DNA of 64,000 nucleotides from Watersipora subatra. Its lineage: Eukaryota; Bryozoa; Gymnolaemata; Cheilostomatida; Watersiporidae. Location of the stretch: assembly GCF_963576615.1 (NCBI RefSeq), contig NC_088708.1:51137196-51201195 (forward strand), given 5' to 3'. The position numbers and the translations under genes are program-made. Each line of letters opens with the position of its first letter. Position 1 is the first letter of the stretch. The notes under the pieces are model-generated. The model saw only the letters and a list, made by a program, of their open reading frames with translations, was not told where the DNA came from and made no database searches. Shown here one piece after another: positions 1 through 64,000 of this stretch.

Positions 1-1079
1 TGTTGTTGATGAAGAGATCTAGGTTGACTGGTTGCTTCTCTGCCAATATTCCTGCCGTGGTGAATATTACTACTTGTCTCTAGTTTTCGTAATCGGAACA
101 GGTTCTGTTTCATTCTCAATCTGCAGTAAACACAAAAAAGAAAAAATATTAGTAAGTGTAAAGGAAGTACAAAAACAATAGCTGAAGTATTTAATGAAAG
201 CGATCGGTTTTTAAACAAAAGAATTAACTAACACAGTTAATTATGGAAAAATGTATCTGCACCGCAAATCAAATACATACCATAATGTCCAGATCATAAT
301 CATTATCATCCTCAACTCAGGTATTAGAGGTTGATGGAGTTGATTTCAATGTAAAAAAACGAGAGATTTTTGCGATGACGAAGCCATGCCGAATAACTTG
401 TGAAAACCTTGAATAATTTTGTAAAGAAGTTTGATGCATTGGCAATGAGATTAACTCGACGCCCCGGCGATGATTTTAAAAAAGGTTTTGGAACTCGGCT
501 ACGTTTAGTACTTCTGCCTAGCGGCTATTTTTGCGATGACGCCATTCTGCATATCTTGTGACAACCTTGAACGATTTTGTAGAGAAATGTGCTGCATTGG
601 CAATGGGGTTATCTCGAAGCCCCGGCAATGATTTTAAAAAGGTTTTGGAACTTGTCTATGTTTAGTATTTATGCCTAGCAACTAGTTTTTAATTTGAGGT
701 AGTAGTTATTCTCCCTTGTGATTACAAATAGAGCTAATTATTCGCGGAATTTAATAATTCGCGGAATTCACTGTTCGCTAAATCGCAAATTGTTATATCC
801 ATCGAATATTTTCATCCTGTAGGGTATGAGGAGAGCTGCATATACTCGTATATGTACTCATCTGCAAAGCTGCATAGTTTTGAGAAACTTCCGATATTGT
901 GCATTGCAAATTTTTTCTTGTATTAAAACAAAAATTCGCTGAAATTTCATTTTGTGTTTTACAAATTCTCCCGTTGATTTGGTCACAAATAAAAGTTTGA
1001 CTGTAATATCCTTCGACTCTCCATATCACTGTCAATGCCACGTGACGATTTTATGAAGATGTTTGTTCGGTGCTTGCAG
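1..1079. other. Intronic sequence upstream of the first visible NSD exon
   Basis: No convincing coding exon is seen. The stretch ends in a plain 3' splice site (TTGCAG at 1074-1079) that feeds the first NSD exon. It contains the two-copy direct repeat listed separately and, around 740-790, a fragment with repeated TTCGCGGAATT that looks like part of a mobile-element terminus. The preceding NSD exon must end with one base of a codon and lies outside the window. Confidence 0.6.
367..685. repeat. Direct tandem duplication, two ~162-bp copies
   Basis: TTTTTGCGATGACG occurs at 367 and again at 529. The two following ~160-bp segments stay alignable throughout (CTTGTGA.AACCTTGAA, GCATTGGCAATG, GCCCCGGC.ATGATTTTAAAA, GGTTTTGGAACT). 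Divergence of roughly 15 percent by eye suggests an old duplication. No coding potential is visible. Confidence 0.8.
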
Positions 1080-4000
1080 GAGGTACTCTTGTCTGTTGTG
1101 AAACTTGTCCAGCTGCATTTCACATGGAGTGTCTGACAGCGAATGAGAAGCCGTGTAGTGAGGGAGCTTGGTACTGTACCGACTGCAGGCATGACGTTCA
1201 TCCTCGCTATGGTGACATTGTTTGGGTGAAGCTGGGTGGCTTCAGGTAACATAATGTTATTTCACTTTCAGCAATAACCTCAACATAAGCTGTGCGCGAG
1301 GTAGTTAATTTTTGCTGTATACCAATACTACATTATACCGCATGCCATGGTGTACATAAGAGAGACATCAAGCAATATGCTATATCATATTGCACACTCA
1401 GCAATGCATGAGAACAGGAATGGAATATCTGTCAAACCAGCTGTCAAACCAGCTGTCAAACCATGTCACATGTCAAACCATGTCACAAATCACTTCGCTA
1501 ATTGGCTAACTTGTATTCAATTGTGGAAAATTGTTTTCGTTTTTCTCTTGCATAAATCGTTCGGCCAGTTTCTGTCACTGGGAGCTTTACTTATCTTTTT
1601 GTGAAATATCGAATCTTTTCAACCTTTTCTAATTTTAATCACAATTTTTATGATTGTTTTCACCAAAGCCTTATATCTTGTTGAAATATTTTAGTTTATA
1701 ATAGTGTGGCGCTAATCATTTTGAACTATTGTTGAAGTCAATGTAAATGTCATGCTGTGTCGTGGCAAGTCAAATCAAAAATTGATCAAATCCTCTCATT
1801 TTATTTTGAGTTTCTGCTGCAATTACTAATGTTGTAATTTGTATTTTGTATCTTTATCTACTTCTCTACAAGATATATATACCTGTGACGATCGTTTCAG
1901 GTACGGGAATGATATCCACATCGGATGAAAATTTTGCTAATGGCTTGAACTCACTGGCCTCTCCGTTAGCTCAGGCTTATTGCATCGCTCTGCCATAATT
2001 ACTAAAAGCTTAGTCTTTAATACAGACTTTGTGATCTTGTTGTGATGCTGTATTCTAGGTGGTGGCCAAGTGAAGTATGCCATCCTGAGCATGTACCTCT
2101 GAACATCCAGCAGAAGTCACACGAGGTTGGAGAATTCGCAGTTCACTTTCTTGGCTCTAATGACTATAACTGGATGCATCGAGGTCGGGTCTTTCCCTAC
2201 CAGGAGGGTGACAAAGGCAGCAAAGAGTCCAACACTAAAAATCTCAATAAAAAATACAAGCTCGGTGCGTCTCCTCGCGTCTCCTCGCTTGTTATTGGCT
2301 TCTTTTTCTTATACACTTTTGCAGTTGGTTTCCAGAAATCTTTAGCGAGTTTATTAGCTAACGCAGATCACCTGGCTCACCTTTCAGATGTCTAGTGGTA
2401 TATCCTGTCATTGTACTGCAGTGGAGTGTAAGCTCACCTTTCAGATGTCTAGTGGTATATCCTGTCATTGTACTACAGTGGAGTGTAGGCTCACCTTTCA
2501 GATGTCTAGTGGTATATCCTGTCATTGTACTGCAGTGGAGTGTAGGCTCACCTTTCAGATGTCTAGTGGTATATCCTGTCATTGTACTGCAGTGGAGTGT
2601 AGGCTCACTTTTCAGATGTCTAGTGGTATATCCTGTCATTGTACTACAGTGGAGTGTAGGCTCACCTTTCAGATGTCTAGTGGTATATCCTGTCATTGTA
2701 CTGCAGTGGAGTGTAGGCTCACTTTTCAGATGTCTAGTGGTATATCCTGTCATTGTACTGCAGTGGAGTGTAGGCTCACTTTTCAGATGTCTAGTGGTAT
2801 ATCCTGTCATTGTACTACAGTGGAGTGTAGGCTCACCTTTCAGATGTCTAGTGGTATATCCTGTCATTGTACTACAGTGGAGTGTAGGCTCACCTTTCAG
2901 ATGTCTAGTGGTATACCCTGTCATTGTACTGCAGTGGAGTGTAGGCTCACTTTTCAGATGTCTAGTGGTATATCCTGTCATTGTACTGCAGTGGAGTGTA
3001 GGCTCACTTTTCAGATGTCTAGTGGTATATCCTGTCATTGTACTACAGTGGAGTGTAGGCTCACCTTTCAGATGTCTAGTGGTATATCCTGTCATTGTAC
3101 TACAGTGGAGTGTAGGCTCACCTTTCAGATGTCTAGTGGTATACCCTGTCATTGTACTGCAGTGGAGTGTAGGCTCACTTTTCAGATGTCTAGTGGTATA
3201 TCCTGTCATTGTACTGCAGTGGAGTGTTGGCAAAGAATAGGTCTTTCACCTAATGATGCTTAAATAAACACAAAATATTAATCTTTATACCAGCCTGATA
3301 CAACTCAGTGTTAGCCAATTATTCAAGGCTGTATCAGTAGTATGCATGCGCACAGTACATGCGTTGTTTTCCATGGAAATGCATTTAAACATGCACATGT
3401 GTTTTGGAACTTTTGGTCACGCTCACGAACAATGAAGCAACAGTTCTTTTCCCAAATCAATATGTTAAATGTTTTCATATAAAGGTCTGATTCCAGCTTG
3501 AGAAGCACTTGTTCAAACTGTCTCCCAACAAACGTTCAGCTGCGCTGATTCAAATGTAACAAAATCTTTATAATCTATATAATTATATAAATCTTGGTGT
3601 TTGTCTCCGTTTGTCCAATTATACCGATAAGGTTTTAGGAATAAACAATCCCGGGCGCATGGGTTCGAAATCACAACCTCAAGTTCTACAGACAGATCTG
3701 CCTATCCAATACACTACGTGTCAAACTGGCTATACTATAGAATAAATTGTGCACATAGTTATTACACCTGCTTATCATTCATGGCTTAATGCTTGGCACT
3801 TAGCTGTCCGTTCATATACTTATAATTTAAGCAGCTGCATATCAACTCCTAATATAAATGAATGAAAATGAAAAAATATTAACTGTAATGATTTGTAAGT
3901 AAATATAATATGTGCAGGTTCAAAAAGTGTTTATCGTATTTATGATGGAAGAAGCCACAAATATTGTCCCGTAGTCACATTTGTTGATTGAACTATTTTA

Positions 4001-7000
4001 ATCCACATCAATTGCTATACTTACAAATAAGAGACTTTGTCCTCAAATGTTGGAATTGTGCTATCTTGATAAATTGCTTTCACTGAGTAATGTGTTCCAG
4101 TTATAAACTGGAAGTCACGTTATAAACTGCATATATTAAAAGTTAATTAGAAGTTTAGTTACATTCACAACATGTTTGTTCAATCGCTTGCACTGTCATG
4201 AGATTATCTGATGCGTAACATTTCAATTACCGTACTTTTCGGACTATTAACTGCACTCTTATATAAGCCGCATCTGCTTTATTTTCAAAAAATGATAATA
4301 AAACAATACATAGGCCGCAGAACTCAGGACGGTGATTTTTAACACGGCAGCAACTTTGCTTGTTAAAACGAAAGTGCCGTTAGGCACTGTTTCGTATTAG
4401 CCGACGCTTTTTAACCCAGTGCCTAACGGAACAGTACAGTTAGGCATTGTTTCGTATTTTCTTTCACCGCTAGAGGCGCACTAACTGGAGATTTTGGTTG
4501 ATTCGCCCTAGCGGTGAAAGAAAAACCACAGAATAGCCGCACCCTTATATAAGCCGCACCCTTATATAAGCCGCATGGCTCAAAACATCAGAAAAAAGTA
4601 GCGGCTTATAGTCCGAAAAGTATGGTAGTCTCGTCTTTTCTACAAGCCAGTAAAGCATCATAGAGGTAAATTATTGCATGAAACTCGAGGCCTAGTGCAT
4701 GACATCCCATTTATGTTTGTTCCACTGTAGCTTTGGAGCAGGCGTCAGAGGGCTACACACAGCTGGCATTAATTCGAAAAAACAAAGACCAAATCATAGC
4801 AAAAATCTGTGATAGCAAACCTAGGAGGTACAAGTACCTGAAGGTAAGGCTCGCTACCTGCTGTCTGTTGTACCAGCTCTGGTACTCAACAATTATGTAA
4901 TAGACTCCAGCTGTTAGTTTGCCTGTAGATTTGCACCATGTATTTCCTTTGTGCTTCTTACTGTGGAATTTTGTTAACAGACGCAATCATTTTCCGGTTT
5001 TCTAGTCTATGTAGCATTGTAAGAGTTAGTGCTTGCAGTGTTCTGAACAGGTGAGTAATTGTTTTGTAAACCTTGAGTATCATATTGATTGACTGTTGTA
5101 GACAAACCTGCCCATCCCTCCAGTCAAGATGAACCGAGTTGATAAGGAAGAAATTCCAGTGTGCGAATGTAACCCAGCTATGGATAGTCCTTGTGGAGAA
5201 AATCATGTAAGTTCTAATGATCGTAATTGGTCCTTGCTGGAAATGTGGTGTCCAATCAGTAAGTTTAATGGCTAATTCGGCAGTACCATGATACTCTCAC
5301 TGGTCAGGGATAAATGATAGATTGTACTAGATTGACTCTTCGTCTGCTTCTAACAGGAGTCTGTCTGTGAGTACTGTCTGTACTCTGCTATTGTGCCTTC
5401 ATAGTTGTTGATCAATACTTGAGGGTGTCACCCAACCCTTTATACCGTTCCTTTATTGTGCCTCCAGATGAAGTTTAATATCCTTCGCAAATGTAGTTTA
5501 AAAATCGTCAGCAAGTTTGCATTTATTTGTTGAAAAAAGGTTAGTGAAATTTCTGGTTGTTATATTTAATTTAAAAAAATGTCACCTTGTTGTTGCATTA
5601 CGAGTGACAATCTGCTGATCCCTCCATATTCTCATGTTTGTCTGTTTTATTACTATAAGTAGTAAGTATCAGGCAGGCAAATGGTTAGACCTTTCTAATA
5701 TGAACTACACTAGATAGCCTCAGAGTTGCCGAATAGTAGATTTCATATTGTGGCAGGCAATGAGGGCTTCAAGGGTATTAAGTAATAGCAACTAGGCACA
5801 AGTCCTATTTTAGGAAAATCAGTGAGAGATTTCTCTCTTACAAGATAGGCTTGTATAGATGTTGTTTATTCATTCTTAAAGGTTGACTTGCAACAAAATT
5901 CACATTACAGTTATTTGGTATCAAAAGGTTCACCAAATTTTACTCTGTTGTGTTGTTGGTGCCAACTGCCAAATATGTGGAAATGTGATTACAAGCTCTT
6001 AAAAGCTCAAAAACGAAAAGCCGCCGTAGATTGTAATCTATTTATTTCTCTGACGTAGTCATGACAGTTTGGTTATTGTCTTGTCACGTGATGTTCTCAC
6101 GTGAATTGAAATGCCAATAAAAAGTTCAATATAAAACTTCTTGTAGCACAAGTTTATGATAAATACTTGGGTTTTACCGAAGACCCCGTATCAAATATAG
6201 ATGCTCGCTACTTTACAGTTTTGTTTCGGCTTGATCTAATCGTCAAGTCATAATCTGATCATGTGACCCAATACTTCACAAATAATTTTTGCAGCATTTT
6301 TCTATTATCACAGGTGACCAACAGGCTCGTCTTGATTATCAGACAATGATATGTATTCCTTCGAGGTAAGGTTAAAAAATTAAATGAATTTTTACGGTAA
6401 GTTATAAGATATCAGTGCTAAAAGTGACAGCATTACAATGACAATAAAATAGACACGTAAGAACAATAGACATGGTTTTATTGAATGCGTGAAGTATATT
6501 TGTGAAAATATTTCGACGAATAAGGTTGCATGAAAGTGTAAACAGAAACCATCTCCCACAACTACGTCACATTGCAGCCGTTTTGGAAAGAGAATCCAAA
6601 CTACGGCGGTCTTGTGTGGCTGCGATTAACTGTTCGTTTTTGAGCTTTTATGGGCTTGTAATCATATTCCCACATATTTTGCACCTACAACACAACAGAA
6701 TAAGACATGGTGAATCTTTTGATATCAAATAACTGTAATGTGAATTTTGTTGCAAGTCAACCTTTAAAAATACCTCTATCACTTTTTTTGACCAAATAGC
6801 CTTAGTAACTAATTAGCTTATAGGAGGATGTTGATGGTTACACACATTGAAACTAGACCTGCACGATTTGTCTCCCCATGCCAATTCGGTTATCGACCTA
6901 AACTTCAATCGAACACCGTTTATAACCGACACACATGAGGACTCACCACGGTGTCAAACGGTGTCACAATTGGTTGTGGTTAACCTGACACCGAGACAAC

Positions 7001-10000
7001 ATGAACATCCTCATTTCATGAACCTTAACTTCAGATTTTTGTAATGAAATTTAACTCTTTCACTGCCAACCATGTACAATTTCAAGTATCTACCCAGTGC
7101 CAGCCATTTTACCGAAAGCTGCCGACATTGCTTCATGATATGTATACAGAATTTTTTTTCAATCTTTATCTAGAACATGTTTGTTAGGGTACATATTTTA
7201 TTTTGACAACATTTTAACCAACATTGCTATTCAAAAATTCAATGGATCTATACTTTGTGCGATGATAAAGCTATGTGAAGCTACGATCAATGCGAAGCTA
7301 AAACGGTTCTCCACAATGTTCCTTACTTTTACAAAACTATTACTTTCACCACTATCAGAGACAATGCTGCTACTATAATTATCAGTATGACCACGAAAAT
7401 CTGAATTGGCTATAATGTGATCAACATAACTAATTACCTGTTTTCTGACTCGCACGCGGTACACAAAAATGAACTCACACAAAAAAATGTTCGTTTTAGG
7501 TTAGAAAGTTTAAAATTGCTTCGTTGTTTTAGGCTGATTCTTTTAGAGAAGTTTTCGGACAACACTGTCATCTTCGTACAAGTCTTAAAGACCTTGGGTT
7601 ATGTTGTCAACGAATAATAAAAACAGGTTACTACGTATTGCTGGGAAAGTCGCAATAATGCATCTATGGCAGTGGACCCTAGAAAACGCATAAAAGCGTT
7701 TATGGCAGCGGGAGGGATAAATAGCTTTCGAGAATGGATGTGATATCTACGCATTTGTAAAGTAAAGATTAAAAAACCTTTCGAGAGAAAGTAGTGTCAA
7801 TTTCCATGGAAGATTCCGTGTAACTGCCCAAGCACGCAGACACAGTTTTTATGATATGGAAACCGAAACCGCACCTCAAACTCATACCGGTTAACCGGTG
7901 TTTTCGGTTTTGTTCGATGTCAGAAAATTGATCATTCGGCTCGATTAAATATAAACTAACCGCAACCACCGAATCAAACCGAAACATCGTGCAGGTCTAA
8001 TTGAAACAGCTTAGATCAATCACCTGAATGTGAGAGCATTTTAGCCAATGGAAAACCATCACTTTTCAAAACCACAAAACTGCAAGAGCGTATTATTCCA
8101 ACAGAGGTTGAGAGTGCGAATGCTGAACAAGATTATGCTGTTGCAATGAAGACTAGTTTCACCCCAGTACTCTCTATACTGTAAAATGTGTAAGTCTATG
8201 TGTGTATTGGCTGCAGATCTGCTTGAACAGAATGCTCTACTATGAATGTCATCCTGCTAGCTGTCCCTGTGGTGATAAGTGCCAGAATCAAAGGTTTCAA
8301 CGTCGCCGCTACCCTAAGCAGGAGCCATTCAGAACAGGAGATGAGAGAGGCTGGGGGCTGAAGGCCAAAACAGACATTAAAAGGGTTTGTCTACACCTCA
8401 TGACTTGCTTTCAAGTAGATTGGTTTTTGCACAGTGGCACTGATTTGGCTCGGGACGGTTTCACATGCACCAATTGATTTACTAAAATTAGCTAATGAGG
8501 TCCCCAGTGATACTAGCAACAAAAAACCCAAGGTTGTTTATCTGTCTTTTAATATACTTTTTAAGTAGCATCTATTTGTCTTAGCAAACCTCCAAAACTA
8601 TATTAGAAATTCTTGCTCCTAATAACAGTTTATGTTCACAAGTACTTCTTGTTCAGATTCATCGTCCTTGTGCATTCATTGAATATAAATATATGATAAC
8701 GTTGTTGATAACAAATCATTTGATAGTTCCACACGTATAGCGGTGAATATAGTTCGATATTATAGCAAGGTTTATTTTATGTTTATATAAAGTCTATTTT
8801 GTTTCCTGCAGGGTGAGTTTGTCAATGAATACGTTGGAGAACTCATCACAGAGGAGGAGTGCAAACGCAGAATTCAAAAATACCACGAGGAAAATCTTAC
8901 AACATTTTATATGCTGACGTTGGATAGCAACAGGTAATTATTTGTTACCTGGAATGGTCACAGATAATCATTCGGTCTGAGTGACAAACAGAAACCAATA
9001 AATACTCAGCGTTGACAAGCTCTTGCAACCGGTACTTCTACTGAAGTATTTAATGATGCTTGTTACTGAATTTGAGAGCTTTGCAAAGCATGTACTTGGT
9101 TACTCAAACCATTGTCACTCTGTAATTCAACTTTATTCGACTGAGAACCAACACACATTTGACTGAGAACCAACACACATTTGACTGAGAACCAACACAC
9201 ATTTGACTGAGAACCAACACACATTTGACTGAGAACTAACACACATTTGACTGAAAACCAACACGCATTTGACTGAGAACCAACACGCATTTGACTGAGA
9301 ACTAACACGCATTTGACTGAGAACCAACACACATTTGACTGAGAACCAACACACATTTGACTGAGAACCAACACACATTTGACTGAGAACCAACACACAT
9401 TTGACTGAGAACCAACACGCATTTGACTGAGAACTAACACACATTTGACTGAGAACCAACACGCATTTGACTGAGAACCAACACGCATTTGACTGAGAAC
9501 CAACACGCATTTGACTGAGAACCAACACACATTTGACTGAGAACCAACACACATTTGACTGAGAACCAACACACATTTGACTGAGAACTAACACACATTT
9601 GACTGAGAACCAACACGCATTTGACTGGGAACCAACACACATTGGACTGAGAACCAACACGCATTTGACTGAGAACCAACACACATTTGACTGAGAACCA
9701 ACACGCATTTGACTGGGAACCAACACACATTGGACTGAGAACCAACACACATTTGACTGAGAAACAACACGCGTTTGTTTTTAAAGACTAACCAAACACT
9801 GACTAACGTACAAGTTTCAAGGGGTGGGCCATAAAGGCTGGGAAAAGCAACAGTATCAGCATACCATGCAGGAATGATTAGCTGTCACCTTGTGACCCTA
9901 AATGGCTCAGTTGATATACACAACAGGCGTCAGTGCTGCCAGTTATTCATGCCATATTCCACTGTTTTGTAGAGTAATAGATGCCGGACCCAAGGGGAAT

Positions 10001-12064
10001 CTTGCTAGATTTGCCAATCACAGTTGTGATCCGAATATGAAAACACAGAAGTGGTACGTGAATGGAAACTGGAGAGTCGGTTTGTTTGCTCTTAAGGATA
10101 TCCCTTCAGGTTCGTGGGCTCTGGTTGATATAGATGGACTGTATTTTTATACTGCAATATGTTTGCTTGCATAGTCGTGGTAATCAGCATGTGTCACAAA
10201 ATGAAAGCTAAAATACCTTTCTTGTTATATAGGTTTTTTGTGAATGTTTTTCATTCATTATTTTGTTTTAATACTTTGTCCTATCAAGTGGAGTGAAAAC
10301 CTTTGTTAACGATCAATCGCTTAGCTTTATGTGTACACTACTTCTACTTCTACTATCCTGCGCTGCTCGGGTAATAAAAAGGTCTTTGGGCAGAAATTTT
10401 ATTTGTATTTAACATATAACACCATTTACTATTCTAAATTTCAAACTACATATCATGGGAAAAATGTTTTGTGTAGTTGAAATAAATTAAGAGAGAAAAT
10501 AAAAACACCTGTAAAGGTTTTCAAACTTTGTCAAACAACTTTTAAACTTCATATCAAGAGGAAAATGTTTCGTGCAAATAAATTTTACAAAATAAAACGA
10601 TTATAAGGTTTAGATGTAAATGGGAAATAATTAGCAAGTAATAGCTAAATTAAGTTGGTTGTGCTACGATTACAATAAAAGATTATTTGGTAATGACACA
10701 ATTGATACGAACTGGGAAAACACAATCAAATCCTGAATATGTTGAATTAAAAATAACAATTTTTGCATAGAAGTGTGAGTGTATACGAAAGGTTACTGCT
10801 CCACCAGAAGCTATCCATCAAAACTTTGAATACGACGATACTGGTGCCTCTCGATACTGTTACAAATGTAAAAATGAGATAGCGTACTGTCTTTGTCTGA
10901 CTGAACAAAGAGAGAATGTCGAGGCTCTTCCCACGGAGATAATACAATTGTCAGCGTGAAAAGCAACGCGTTTCATAGAGGTAATAGAATTCATAGTTTC
11001 AAATAATACGTCATTTAGCGTGTGCTTATGCTATACGGTATATGATAACAACTTTGATTAATACGCCTTAGATAGCTCAGTGGTAGAGCGCGTGGATGTA
11101 AAACTTGTGGGTGCAATTTCCATGAGTTCAAATCTAGCAGAATGGGAAATTTTAATTCCAAGATTTTAATAGCTACAGCTGGACATACACACAAACTTTG
11201 AGAAACACACATACATATATATATACATTGTATATATATATATATACATTGTATATACAGTGAGACTCGGATAACTCGCCCTCGGATATCTCGAACACAT
11301 GGTTAACTCGAACGGATTTGTTTGGTCCGTTCTCACGCAATGATAAATTGCTTTAGATAACTCGACCTCAACTTCGTTAACTCGAACCTTTTTTTGCCCA
11401 ACGGCTACCGAGACGGTTGTTATCGCTTTAGAATATATTCTAAAGGCTTCTATATTCTATATGGCTTTATTCCAAGCCATAGAGATAAACAACAACTTTT
11501 AGTAGTTCTTAGGCGTCATTATTACCACCATCGGCAAAATATTTTCGTTAACGACTTTTCTAAAGGTTTGCAAAAAATCAAATTTTGCCAAACATCCGCT
11601 TGGGGATAGCCCTCTGCAAGCATGGAGAACCCAGGTAACCTTCGGATAAACTTTAAGAAAAATCGGCAAAACTGTTTTTTGTTAAAACGCTCAAAAGAAA
11701 AATATGTATTTTTTTCTGAGAGTTTCAACCCGCGATCAGGTTTTGCCTATTTTAATCTGAAAACGTCCTGGCAGTCACATCACCTAAAACGAACAAACGA
11801 ATCTCAAGTAATACAAGGAAAATATTTATACTTTCTGATAGAAATTGTTAAAACATTACATGAGAGGTCCCTTAACTTGCAACAAGCAATCAATGCTTTT
11901 GATTTATATATAGTTTGTATATGTACTGATAAATACAATAATACATGCACTTGTGACAGTGTTCTCATAACTTGAACGCTCTGATAACTCGAACACTTTC
12001 TCTCGGTCCCGTGAAGGTCGAGTTAGCCGAGTTTCACTGTATATATATATATATACAGTGAAAA

Positions 12065-12102
<38 letters not shown>

Positions 12103-15100
12103 AGATACTATAGCAATGTAGTCATTTGTGATAATGAAAGCCATTGATCCTTTCTTGCCTCAGATGTGTATAACTACAATAGAAGAGATGGAGCTCATGA
12201 AATTGAAAATGATTTACTGTTTTTTATATCTAACGATGAGATTCCCTTGTTCTACATACACTACAGTCTACACGCACGCCTTTCATTTCACACGTGTATC
12301 TACATCCTTAGTGTCATGTGTGCTTACAAGACTATGCTCCTTGATGTGAGCACATATACTTCCTAGTTTCCATAACATACCAACGCTGATTTTGGTTCAC
12401 AAAGGATAGCAAAAGCCGCAGTGTAGCAAGTTCACTATGCACACTTCACATTGCATTGTGAAGTGTGCATAGTGAAATCTATGTAATCACATCATGTCTA
12501 TAAAGGTTATGCCTATGTATGGTAGCCTTTATTACGTTACACCTATTCCTAGTACTGTAGAATTTTGCCTACTCTACTTGAAGGAGCTGAATTGACCTTC
12601 AACTACAACCTTGTCAGTGTTGGAGAGAAAAAATTAAAATGTCTTTGCAAGGCACCTTCCTGTAGCGGCTTCATTGGTGAGCGTTCTGTCAAGGTTAGTG
12701 TTTTCCAGTCAGTAGTGATCGTAAGGTCAGGGTGATTACAAGGAGTGACAACTCCGCATACCATACACTATGTTAGCAGTATAACTATAAAAAGCTCGAC
12801 TATCAGCACTTGCTTCAGTATACTACTGTTTGAAATGCATCAGTTGTGGCCAACGAAGTTCATCGGTACAAAGTAATCTTGACAGAGACGGGAGCGTGTT
12901 TGTGTGTGTAATGTTGATATCGATTAGTTCAGTGGGTAGAGGTTATGCTGATATGTTACTTAATTGAACAAATGGTTGATCAGACTTGAGCAAACCATCT
13001 CCTTAGCCGAGTTGTATTGTTTGCTATAATATGAGCCATATACACGGTAATAGCTAATGTAACATCCATATAATAATGTCTTTGATAGAGTTGCATTGGA
13101 TATTACAGGCAGAAACTGGTTGATCGGTTACAGAATCAATCACTATGTTTCCATGATGGGCATTGCTTCGGAGTTGCGCTATCTCCGAATCATGGAAACG
13201 GCGTCTTCGCACTGAAATCACTGCACACTGATCAGTGCGAAGCCAGTGCAAATTCGCATCAAGGAAACAGCGATTGCGCAGTGGCTGCGCATAGCTCTCA
13301 TGCCGTGGAGACGGATTCTTCGAGGGCCATAAACTAGCACAAAGGGTATCCCGATAATATTGTTTTCTTCTATTTTTCCGATCTTCTTTCACCTAAATGT
13401 AATTATGGTCTGCACCCACGAGGATGATGAGGTGATTACTTTCCTAGACTTTATTATCGATGCCAACACTTTTCAAAAAAAAGGTGACAAGTCCTAAATT
13501 AACTTTTAAATAATATATTACTTAAAAATACTTGTTAAAAATATATTGCTTTGTAAAATTTGTGTTTAGGTTTGCAACACCTCGTGAATGTGTATTGTAA
13601 ATAAAAGTATAATGACGACAGAAGCATAAAAAGACTGTTTCTGACGTTCGGTATCCGTGATCGATTCTATTTCTCCATCAGGCGATTCGATTTATACAAT
13701 GTCTCTTCTCTGCTAATTTGCTGAAAACCACTCCGCAGCATGGAAACGTACAATCCCCTCGACTTCGGAGGGGGCTGCTTCGCAGTACTGCGCACCATGG
13801 AAACATAGTGATAAATAAATAGTGCCCCATATATATCATTGTTTGCTCTTGTATGGCTTGCTTCTTGTGGTTGTATTGGGATGCTATGTTAGTGTTCACT
13901 TGTGAGCATCTGGTTAATGGCGGATTTGATAGGTGTATTGTGCCATGGGTAGGTAATTCCTGCCGCATTCGGATGCATAAGCGATGAAGGTTTATATGTA
14001 GCTGCATTGGAAAAGGTTTATAAGTAGACTCATTGTATGTCGTAGCTACGAACTGATTCTAACTTAAGGTTGGTTATCTTTATATAAGATCAAGGTATTC
14101 ATCCGGGTTATATCTTTAACAGCCTGTCAATGAGAAAGTAGGAAAGCGGAAAAAAGTAAAGAAAAGGCATCCGAGACTGAAACATGATGACTGGTGCTTC
14201 CGTTGTCTAGATGGTGGAGAGCTGCTCATGTGCAACAGGAACAAGTGTCACAGAGCATACCATCTCGCTTGTCTTGGGCTAGAGAAAGTGCCCTACGGTA
14301 AGTAGCTTTCTTACTGTCTAACAGCTGTCTTAGGTTATTCCGTAGCGATATGGGCGTTTTTAGTAGACGGACTCTCTTTCAAGCGGAGTGACATTAACTG
14401 GTTTAGATACAACAAGCAATTTGCTAACTTTCCTTCAACTTGTCATAAATCGCTAAATAAGTATGCATTGGGAAGCCGAGAAATGTTTCTACTCGTAATT
14501 ATCTATTGCTCGCAATTAACCTGCGATGATATTATAGCCTGTGCCCTGCTTTGTAATTTGTTGGAGCTTTCGTTTTTTTTATTTCATTCTCAATTTAAAG
14601 GCATACTTTTATCTTGTAACTATATTTAACGATGTTGCATAATAGCTGATTGCGTTCATTACTTTGATTGCTACATTTTGCAGCAAAAATTGGCTTTTTG
14701 TGTGCAATAGAACAGTCGATCCATTGTAAGCCGAGTTAAGATAAGTGCAAAGATGCTATCAACTAATACGCTATAAATCTGCAAATTTATACGTTTTATA
14801 ATAAAAATCTATCAAATGCTACAAATATATATTCAGGAACAAGTGACATAAACCAACCATATTTATAATACATGCACAAGCAAAAGTTAACATTTTTCAA
14901 ACAAAAATATTTGCATCGTTTGCTCGGCCAGTTGCATTCTGATTTTTGCTTTCGTTCGAAACGATTTCATCATCTGGCTGTTTAACACCGTCCACAGTGT
15001 CTGACCTCAACTCTTTTTCTGCACTACTGAACTAGTCATTATTAGTGTCCAAATGATTTTTTGAGCAGAGCAAAACTTTTAAGCGTTGCATTTTGCCCAA

Positions 15101-17015
15101 ATAATGATAAACTGTTAGTCCCATGGGCGCCAAGCACAACTTTTAGCCTAAAACTAGTCGTTCATTAACCATTTTCCGGATATCAAGATCACATTACACA
15201 AAGAACTACTAATAGTCTGATATAGTTATTAATTATTTCTATGGTGTTTTCAAAGTTTTAACGAAAAAGCGAAAGAATAAATTGTTACTGTTATAACCGA
15301 GTCATTATTAGTACAATTTTGTGGACACTTTTCTACTGATCACTTGCGATTATGGGTTCGTAAAGATCAAAGAATGTCAAAGTGGTGGTCGAATAGAGGT
15401 GGCGTTCAAATAAAGCTGGGGTTCAAATAGAGGTGGCATTCAAATAAAGGGGGGTTCGAATAGAGGTGGCGTTCAAATAGGGGTTTTATGGTAACTAGAT
15501 GAATGCACAGCATTGTACAGGTAATAAAAGTTTTTGCGCAGAAAATCTATTTTTAACTAACATATACAACATTTACTATTCTAATTTTTAAATGAGTGTT
15601 TGTCTATTTCTGTGTGCTGTGTTTATTCCTGTCTAATTCATACTTTACCAGCCGCAGTGCCTACTACAGAACTATACTGATTGCAATGGTCTTGTTGGCC
15701 ATAGGTCTTGAGTTTTAGCATCTTGGTCTGGTATGCCTTCACACTAGCTGCTGAAATGCCCGGCGTTGTTCGGGTAATAAAAAGTCTGCACAAAAAATTT
15801 ATTTTTATTTAACATCAACCATTCTAACTTTTAAACTTCATGTCATGAGCAAAGTGTTTTGGCCAGTTTAAATAAGATGAAAGAAAAAATAAAACAACTG
15901 TAAAGGTTGCAGTTGTTTAAAACTTTAAAGATGAAATAATTAGCAAGTAACGGCTGGATAGTCTGTTCTGCTACAATGATTACAATGAAAAATTATTTGA
16001 TATCAATACAATTAATACGAACTGAGAAAACAAAATAAAAATAATGAATGTTAGATATAATAATAACAATGACTATATAGAAAGAAGTGTGTATACAAAA
16101 GGTTACTGTAGCAGCAGAACCTGACCATCAAAACTTTGGAATTGACAATACTGGTACAAATGTAAAAATGAGATATCAAACTGTCTAATACACGGTCTGA
16201 TCAAACGGAGAGAGGGCATAGAGGCAATTCCTCAAGATAATACAACTGTCCACGTGAGAAGTATTTAGCTTTTACAGATTTTGAGATTACCATTAGGAAG
16301 AATTGAAAATTGAAAGGCTTTGATGGCGCATTTGAAAATTTACTAATTAAAAAACGTAATGGATTTTGATGTGGTTATTGAAAAACTTCCAAAAGAAAAA
16401 CAAACGCAAAAAGTAATATTAATAATACAGTGTGTATATTTAGATTGTAACTTGCAATCGCGATAAGGATGGATAATTAACAATGATAGGAACGGCTTAA
16501 GCTGTGGTTGAGGGCCTGCGTTTGTAGACTTGCAATTTGAATGTCGCGAGTTCAAATCCAGTGCCATGCAGATTTTTTATTCCTAGATTTTAATCACTAT
16601 ATCTGGACACACGGATGACAGAAAACAAAAAACACAAACTTTGAGAAATATATATATAGATTGCTTAACATCTGACTGTTTTGCAGGTAAATGGGACTGT
16701 CCTTGGCACCACTGCGATGACTGCGGTAAATCAGCCTCCATCCTCTGTAGCGAATGCCCAAATTCCTTCTGCAATGAGCATCATTCTCGGAACATCCAGC
16801 AAATTCAAGGCTTCTGGTTCTGCCGTTCCCACACCGCCAATGACATATCTACAATCCTAGCTAAACGCGAAACCGACATGAAATCTCAAATACATTCGGC
16901 TCCCTCCACGCCGGGCAGTTCAAGTACTGATGCATCAGTTGAAGGGAACACTTTTGTAAATCCTCTAGTGAGCAGCAACAGCCAGCTAAGCAAGGCACCG
17001 ACACTTATTCGATAA
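1080..17015 (+). CDS. NSD: NSD-family histone H3 lysine-36 methyltransferase (3' part of gene, 10 exons)
   Basis: Exons: 1080-1245, 2059-2264, 4731-4843, 5102-5206, 8217-8384, 8812-8933, 9973-10109, 12584-12693, 14123-14297, 16687-17015 (stop TAA). All phases join without a break and give about 543 residues. In order: end of a PHD finger ([14 protein letters not shown]), PWWP domain ([30 protein letters not shown]), AWS cysteines ([27 protein letters not shown]), SET domain ([40 protein letters not shown]), post-SET ([13 protein letters not shown]), then the C-terminal PHD/C5HCH module ([32 protein letters not shown]). This order is diagnostic of NSD1/2/3, which mono- and dimethylate H3K36 in chromatin. 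Cofactor and substrate motifs look intact. The protein ends in a Ser/Thr-rich tail. The 5' exons are outside the window, and NSD1, NSD2 and NSD3 cannot be told apart; invertebrates usually carry one gene. Introns are rich in repeats. Confidence 0.95.
2374..3228. repeat. 57-bp minisatellite, about 15 copies, in NSD intron
   Basis: The unit contains CTCACCTTTCAGATGTCTAG and TGGTATATCCTGTCATTGTA. Copies differ only at a few fixed sites (CACC/CACT, CTGCAG/CTACAG, ATATCC/ATACCC). Because 57 is divisible by three and the unit lacks stops, the array is open in several frames on both strands. Those reading frames are artefacts of the array. Confidence 0.97.
3560..3800 (-). mobile_element. SINE-like fragment, reverse orientation
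   Basis: The left end (TATATAAATCTTGGTGTTTGTC) matches in reverse the TATATATA/CTGGACACAC tail seen after tRNA-like segments elsewhere in the window. GGGTTCGAAATCACAACC resembles a tRNA B box. GTGCACATAGTTATT is shared with 57250-57267. No target duplication was established. Confidence 0.35.
4230..4625. mobile_element. 396-bp MITE with GTCCGAAAAGTA-type termini
   Basis: Starts CCGTACTTTTCGGACTAT and ends in its imperfect inverse, ATAGTCCGAAAAGTATGG, flanked on both sides by TA. The interior repeats TTATATAAGCCGCA several times near both ends and holds a second inverted pair (CTTTCACCGCTAG / CTAGCGGTGAAAG). There is no coding capacity. It is a short nonautonomous DNA element; the TA duplication suggests mobilisation by a Tc1/mariner-type enzyme (inference). 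Confidence 0.8.
5207..5875. other. NSD intron, no feature seen
   Basis: AT-rich intron between the 5' AWS exon and the MITE at 5880. No repeat, exon or RNA gene was recognised. Confidence 0.5.
5880..6763. mobile_element. piggyBac-like MITE, copy 1 (884 bp, TTAA target sites)
   Basis: Termini AGGTTGACTTGCAAC and GTTGCAAGTCAACCT are inverted, each abutting TTAA (5876-5879 and 6764-6767). The inverted repeats extend inward for about 130 bp, through CAAATATGTGGAAATGTGA and ACAAGCTCTTAAAAGCTC. The interior has no long reading frame. Two further copies lie at 21341-22235 and 35203-36085. A TTAA duplication is the hallmark of piggyBac-type insertion. Confidence 0.85.
6854..7999. mobile_element. ~1.15-kb inverted-repeat element with TAGACCTGCACGAT ends
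   Basis: TAGACCTGCACGAT at 6854 is the exact inverse of ATCGTGCAGGTCTA ending at 7999. Subterminal AATTCGGTTATCG and ACCGAATCAAACCG are also inverse-like, and GGTTAACCGG-type motifs recur. Short frames inside do not resemble a transposase, although an acidic serine-rich stretch on the minus strand (7231-7482) could be a remnant. The terminal sequence is hAT-like in flavour, which is only an impression. Confidence 0.6.
9136..9772. repeat. 22-bp minisatellite, about 29 copies, in NSD SET-domain intron
   Basis: The unit reads TTTGACTGAGAACCAACACA plus CA. Main variants are ACACACA/ACACGCA and ACCAA/ACTAA; a few copies carry GGGAACC or ATTGG. It lies inside the intron 8934-9972 that splits the SET domain. 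Reading frames on the minus strand are open only because the unit lacks stops. Confidence 0.97.
10357..11225 (+). mobile_element. Dispersed ~0.87-kb repeat ending in a tRNA-like SINE tail (copy A)
   Basis: Begins near GCGCTGCTCGGGTAATAAAA and is alignable over most of its length with 15755-16650 (ATTAGCAAGTAA, ACGAACTG.GAAAACA, CCATCAAAACTTTG, TACAAATGTAAAAATGAGAT). It finishes with a tRNA-like block: A box TAGCTCAGTGGTAGAGCG at 11073-11090, B box GAGTTCAAATC near 11125, then a GGACATACACACAAACTTTG tail and (TA)n. Confidence 0.7.
11258..12039. mobile_element. 782-bp pogo/Tigger-like MITE with CAGTG ends
   Basis: Left end CAGTGAGACTCGGATAACTC and right end GAGTTAGCCGAGTTTCACTG are inverted and flanked by TA on both sides. 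CAGTG-type termini with TA duplications are typical of pogo/Tigger elements of the Tc1/mariner superfamily. Reading frames inside are short and not recognisable. A (TA)n tract runs from 12040 to about 12098. Confidence 0.75.
12431..12476. repeat. Perfect 20-bp hairpin in NSD intron
   Basis: Arms TTCACTATGCACACTTCACA (12431-12450) and its exact inverse (12457-12476) surround a 6-base loop TTGCAT. There is no (TA)n context and no larger terminal repeat, so it may be a microRNA-sized foldback or a collapsed MITE. Confidence 0.85.
13141..13810. mobile_element. 670-bp foldback MITE with CACTATGTTTCCATG ends
   Basis: CACTATGTTTCCATG at 13141 is inverted as CATGGAAACATAGTG ending at 13810. The motif CATGGAAAC or its inverse recurs several more times inside, together with GCTTCGGAG / CTTCGGAGG. 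It is locally GC-rich compared with the surrounding intron. No coding potential is seen. Confidence 0.75.
15395..15486. repeat. Short ~16-bp tandem repeat (TTCAAATAGAGGTGGCG)
   Basis: About five imperfect copies of TTCAAATA(A/G)AG(G)TGG(C/G) in an NSD intron; probably part of an old mobile element. Confidence 0.7.
15755..16650 (+). mobile_element. Dispersed ~0.9-kb repeat with tRNA-like tail (copy B)
   Basis: Starts GAAATGCCCGGCGTTGTTCG and matches 10357-11225 along most of its length. The tail has a degenerate tRNA-like region with GCGAGTTCAAATCC at 16548-16561, then CTGGACACACGGATGACAG and TTTGAGAAATATATATATAG. It ends 36 bp before the last NSD exon. A truncated relative of the 5' end lies at about 15516-15600. 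Confidence 0.7.
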
Positions 17016-17091
17016 TAGACTTACTTTTAACAAGCGATTACTGATTGACCCGAACATTAGTATGATTTGTAGTCTTAGTTGTTTACAAGTT

Positions 17092-17097
17092 TTTATT
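17092..17097 (-). terminator. Poly(A) signal AATAAA of the SEC20 gene
   Basis: TTTATT on the plus strand reads AATAAA on the minus strand, about 70 bp past the SEC20 stop codon. It sits in the 151-bp gap between the convergent NSD and SEC20 stop codons. No equally clear plus-strand AATAAA for NSD is present in the gap. Confidence 0.6.
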
Positions 17098-17166
17098 GCT
17101 CATTGATCGTTTTATATGAGACTCATAAAACATTTAATACCGATATTTGTTTTTATAAAATTCTAT

Positions 17167-20100
17167 TTAAACTATGACAGGATCTTGCACATTTTCTTGA
17201 GGTGCATTGAATGATTCCATAGCTATGTCACTAGACCAAAGTCTCTTTTTTATTATATAAAGCACAGTCGCTAGGAAGAAAGCCACTGCGAGGAATAAGA
17301 ACAGTCTATCGGTCATCTCCTTTCTGCCATATTTTGTCAATAAACTTCGAGAGTTCTTAATATGGCCTTGCATATTCTTTAATTCTTCATTGGTCAATGT
17401 GATTCCCTTGGAAGAGTTTGCTAAAATAAATATTAAAATAATATCAACAGAGTAGAACCTGGCACTAGCTCTTCCATGTCTCTCATTGCTACTCCTACTT
17501 CGAAGTTCGTTAGATGAGGCAGCAACATTCAAAGTATGACTGAACCGAATTCCTAACAGATCAACTGGAAGAATGCCCTAGCCAGAGCATAAAACTCAAC
17601 ATGTAATATTCTGTTTCCTTATTCAGTGAGCAGAACGGTGCATTTGTAGAGGCTTGTTTATGCTAGAGAATATTACATCTCCAATTGTGGCTGCTTAAAT
17701 CATGTTTAACTATAGTAGTGAGTGTGTGGTTTGTTTAATTAGGTTCTGGTGAGTCGAAGCCAATTCTTACTCAACTGACTCGTAGCTGAAACTAAGAACC
17801 CAGACCGTTTTTGCGGTCGTGACAATCGTCACGTATGCCGATAAAGCATAAAATAACCAGTATCACAGTTGCAGTAGACGCTCCTATAATGTAAACTTAC
17901 TTTTATGTAAATCCCAGTGAGTGTAAACAATTTATCTAAAGCTGCATCACATGGTAAAAAATTCTGTATAAGGTGTCAAGTCGGGTGCGAGTATTCAAAT
18001 AACGGGAGTCCATAGTCAGCCTTAAAATTATCGTTTTTCCTCTCCAGAGAAAATGACGTGTGGAGTATCTATTGCATGTACCCTGGCACTCTTGGTTGCA
18101 GTGAGAGATCGTATGGTGCACCGATGAAGCACAGAGACCAAGGAGCTGCACGAGACAGTCGATTGCCACAGGTGTTGAGAGTGTTGGTCTACCAAGCTAA
18201 TATCACGGGTCCCATTGAAAGCAAGCTTTTATCTTATCCTCTAACTCTGGCTTTTGACAAACAGACGGACACAGCTCCTCTAGTGAGCATGTATTTTTTC
18301 TATGCGCTATAAACCTTGCTGTGGAGAAAAAATCTATTTAAATTGACATTGGAGGGGTGAGATCCATTAGCGTGAAATTACAGTAATCATGGACGAAAAC
18401 CAAGTGATTAGAAAAAGGAAAAAGTTTTTGACACAAACCGATAACACCACAGTTAATGTACGATCATTAAATTAAGAATATGATTCGAGTTTTTTATCTT
18501 TTGGAAGGACCAAAGGGGTGAGTTTGGGAAGACCTTGGAACAGACTAGGCGATTTAAATGTATTTTCCTGTTTGTAAAACATGAAACCCTTATAACATAG
18601 ACGTTCTCGGAATGGTTATTTACGTTATAGAGGCGTCTACTGCATTCTGAAATACCAACAAGAGATCGATTGGTGCAAATGTTAATGTCAGTTTAGCGAA
18701 CTGGATGTCATGGGTTCGAATCCCATCTATAGCAAACTTTTATCTTAACCTCTAACCTGACTCTTACTATAGCAAAGATTGTAATCATATCTCATGAATA
18801 TTGAAGTAGCTAGTAATTAGAAAGGTAGGTGAGAACTTACAAAGAGTTTCAATAGTATCACTGCTTCTCTGCAGGTGTTCAGCCATCATTCTGCTCGTGT
18901 GAACTAAACTGTCAGTTATCGAACTGCTGCCCTTTGCTGCCGATTGCTGTAAATTTGTCACATCAGCTAATAATGTATGAAGTTGACACTCGCAACAACA
19001 TTGTTTAAAATTGTACAGATAAATAAATAGGCAGAAAGCATCGTCATATATGACAAAATTATTACACAGGGCGCTTGCAGTTTTGTGGAACAATTGTATT
19101 CGTGTTTTTACTACTAAAAACTTGCTAAGCGTGAAGCCATTTCTTCGATATAAAATACAGGCTGTTTGAGATTGTTTCATATGATTAAATTTTTTAAGTT
19201 TGCTGCACCATACTTGCATTGAAATTATCCATGCACGTGAAATTCATTTCACATGATTGTAGCAGGTCAAAAATTAAATATAATCTCATTTGACCAACTT
19301 AGTAGACAGGACATTGTTTACCCTCAGCTAGAGAAATTGGGTCAACTATTCTCGCTCACTAGCGTGAAAACATCTGAAATAGACATTTTATGGTAATCTA
19401 ATGTACTGTGACTTTTCAAGCAAGAAAATATTTGTATTGCAATGGAAAACTCAACCGGTGTTTCAATACCTCACTAATAAAATCCCTGAATATCTGAGAA
19501 ACTTTAACAGAATAATAAAATACCTTGTCGACAATACGCTTTCTCGTGCTCAGTGCTGTACTACCAGACCCAATAAGAGCTGTCTTCTCCCGCTGCTCAA
19601 TGACAGCCAATGCATTCAGATGCACTCTTTTGAACATAATGTTGGCTCTAAAATATGGTAAAGCCATACATTTAGGTATGTCTTATCGCAGCTATCAAGC
19701 AATGATTCTTAAGTCGGTGCATTACCATATATATTTTCTGCACCATAGGGTGCGCTATATCATAGGGCCCACCATATCAGTTCCGTGATCTAATTTTGTA
19801 CTTACCCAAAATAAAAGACACTTCACATTATAATAAAACACCTTTTAAAACATAGGTAAAAACAACAACACAGGCCAAACTGTGAATTTAATCAGCTTTA
19901 TTGGATAAAATATTCACTCTTCTTCCCACATTTCGGGTTCCTCCTCAACATCGTCTGAGACAGATTCGTCAGACAGTTGCGGTATGACTACCTACTTTGA
20001 CAAATTCTTTTTCAAGAGCTCTGACAATAAATGCTGGCTTTAAGTTAGACCAATCGTCCACAATCCACACACATATAACGGTGTAACTTGTCCATCACCG

Positions 20101-22552
20101 CCTCTCAGTTTAAAGTGAGCCTCAGAAGCATGTCGCTTTACCGATGTCGTTTTAGGGGGTTTCTTAAACGAGTAAATAGCAATTAACAGCACACCTCCGT
20201 TGTAGCCTATACTTAGCAAGAGTTTTCATTGTTCAATCGGAAAATGGTCGGCAGAGCAGTGACCATGGTGTACTTACCAAAAGCGCACAACAGATTTTAA
20301 AAATCAGTCCACACAGGGCGCACAGTATTAAAGAACGCACAGCGAATTTTTTTTAGAAAATTTTATGCTTTCAAGTGCACCCTATGGTGCAAAAAATATG
20401 CTACCATAATACTAATAATACATATGCTATGTATTATTTCAACACAGCATTGAGATGAATCTGCAAAATCGTTATCAGGTCATTGATAGGGCCTGAACTC
20501 ATCTTGTGACGAATAACAAACAAATCACAAGGACATGTGTATAGATATCTTGGCCTTAGCCACCCTCAAAAATCTTTCCTGTTGGTGTTCTACTGTGACT
20601 ATCAATGGTACAAAGTATAGCCGGCAAACAGATTGAACATACCATCAAATATGTTAACTCGTGCACACATGTTACATGATAGCGCATAAACCAAAACTCA
20701 CTGCCGTAACTCCTGTTTCCATTTCTTAACAAGACTATCCAATGCAGCTTTGTCAGTTTCTTTGTCTACCAGTACAGCATCATTCTCTATTTCCTAGAAC
20801 AAGAAATACATCTACGTACTACACAATTACGATAAAAAAGGCTACTGTATCTGTCTAGCAGATATATGACAAAAAACTATCAAACAGCATATGAAAGCTT
20901 AACGTTCAGATCTCTAAACATTTGGAACCATTTAAATTAACAGGCGGATTCGGAGAAATAGAACAAGCATAGAGCAGACACAAATAGTCCGTAGCTAGTA
21001 ACTTACCACAATCTTTGACTTGAATGCGAGGATACACTCTTTGGCACGAGCAATTAACTTGCTCACATGCTCCTTTAGATTCTCATCCTCTTTCTCTGTC
21101 GCCATCTGTACATCCTGTCATATAAATTATGTATGTATATTATATATATATAAATCTCAGTGTTTGTCTGTTGGTCGTCATTGTGCGCATACTCATGTGC
21201 AGGCCAAGCTTTAATGGCTTCACGAATCTGTTAGCACGCTGAAAAATAATGACTGTGTGCGAGATCATGACTATTCCTTTTTCCTAATGTTGGCTCAAGT
21301 TATAATAACCACTCTTATTATAGTAAAGTTACAAGCTTGAAGGTTGACTTGCAACAGAATTCGCATTTCATTTATTTGGTGTCAAAAGGTTTATCACCTC
21401 TTACTCTGCTGTGTTGTAGGTGAAAAATATGTGGAAATGTGAATGTAAGCTCTTAAAAGCTCAAGAACAAACTGTTAATCGCAGCCATCAGAAAAACGCC
21501 GTAGGTAGGAATCCCTCTCCAAAACGGCCCAAATGGGACGTAGTTGAACAAGATGTGCTTCTGTTTACACCTTCATGCAACCTCATTTGTTGAAATATTT
21601 TCACAAACATACTTCCCGCATTCAATAAAACCGTGTCTATTGTCCTTACGCGTCTATTTAATCATCATTGTAATGCTGTCACATTGAGCACTGATATCTC
21701 AAAACCTAACCTAAAATCCAGTTTAATTTTTTACTCTTAGCTCGACGGAGCGCATATCATCCTCTGATAAACATGACGAGCCTATTGGTCACCTGTAATA
21801 ATCGGAAGATGCTGCAGGAATTGTTCGCACCGTTTGGCAGGAAGTATGGGTCACATGATCAGTTGACAGCTAGATGATTAGACCAAGTTGAAACGAAACT
21901 GTAAAGTAGCGAGCATCTATACTTGATAAGGGCTTTCCGGTTGAACCCGAAGTGTTTGTCATAAACTAGTGCTACATGTTTTATATTGAGCTTTTTATTG
22001 GGCTTTCAATTCACGTGATAACATTACGCGTCAAAACAATAATCATGTCGAGTTGAGTTCGTCATCAAAATAAAGAGATTCCATCCTACGGCCATTTTTT
22101 TAACTTCATTTTTGAGCTTTTAAGAGCTTGTAATCACATTTCCACATATTTTGCACCTACAACACAACAGAGTAAGACATGGTGAATATTTTGATACCAA
22201 ATAACTGTAATGTGAATTTTGTTGCAAGGCAACCTTTAAGTTATTCAAATTCATTGAATAAAGAAACTTAGCCAATTAAAAATCAATTTTCTATGCAAAG
22301 ACTTTTTTATTATTCCGTGCAACGCCGGGCATTCAGCTAGTATTCACCAGTCTTTAGCCAGTCCTAAAATTTGTTACTTACTGCACAATAATAACAAATG
22401 CATGTGGTGGCAATGCAAAATTAAAATGTAAAAAGTTGACCGGCTCAGCTTAGTTGTGTACTTTAATGCTGTTCAATCGGAGGGTACATTCCTACCTGAA
22501 TTGCAGCATTCGCCGCAAGAGACAGCTTGATTAGTTCATCTTCCTGTTTCAT
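17167..22552 (-). CDS. BNIP1: Vesicle transport protein SEC20 (BNIP1), ER Qb-SNARE
   Basis: Six exons on the minus strand: 22496-22552 (ATG), 21007-21114, 20702-20793, 19565-19647, 18841-18966, 17167-17420 (stop TAA). All phases join, giving 239 residues (human BNIP1 has 228). An in-frame TAG 15 bases upstream supports the start. The middle carries the Sec20 motif (ITDSLVHTSRMMAEHLQRS) and coiled coil. The C-terminus has LLTKYGRKEMTDRL followed by the tail anchor FLFLAVAFFLATVLYIIKKR, very close to BNIP1. SEC20 is an ER membrane SNARE used in Golgi-to-ER retrograde fusion and, in mammals, in ER shape and mitophagy. An extra ~20-residue tail follows the anchor where the human protein stops almost at once; no HDEL-type signal is present. 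The fourth exon (RANIMFKRVHLNALAVIEQR region) is the least conserved, but its phase and splice sites fit. Confidence 0.93.
18660..18790 (+). mobile_element. SINE-like fragment with tRNA B box
   Basis: GGGTTCGAATCCCATC is a perfect B-box/TPsiC-like stem-loop at about 18713-18728. The following AGCAAACTTTTATCTTAACC is repeated in diverged form at about 18217-18243, which marks a second, older copy. Both lie in the last SEC20 intron. Confidence 0.45.
19728..20400 (-). pseudogene. Decayed DNA transposon with acidic transposase C-terminus
   Basis: The ends carry TTGCACCATAGGGTGC-type inverted repeats (left about 19736-19755, right about 20377-20392). On the minus strand, 20080-19916 encodes fragments WSNLKPAFIVRALEKEFVK and, in a shifted frame, SDESVSDDVEEEPEMWEEE then a stop. 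Such an acidic C-terminal tail is common in pogo/Tigger-like transposases. Frameshifts and stops break it. It lies in a SEC20 intron and covers no exon. Confidence 0.5.
21140..22341 (-). mobile_element. Minus-strand copy of the CCCGGCGTTGCACGG repeat, interrupted by a MITE
   Basis: Read on the minus strand it begins CTAGCTGAATGCCCGGCGTT at 22341 and ends with a CTGAGATTTATATATATA tail near 21140, as in the copies at 15755-16650 and 54781-55192. The MITE at 21341-22235 splits it. Confidence 0.65.
21341..22235. mobile_element. piggyBac-like MITE, copy 2 (895 bp), inverted
   Basis: AGGTTGACTTGCAAC to GCAACCT. It is followed by TTAA (22236-22239) and preceded by TTGA (21337-21340), a mutated target copy. 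The internal block ending in AATAAAACCGTG is in the opposite orientation to copies 1 and 3. It is inserted inside another repeat in the SEC20 first intron. Confidence 0.85.
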
Positions 22553-22567
22553 TTTGATTGATGTCTA

Positions 22568-25033
22568 AAGAACAGGCCTGAAATTTAACAAGTCCGACGT
22601 CACTTTTGTGTTCAGAATCAAAAATATGAAAAAGTAAAAAGAGATGATGAGGGCACTTAATACATGTTCAAATTATTATAAACAGTTCTTTGAGAAACAA
22701 CTACTAAATTAGGTGTTACCAATTGCAAGATCACTATTATATCTCAGTCACGGCAACTTTACATTACACTCTTATGCTTTCAATCTCCTACATGTTTCCC
22801 AGTTGCCCACCAAATCAATTTAAAAACCCTGTTCTCAATAAAATATGACTTCAATAATCTTATAATTTCAAATTGCTATTTATTTTGTAATAGAGAAAGG
22901 CAGTGAAACAATATAGCAGTTTCAAGTGAGGGAAATCTTATAATGGTAGTGATTTACTGTCTTTATATATAGATAATGGAAACAGAGATAAAACATTTCT
23001 TCCCTCCTATGACTACCCAACCTATTGACCTATTTTAAAGTGAAAAAGTCAGGAGATATTATTTGCAAGTAAACTAAAGAAGTTTGTCAAAGATTAGATA
23101 AGACTGCAGATCAAACGTTTCAAATAATCGATCCAGTTAAAAAGATTTGGGAGAAGAGACAAAACTCTGACGCTAGTGAAGCTTCGATTAAGACATAAAA
23201 ATTAGGATCACACATTTAAATAGAAGATCTAAAACTTTCAGTATGCTGACATACAAAACTGAGCGTATCATAAAAAAATATGGCACACAAAAGCGTTGGT
23301 AGGAAGAAGTTTATCATCTTCCTAACAACCTGACTGAGCGAGTTACATCTTCAGCGAAACAGCTGCCAGAAGAGAGGACAATTGACTATATCTAAACAAC
23401 AGTGTAAAACATATAAATAAGTGTAAAACATCTGTCTTTACAGTGCACTATCATGACACTGTAGGCCAGGACATTCTTACGCACAATAAAACTCTTTACA
23501 TGCCGAGTATGCAATAAGAAATTATTACACGAAACAATGTTAAATATTTTTACTATAATTACATTGTATATATTATATGAGTTAAGCCTTTGCACAAGAA
23601 AATTCTGCTGTAAAGCTAACTAATGTGAGACATTGAAGAGCCTGTCTTGAGTGCCTAAGAAAGGTGCTAACAGTGATGACCAAGGTAAGTATAAAGCTAA
23701 ATGACCATGAATGAATATTAAATGAATATTACCACAATATGCTTCAGTGATAAATAAGAGTGAATACTTCAAGCATTGCAGTTTTATGTCATCTAAGTTT
23801 ATGCGCAATATAAAAATAATAGTGATTTAATTTGGTACATTATTCAACACTTTTACATCTAAAACATATTTTAATTGTTGCACCCAACTAATACGATCTT
23901 GATGTGCCAATTGGCTAAATAATATTTATAAATTTCTTCCACATTCACAATAATCGCTATATATTGGATGATATGCATTTATTAATATATTACCGCATAT
24001 GAATGTTGAGAAAATGATTGCTGTTACAATATGACTTTGCAGACAAGCGAAGAATCTGATTACATCATGAAAGCTCTTAGGCTGAGTGCTTTTTCTCCGC
24101 ATAACCTGCTGGCATATTTTTCAATATAACCCATTCAGTTAGCTATTAAAGTAAACTGATGCAGTGCAAGCAACTATTCAATCCATTAACCAGATTATAC
24201 CACAAAACCTAATAGCCTGAATTTCATTGCGATCGCCCTGGTTATAAGATAAAAAAAGAAGACAAGATAGTTATCGCTAGAGGATATGGTAGCCTTAGCG
24301 CTTAAGTGTACCAGTTAGCCCAAAATATAATATCAGCACAAGCAAAAATAAATCTCAGTCTTTTTACAGGCTTTCTGAACTAATACAACAGTGCATATAT
24401 GAAAAGTATTAGATCTGATCGTGAACCTAGCACTGTTTTTAGTTGTAGCACAAAACAAACTGATAATCATTTACATGTAGCTAATTTTTTCCCATATCAT
24501 TCAGTGTAACATAGACCTATGAATAGCACGTGTTCTGAGCTGTTAGATTGGTGTGGATTAGTAGGCATCCCATGTCGGACTATTGTAGCAGACTGAAAAA
24601 TCTGCAGTTTAGTTCTCATCATAAATAAAATCTTCTAGTTTTCAAAATATCACAAAGAGAAAGTGAAAGAAAACTAAAACGCTGGTTTATTTCTGAATAT
24701 ATATATATTTATATTTTAAAAGTTGGTATTTTAACTGATAAAATTTTTAAATTAAATCTATTTATACCAATATAATAATTTTTTTACCATCATGTATTTG
24801 CCGTCAATTATTTTGATGTTAGAACACAAACCAACTGTTGCAGACAAAAATGATCGCGATGCAAGCTTCAACCTGTGACATAAAGGCCTTTTATTACGCA
24901 AAAAATAGATGTATGATATACGATGCCGACAATTAGTCATCGCGTAAAGGTGAGACAAAAGCTCTTCCATTGGCCACCATTTTAATACATTTTCATCATC
25001 TAGTTGCTACACAACGAGTTTTGCTTAACCAAT
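22568..25033. other. Intergenic, nothing recognised
   Basis: About 2.4 kb of AT-rich DNA between the SEC20 start and the small plus-strand gene. No exon, repeat family or RNA gene could be supported. A short (TA)n tract lies near 24700. Confidence 0.5.
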
Positions 25034-26521
25034 ATGGCAGATAACTTTGAGGCTGAAGCCGATTCTACAAATGGAGCGTCTGTTAGGGAATTACACCAAT
25101 TGGCTTATGCGCAACTTGTGGAATGCGCTAACAAGAAATTCCTCATTCACACAAACAAAAAATCTAAAAAATTGGGCATAAAGGTTAGTTATTATTATAA
25201 GTGATTAAAACCTATTAATGCATGTTCTGCTTTTATGAATAAAGATTCTGAACGGACCATTTATTAATAACACGGTTCTCGAAATGAGCCATTTTAACAT
25301 AATTATACAGTGTTAAAGCTGTTTCTAGTCAATGTTTTCCACTGATATGGAAAATATCATTCAGTCCAATTTTATGACTTGAAAATGTTGACAGAACCTG
25401 GTATTTAGTCAAAATTTCATAAAAATATTATGCAAACACCAATCTGTAATATTATTTGCTATTGCAATAAAAGTTTGTGCTGTAAGTAAACCTTCAAGTG
25501 ATTAGCAGTATAATGAATGATAAATCATATTGATAGAGGAAAGAAAATAACTCTGTTTTATTTTGTAAATTAATTCAATAATTGGAAAACCTATGAAATT
25601 TGTAGAAATTTCATTTTCAAGTTTTTTCCCTTTTTAACACAATTACTATTATTTGATGATATGGTTACTGACAAAGTCATGAGATGTTACAACATAAAAA
25701 ACTTGATACTGTTTTCCGAATTTTACTTATTTAACCGCAATTGAAGTTTATACTTATATTTTAAACTGGTTGATCATGGCTTATCTAGTTTAAATATCTC
25801 TGCATATAATATATGTTGCTCTAGAACAGTGTTCTCTAAAATAAAAACCCCATAACTGAACGAAAGTATTAGTATTTTGGTTTTTGTCGTCTAATAGCTG
25901 TAAAATTCAGTTATGTTACTCGTAAAACAAAGTTCTGTTGTGCAAGCTTGTGAAATACCCATCGCCCTCCATCAAGATTTTAATCTGTGCTTCAAACAGT
26001 GAACCTGTAAAAAAGTTGGTACACTTTGTGCACTGGGTAGCCCTCATTAGAACATATGATAGTCGTGTTTGCTAGTATGATAGTAGTAGCTACAAGATAT
26101 GATGACATAGATTACAAAACACAGTAGCCATATTGACAAGATCCAAAAGTTTCGATCATATAATATACTCTTGTGACTACAACATAAAAATGTTTCATGT
26201 AGGCTTTCAGCAGTATTTTTAGTGCAGTTTAAATTGACAAAATAATCACTTTTTTTCAAAGTCCCTCTGGTGTAGCAAAAATATCTGTGACTAGCTTATA
26301 TATGTAATATTACTCATACTGACTGATACCCTACCCTACAACCCAATAGACAATGTATTATAGTGTTTTCACATGTTTACATATTTCATGTTTCATAGTA
26401 GTTCTGTTGTAAATTTTTTTATTGCTCACACCTATTTAGCATTCTTTATACTTGTGTTGTACAGAGCCATGGTGACGGGCTTCACTCAACCATCTTGAGT
26501 TACTTATTCAATAAACAGTGA
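25034..26521 (+). CDS. Probable small two-exon gene, unidentified 68-residue protein
   Basis: Exon 1, 25034-25183: ATG in context ACCAATATGG, opening MADNFEAEADSTNGASV, then RELHQLAYAQLVECANKK, ending in a basic KKSKKLGIK and a GTTAGT donor. Exon 2, 26465-26521, follows TTGTACAG and continues in phase with SHGDGLHSTILSYLFNKQ and a stop. The joined protein is a short helix-forming and basic polypeptide with no signal peptide or membrane segment. I do not recognise the family. Codon choice and amino-acid mix look more like coding DNA than the surrounding AT-rich sequence. AATAAA overlaps the last codons at 26510-26515, unusually early for a poly(A) signal. A pure coincidence of two open exons with good splice sites cannot be excluded. 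Confidence 0.45.
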
Positions 26522-28432
26522 CTACCAAGTTACTCTCATACACAACTATCAATAACAATCAAGCACTAAACAACATAACATTACAATATAGAGTGATTAT
26601 TTGTCTCAGGTGCTAAATTACGTCTTAAAAAATCTGTTTAAATTAGCACTAAAAGTAATAAAAAGAAGTTTAAATAGTCGTAGAAGCCGTTCATTTTTTT
26701 CTATATTCCACATACACTGATCCCACTCGTATAACCAGTGAAGCAATATAACTATTCTTCTACTTCCATTAGTATTAAACCAGCTCAAAACTTTGTCAGA
26801 TAATTTACAGAAGTATTTACAGCTAAAGTAACAAAACACAAACAGTACGCTCAATAGTCATCGTTGTACGTACGGCCAACCTGACAAATTTCCTAGATCA
26901 ACCTTGACCTTAGTTTAACGACAATTGCTAGCTTTCGTGGTTGGGCGTTTACAATGTCTTTACGTAGTTAAAATTGTGTCAGATTGACTTTCACCTTCCA
27001 AAAACCCACTTCAAAAAGTAGTTAGGGTTACTTAACCACAACAATTCTACTTCACCATGTTTTACTTTGTTGGTGACTCCCATTGGTGACTTTTTCTTTC
27101 CTAGAGGTTTAAAAAACTCCAAAATAGTATTTCAAACTATTGGTAAAATCCGTTTTTTGCTTGCTGAATAATAACTAATCATTTAATTATTAATAGAATT
27201 TATACTTCTCTGTTAGTTTAAACTGATATAAAAGTCCTCCAGCCAATATTTAATTTTAGCACTAGCTCTAAGCTTCAAAAAGTGTAAAAAAATTCAGCTC
27301 AATGAAAATGTATGCAAATTTTCGGAACGCACGCCGCCACCGAAAGTGAGGCTTCATATAAAACAGTGTTTACACGATGGTCCATACTCTTCTTTGTTCT
27401 ACCAATGATATACAGCCCCCATGGGGAGCTGTATGTAATTGGTTCTACTCAAGATGAGCTTATTCATAGCATCTACGTTTATCAACGTTTGTATCCTCAT
27501 TCCTCACCGTTCAAACAGTCAAGCTAAACCTGGGCTAACTTACATATAGTACGTGTACTAAATGATCTAGGAATTAGGTATACGTGCCGTCTTCATAATA
27601 CAGTGACAATACATAAACAATACAATACAGAAACAGTGACAAAAGGTTCTTACCGCGCCTTGTTAACGATGGTTTGTCGACTCATAAGAAACGCTGCGCC
27701 TTAAGTCTTTCATAGTTCATGTATATAGGCAGACTTGCTAGATCATTTAATACATGTAGTTAACCAGGTTTATTTTGATTTGGTAGTTTCTGTGTTTCAA
27801 ACTGGTATGCATTTTTCTAGTCAGTACTTGACGACATACTATATATCGCATGTCGCTAGGTTTCTTACTCATATATGGAACATTAATTCATGTACTGTGG
27901 CGGGATCGTATCTGTGATGGGGAATATCCATAGATATATATACCTATATAGGTATATATATCTATAGGTATATATATATATATATATATCTATGGGAATA
28001 TCCCATAGCTTCATCATTGGCTAGTTCATCGAACTGTACGTTTTGCGGAGGTGCAAGTGATAATCGTCAGTATGACTTATTGATAATAGATGTATTCCAC
28101 GATAACATTTGCGTACTTATGCGGCATGCAGCAACTCCTAATGTAATCAACTGGCGTGAGTAAATAACTGCAAATTTGGTTATACAAGCTTCGCCCGCAT
28201 TATCTTACAAGCTGATTTTTATTTGTTATCTCCTAAGCGCATCAAGCAGTATGCCACTTCTTAGCTCATGCTTTATATTTCCATCTGACGTCTGCATAAT
28301 CAACGATCATTGTTTATTTATTCATTGTTTTATTGAAATATACATGAATCCAAAAATGACCAGTCGTATTGAAATTATATTTCTTTTAAAAGTAACAAGT
28401 ACGAAAAACAAAAAAGCTGTAGAACGAATAAA
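26522..28432. other. Intergenic, no gene recognised
   Basis: Between the small gene and the actin 3' end. It holds an AT-rich palindrome (listed) and short chance reading frames. TTTATT at 28328-28333 (AATAAA on the minus strand) could serve actin polyadenylation, about 100 bp past its stop. Confidence 0.5.
27925..28012. repeat. AT-rich palindrome around (TA)n
   Basis: GGGAATATCCATAGATATAT at about 27919-27938 is mirrored by ATATCTATGGGAATATCCC near 27986-28004, with repeated CTATAGGTATATATA blocks between. It is either a cruciform-prone microsatellite or the remains of a small foldback element. Confidence 0.7.
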
Positions 28433-29870
<1,438 letters not shown>

Positions 29871-30471
29871 TTTTGCGCTTAAACCTGCAAGCTCCGCCTT
29901 TGATAAATAGTCCCGCCTAGTCTGACTTATATCATTTGGAATGACATTCGCAACCAATGGAACAGCGACACGATTTTGTGATTATTCATCGCTACCATCT
30001 CACAAACATGCATAGTTATTCACTCTAAAGGAAACTTATTCCTTTGTTAGTCATAATCGATGTATATCGATTGCTCAACCGGAACTTCAGCCCTTTGAAT
30101 GGTAGTTCGTGAAAATATCATTTATTTAGCATCCACAATATAGCTTAATTCTTATTCCAAGATGTTTACTTGCTAAATATTGTTTACTGATTTCTCAAGC
30201 AATACAGTGCTATCCCAACAATGGCACAAATTAACTGCAAAATAGTTCACTACTAGTTTACTGTATATTTTTTATCAACAAAAACATAAATAAACTGTAA
30301 AGTAGATAGGTAGTATAGAAATGAATATGAAAATTTGAGCATGCATTTTTTTATACATATAGGAGCAATGTCAATATCTTGAAGATGTAACGTTATGCGG
30401 CTAAGACTTTACCAGGATCGAAATGTAAATCACCCTGTCACTGGCCCATCTATACACAGCTGTGTTCCTAA

Positions 30472-33400
30472 CTAATTGCATCTGAATAGTGGTGTTGCAG
30501 AATATGGTTGGTGGCTGTTGGGGTAAAACACTTGCGCCATCGCCATCGTATCTATGGTTGCCCAATCCTCTGAAGATGGCAATGCAGTGGAGCTTGGAAT
30601 GAACTTCTGCTCTTCTCCAATATAATATGGATGTCGAAGCAGAGAATTGTGCTGTAACGAGCAAACGAGGTTAGACTTTTGTATTAACTTCTGACTTTTG
30701 TATCAGCTGTTTAAAATGACAATTAGGCCTACAACATAATTTATCGAGCGTTTGCGTCTAACCGAGCTGCTGTTACCAACAAACATAGTGGGGCACCTAG
30801 TAATTGTCTGATCTTTTATGATGATGTCACATATGCATGTACTTGGCGCCAGTCATTCCGGCTCTACCCACATATTACTGGTTGAGAAGGACCTATCTCT
30901 TGAAATACTAGTTTTGGATGAGTTTCAGTGACTCTAAAGTGATTAAACATGATTTTTTGCTCATAGTAATTGCAAGCTTTTATTCAGCATGTTCTTCTGA
31001 GTTGTCTTATGATGTTAAGATTAGGCTATCCGCAAGAGCCCTACGTGTTCTGACACAAAACGAAATGCCTAAAAGCTGAAAAATACATTGTTTATCAATA
31101 CTATCATTTCATCTACACCGTGCCATAAAAATTTTTGTAATAATCGACATGTTGTCTGCCATTGAGGTAGGTAGCCTACCATCAAAATACTCATTGTCAA
31201 TAGGGTAGATATACAGTAGCACACACATATGGTAAATATAGCAATATACTGGTGTAGTCTTTTCTGCAGGAATGGCTTAGGTAACCTACCAGTTGCTTTT
31301 GCTTGTTCAAATACTGACTTTGTACGTTGAGTTTCCAGCTCTGAAAAACATAACGGTATTGTTTATTGTTTAGTAATTCCTGTATTTCTACTGGAGTAGA
31401 CAAAAAAGATTATAGTAAGGGATGTAAGAGTGCCTCAATCTGTGCACTTGATGAAGGCTGGCATACACTGGAGAAATATTGAGGATTAGCTAGCGGTATA
31501 CTATGACAAAAATATGATAGAGAGAAACGTTGTTCTTGACATTCCTTCTTATCTAGTTCTGTTGTATAGTATGAATTAAGCAAGCAAATTCATTTTTAAA
31601 ATATTGTATTTATTCTTCATTTTATTTTTGTATTATCGAGTAGTTCAGTTAAATTTTTGAAAGCTGATCTACTGATTGCCTGTCAATCGCTATAAACTAT
31701 CATGATATCACACGAAAATATCATGTATTGTTTATCACACCCAAACTCATGGAATATTTCTTCAGTGAAATATTTCTTCTTTCTCTTAACCTAGGAGCAG
31801 CTACGCGCTGCTCCTAGGTTTTTTATGTTTATTTTAATATATCGAAATTGCCAGAAATACCGTGAGGTTTGAAAATGTACTCAGATTTAGAAAATAATCA
31901 AGTGGAAACATTTAGCATTCTTTTCAAATAGCACATTCACTTAAGTATTGGTATATACGGTAGATATACCAGTCTCGTTTATGTGATCTCCCCTTTTTGT
32001 TTTATATTACACCAAATATGAAAACCTCAATTATTTTACCTTTTAACGGTGTGATAGGTATAGCCTAACATGAGACATTTTCTCGCAACATTACTATTTG
32101 CTCATACTCGCTGAAATCTACATGCAAGCATTTAAAATTGGCTGTAAGTTTACCCCGCTGACAGTCAGTTGCTAGCGTGTTCCCTATCGGATGCTGCCTC
32201 AGGAAAAGCGAGTTCCGACCTTGAATAGAGACCGATTATCAGAACAGGAAAAGAATAATTCATCTTAGAATCTCTGAGACAATCATGACAGGATAGTATC
32301 ATGTTTATGCATTAGAGAGACCCAACCGGATGGGGCAGCTGGTCGGTCTCAATGCATCAGATGGGAATATTCATTTGTAATCACCCTTCTCATCTAGACT
32401 ATGAATCATCCGCGTCGGAATGACTTTTTATGACTAATTCTATTGCGAAACCTTCTGCCACAGTATACTTGCCTTGAAATAACTCGAGAGCCGCTAGCTA
32501 TGGAGAGCGCATAATGACTCCCTAGTGAATATTTCATGAATATTTATTTGTTGGCTTTAGATTAGTCTACAGATGACCAGCGTCTGAGTTGAAAAAGACT
32601 TTAGCAGACAATGAATCCAGGGTACCGGCTTAAAATCATTCTCCTAAACTAGGTCGTTTATTAAATATGCAGTCAACAATGTTTGTCAAAGGCTGTGGGC
32701 GTGAGCATTCTTTACATCACTTCATAGATAACAAACGAGATGAATAGTGACACTGAACATCTCCTTATATGGGCATATAAGCTAGTCAAGCGATAACAAC
32801 TATTCACGTCACAAGCGTTGCGCTATATCAATCACCAGTCAACCATCGGACAAAGTCGAATGGCACGATTATAATCAAGCATACAATTTGTATCAAAGCC
32901 GGTTCCGGGTAAGCAAACAAGTGGGTCAGTGGTATCGAGGAAGACTGTCAAGTCACAGTTGCTACGCCTTTAAACGCTGCCCATTTCACTAGCTGACTTC
33001 ATCCTTACTGGTTCATTAGTGTGATAATACGCTAATTATGCTTGTTCGCTGTAAGAATGTACAATGATATTATCATATCATAGCTAAGAGGGAGGGGCGC
33101 ATGCTGCAGTTTCACTCCTGATATGGGCAATCGAATTCTCTGCCTACAAATGGCCATCCAATAGTCACTGACTCGTACAGCAATACCTAATAAATCCTAT
33201 AAGCAAGCATCAAGTAAAAGGCCAGTCAGCAAACCCTCTCAAAGGGTGCAAACTTTTGTAGGGTTAACGTTTGTACAAGCCGAATATCCTTTAATAAGGT
33301 CTTAAAACAGCTTGGTCACAAGCCTGTAAGTGATGCTACACAAAGCTTGGTCACAAGCCTGTAAGTGATGCTACACAAAGCTTGGTCACAAGCCTGTAAG

Positions 33401-36400
33401 TGATGCTACACAAAGCTTGGTCACAAGCCTGTAAGTGATGCTACACAAAGCTTGGTCACAAGCCTGTAAGTGATGCTACACAAAGCTTGGTCACAAGCCT
33501 GTAAGTGATGCTACACAAAGCTTGGTCACAAGCCTGTAAGTGATGCTACACAAAGCTGAGTGAATGTTGTTTGAATTGCCATATCATTGAAGATGTGCGC
33601 AGATTGTTTCTGCTGATGTAAAAATTGCTAGTAAATTAGTAGAAGTGTCATTGAACCAGTTGACTGTGAGTCGTAGTTTTCGGTGTTGTTTCATTTGATG
33701 ATTTCACTCAGATGAGAGTTTTCTAGCTATATACCCTAGTTCAGGCTCATTGTTGCAGCTTGTGTGCCTAATGAGATGATTTTGATATAATTTCAGTTAA
33801 TAACCAAATTAAGCAAACCCAACTAACAAATTTTTTCAGCGACAGCAGCATGCTGTATGACCATTATGACAGCATGTGTTAGTCTATTGTCTTCAACTTT
33901 TTACAGCAGGTTCTGTCGGTCTGTCGATGCCGTATGGCCTGACGGCAGCATGTATAGGTCTATTAATGTTGTGTGGCCCTTATAACAGCGTTTATTATAG
34001 GTCTATCAACATTGTATGACCAGCATGGCAGTATGTGTTGATCTATCATTGAAGCATGCCCTTAACAGCACATAGAGAATATAAAAGAACTTGGTACATG
34101 TCATGTCCACTTTCTCGGTGTTAGGATGTAGCTATTTAGATTACATCCAATTTATGATGACTGGATGCACTGATGGCGGCTTGTTCAGTAGGTAAGAAAC
34201 ATATAGTCATATAGCCTCTGTTCATGATTAAAATAGGATCAATCATCTAAAAGTTCGATATTGGTAAAGCTACGATTCTTGTCAATTGGTCGATAGCGAG
34301 ATCAACTCTGCACGTTGATGAATGTCCAATCAATATCTTTAGTAGTTACTCAAGCCGGTGTGTAATGGACATTAGACGGTTCAGTCTCATCCATCTGCAA
34401 ATTATCACCCATCTTTATTGCTTTATGATGTTGCAACTACTTTCTGATACAACTGAGTCATCTTTCACAGCCAATTTTATTCCATGAGAAATAGTTTCTC
34501 AAAATGATTGATTTTTAAAGTGTGTTCATCTAATTGTTTTGGTCTAGTCTCCATCGATCATTCCTGACACAGTCGGTTCATGGGCCTATTTTTATTGATC
34601 TTCTAATGCACTGACGGAGTGTTTGGTGAGAAAATTTGTGTAACAGGCAGCCGCTTGTAGATTCAGAATAACATACTGGTATGTAACACAGATATTTCGT
34701 GGACAACTGGGAAGCCCACAAAAGTCACTGTAAGTGAAATGAGTACACAAGTTTTTTGTTACCAGCTGCTAGTATGCTTACAAAACAGAAAAGCTATAAA
34801 ATCATGTAAATTAAATAACATAATTGTCTTCGATGTGGCAGAAATGACCTACGGAGATTCATTACTATAGTAAGAGCCGCCGTCCATCCATCTGAAGTCG
34901 GACTTTGAGTGTTAGAAAAAGATATTGCATCGCATGGGGTTTGAACTGGCGACATGCCACTTGGTAGACCATCACACTATCACCGGCACCAAACCATTGG
35001 CCCCTGCATTTTGTAATAATTGTAAGTACGTATAGTTATCACACCTGACGATCTTTTACAGATCACTCGACCACAAGGCTACTAGTAAGCACAACAAATG
35101 CTTTTAAATAGTAAATGCAAAAACTCTTAACTGTTTTTGCTTTTAGTGAATTTCTATTTATAGCTCAGGATTTCCAAAATCATTTGAGCATTTATAGATT
35201 AAAGGTTGACTTGCAACAAAATTCACATTACAGTTATTTGGTATCAAAAAATTCACCATGTCTTACTCTTACTCTGCTGTGTTGTAGGTGCAAAATACGT
35301 GGAAATGTGATTACAAGCTCTTGAAAGCTCAAAAACGAAGAGTTAATCGCAGCCATGACGAAACCGCCATAGATAGGAATCAGTTTATTTCTCTGACGTA
35401 GTCATTACATTTGATTATTGTTTTGTCGCGTGATGTTCTCATATAAATTGAAAGGCCAATAAAAGGCTCATTATAAAACTGACAAACACTTTGGGTTTTA
35501 CCGAAGACCCGTATGAAATATAGATGCTCGCTACTTTACAATTGTGTTACGGCTTGTCCTAATCGTCTAGTCGTAATCTGATCATGTGACCCAATACTTC
35601 GCTAATAATTTCTGCAGCATTTTCTGACTATCACAAGTGACCAACAGGCTTGTCATGTTTATCAGACAATATATGTACTCCTTCGAGCTAAGATTAAAAA
35701 ATTGAACGAATTTTTACCGTATAGGTTACAAGATGTCAGTGCTGAAAGTGACAGCATTACGATGGCGATGAAATAGACGCGTAAGAACAATAGACATGGT
35801 TTTATTGAATGCGTGAAGTATATTGTGAAAATATTTCGACGAATGAGGTTGCGTGAAAGTGCAAACAAAAGCCATAATGTACAACTACGTCCCATTTGAG
35901 CCGTTTTGGAAAGAGATTCTAATCTACGGCGGTCTCGTCATGGTGGCAATTAACTGTTCGTTTTTGAGCTTTTAAGTGCTTGGAATCACATTTCTACATA
36001 TTTGGCACCTACAACACAGCAGAGTAAGACAGTGAATCTGTTGATACTAAATAACTGTAATGTGAGTTTTGTTGCAAGTCAACCTTTAAGAATACAACTG
36101 GGCTATAATTATCAGCTTTAGTGGAAACTGAAAGAACTTTCTTTGAAACAAAATTTGATCATTTACTAGCTCTCTTATGTTGGTTTCTTTATGAAAGGTC
36201 ATGGTCATTGTTAACGCAGGAAAGAGTCACAATAACTATTCCTAAATAATTTTTTAGGTGGTAGCAAAAGTTTCGTGTTTGAAAAATAATTACGAAAAAG
36301 CTTGTAATCTGTAACAAGAGTCGCAACCTGTCATCGCTCGAATTGTTGAACGAATTGAATCGGCTAATTTTTTGGCTCAATGCAGAATATTTAAACATAG

Positions 36401-39400
36401 ATCTTATGTTTTAGAAAAAATTGTAAACTGGAATCACTAATATGTTGAATTTTTCAATTCTTGTCCGGGGCCCAACATTATTCCTTCCATGAGTAAACAT
36501 CTACATTTACACCTACATGCCATAGACAATGTTTAAAGAAGATGATACAAATCTGTTTTTACAATTATACAATCTGCAAGAACCAAAATGTAAACATGGA
36601 TAATATTAATTTCACTTGGTGAGGACAAAATTACTGTAAATGTGAACAAGACCAGCTTCAAGGTAAGAAGCGATTAAAGCACTTTTTAGTTTTACAGAGA
36701 TTGGTAAGAGTAACTCTGCGCTAAGGTTTACAGATATCCTTAAATCTCTTTGCATATAATTCAACCTGTCCTCACATATAAAATATCCATGTAAGCAGCT
36801 ACTGTACAGACAAATATAGCAAGCCTTGAAGCTCACACATCTCATAGCATAACATTATGGTTACACTTATGTGTAAACTCATGTGCAGCTTAATAGCCTG
36901 TGGCCAGCTATTACTCTAAGTAAGCTACAAATAACATCTATTTAGCGCAGACATGCCTGTATGACCCATGCTACAACCTCGTTTGTCCTTCTTTGCTACC
37001 AGCTAGGAAAGCCAAAGTTTTATCCGAAAAAGATTTATGACAGCTGTTATTGGAAGCCCAAGTAATTCTTTTTATAACAAATATGAGCCCCTATCAGCTA
37101 ATTCTCTTATCACCGTTTACAAATGGTTCAATACTTTGTTAGGTTTATGGAACATTCTTCCTGTTTATCACTTCACTGGGGAATTCATAACAAACTCTAG
37201 GACGATCAGCAAACAGTTCTTTAGCAAGTTTATGTTGCGGTATAATCCTATCAATACTAACACAAACGACAGTACATTACTAGTTACAAAGAGATCATCT
37301 CTTTTATTCCAATTATCATTTAAAAAAGAGCAGACAGACAGTTCGTTTATTTTGGGGTTTACCATAGTTTGTCAAGGGTACATGAAGGGTAGATACGAAA
37401 GGTCCTCGATACCAGCGTTTGGGAAAACAGGTCAAGACATGGCCCAGTTCTTTCTGCGTGTAATATTAGGTTATGGGTTATACCGGTTCCTGATTCAACT
37501 AGCTACACCATCGTACTAATAGAAACCGACGACTATTATTGTCTGCACTACATACATGTATGTAGCAACCTTTGGAGGAATCTAGCCAGCCGCTAATCGT
37601 GACAAATATGCATTGCTGGTGATTATCCTGGTCTCAGCTGTTACGACACCCGGTTGACCTTTTACAAGCTGCTGTTTTTTGTCATAAACAATTTGAAACT
37701 GCATTATGGCCTAGTTTAAATGGCTCGTTGGGACATTATTTTTGCCTTTGAGAATGTAGAATTAAAAGCTGAATTTGGATCAGTCAAGCCCATTCATTGC
37801 ATGTTTACCAAACAGAAAAGCATCTCAAGTGAAAAAGCAAAATCTAAGCTTATCTAACAGAAAAACTGCATGAGGTGCAAGGTGGGGGGGGTGCTTCAGG
37901 ACTGTCAACAGTTTAACAGGATCTAATGCTAACCAGATTGGCATGTTAATTCAATTATACTGAAGTTCAGTAGTCTGGGGCGTGTAACCAAATCCCTTTA
38001 TTGACTTTGAAACTAGTGGATGTATGCTAGCTTTGATTTAGAGTGTATTCTACCTCAACAAAGTGCTATGTTTGAAACGATTTAGCGGAGGTCTTGCAAT
38101 TATTTCGGCGGAGGTTGACCTAAGAGACCAGCCTAGCTTCCCACCAGCTTTTGTAGTTTGTGATTTTCATCTTCTAAAGATATTTTACTTTGTCCAATTT
38201 CTCAGTGGTTAACTAAATCATTTAGCGGAATGCTGCTGAAGAGGTATTTCCTGTTGCATTGGTTTTATTCTGTTTGTTCATGATGTTAGGTTGGACAAAT
38301 GTAGGCCCCCTATAGAGGTTTTCAGAGAAATATATTCATTCTAGGAAACCATTTTATGAGAACTTACCTCATGACTTATCAAAACTGCGCAGCATGGAAA
38401 ACTGTACCAATTTGGTTATTTTTCATGCTTGAATTATTTAATATTTTTGTAAAATGTTTCATTTTAAAAAGTTAACACAAAATATCTTTTCTGTTTCATT
38501 ATTTATATTATAACTTTCTTTCAATTGGCTGAATACCATTCAGCCACATCATTCATCGGTGTGATGCATTGCCATAACAGTTTGGTCTACCCCAAAAACC
38601 TTTAGATCTTTTAGATAAAACAATAAAAATATTGACTAGCCTTGAAGCTTTGGTAGCTCTATGACTTGCTCTCATGTAAGTACTACGCTATACTAGATTA
38701 AAAGTTTGAAGTCTCTTAGCCCAAAAATCTCATTTTGGAGACAAGCATTAAAAATAAAATTGAAAGCGTAAGGAGTTAGTTTTATGAAAACCTCTATAAT
38801 AGAATGCATTACCCTCAACACGCCACTCATAGTAATTAACAGTGCAGCCATCTGTGCATGTTCTACACCATATGTTAATGTTAGATCTTTATCTATTTAT
38901 TCTATTTGTAAAATTCTGGTTGTTATTATCTTTAGTGTAAGCTGACATGTATAGCCTACAATTCAAGATGTTGAAAGAATCAGAATGATTGGATGGCACC
39001 CTATCATCAGAATTGCTATCTTTCACTATCATCAGCCCATTTCTAGTCGCACAAGGAGCTGGCAAGAGTTGCGCATGAATAGAGAAGCATGACGCAACGT
39101 TAATAAGTTCACTTGTTTTTATGGTCTGGAGCTGCTATCAGAAGACGCATATGTTGTTATCTTGACATTTATAGCTCATATGATAGGTTCAAACTTTTCT
39201 GAATGTTGCTTCTCCGCAATGGTGATTGGTTGACTAGCTCTTTCCACGAATCACATGAGTAGACAATGCGTTTTCTATGAAGTTTTCTATGAAATATAAA
39301 CTGCGGTATTAGATTCATATCTTTAAAAACAATTTCATTATTTTTCCTGTTTAAATAATTCCGGAATGCTGAATCATATTTAGTAACATGAACTACAAGC

Positions 39401-41446
39401 AAGGAAATAAAGTGTTTACATACATTAAACTTTTCTCTATGCTCCATCCATTGTTCGGTTGTGTTGAGCCAAGCTGCAGGATACTCGAGTTTATTGTTTT
39501 TATCTTCCGAATATCGAGCTGATACGCAGCTGCTTCTCGGTTGAGCTGAGGTTATCTGATAACGTAGTCGCCCACTCATTGTCACACCGCCTTCTAATCG
39601 CAATGCTTTTGCTGTAATGGAATTCATGTAATATTTTATGCAAGAAATTCTGGTTTGTAAAAATAGTATGCCCGAGTTAACTACAGAGAATGCACAGTAC
39701 TGTAACATATTGGCTAGCCCACTAGGAAAACAAAATGAATATTAAATACATTACAATATATAGTACAATTTATGGTAACAAATGTATGTAGATGACAGGT
39801 AGCAGATATGTCCAATCGTATTAATGAACGCAAAAGTCTGGGTGTTTCCTTCACTATCATGCGCTCTACATATTCATGATTGCATTTTGCATTAGCTAAA
39901 TGAGATATAAGCGCAAAACAATTGTTTTACAGGCTTTTATGAGAATAAATGAAATGGTTACAGATGAATGGGTGTGATTGCATAGGAGACTTAACTACCT
40001 CCTTATCACGAGTGACAGTTGACTGAGCCTCCCACGTCCTGCTATCTAATGAATAATATTTGGGACAGCATAAGGTCACAGATTAAACTGCCTTTACATA
40101 ACTCTTAGGTTAGCCTTGCGTAAGGTGTTTAATTTTTAGGTAAACTTTTGTTACATGGAAAACATGATTTGTTCACAGTTATAGACAAGCTTATCTTTCA
40201 AGTCTAGTTTATCCACCAGTGTAACACTTTATGGTATTTAAATAAAGCTTTAGCTTAAAGTTAAATTTATAGATAGAAAACTCATATATACCAAACTATG
40301 TGGGAAGTATAGAAAGCAAGATGTTCATTAAAGAAGAAACAGGATCACCAAGGTTAGAAACATGTGAAATGTGCACACAACTCCAACCCTTAATAGTATA
40401 ACCAATCATCAAGGATTGTCTGATTATAAAACTGCAGCTTACCACTTTGTTTGAACTCCAGTAACTTTGCTGTTTGTCGCAGAATCACATCACTGTCGAA
40501 CTGCTTGCTAGAGTTGTCAAGCACTGCGCAGCTACTTGCTAGAGTTGTCAAGCACAGTGTAGCTACTTGCTAGAGTTGTCAAGCACTGCGTAGCTACTTG
40601 CTAAAGTTGTCAAGCACAGTGCAGCTACTTGCTAGAGTTGTCAAGCGCTGTGCAGCGACTTGCTAGATATTATTACCAACTAAAAACCAAGAGGACCCTT
40701 AGCAATAGGCAGAATCAATACCATCTCTATTCACATTGTAAAGGCACCGCCACTCAGAGATAATTTGAAATCAATAATAATTGGCAAAAAATAGCTGTTG
40801 CCATAGCAGAGCTGCAGTGAAGACAGTTCAGCTCAGTGCATTTTCCACATAGTGCATTACATTGAATACTGTGCAGTTAAATAAATATACCTAGGCCATA
40901 CTGAGAGTATACCAGAGAAGTTCACGATATATAAACAGGGAAAGCAATAGTACCAGATTCTTGTTCATACCTCATGTCCTAAGTCTGCTCTCAATACCTT
41001 GAAAACTAATAGTTGCAATGCATAGTAAAAGATACAAGAACTAACAGTATAGCTGCAAGGCCAGTGACCAACATGGCTATTCGGTATGGTATGGCTTAAC
41101 ACAAATAGAGACGATAAGGCTACCTCAGGGAAGCGATCAGCCACTTTTCATGAATGCTTTACCTTCCCGTTGTCAAGGTAACTGAAGTCCCAAATCTGTT
41201 TCTCCGCAATCTGATAATGAACTAGAGAAACCAGTCAGTGAATTAAGAGGATGGAAAGAAAAAATGGAAAACCAATGCGTTTGGTAAGTCAATGAAGTTT
41301 AGTTACACTTACAATCTTTATTTAAAATTGAATCAACATAGACACCAAAGAGAACAAAGCAAGACTTTCTATAGTGTCGAGAAAGAGGTCTATGGATAAT
41401 AAAGATTGCTGAAGGACCACAAGTAAAATCAAAGAGTGAGTTGAAC
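30472..41446 (-). CDS. Unrecognised multi-exon gene (partial model), possibly ciliary
   Basis: Phase-consistent minus-strand exons: 41313-41446 (FNSLFDFTCGPSAIFII...), 41163-41221 (HYQIAEKQIWDFSYLDNGK), 40443-40500 (FDSDVILRQTAKLLEFKQS), 39424-39611 (contains GVTMSGRLRYQITSAQPRSS and WLNTTEQWMEHREKFN), 31290-31340 (SWKLNVQSQYLNKQKQL), 30472-30651 (HNSLLRHPYYIGEEQKF ... SATPLFRCN, stop TAG). Each is bounded by usable AG and GT signals and each join keeps frame, for about 224 residues. I recognise no domain and see no signal peptide or clear membrane helix. No start codon is visible: the first exon needs two bases from an upstream exon. More exons may hide in the 8-kb gap between 31340 and 39424. 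The perfect X-box just upstream suggests RFX control, as for ciliary genes. The three middle exons are the best supported; the 5' and 3' exons could belong to another gene. Confidence 0.45.
31788..31820. repeat. Perfect 14-bp hairpin followed by T-run
   Basis: AACCTAGGAGCAGC (31788-31801), loop TACGC, then the exact inverse GCTGCTCCTAGGTT (31807-31820) followed by TTTT. It looks like a rho-independent terminator but sits in animal DNA. It lies in the long intron of the unrecognised minus-strand gene. Confidence 0.85.
32763..32772. promoter_or_regulatory. Distal CArG-like box CCTTATATGG
   Basis: A perfect CC(A/T)6GG match about 3 kb upstream of the actin start, followed by GCATATAAG. A chance match is quite possible in AT-rich DNA. 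Confidence 0.3.
33311..33555. repeat. 35-bp minisatellite, exactly 7 identical copies
   Basis: The unit starts CTTGGTCACAAGCCTGTAAG and ends TGATGCTACACAAAG. Seven copies are identical over 245 bp with no mismatch, so the array is young or homogenised, or reflects assembly collapse or expansion. Confidence 0.97.
33840..34080. repeat. Degenerate ~55-65-bp tandem repeat
   Basis: Motifs of the form TGTATGACCA.TATGACAGC, ATGTGTT and GTCTAT(T/C)AA recur about four times with strong divergence between 33840 and 34080. This looks like an old, decaying minisatellite. Confidence 0.6.
34860..35060 (-). mobile_element. SINE-like element, reverse orientation
   Basis: On the minus strand, GATGGTCTACCAAGTGG is followed by B-box-like CCAGTTCAAACCCCATGC, then CCGACTTCAGATGGATGGAC and CTTACTATAGTAA. 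Related pieces occur at 57125-57270 (CATCATCTGAAGCC, GTGCACATAGTTATTGCAC) and at 3655-3790. Confidence 0.4.
35203..36085. mobile_element. piggyBac-like MITE, copy 3 (883 bp, TTAA target sites)
   Basis: AGGTTGACTTGCAAC to GTTGCAAGTCAACCT, with intact TTAA on both sides (35199-35202, 36086-36089). Same orientation and near-equal length as copy 1. Short frames within it are shared between copies and are not genes. Confidence 0.87.
37037..37519 (+). CDS. Unsupported 160-codon open reading frame
   Basis: Open from ATG (MTAVIGSPSNSFYNKYEPL) to a stop after FLIQLATPSY, in the long intron of the unrecognised minus-strand gene. No domain, signal peptide or homologue is recognised, and no promoter or poly(A) signal was found. 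In AT-rich DNA a frame of this length can arise by chance once or less per 64 kb. It is listed because of its length only. Confidence 0.12.
   Translation: MTAVIGSPSNSFYNKYEPLSANSLITVYKWFNTLLGLWNILPVYHFTGEFITNSRTISKQFFSKFMLRYNPINTNTNDSTLLVTKRSSLLFQLSFKKEQTDSSFILGFTIVCQGYMKGRYERSSIPAFGKTGQDMAQFFLRVILGYGLYRFLIQLATPSY
40504..40668. repeat. 31-bp minisatellite touching a splice acceptor
   Basis: The unit CTTGCTAGAGTTGTCAAGCA plus CTGCGCAGCTA is repeated 5.3 times with few changes. On the minus strand its last copy ends AACTCTAGCAAGCAG, which is the 3' splice site of the exon at 40443-40500, so the repeat includes the acceptor region. Confidence 0.95.
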
Positions 41447-41523
41447 CTGATGGTGAGTGCAATATTTTTATTAAAACCATATCAACTGCATGAAGGTGTC
41501 ATATATATTTTTCCTTTGCCATG

Positions 41524-41537
41524 GTTGCTATGGTAAC
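41524..41537 (-). promoter_or_regulatory. Perfect RFX X-box (GTTACC-AT-AGCAAC)
   Basis: On the minus strand GTTACCATAGCAAC fits GTNRCC-N2-RGYAAC, the binding site of RFX factors that drive ciliary genes in animals. It lies 35 bp beyond the DECR2 poly(A) signal and 78 bp upstream of the first exon of the unrecognised minus-strand gene, where a promoter is expected. One match by chance in a window this size is not very rare. Confidence 0.5.
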
Positions 41538-41570
41538 AAAAAGAAAGGAGTCTCGCATTTCTTAGTCTTG

Positions 41571-41576
41571 TTTATT
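41571..41576 (-). terminator. Candidate DECR2 poly(A) signal (AATAAA)
   Basis: TTTATT on the plus strand, 159 bp past the DECR2 stop codon on the minus strand. Confidence 0.5.
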
Positions 41577-41734
41577 AAGCCTTTTTATCACCTTTTCAAA
41601 CAACTAAACTAAATGTTTTGTCACAAAAATAAACACCACTTATACGCCATCAAATTATATATGATTTAATTGCATTTTATATTCAAAAGCAGAAAATATT
41701 GAATTTCAAAATTCATAAAAACCTAAAAACATAA

Positions 41735-44700
41735 TCACATTCGAGGAGTTCTTCCGACGAACTCGACCAGAGCATTCATACTTCTGGAGCTGGTCAGCAC
41801 GCTGCCGCCGTCAACTGTTAGAGTGGTTCCGGTAATATTGGAGGCAAGGTCACTGGCGAGAAAGAGTACAGTATGAGCAATGTCCTTGCGGGTGCCCAAC
41901 CTTTGCAGAGGAATGTCCTTCGCTATTTCATCTTCACTTATCATAGAACCTCCTGCGGTAGAGAAAACAACAATTAACTGTGAGCTCTCAGAGACCAGGA
42001 ATCCCTCTGCGGTATACTTTTCTACAATATATTAGTTTATACCGAGCTTCCTATATTTCTGGTAGTGTTTTCTCCGAATATAACACTGTTGACAGGTAGA
42101 ACAAGGAGCGGCTGTAATTCATACATAATTATGAAGCCGGTTTTCTTGGGCTAGTTAACCAGTGTATAATTTTCATTGAGTTTTTAAGATTATATCCTAA
42201 AAACCTAGCAATATGCTGAGTGAAAAGATGCAAAAAAACTACATTAGAGCGGTCATCAGATGTTGAGTTATCATCATGACCTGGTGAAACGCTGTCTTAA
42301 ATCCCACTTTGAAATTGTGCATGTGTTGGATAGTCTGTGTAAACGCTATGAGGGTTCACATTTTATGGTGGATTTCATTCAAACTTCCCAAGACTCTGTG
42401 CCTCCGTGCCTATGCTCGGTGCCTTCCACCAGGACGTCAACAATATTTGGTTTCAAAACTTTATCAGGTTCCTGACAACCAGCCTATTAAACATCCACCT
42501 GCGAGCAATATGATTAAAAATGGAAATAAGTCCCTGACATTGCCGAGTTCACTGCTAGTGTCCCCTAAGACCTCTGGATGGATAGAATAACTCTACTCCT
42601 TCTATTCAATATTTCTATGGTCTAACTCATCTGTCAGAATCCTGTGAGTCTTAAAGCATCACTACTATAATAGTAGGCTTATAACGTAACTAGAACCTTA
42701 GATGTCTAGTAAACTGTAGGTGAGATGGATAATATAAACACTAGTTACTAGTAGAGGGAGGGCTGGACTAGTCACAATTATTATAACATTCCTATAATGT
42801 GAATAATTCATAATTTAACGAACATTGTCAAGTCACAGGTCAAGGCAGTCCATTGTTCAGCCATAAGTTAGGGTGATGCCATAGGTCAGGGTGGCCCCCT
42901 ATGTCAGGGTGATGCCGAGGAAGGTTTGACACAATTTCACAACAGTAAACTGAGATAAGTATTGTTGGGGGCGTACAAAAAGCAAACATTCGTATAGACG
43001 ACTACATTGTAAGATAATGTTTCAAGAGATTATCTTGTTGAAAATGGACCAAACAACAGCTGTATGTTTCATTTGAATTGTTACACACACGCATACATCT
43101 ATCCACATGTAATCAAACACCCACAATGCATCTTGTTACATACACACATACATCTATCCACATGTAATCAAACACTCACAATGCATCTTGTTACATACAC
43201 ACATACATCTATCCACATGTAATCAAACACCCACAATGCATCTTGAGTAATATTCTAAGCATGATGCATACAAAAGGAGTGAACAGAAGAAGCAGATTTG
43301 AGCAATCTTTGTCAGTTGTCAGCAATAAGTTACTTCCTTAATTCCATTATGATGAAGAGCGTTGTGAGAAATTTACGTCACAAACACTCAAATTGTCTGC
43401 CGCTTAGCAGAGTGCCAAGTTTCTAAACTTTTTCTGGAAAATGATGATGAAAAACAGATTTAGATATACCTTTGTTGATTTTACCAGGAAAATATGAGGT
43501 GGAACTCTTTACAACAGAATTCAATGATTCAGGTCCCGCTTTTACACTTGCATTAAAGTGGCATATTTTTAGTAGCATTAATAACTAGAAATTCCCCTGT
43601 CATACAGCCCACAACCAAAGTGATATTGGAAAAAATAAAGGGTACTGATGGTTGAGAAATGCAATATTAGCAGTCAAATGGCACTGCAGTGCAATAGGAT
43701 AACTGCAATGGTAGCTGTAATGTACTGGGTGTGGGTGTTATTATATACAACAAACAGCAATAATGAAAGGAAAAGATTATATGTTTATATCTCTCCCCTG
43801 CAATAGGAGAAATGCAATATTAGAAGTAAAATGCACTGATATTATTAGAATAACCAATATTATTAATATAGTAATACAGTAATAATAGAAAACCAATGCA
43901 CAATTTTGTTTACATTTCAAAACGTCATAGCTAACAATATCAAGAAGTTGTGATATTTATATAGATTTTTAGAAAATCTATTTAACAAAACTATTCAGAA
44001 AAAAATAATAACAGTAACATATTGCCCATCATCGATGTTGTTAGTGTGACTATAACACTTCAATAGTCATCCAAACTTATAATTAAATATTGTAATAATC
44101 TCATAAGAATCGTTAGAAAAAATATCATCGTCATTTTCTTTACTTTCACTGCTTTGGACATCAGTTAGAATACCGAAGTACTCAAAAGTGTCTAAAATGT
44201 CAGTTACTTTGAAATCGGCAAAAAAGAAACCATTATATTTCAGTACTTCTACGTTAATTACAGAAACCTTCGGCAATTCGACAATGCTATAGACTGGTGA
44301 AATGTGCACGTTATTTTTTCGTGAAATGCGCACGACTTAATGGTTCTATTCTCTGTCGCTCAGCGTTTCGTTTGCCGGTCTTAATTTTGATAAAAATAAG
44401 GCTTGGCAAGTTTTAATAACAATTTTCAGCCAAATTAATCTGTCTATTTGTGTATAATCCGATCAGATGAGTAAGTTTTAAGATATTGTCGACAATTTAC
44501 AAAGACTTAGTAACATATTTACATGTAAATAGGTTTTTATGTGTTTCGTATCGTTATTATACTTAAACGACTCCACTGAAAAATGGTTAAATTTGTTGAT
44601 GAGATTTCGGTACAAGGGTTTGCGATGTTGTTGATGAATAATTTTCGTGAGTTGTGTGCACATGCATTTATCATAAAACTCAAACATTCGCTCCGTTCGT

Positions 44701-47700
44701 GTTTGGTCATGGGATCATATTAAAAAAAGTTTGTTTAAATACAAAAAGATACATTTACATGACGCATATCAATAATGACAATCTGATTATGAAATTAGTG
44801 CATTAGATTATTTGAGAAAAGCTTTGTGACTGTGATTAGAATTTTTCGTTACGAAAATCCTAATATAAACTTCTTAAATACCAAAATTATGAAAGATTTT
44901 GCAAACAGATTATTATGAAAACAAAATACCTGGCAGATGATATTTTAAAACCTGTATTTCATATATTAAAGTGGACTTGGTGGAATGAGAAATTTTTTTA
45001 AAAAATTACCAAAGAGCTCTTAAACTCACTATGATTCCAAAATACTCGATGTCCTGGCACCGTTTGCTAAACTTGTTTTCAGTTATTTGTCAAGGTTACA
45101 GTCATAGCAGTCTGGCAACTGATAGATCATTATTAAATATCAACAACAATTACTGCAGTTGAATGTAGAACGGTCTAATAAGGTCTAACAGAGTCCAACA
45201 GAGTCTAACAGATGTACTATCTACACAAGCTTATGTTGTATAGAGCAGGAAGTTAATCCTTTCCTTTGCATGAATGCCTTCAACAGCTGTCAAAAACACA
45301 ATAAAACAATTTATCTGCAGTCTTACCCAGTTTAGAATATCCGACTGTATCTGCTATTGGACCGGGGGCTACACCGACCACCCGAATCTTAAGTGGTCCC
45401 CACTCTACAGCCAAGCTTTTGGTTAATGAATCTGTGGAAACATGTGACAAAAGTGTAAGTAGAGTCTATAATGAATGCTGCCGAGGTGTTTAGAATTTGA
45501 CAAGGTAAATCAGTATGGGCAGCCTGATACAACACAATACAGTTGTACAGAGTTGTAGATTAATATTTGCGTGGTGATGCATCTTTATGTCTATGTTACA
45601 TCTATTGAAAAAGTTTATCCTTGTGTCTGTGGTTAATAATTTGTTTATAAATATCTACCAAATATGTATAGCATTCAATTTTTTCAGTGCAATGGTTGCT
45701 TTTTCGTTAGTTTTAGTACTTTAAGAAATCTTTGCTTGCTTAGAAATCTGGCTCCAATTGATGTTCTTGGAAATGTCTTCAAGATCAAGTATGATACCTG
45801 GTTGCAAGTAGGAAGCGGCGCGAAGGAGCCCGCTGTTTGTTGCACAAACAGAGGCGCCGTGATCTTGGCTAAACGTATCTAATACCAATAGTATTGGTAT
45901 CTAATACCAATAGTCTGTATCCATTGTCTGCATCAGACAATAGTTGGTATCAGACTATTGTCTGATACTAATTGTATTAGTATCAGTATCAGTACCCAGA
46001 CAATAGAAAATGAACCACCTGATCTGAAAACATGGCCGATTGCAGTGAACAACCATTGATTCCTTATTAAAAACTCAGCTGCCTTTTCACTTTCGTATTG
46101 AGTAATTCACAGAGCCCGTTATGTTTGACATAGAGAGCCATACCCTTCCCTGCATAACATAGAACCTCTGGCCTTGAGTAGAACATAGAAGAGTATAGAC
46201 AATCATGTAAACATCGTTTTATATAAAGACTCACTTCCGGTGGCAGCGTACGTTCAAAAGATTTGCATACACTTGCATTGAGTAGAATTTTTCTTACTTT
46301 TTGAAGCTTAGAACCAGTGCTAAAAAATAAATATTTACTGGAAAGCTTTTATATCGGTCTAAACTAACAAAGAGGTTTACATTATAATAATTAAAAAATT
46401 AATTTTTATTCAAAAAATGGATTTTACCAATTACTTAATATACAATTTTAGAGTTTTTTTAAAACATTTAGGAAATGAAAACTCCTAATATATGGGAAGC
46501 ACCGACAAAGTTAATAATGGAAAAGTAGAATTGTTGCAGTTTGGTAACCCTATCTACTTTTTAAAGTGGGTTTTTGGAAAGTGAAAGTTAGTGTCTCAGT
46601 AATTTGTTACCAATTGGAGCCATGGCATTTTCGCACCACGGCTAACTAGCTACGATGTCATTGTCTAAACTCTTACGTATAATCTTAAACTCAGCTCTGA
46701 CCTATCTGAGATTCAAACCCCAGCCAGTTGATCACAGCTCAGTGCTCTAGACCACAAAGCCAAAGTCTCACTCTAGACTACCAACCCTTCTATAGCGAAC
46801 TAACTTGAGAAGCTGTTTTGTATTTTATTGGCTAAAATGGTACAACTTGCTAAGTCTTGCTTTGGCCCGATGTGTCGCTGTTTTAACTTTGTATCTCTTT
46901 CAATACATGTGTGAACACTTTAGCTGAAGTTGCAAACCAATGAACAGGAAGTTGAACAATTTATGTTATCCTAGTCTTGCGTGTTGTGACCCCCGTTGTG
47001 ATTTTATCACAATTTAGTTACACCTTCGATATTTTTGCCTCCTGCTCATGCAAAACTTGAAAAAGGTTAATAGAAAAGTTGAGAAACCTGTAAGCTTGTT
47101 TGAGGACCCTTTGTTATGTAAAAGCTATAAAGACCGGCATACAAGGTGATCGACCATTCCCTGAATCATTATTACTCAGTACTTCCTTACATAATTTGCA
47201 AGTCGACCTCAATTATTTGGCTTCGTAGTTAAATGAAGCAAGCTTTTAAAAAAAGACTGTAAAAATGCAGCTATTTACTAAATACATGTTATTATATATA
47301 TATATATTATATATATATTATAACATATTATATATATATTATATATATACTCTACTATTATTAAATAAAAGCGCCTTTGATATTTTCATTGTTTACAGAG
47401 TTGAAAATGAAGAAAGTGAGCTCACAAGTTGCGCAATGTAAAAAAAATTAACTGTTTTGAATTTAGTAGCGTTTTCACAGGTGACATGTTAAACGGTGCT
47501 CAGATGATAGAAGACTTATGATGTCATCATGTACAGAAAATAATAAATCATACTTACAATATTCAACTGTATGATACACATAATGAAAATGTTACAATCA
47601 GCCATAGTAAAGTAACCTATAACCCACATACTCACTAATATGATATACGCCTTGTTTGATTACAAGATACGCAAAACGCATCAATAATTATTATTAAGAA

Positions 47701-49192
47701 GTTGTCTATTCACTAAAAAAGAAAAGATAACTCCAAGTCTCACCAATTGCGGCTTTGGCTGAAGCGGCATGGGCTTGCATAGGCTGGCCAGTTAGATTAG
47801 CACTTATGTTGACAATGATACCACCATTCGCCTGAAATATTAATAATATAATGTATTTTATGTCACATCTGCTATTGCCATCACAAATTGGCTTGAGCCA
47901 ATCCATTAGTGACAGGGGCCCAACTTACTTTGAAATACGCATCATAGACGGTTTTTGAGACTGTGAAAGTTCCTACAGTATCAATATCTATTACATTTCT
48001 GTAAGCATTAGTTGACAATGATTCTGCCAAGCAAAGAAAGTTTCCAGCAGAGTCTAAAAATAAGAGGTTAGCCTAGATTAGAAATATTATAACAGTAAAG
48101 GTTTTTGTTAGCATTTTAAACTTAAAAACAGACTCACTGTTCACAAGAATGTCAACTCTTCCATATTCTGAAAGTATCTGATTGACACATTCCTTCACCT
48201 GCTCAGGCTAAAATAGTAAAAGACTCAATAGATAATAAAATAATAATAATAAAGATTAAAATATATACCATCATAGCGAAGATAGATACACATCACACTG
48301 CGCTATAATTTTTGCTTTCCAGTGCCATACCTTTCGTACATCCATTGCAGCTACAAAACATTTTCGTCCTGGAACTGCAGTTTCTAAAACCTTTTTAGCT
48401 GCTTGAAGTTTCAACAGATTCCTGCTAGCAATTGCTACGTTACATCCATGCCTGCAATGTTTATGGGACATTTAATGATTCCTATATGCTCTATTTAACT
48501 AAAACTGCAAGCAATTTACATAAAAAATGAACAACACAAAAACATAAACAAATCAAAAATCATAACGTACAGCTTCCAAACTTGCTAGTTAGTATACTAT
48601 GAGACCAGAGTAAAAATAAGATTGACAGCAAGATTGACAATTGCTATTTTTCACCTCATGAAAATTTCTGCAATGGTAAATCCAATGCCTGATCCTCCTC
48701 CAGTGATAAACGCAACCTTCCCTCTAAAACAAATGTAAACCTCAAAATTTAGATAATTGTTTAATTACTAAAGATCATACTAACTGATGTGTGGGTTTAT
48801 AGCAAGAAACAGCCCTCTAACTTGTACTAGATTCAGTCCATAAATAAATAAATTTAGATAGAGTTTTCCAAATGATTGAAAATGATATATTCATATTTCA
48901 AATTTATATGAATAACTGCTACATTCACGCATGCTGTCTTAATCAAATAAGAATAACTGAAGTCTAAAACTTTATAAAAGGGGCGTGTCACAAATTTTGC
49001 AGTGCCGACTTTATTACCACATGCGCAACAATAGAGAGTTAATGACTAATGCATGTAAACTTGAACAATTATACTATGATAAATACCACACTACTGTAGA
49101 ACATACTCAAGAATGTGAGGATAAAAAACATGCTTATAATCTTGCAAACATTTTTCTTCTTCAAACGAATCCATTTTGTTTCCGGTAGCCAT
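41735..49192 (-). CDS. DECR2: Peroxisomal 2,4-dienoyl-CoA reductase (SDR family)
   Basis: Eight minus-strand exons: 49107-49192 (ATG), 48655-48723, 48331-48451, 48138-48207, 47929-48053, 47744-47831, 45327-45431, 41735-41952 (stop TGA). Phases all join, giving 293 residues (human DECR2: 292). The N-terminus [20 protein letters not shown] matches the family. The NADPH-binding TGGGSGIG and [13 protein letters not shown] follow, then [50 protein letters not shown] and DGG. The usual SDR YxxxK tyrosine is absent (AASAK), as in human DECR2. The enzyme reduces 2,4-dienoyl-CoAs from polyunsaturated fatty acids with NADPH in peroxisomes. The C-terminal tripeptide PRM is a weak PTS1 form; the human protein ends AKL. 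The segment after NISAN is two residues shorter than in human. The start is shared through a 641-bp gap with divergent IFT140. Confidence 0.95.
41953..45326. other. DECR2 last intron, mostly featureless
   Basis: A 3.4-kb AT-rich intron. Apart from the 55-bp repeat at 43083-43247, nothing is supported. Minus-strand frames near 44067-44333 and 44478-44687 are unrecognised and read as AT-rich chance frames. Confidence 0.5.
43083..43247. repeat. 55-bp direct repeat, 3 copies
   Basis: CATCTATCCACATGTAATCA starts at 43096, 43151 and 43206. Units also hold CAATGCATCTTG and TTACATACACACAT. Copies are almost identical. Confidence 0.93.
45880..46011. repeat. Cluster of short inverted repeats (TACCAATAGTATTGGTA)
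   Basis: ATACCAATA/TATTGGTAT, CAGACAATAG/CTATTGTCTG and TGATACTAAT/ATTAGTATCA occur as interleaved direct and inverted copies. Strong local folding is expected. It lies in a DECR2 intron. Confidence 0.75.
46690..46790 (-). mobile_element. tRNA-like SINE fragment, reverse orientation
   Basis: On the minus strand: GGCTTTGTGGTCTAGAGCAC (A-box-like), then CTGGGGTTTGAATCTCAG (B-box-like). No complete tRNA cloverleaf is present. Confidence 0.4.
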
Positions 49193-49833
49193 TTTAAAAA
49201 ACTACTCCGCATCGAATGTGTTTTCCTTGATTGATTGCTTGAATCACCGAAAGTCTGTTGGCTCATTAGCAACAGCTATTTTCATCCGGGTGCCTTTTGC
49301 CATGCCTTTAGACTGAGTACCTCATGTATTCGGCATTTATATTATCTTTTATATAAAAAAAGTTCCAGACATGGTCTCTATTGCTACGTATATTTTTACA
49401 TTCCAAAGCAGATACAAAAATTATGCGGTTAGTGAAGTCTAACAACGGTACTATTAAAATTGGAGTTTGTGATTAATCAAAATGATAAAAAACTTTTGCA
49501 ACTGAAAATTTTAAACACTTTCATTATTTATTTCATTGTTATTTCTTTTTTCATATTCGATCATTGTTGTTAATGATTTGTCATCACTATTGTGTTCAAA
49601 TTAAAATCAGCTTCTGCATTGTAAACAACTTGCATCCCTAAAATGCTTAACGAATCTAAGAATCATTTTAGTTACTGGCTGTTTACCTTCCACAAAATAT
49701 AAATTGTAAACATTTTTTCTCTATCAATTGACAAAATTTCAATTAAAAAAATTGACAATTTATTGGTTTGTTTTTGATTGTTTGTATTGAACTATTGTAG
49801 GAAAATAGGTTTTGAATGAAATACTGAAGAACA
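49193..49833. promoter_or_regulatory. Shared divergent promoter region of DECR2 and IFT140
   Basis: The two ATGs lie 641 bp apart, head to head. A degenerate X-box-like pair GTTGGC-TCATT-AGCAAC is at 49256-49272. TATTGTAG at 49793-49800 could be the acceptor of an IFT140 5' UTR intron. No CpG island is visible. Confidence 0.45.
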
Positions 49834-52800
49834 ATGGCGGTTTATTTTGATACAAAGGTTGACACTGTTACTACTGGAATACACACAGGTCTCTATTTTC
49901 ATGAAGTTCACCCATTGCTAGTCGTCACATCTTATGATCAGATTCAGGGTGGAACAGTCAGCCTTTACAATAAAGATGTATGTAACATGTGCTTATCATC
50001 ATTTTAATATTTATATACCCGATATGTACCGTAATGCATTTTGTATTGCTTAAGCAATGTCAGTTTTATTGTTTTGCAAGCTTTTTTAATGAGTATCTTA
50101 AATGTTTGACATCAATTATTAGGTTTTGGCAAGTATTAGTTGTCATTCAATTTTAAAATTATAAAACTATAGAAATGCAGAAAATGCTCTGCCAATCATT
50201 GAATTAGTTTTTGTAAACCTATCGTGATACATTTATATATTTGAAGTCAACTTTAAGGAGTGGAGATAGGGATGTCATTAAAAAAGCAACAACTAACAAA
50301 CTTCAAGGTTCTATGCTTCATTGCAGGGTGAAGCACAGAATCATGCTACTATCCAGAGGTCTGTAAACTGTACAGCTGTTTGCTGGCAAGCCCAGAAAAA
50401 AATTCTAGCAGTAGGATGGGAAAGTGGAGAGCTGATGATTTGGAATGAAGGAGAGAGGGACCTCCACGAGGCACCGAAGCTCCACAAGGCTGCCATTTCT
50501 TGTCTTGCTTGGAGTGTTAAAGGATCTCGGCTAGTTTCTACAGATCAGGTTTGTTATACCAACTCTTGTAGCCTGTGGTCACTGCTATTTTTGTTATTGT
50601 CTATGCACTGCATATTCTTAGCCTTTTAGACTGGAGCTGTTATCGTGTGGAAAGCTGATGCTCGTGGGCGGCTGCAAACGAGTCCTCTCAACAACATAAA
50701 TTTACAAGAAAGTGTTAATGAGCTAATATTTAGGCCTTCAGCTTCCCAAGACCCGAGCACGTAAGTTAAATTGTAGTTTTTATATTCAGGTTTTCTGTTG
50801 ACTTGTCAGGATGTAAAAGTCCTCTTACATTATCATTATTTCTTAAGAAACTGACAATTCTGTGTGCTGTCGGTCCACGCGAACAATTATTTAAATTTTA
50901 TGTTGGTATCTATTCTGCATTTTAATTGAACAAAATAATATATTTTGTCACCAAAACTGATATCTGACAATTTACAGTAAATATCAAAGATTTTCCAGCA
51001 TGTTGTATATGTATTTGCCCTTGTATCTTTTTTAATTTTCGCAATGCAGAGACTTGGCAGCACTCGCCAGGGCAGCAGTCAGCGGCGATGAGTCAGCCCT
51101 TGACATGTTCAACTGGAAAAAGTCGATACCTGGTAAACCGGGCAACAGCCCTTTTGGTGCCCCGGTAGAAGCTTTTGGCTTCTATGTTGGAACGGAAGGA
51201 GGTTCGTTATATTTTTATAATAGTGGCTAAGAATTTGCGAGTGATTATTGACAGAGTCTCTATAAAGAATTATATTTATAGCTATTTGATGCTGTCAATA
51301 ATATGAACAAGGTTTGATAGCCTCTTATAAATCATATTTTTAAAATAATATATTGACATCACATGCCTTATTCTTACAATGATCTGCTTTTATGAAAATA
51401 TCAAACATTTTGGAGTGAAAGGTTTTGCTTGCTGCAGCTTTGGGCCACTGGTCAATGAGAAGTTGTGTTACCTCTACATGTGCATGCTGATGTATGGTCT
51501 GCTTTTACAAGTTAAATGCTTTTTAAAATATGAACCATACTGTGGTGAAATTAACATTTTTACTCCTGTGATGAAAGTAATGTTTGTTTACAATATTTAT
51601 GTTAGTTATAATGAACAAGTATATAGTTACTCTGCAGACAGTTTAATTGAATAATTCATATCTTTATTGTAATATGTATGTGAATTAGCTCATCTCAGTA
51701 GCGTATGGTTACATTCAAGAAAATGTTTTTAGGCAATGATGCAGACTAGTGCTATTTAAACCCAATGCAGCACTTGGAATGCTTCAATTAAAATATCTAG
51801 TGTATGTACACGCTAGAAAGCAGTATTTTTGGTTATTTTCTTATTCACCGACAATGAGCTGATTAAAAGTGAAAATATCTGGAAGGAAAAGTATCCAGCA
51901 TTGGTTTCTCCTCTTAAGTTTCTACCTCCTCTTGTCCAATAATGGGAGTTATACTCTCCTTTTAGTTATCTCTCTCCAGCATTAAATGGTGCAGGCTTGA
52001 AGGTTAAACAATTTTAAACGATAATCCAGTTTATATTTATTCTAAACTGGTAGGTTATATGTCAACTTTGACCTTGTTTCTAGGCTCAGTGTACCATTGT
52101 AATGAGACTGGCAAGTCACAGAAGTGCTTCACAACTGACGGCTCCATAAGCAAACTGATGCTTATGGAGAGCAAGAGTATTCTCATTACAATCACTGTCA
52201 GCCTCACTTTGGCTCAGCACAACATCTCTCCCTCGGGTGACCTTAAGGAGCTCTTCAAGGTCAGCAACATTTCTCACGCTTGTCACCAATTGTCTAGATA
52301 ACTATCTGCTCACTTTTTATCTTCTCAAAGTATCAGCTTATGCATCATTTAGGTTATACTTCCATTTACAGATTTATTTTGTCCTGTAAAGGATCCTTTA
52401 TAAATTGAGGCTCTATAAGTTGTTAGCCGAACTTGCACCCTGGTTCTTTCAGTAACTGCTATTACCTGTGTTCTAGTGAGTTCCAAATGCTAGGTATTTG
52501 GTACTATAGCAATGCTAGGTATTTGGTACTATAGCAATGCTAGGTATTTGGTATTATAGCAATGCTAGGTATTTGGTACTATAGCAATGCTAGGTATTTG
52601 GTACTATAGCAATGCTAGGTATTTGGTACTATAGCAATGCTAGGTATTTGGTACTATAGCAATGCTAGGTGTTTGGTACTATAGCAGTGCTAGGTGTTTG
52701 GTACTATAGCAATGCTAGGTGTTTGGTACTATAGCAGTGCTAGGTGTTTGGTACTATAGCAATGCTAGGTATTTGGTACTATAGCAATGCTAGGTATTTG

Positions 52801-55800
52801 ATACTATAGCAATGCTAGGTGTTTGGTATTATAGCAATGCTAGGTATTTGGTACTATAGCAATGCTAGGTATTTGGTACTATAGCAATGCTAGGTATTTG
52901 GTACTATAGCAATGCTAGGTATTTGGTACTATAGCAAAAAAGTCGATGTCTTCATTTACTTTGATAGTTTTCAAAACAGTGTAATTATCGCTTAAAACTT
53001 TACTTTATTTGACTGAATATTGCTCGAGCTCTTATATGTTGGCCAAGGAAGATCATACAGCATCAATCGCTGTAGTCATTAACGAGCCACTTGCGCATGT
53101 GGAGTTATTCATGATCATGTGTGCTCTTGAAGACTGTGAATTCCTGCTTCTCAATTCTGCGACAGATATGGTCTAGCTGTGAGGAATGAGGCTTATTATA
53201 CTAATGGAAACATCTCTTCTGATATCGATATGTCGCTAATGTATTTCTATACTTTAAAATTAATACACATTTTCAAAACTTCAGTTTTGAAAAATGTGTA
53301 TTAATTGTACACATTTATTGTACAGTATGTCTAATTGGTGCTCTACAATAAAATCTCACACTACGGTTTGCCTACCCAGACCAGAAATTTTACATTCTGC
53401 GCAAATTTTTTGTCTTTTTATCATAAGAATTTCACTGACAAGCCTGGCTCTTGCTTTCTTCTAGGTGAAGTTGAGTGGTAAAACAGACAGGCCAAGCATC
53501 TGCTGGTCCAATCCCGGAGTGTTGGCCACCGCTACTGGAGAAGGAGTTCTCAGGCTATGGGACCTTGCAAACAATAATAACTATGTGCTCACCCTTGAGA
53601 ATCAGCCACTTTATGATAAGAATGAAGTTCTCAATTGTATAGCATACTGCAAGGAAAGGGGTGAGTCAGCGGCAGCAATTGTATGACAGTTGACCTAGAT
53701 TGGCAGTCGTTGTCAGGATCTGCCATGTTACCGTCACTAACTTGTTCGATGCTATCGTCTTTTGTAGATGAATGAAGAGGTTGCTTCAGATATCATATAA
53801 TTTTAATTTTTTTAATTTTTATATTGCGCTTATCTGTTTGTTATATAATAGACTCAAAATAGATTTTCTATGTTAACAACCTTGTTTTGAACAGTTACAA
53901 AAGGTGCAAACAAATCTATTCAAATAAGTTGTTAAGTTTTTATATCCTTAAATTAAACAAAACCTTGCAGAGGTTGTGAACTGCATGTATGTAGTTTCCA
54001 GGATTTTATCACAAATTCATTGCATTTTATAAAACCAGCTGCGCATCCTTCCTAAAGGCTGGTTCACCCTATATCACCGTATTTTGGAGTTGTACATCAT
54101 CGGCTATGTGCACTGTGAACCGATAGCATTGACAAAGCAACGCGGATACAATAGTTCGCCGAGCATCAGTGATAGCCTGTACAATGTGCACCATTTTGGC
54201 GATGGTGATTCAATGTTGCAGAAAGTTTAATCTATTTATTTCTGTCTATGATAGTTGCTGCGGACTCGTATTTGATTTGAGCGAAAACAAAAAGGTTCTT
54301 GCGAGAGAAGTTAAAAAGAGAAATGAAAACATAATGTCACGGAGTATTCGCTGATGCAAACGCCGATGGGTTTGTGATAGTCTGAACATTGTTATCATAG
54401 ACGATCACCAAAGTATTGTGGCATCGATGCTTCGATATATGTGATGTGAACCAATCTTTAGTTGCTAATGAAATGGTATTATTGGTTCACCCTTTGGCCA
54501 TGACTGTTCTTAGGAACACTGGCAGCTGGTACTAACCTTGGAAATGTGGCTATGTGGAAATTCTCTCCGAATCCTGAGAGTACAGAAGATGATGAGACAT
54601 GTTGGAAGTTACAGCCACCATCTTCAGTTGATGGCTTAATGGAACACATTAGTGTAAGTCTCTCCCTTCTGTTTCTGTACTTCCAAGGCTTTTGTGTTAC
54701 CTCTATGATATTGCTTTAGTTTTCACCACTAGGCAATTAATGTTTCTGTTTCACTTACCTTTGCTTGACTCTATAGTAGTACTAGCCGAATGCACGGTGT
54801 TGCACGGGTATTAGAAAACAGCTTAGAAACAGTGGCAGGTAGTGTAGTTGCCTGCCACTTGTCATTAGCCTGGCACATCGCCACTGACTAATTTGAGTGC
54901 ACTGCTATCGCTATAATTGCTAAACTTACTAATAAGAGCCGTGAGAGCAAGCTTAGAGCGTTGCGTAATCCAGATTTCTATGTGTATCTTAGCCAACATA
55001 GTGACTCATATCGCTTAACAAATCATTGCACATATGTAGCTCAATCGGTAAGGATATTGCCTGGTTAATGGGTTAATGGTTCCGAGATCAAATCTAGCAC
55101 AAACTGTATTTTTCAGTCCTAGTCTTCAATAGCTATATCTGGACACACCGAATGACAGACTGAGATTCATATATATATATAGATTTATAATTATGTTTAC
55201 ACCGGATGTATTATGTTATCTCTATGAGTTTTATTCATTGTTGTGCTGCTGATCATAATAGTGAAATCATTTTAGAATATCGCCTTTGTTTTTTGTTTGC
55301 TCTATGATGCATTGCATCTTCACCTATAAAATGACACCTCTATTGATTCTTTGTGCATTGTCTGTAACAGCTGTACACTTCATTCTAGCTCTATGACATC
55401 TCTCTCCCTCTCTCTCCCTCCCTTTCTCTCCCTTTCTCTCTCTTTCCCCATCTCTCCCACCCCTCTCTCCTCCTCTCCCACCCCTCTCTCCCCCCTCTCT
55501 CCCCCCTCGCTCTCTCCCTCTCTCCCCCCCTCTCTCTCCTCTCTCCTCCCTCTCTCTGTCTCTTTTTTATATACGTATTTTGAAGCTTTCAAACATTTCA
55601 TTCTATGTTTAGAATATAATATATAATCATGTGTTTCAGTTATTGTCATCTGTTGTAGTTTGGATCTTCAGAGCACCTTGTTGCAGTCTGCAGTTCTAAT
55701 GACGTATTCATCTTGACAGAACAGTCAATGAAAACTCATTTCACAGGAAATGTAAGTACACCATGACTTGCAGTTGTATTGTTATGTTATAGCTTACAGA

Positions 55801-58800
55801 TGAACTACCACCAATTGAGTCTTTAGATAGTTTTCTATAGTGTTTGTATTTATTATATGTTAATTAAATTACCGTATGTTGAATAGCACTCATGTACTAA
55901 ATCTATAAACAGTAATACCCTCAGATATTTTAAAGTGTGATTCTTACATCATTGAAATAGCCTCACCCTCCCACTAGCCATGTATAAACTACTGCAAAAT
56001 TATTGACCCATGATGTTTGATCTTGCTATGGCTGTACTAAAGTCAACTACTGCAAGATTGTTGTTCTTGGTGTGTGCTAACTATTCAATAAAAATGGACC
56101 CAGCTATGTTTTACTTAATATCAGAAATACCAAGTTTTGCAGGGAATGTTCTTTTAGCCTTCCCCACTTAGCCTGTTGTATAACTAATCACACTAAGGCT
56201 ATAGCTATGCTCGCCTCCATTCCAGTTAGGAGCGGTTTTACGTTTTGAAGCTTTGGTAGCTTCAGTAGAAACAAGTTTCTCAGTTGTGATTGGGAAGGTA
56301 GAACTGTATATAAATGTTTCTTTTTTTACATTCATTTTATAAAAAGTATATTTTTGTGATTGTCTTGAATGTTTTGGTTCTGGTATGTTTTATCTATTAT
56401 GTGTATTATATATTTTATTTGCTTTATATACAGGTGGCTGCTGTGCAGTTGGGTCCACAAACAGTTTCCATTGACTGCTTTGCCAATAATGTCCATCATG
56501 AGATGAAGTCAAGCATACAGGTGAGTTTTATTGTTGCACAAATGTTGTTTCTGACAATTTTTTATTGTTGTGCTTTTATCGCCCTATAAAGTTCTCATAC
56601 TGTCTTGCATTGACCACAGGTGAGGGGTGTGGCAGTGGGTACAGAAGCTGCTGCAGTCTGGAACGGAAAACTAGTCGAGGTTTATGAAATAAATCAGGAC
56701 AATCAGACATTACGGGGGATCGGTAAGTGCATACTTACAATCAGACATTACGGGGGATCGGTAAGTGCATATTTACAATCAGACATTACGGAGGATCGGT
56801 AAGTGCATACTTACAATCAGACATTACGGGGGATCGGTAAGTGCATACTTACAATCAGACATTACGGGGGATCGGTAAGTGCATACTTACAATCAGACAT
56901 TACGGGGGATCGGTAAGTGCATACTTACAATCAGACATTACGGGGATCGGTTAATGCATACTTACAATCAGATATTACGGGGGATTAGTAAGTGCATACT
57001 TACAATCAGACATTACGGGGGATTGGTAAGTGCATACTTACAATCAGACATTACGGGGGATCGGTAAGTGCATACTTACAATCAGACATTACAAGGGATT
57101 GGTAAGTGCATACTTACAATCTTTTTTATAATGAGAGCTGTATCCATCATCTGAAGCCACGTTGAAAGGTTAGCAAAAAAGATTACTTTAACTTAAAGTC
57201 GAACTTGTGACTTGTACCAATAAACTGTCTAGCCGCTAAGTGGAATAATCGTGCACATAGTTATTGCACTGGACTGCCAGAATGCTAGTAGCAATAATAA
57301 GTGTAAAAAAATATAAAATGGGTTTTTTTATAGTTTTTTATTTGAATTATTGTAATTTATTTATTTGATTTATTTATTTTGACTTTGTGATTTTATCAGA
57401 TTGATTTTTATTGTTATCATTATTATTGTTATCATCTATCCTTCTCACATGCACTATATATATCATATCTACAGGGTACCTATATATATCATATCTACAG
57501 GGTACCTATATATATCATATCTACAGGGTACCTATATATATCATATCTACAGGGTACCTATATATATCATATCTACAGGGTACCTATATATATCATATCT
57601 ACAGGGTACCTATATATATATCATATCTACAGGGTACCTATATATATCATATCTACAGGGTACCTATATATATCATATCTACAGGGTACCTATATATATA
57701 TCATATCTACAGGGTACCTATATATATCATATCTACAGGGTACCTATATATATATCATATCTACAGGGTACCTATATATATCATATCTACAGGGTACCTA
57801 TATGTATCATATCTACAGGGTACCTATATATATCATATCTACAGGGTACCTATATATATCATATCTACAGGGTACCTATATATATATCATATCTACAGGG
57901 TACCTATATATATATCATATCTACTGGGTACCTATATGTATCATATCTACAGGGTACCTATATATATCATATCTACAGGGTACCTATATATATATCATAT
58001 CTACAGGGTACCTATATATATCATATCTACAGGGTACCTATATATATCATATCTACAGGGTACCTATATATATCATATCTACAGGGTACCTATATATATC
58101 ATATCTACTGGGTACCTATATATATCATATCTACAGGGTACCTATATATATCATATCTACAGGGTACCTATATATATCATATCTACAGGGTACCTATATA
58201 TATCATATCTACAGGGTACCTATATGTATCATATCTACAGGGTACCTATATATATCATATCTACAGGGTACCTATATATATCATATCTACAGGGTACCTA
58301 TATATATCATATCTACAGGGTACCTATATATATATCATATCTACAGGGTACCTATATATATATCATATCTACAGGGTACCTATATATATATCATATCTAC
58401 AGGGTACCTATATATATCATATCTACAGGGTACCTATATGTATCATATCTACAGGGTACCTATATATATCATATCTACAGGGTACCTATATATATCATAT
58501 CTACAGGGTACCTATATATATCATATCTACAGGGTACCTATATGTATCATATCTACAGGGTACCTATATATATCATATCTACAGGGTACCTATATATATC
58601 ATATCTACAGGGTACCTATATATATCATATCTACAGGGTACCTATATATATCATATCTACAGGGTACCTATATATATATCATATCTACAGGGTACCTATA
58701 TATATCATATCTACAGGGTACCTATATGTATCATATCTACAGGGTACCTATATATATCATATCTACAGGGTACCTATATATATATCATATCTACAGGGTA

Positions 58801-61800
58801 CCTATATATATCATATCTACAGGGTACCTATATATATCATATCTACAGGGTACCTATATATATCATATCTACAGGGTACCTATATATATCATATCTACAG
58901 GGTACCTATATATATCATATCTACAGGGTACCTATATATATCATATCTACAGGGTACCTATATATATCATATCTACAGGGTACCTATATATATCATATCT
59001 ACAGGGTACCTATATATATCATATCTACAGGGTACCTATATGTATCATATCTACAGGGTACCTATATATATCATATCTACAGGGTACCTATATATATCAT
59101 ATCTACAGGGTACCTATATATATCATATCTACAGGGTACCTATATGTATCATATCTACAGGGTACCTATATATATCATATCTACAGGGTACCTATATATA
59201 TCATATCTACAGGGTACCTATATATATATCATATCTACAGGGTACCTATATATATCATATTTACAGGGTACCTATATATATCATATCTACAGGGTACCTA
59301 TATATATCATATCTACTGGGTACCTATATATATCATATCTACAGGGTACCTATATATATCATATCTACTGGGTACCTATATATATCATATCTACAGGGTA
59401 CCTATATATATCATATCTACTGGGTACCTATATATATCATATCTACAGGGTACCTATATATATCATATCTACTGGGTACCTATATATATCATATCTACAG
59501 GGTACCTATATATATATATCATATCTACAGGGTACCTATATATATATATCATATCTACAGGGTACCTATATATATATCATATCTACAGGGTACCTATATA
59601 TATATATCATATCTACAGGGTACCTATATATATATCATATCTACAGGGTACCTATATATATCATATCTACTGGGTACCTATATATATCATATCTACAGGG
59701 TACCTATATATATATCATATCTACAGGGTACCTATATATATATCATATCTACAGGGTACCTATATATATATATCATATCTACAGGGTACCTATATATATA
59801 TCATATCTACAGGGTACCTATATATATATATCATATCTACAGGGTACCTATATATATATCATATCTACAGGGTACCTATATATATATATCATATCTACAG
59901 GGTACCTATATATATATCATATCTACAGGGTACCTATATATATCATATCTACTGGGTACCTATATATATCATATTTACAGGGTACCTATATGTATCATAT
60001 CTACAGGGTACCTATATATATCATATCTACAGGGTACCTATATATATCATATCTAAAGGGTACGTAACTTACACGAATACTGGTAACTTGCAATATTTTA
60101 CTTGTTTACTATCTACAGCACTTTATTTGCAATTCATATCTTTTTTTCATTATACAAGCACAAGTAGACATGTCTCCTTCTCTCTACAGGTAACTGGACA
60201 TGTGATACTTCCCAGGTAGCCATACATAATCAGAATGTCTACACAATTGATGGACAAAAAGCCCAAGTACGCACGATGCAGGTGAGTGTAAACCTTATTT
60301 ATTACCTTTGTATACAGAAATATGACAAGTTTAAGGTTTTATAGTTGTTGCTGCCAGTATTGAGGTGTCAGCATAAATATGGCTAACTGTCTGATGCTGT
60401 GCCGGTTCATTTGCTGTTTTGACAAGATCGTAATGCCCAGCCATGTGTCTGGAGACATTCTTATGTCATTCGTGATGTTTTTATTTCAAACTTTCTACTT
60501 CCTACAGTGTCTAGTCTAACTGGGAAGTCTAGTCTAACAGGGAAGTCTAACTGAGCATTTTGGTTGCAGGGTACAGTAAAACAGTTTCTCAACTTTACTG
60601 AAAGTGAAGGAGTGCCCATTACTTTGGATGTGTGTGCTAACTATCTGGTCATTGGTAGCTCTCTCGGTGTCATCAAAGTCTATGACCTTTCTCGCAGGTC
60701 AGTTTCATAGAATAATGGATTAACTCACAGTATTTGAGTGTGTAGAATTCTTTCATTTTAAAAGATATAACTTTACAAACTAAACTTTGTAATAAGCTTT
60801 TAAACCAAATTTGAAACTACATTCTAATATATTTTCAAGAAGATTTTTGGGTTGAGTGGATGTTTAAGCGTGTGGTGTTGATATTAGCTAAAATTAAGTT
60901 CTGCTATTGCAGTTTTCATCTGTAATATACCATATATATATTAAATTTTTAAATATTTTCATGTTTTTGCAAACTTTGCAAGTTCAGTTACATATATAAC
61001 GCTACAAACCCAGGTAAATTCACTGTTACTATTTGAGAAATAACTTTTCATTAATATCTTTTGCATTAAAACCTTTTTCATTGATACTCCTAATGACGCT
61101 AAATAGGAAAGTTAACCATTTTAATTTGCTTGTCACAGAAAGACACTTTTAAAGTTTAGTTGAGGCAGTTGCATCAGACCTGAAGTTGTAACAGTAAGTG
61201 TATACAAGGGCATGACCAGCAAGGCTGGCTCTAAAAGAAAAAATTTGCATAGACTCTAGATAGATACTAGATAGAGACTAGATAGACACTAAATAAACGC
61301 CAGATAGACGCTAGACAAACACTAGATAGACGCTAGACAGCCGCTAGATAGACTAGATAGACACTAGACAAACGCTAGACAGACACTAGCCAGACACTCG
61401 ATAGACTCTAAATAGACACTAGATAAACGCTAGACAGCCGCTAGATAGACACTAGATAGACGCTAGATAGACGCTAGATAGACGCTAGACAAACACTAGA
61501 TAGACACTAAACAGTCATTTGACAGACCCTCGATAGACTCTAAATAGACACTAGATAGATACTAGATAGATACTAGATAGACACTAGATAGACACTAGAT
61601 AGACACTAGATAAACACTAGATAGACGCTAGACAAACACTAGATAGACACTAGACAGCCGCTAGATAGACTAGACAGACACTAGATAGACGCTAGATGAA
61701 CACTAGATAGACGCTAGACAGACATTGGACAGACACTCGATAGACTCTAAATAGACACTAGATAGACTTTAAATAGACACTAGACAGACTCTAAATAGAC

Positions 61801-63097
61801 ACTAGATAAGACACTAGATAAACACTAGATAAGACACTAGACAGACGCTAGATAGACACTAGATAGACAACTGATATGCCCTTTATAAAACTAGTTGATG
61901 TCTATTGTGAGCTTGCAGTCAACATGAAGCTACACCAGCTCTATCAAAGTATGCATTCTGTACCAGAACTTTGCTTAAATAAATAGTAAATGTGCCTAGT
62001 AAAGTGTACATAATGATCCTGATAGTATACAATATACTGGTTTCTACATGTTTCTTTGTCAGAGATGCAAAAGCCCATAACATACCTAAGAACGTCGGGG
62101 AAATAATTCCCAACTTTGGAGGTCTTGTCTCCGTCAAATGTAACTGCAATGGTACCAAAGTCAGCCTTATTATAACCCAGGTGAGAAACAACTCATAATA
62201 TGTGTCTTGTGTTGGAAAGTTCTTTTCTATCTAGTTAGTTGTTATGCTGGTATTGTGACTATGATTGCTATCTGAATGTAGTTTGTGGGGAAAATGTATG
62301 AGTTTTGCTTAACTATATTTTACATTTTTTTATGTAGATTTGTAGTTAATTTTATTTGCCACAACTCAGAGTTTTTAATGTAAACCTCTGTTTTCTTGTT
62401 GGTTACACCTGATAGAACTGTTTGGTTTACAACTGCTAGAGTTATTGAGCACCTTCCATGATTCTGCTAGGAGTAGAGCATCATAAAATAATTAGACACG
62501 GATTGCTTTATAACAATAGAATATCTCATGTTTATACTTTCGATCGTCTAAGTTTCTATGGGCTTTAGCATTCGTCAACCAGTTTTAGACTGCTGCACTG
62601 CAAAGCTTTCAGAAGTACACTCTGTTTGAGACATCTGATATATTTTGCCATTTTTGAACATCGCTTGCCAGTGTGGTCATCAAATTTCTCTTCTGTATTT
62701 GCATGCTGTGGGAACTGTTTGTTTACTTATTAATAAATGGCTCTTTTGTCGGAGAAGTTTTTAATATCTACAGTCTTCACAATCGTTTTTTTCAACAGAA
62801 AATATTTACTGAAAGTGTGTTGTCTGAATTCATTCTCTGTGGCTAAAGCAACGTAATAACTGAACAGCTCACTCTGTCAAATTCTACTTGTCTTTTCTTT
62901 CAATTATAAGCTTGAAGAATCAAGTGGTTTTATATCTTATTGTGTGTCTAGTCTGATGGTAAGATGGACAACAAGCTCTACATTTGGGACACAGAGCTTG
63001 ACACTGTACAGTTTTTTGACTTTGAGACGGGTCGGGGAGAACAGGATGATGACCTTGGATCATTTGAAGAAGAAGAGGATATATCAGATATAGACAG
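49834..63097 (+). CDS. IFT140: Intraflagellar transport protein IFT140, N-terminal WD40 half (14 exons, continues)
   Basis: Exons: 49834-49977 (ATG), 50327-50548, 50630-50760, 51050-51201, 52084-52259, 53465-53660, 54514-54653, 55659-55751, 56434-56520, 56620-56722, 60190-60281, 60570-60697, 62063-62180, 62952-63097. All phases join; 642 residues plus two bases, out of roughly 1460 in animal IFT140. Recognisable family blocks are [93 protein letters not shown] and [23 protein letters not shown]140 is a core subunit of IFT-A, which carries out retrograde transport and ciliary entry of membrane proteins; the N-terminal half folds as two beta-propellers and the C-terminal TPR half lies beyond the window. 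The start follows MAVYFDTK, close to the human N-terminus. Introns 5, 10, 12 and 14 contain tandem arrays, and the array in intron 10 copies the splice donor of exon 10. Confidence 0.96.
52486..52936. repeat. 25-bp minisatellite, 18 copies, in IFT140 intron 5
   Basis: The unit AATGCTAGGTATTTGGTACT plus ATAGC repeats 18 times. Variants are ATTTGG/GTTTGG, TACT/TATT and CAATG/CAGTG; the GTTTGG forms cluster in the centre. Confidence 0.97.
53260..53304. repeat. 21-bp near-perfect hairpin in IFT140 intron 5
   Basis: TTAATACACATTTTC...AAAACT at 53260-53280 pairs with AGTTTTG...GTGTATTAA at 53283-53304, with a 2-base loop and one extra A. It is AT-rich and may be a tiny MITE remnant. Confidence 0.8.
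54781..55192 (+). mobile_element. Short dispersed repeat with tRNA-like 3' half
   Basis: Opens CTAGCCGAATGCACGGTGTT GCACGGG, the 5' motif shared with 15755 and (minus strand) 22341. It ends in a tRNA-like block (GTAGCTCAATCGGTAAGG; GAGATCAAATC), then CTATATCTGGACACACCGAA and TATATATATATAG. It lies in IFT140 intron 7. Confidence 0.65.
55399..55565. repeat. Polypyrimidine (CTCTCC)n tract
   Basis: About 165 bases of almost pure C and T on the plus strand (TCTCTCCCTC, CCCACCCCTC), in IFT140 intron 7 ending about 95 bp before exon 8. It could form triplex DNA and could bind pyrimidine-tract splicing factors. The minus-strand GERE-rich frame is an artefact. Confidence 0.95.
56700..57118 (+). repeat. 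38-bp tandem array duplicating the exon 10 end and 5' splice site
   Basis: Unit: CAATCAGACATTACGGGGGATCG (the last 23 bases of IFT140 exon 10) followed by GTAAGTGCATACTTA. Eleven copies start at the exon border, and all but one keep GTAAGT (the seventh has GTTAAT). Only the first donor (after 56722) preserves the frame: the second and third shift it, and reading on meets TAA at 56800-56802. Confidence 0.96.
57125..57280 (+). mobile_element. SINE-like remnant between the two intron-10 arrays
   Basis: CCATCATCTGAAGCC, AAAGTCGAACTTGTGAC and GTGCACATAGTTATTGCACT match, in order, motifs in the elements at 34860-35060 (minus) and 3655-3790. Confidence 0.4.
57454..60063 (+). repeat. 2.6-kb array of a 26-bp unit in IFT140 intron 10 (~98 copies)
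   Basis: Unit GGGTACCTATATATATCATA plus TCTACA, with (TA)n length variants of 26, 28 and 30 bp; the longer ones concentrate at 59500-59930. Rare changes are TATGTATC, CTACTGGG and TTTACAG. Each unit holds a KpnI-type GGTACC palindrome and a TCTACAG/G motif like the true exon 11 acceptor. All three plus-strand frames stay open for over 800 codons, purely because the unit lacks stops. Confidence 0.98.
61251..61876. repeat. Degenerate 11-bp tandem repeat (CTAGATAGACA)
   Basis: More than fifty imperfect copies of (A/G)CTAGATAGAC with ACAAAC, ACAGCC and TCTAAATAGAC variants, in IFT140 intron 12. Confidence 0.93.
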
Positions 63098-63358
63098 GTG
63101 AATCACCATTCACTCCTTAGAGTTTTCAAACAACTTTACTTGAAACGGATTTCTACACAATCTGTCACGCTATGTGTTTAGTTGTGTAGTATTTTCTATC
63201 TCTGCAGGAAACAGCGAACAACAGAGTGCCTCATTATTTTTGAGTTTACGGCGTTATTTGCTTTTCGGTAGCCAAAAGTAGTGGGGAAATTATAAGGTAG
63301 TTATATGATCATTAAATGGCTCTGCTGATGGCTGTTTTGTCATCATTGTCAAGTAGAC

Positions 63359-63600
63359 AGATATTCAGATAAATATATACAAAAAGAGATAAACAGATAG
63401 ATACATAGATAGAGAGATAAATAATTAGATAGATAGGTACATACATAGATAGATCCATAGATTAATACATAGACGGAGAGATACATAGATAATTATATAG
63501 ATATGTAGATAGATGTACATCTCAAAATAGATATGTTCATACTGTAGATAGATACATATATTTAGTTACATATATAAATAAATACATAGATTATAAAACA
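63359..63600. repeat. Interrupted (GATA)n microsatellite
   Basis: ATAGATAGA- and ATACATAGATA-type runs over about 240 bp in the IFT140 intron after exon 14. The intron runs to the end of the window without a further supported exon. Confidence 0.85.
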
Positions 63601-64000
63601 TGAGTGACAAATCTTTTTTCCTAAGACATGCTACTTGTCAGTGTGGCAGCTTGTCACTTTGACCTGTGACTTGTGTATTTCCTCTGTTTTCTGTATGTTT
63701 GGAGCATTTTTCATGCACAGCTAAGTTTTATTATTCTAAAATTAAAAAAGGTCCAACAATAATACATAAACATAGATTATGTACAGGTCTAATTTAACTT
63801 AGGCATTGAGCATCGTTAGGAGTTGTGTTATCATGACATAAAAATAAGGATTGATGGCTTCAGTAAATCTATTTACTCTTTGAATCTCATAGATACAGTA
63901 ATGAGAATACGCGTAGACATAGATCCTGTTACTTCCTTAGCAGCTGTATAGGATTGTTCGTTCATATCCGTAGTTGCGATGTAATTTTTAATATCAAAAT

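Follow-up and report, generated by a model that had tools for sequence, protein, structure and literature searches.

The window analysed here, a 64,000-nucleotide stretch of Watersipora subatra contig NC_088708.1, raises the question of how one exon of a conserved gene can end in a run of ten splice donors, which of these donors is used, and whether the run has a function. The gene is IFT140, which starts in the window at position 49834 on the plus strand. A phmmer search with one stop-masked 15-kb frame gave no match, and the exons were then joined by hand. The resulting frame covers exons 1 to 14, the N-terminal region of a gene that extends past exon 14, and it encodes 642 aa without a stop when the first donor of exon 10 (donor 1) is used. 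This product matched the solved IFT140 structure 8fgw_E, which we take to be the human protein, over residues 1-636 (E 3e-149). The spliced frame and the 8fgw_E match place exon 9 (56434-56520), exon 10 (56620-56722; 103 nt, ending in LRGI and the first base of a Gly codon) and exon 11 (60190-60281), all on the plus strand. Exon 10 is thereby flanked by a short intron 9 of 99 nt upstream (56521-56619) and by an intron 10 of 3467 nt downstream.

The boundary between exon 10 and intron 10 lies inside a minisatellite (56699-57121, plus strand). TRF gave this array a period of 38, 11.2 copies and 95% matches over 423 bp, so that the units are closely alike and stand head to tail, and splitting on AATCAGA yielded eleven units with spacings of 38 bp (nine) and 37 bp (one). 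Each unit combines the last 24 bases of exon 10 with the first 14 bases of the intron, which makes the array an internal tandem repeat that spans an exon-intron boundary; its phase is ambiguous owing to the shared ACAATC, present at both array edges (56699 and 57116). The preliminary description had held that the exon end and the intron start were multiplied together with the donor, and both TRF and the unit split confirmed this, the shared exon sequence being 24 bases and not the 23 given there. GTAAGT is kept in ten of the eleven units, as had also been stated, but the exon context before it is not identical throughout: it reads TCG in seven cases, TTG in two and TTA in one. These ten are donor 1 (56723-56728), the sole donor that keeps the frame, and nine further ones starting at 56761, 56799, 56837, 56875, 56913, 56988, 57026, 57064 and 57102 (56761-57107 in all, plus strand). 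The seventh unit (56929-56965), one base short at 37 bp, has lost its donor and reads GGTTAAT. Elsewhere in the 784-Mb assembly the unit is absent at up to three mismatches, all nine matches lying in the IFT140 array.

The extra donors have clear consequences for the frame. When the fourteen exons were joined through each donor, the open 642-aa frame was obtained from donor 1 only and from none of the nine others. Donors 2 and 3 add 38 nt and 76 nt, respectively, and both shift the frame. Reading through donor 1 meets an in-frame TAA at 56800-56802 (plus strand, by the spliced frame), inside donor 3, and all products spliced from donor 4 or any later donor contain this stop. On these points the joined frames agreed in full with what had been proposed from the first reading of the sequence.

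IFT140 is not the only gene with such an exon end. A genome-wide scan sought three donor words with gaps of 16-46 bases (7-mers) or 14-44 bases (9-mers), and the arrays that we read come from the first 100 places per pattern, on C1 to C3. The 5' flanks of 36 distinct arrays were read, namely 8 of GGTAAGT, 12 of AAGGTAAGT, 5 of GGTGAGT and 11 of AAGGTGAGT, a twelfth of AAGGTGAGT being one of the five counted for GGTGAGT. Seven of the 36 begin at an open frame that is closed by the first donor of the array, and five of these seven are backed by homology; at the other 29, read without annotation, no recognisable exon was seen, and non-coding exons would escape such a reading. The five are a DNMT1 gene (L082; E 3.6e-15), with a first spacing of 25 bp and 22 exon bases in the unit, a dynein heavy chain gene (L090; DHC_N2, E 3.9e-8) with 29 bp and 13 bases, a RhoGAP gene (L053; E 1.3e-11) with 26 bp and 2 bases, a nuclear receptor gene (L048) with 23 bp and 14 bases, and an NPC1 gene (L078; a weak E of 0.018, all four matches being NPC1) with 46 bp and 6 bases. 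The remaining two, L041 (38 bp, 8 bases) and L042 (26 bp, 10 bases), show an open frame only. With 24 exon bases in its unit, against 2 in the RhoGAP gene, IFT140 heads this series, and the phenomenon forms a gradient, with units that repeat the end of the exon at one extreme and units beginning at the donor at the other. Considering that the spacings differ and the units look unrelated, the births of these arrays were presumably independent.

Splicing through the first donor could be followed further in two of these genes. In the nuclear receptor gene the next exon lies in L075, behind the acceptor ctctctacag/GTTACAGAT, and joining the exons via donor 1 improved the match from E 0.019 to 2.1e-14 with an unbroken alignment; in Pfam the joined peptide reached 22.5 bits against a cut-off of 23.5. 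In the RhoGAP gene, a phase-0 acceptor gctgcag/GTTGTC opens the next exon, and this exon, read together with an SH3 in L076, points to an srGAP; the joining left the Pfam score unraised, the junction being outside the matched part. Pfam returned no family for the NPC1, L041, L042 and DNMT1 peptides, and no solved structure matched the dynein peptide. For comparison, flanks were read at nine of the ten listed arrays of a control word, as twelve loci (L055-L066). An open frame of at least 40 aa enters the array at five of the twelve (L058, L061, L063, L064 and L065), so an open frame alone, as at L041 and L042, is weak evidence for an exon. Only L061 among the control loci looked coding by eye, with no Pfam family; its array of 44 bp x 5 (452-686) is entered by a 78-aa open frame.

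Because TAA lies within GGTAAGT, a run of such donors should meet an in-frame stop after roughly three units or fewer, provided that its period is not divisible by three. Each of the eight exon-end arrays, IFT140 included, has an in-frame stop at most 80 nt past donor 1: at +77 in IFT140, +12 in the DNMT1, +30 in the dynein, +27 in the RhoGAP, +15 in the nuclear receptor and +1 in the NPC1 gene, and at +5 in L042 and +65 in L041.

How often such arrays arise was judged from word counts. Triples of each word and of its reversal numbered 10,680 and 1,960 for GGTAAGT, 4,857 and 3,191 for GGTGAGT, 1,751 and 2,474 for GGAAAGT, 784 and 23 for AAGGTAAGT, 363 and 43 for AAGGTGAGT, 807 and 88 for AAGGAAAGT, and 463 and 73 for AAGGTAACT. 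Such raw counts are misleading, because single giant arrays dominate them (for AAGGAAAGT, 807 triples stand against two arrays among the matches listed, which span 365 Mb), and arrays were therefore counted per Mb among the matches listed. On this measure we found 8 arrays in 4.71 Mb for GGTAAGT, 5 in 2.19 Mb for GGTGAGT, 9 in 39 Mb for GGAAAGT and 10 in 31.5 Mb for TGAATGG. The background outside arrays, taken from 132.6 kb of the window and of random DNA, holds 19 GGTAAGT, 16 GGTGAGT, 15 GGAAAGT, 10 GGTAACT and 18 TGAATGG, the 9-mers being too rare there to compare (2, 0, 3 and 2). GGT-words are over-represented in arrays, and plain chance capture does not explain this excess of GGTAAGT-like words over background. 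The density tests are post hoc and their intervals end at an array, so that all ratios are rough. From the GGTAAGT density among the matches listed, about 1,300 arrays of this word are expected genome-wide (Poisson 575-2,600). Together with the exon-end share of 7/36 (CI 10-35%), this suggests on the order of a few hundred exons with such arrays, a crude figure as its two components come from different lists. Outside arrays, one or two of the nine GGTAAGT in the window look like true donors, as judged by reading. Arrays thus seem, on small numbers, to meet true donors about as often as the word itself does, with neither strong purging nor preference, which fits chance capture.

An excess of this kind could also mean that arrays arise preferentially at splice donors, either by mutation linked to splicing or transcription or by selection for U1-binding decoys, and we regard this as unlikely. 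On the one hand, AAGGTAAGT (12 arrays in 56.4 Mb) and AAGGTGAGT (12 in 200 Mb) exceed AAGGAAAGT (2 in 365 Mb) among the matches listed, the 8-base forms being about equally dense outside arrays (6, 4 and 7), and AAGGTAAGT arrays are about 3 times denser than those of AAGGTAACT or AAGGTGAGT. On the other hand, AAGGTAACT, which lacks the +5 G and is a poor donor word, forms arrays as commonly as AAGGTGAGT (13 in 191 Mb) and about 12 times more densely than AAGGAAAGT, indicating that the excess does not track how strong a donor the word is; also, a recognisable coding exon adjoins only 7 of the 36 arrays. A donor-specific excess was dropped once AAGGTAACT had proved as common as AAGGTGAGT, and the GGT-word excess, for which no link to splicing is demonstrated, may reflect a preference for certain sequences when arrays are born. 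Two other places seen in the scan carry donor-like words of a different arrangement. L021, L038 and L039 (C1:3480598 to about 3483850) hold 118 GGTAAGT in 28-bp units of the form GTAAGT...GTACAG, which start donor-like and end acceptor-like and so give AG/GT at their junctions, and L012 (C1:1754476-1754718) has a 34-bp unit with CACCTCTACAG/GTAAGT, a junction like a tandem ratchet point.

The choice among the ten donors of exon 10 would depend on strength, position and RNA structure. Donors were scored with a small matrix built from IFT140's own donors, exon 10 being left out for donor 1. Donor 1 scored 5.27, the lowest of the gene's fourteen, the others ranging from 5.49 to 12.29 with each left out in turn. 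Eight of the other array donors also score 5.27 and one scores 1.52, the lost seventh donor giving 1.26, and by this matrix no array donor outscores donor 1. With strengths so nearly equal, position must decide. In the part of PMC9225289 that we draw on, minigenes in which two identical CAG/guaagu donors were separated by 52 nt gave only the upstream product when spliced by exon definition (365-nt flanking introns); strength-matched human donor pairs between long introns favour the upstream donor, and this preference is stronger in the class SL, taken to mean that the upstream intron is short and the downstream one long. The same part reports that about 60% of human events prefer the downstream donor before strength matching, that, with weakened donors, skipping fell preferentially on the larger minigene exons, and, citing in-vitro work, that the intron-proximal (last) donor is favoured under intron definition. 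The rule is a human one, and the CAG donors of those minigenes are stronger than the TCG site of IFT140 exon 10. Considering the short upstream and the long downstream intron, the minigene results lead us to expect that donor 1 dominates, and by this position rule it very probably does the work in exon 10.

The preliminary description had offered two readings of this donor run, that position rules favour the first donor or that a share of the transcripts is lost, and the intron lengths of 99 and 3467 nt, with PMC9225289, make the former the better supported. In the latter, the later donors would be used in part, their products would be frameshifted and decay, and the length of the array would set the output of IFT140. 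There are indeed nine extra GTAAGT, eight of which score as donor 1, and all alternative products are frameshifted or bear a stop; elsewhere, the length of an intronic VNTR has been tied to splicing, as in human TERT VNTR6-1 with its 38-bp unit (from the part of PMC11830802 consulted). However, with introns arranged in this way the exon-proximal donor should prevail (PMC9225289, in part), no array donor beats donor 1, and exons in a number of other conserved genes also end in arrays, of unrelated sequence, a pattern that suggests accident and not design. Accordingly, the claim of a length-dependent expression control found no support, and we consider it improbable. Its extension to the whole genome, with donors as hot spots of minisatellite birth and with the length of donor arrays in a few hundred genes tuning productive splicing through frameshift and decay, as a fast-mutating expression control, appears more improbable again.

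RNA structure was considered as a further means of control. A hairpin GTAAGT-GCAT-ACTTAC (56723-56738, plus strand; -4.8 kcal/mol when isolated) is predicted, with a perfect 6-bp stem in nine of the eleven units, and it might mask each donor, so that the array would be a set of masked donors. The predicted mean unpaired probability is 0.13-0.24 at the array donors (below 0.24 in 10/10; 0.205 at donor 1) against 0.15-0.61 at the 13 other IFT140 donors (below 0.24 in 3/13), and a comparable stem occurs in the RhoGAP array. In these predictions the array donors are on the closed side and within the range of the gene's donors, and donor 1 is not singled out by structure. Against masking, stems of 5-6 out of 6 pairs at most donors were found in only three of the 21 arrays tested, the 16 arrays read later being left out of that count, and the hairpin is not in the predicted 75-nt fold around donor 1. 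Control by hairpins would accordingly be very unlikely. Least likely of all is an assembly artefact with inflated or collapsed copy number, for which it counts that there is one assembly only, but the units carry dispersed differences (the lost donor, the 37-bp unit), and an array of 423 bp would be a short span for long reads, if such were used.

We therefore prefer, with a probability of roughly three in four, the reading that the array is a minisatellite born at the boundary, its donors multiplied by accident and tolerated since the exon-proximal donor wins, and that it is one of a recurrent class. It would have begun as a tandem duplication over the exon-intron boundary, probably between ACAATC direct repeats: the unit takes in the 24 bases of the exon end and ACAATC stands at both edges, so microhomology could have allowed the first duplication. 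Expansion to eleven units would have come afterwards and multiplied the 5' splice site of exon 10 by chance. If the splice sites of exon 10 are paired with each other across it, the donor nearest its 3' splice site would win, and the rest would remain intronic. Rare use of donor 2 or 3 would shift the frame and use of later donors would bring in the stop, and such transcripts would be targets of decay. A function of the donor array is unproven, and the array is probably a by-product that is tolerated in a genome rich in minisatellites.

Intron 10 contains a second array of 26 bp x 98 (57454-60063, plus strand; TRF) with acceptor-like sites of the form ATCTACAG/GG. It holds 90 AGs, 87 of them in this context. 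The most frequent of its sites scores 5.74, which is inside the range of IFT140 acceptors (1.65-9.19) and ranks at the 96th percentile among AGs in the window. In total, about ninety acceptor-like sites share the intron with the ten donors. Further arrays lie in intron 12 (11 bp x 57, ATAGACACTAG; 61249-61869) and intron 5 (25 bp x 18; 52486-52937). Elsewhere in the window, by eye, an actin-like gene lies on the minus strand (28436-29757) and a PHD/PWWP/SET gene, NSD-family-like, on the plus strand (1000-17000), with seemingly intronic arrays at 2374-3231 and 9135-9777. The former, of 57 bp, was considered as a second boundary array and rejected by eye, from a PWWP pattern on the translations.

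Intron gain by AGGT duplication resembles the IFT140 case in that a tandem duplication crosses an exon-intron boundary. It differs in that it joins an AG acceptor and a GT donor at one junction, whereas the IFT140 unit reads ATCG/GTAAGT, a donor without an adjoining acceptor, and needs no new intron. The donors of TASS typically lie a few bases apart, while the ten of IFT140 are mostly 38 bp apart and were made by array expansion. The likeness is that several tandem donors stand at one exon end, and most of the extra ones in TASS/GYNNGY are held to be noise in the parts of PMC8055015 and PMC4267661 consulted. TERT VNTR6-1, which is linked to splicing and shares the unit length of 38 bp, sits within an intron according to the part of PMC11830802 at hand, which makes no mention of multiplied donors, unlike the boundary-crossing array of IFT140. 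The closest likeness in crossing a boundary is given by the internal tandem repeats of human segmental-duplication genes, which, in the part of PMC2812944 used here, have units of about 30 bp, lie at exon-intron boundaries and can alter splicing. Those repeats vary among human paralogs of recent origin and can give rise to new introns, whereas arrays of the IFT140 type lie in conserved genes and keep the boundary; their unit repeats an intact donor. Among the titles and abstracts listed in the literature searches, none dealt with splice donors arrayed in tandem as a class of their own. Within that range, boundary minisatellites are known from duplicated human genes, and what is new is that an intact donor has been multiplied in tandem, and this in several conserved genes within a single genome.

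For gene-prediction tools, these arrays are a caution that long tandem runs can hold strong donor scores. For the biology of splicing, one genome presents several runs of the classical duplicated-donor experiment, with 4 to about 24 similar donors per exon end, and most of the exons that carry them are conserved. Accordingly, such arrays bear on the choice of donors by position alone and on the number of surplus donors that a gene can tolerate.
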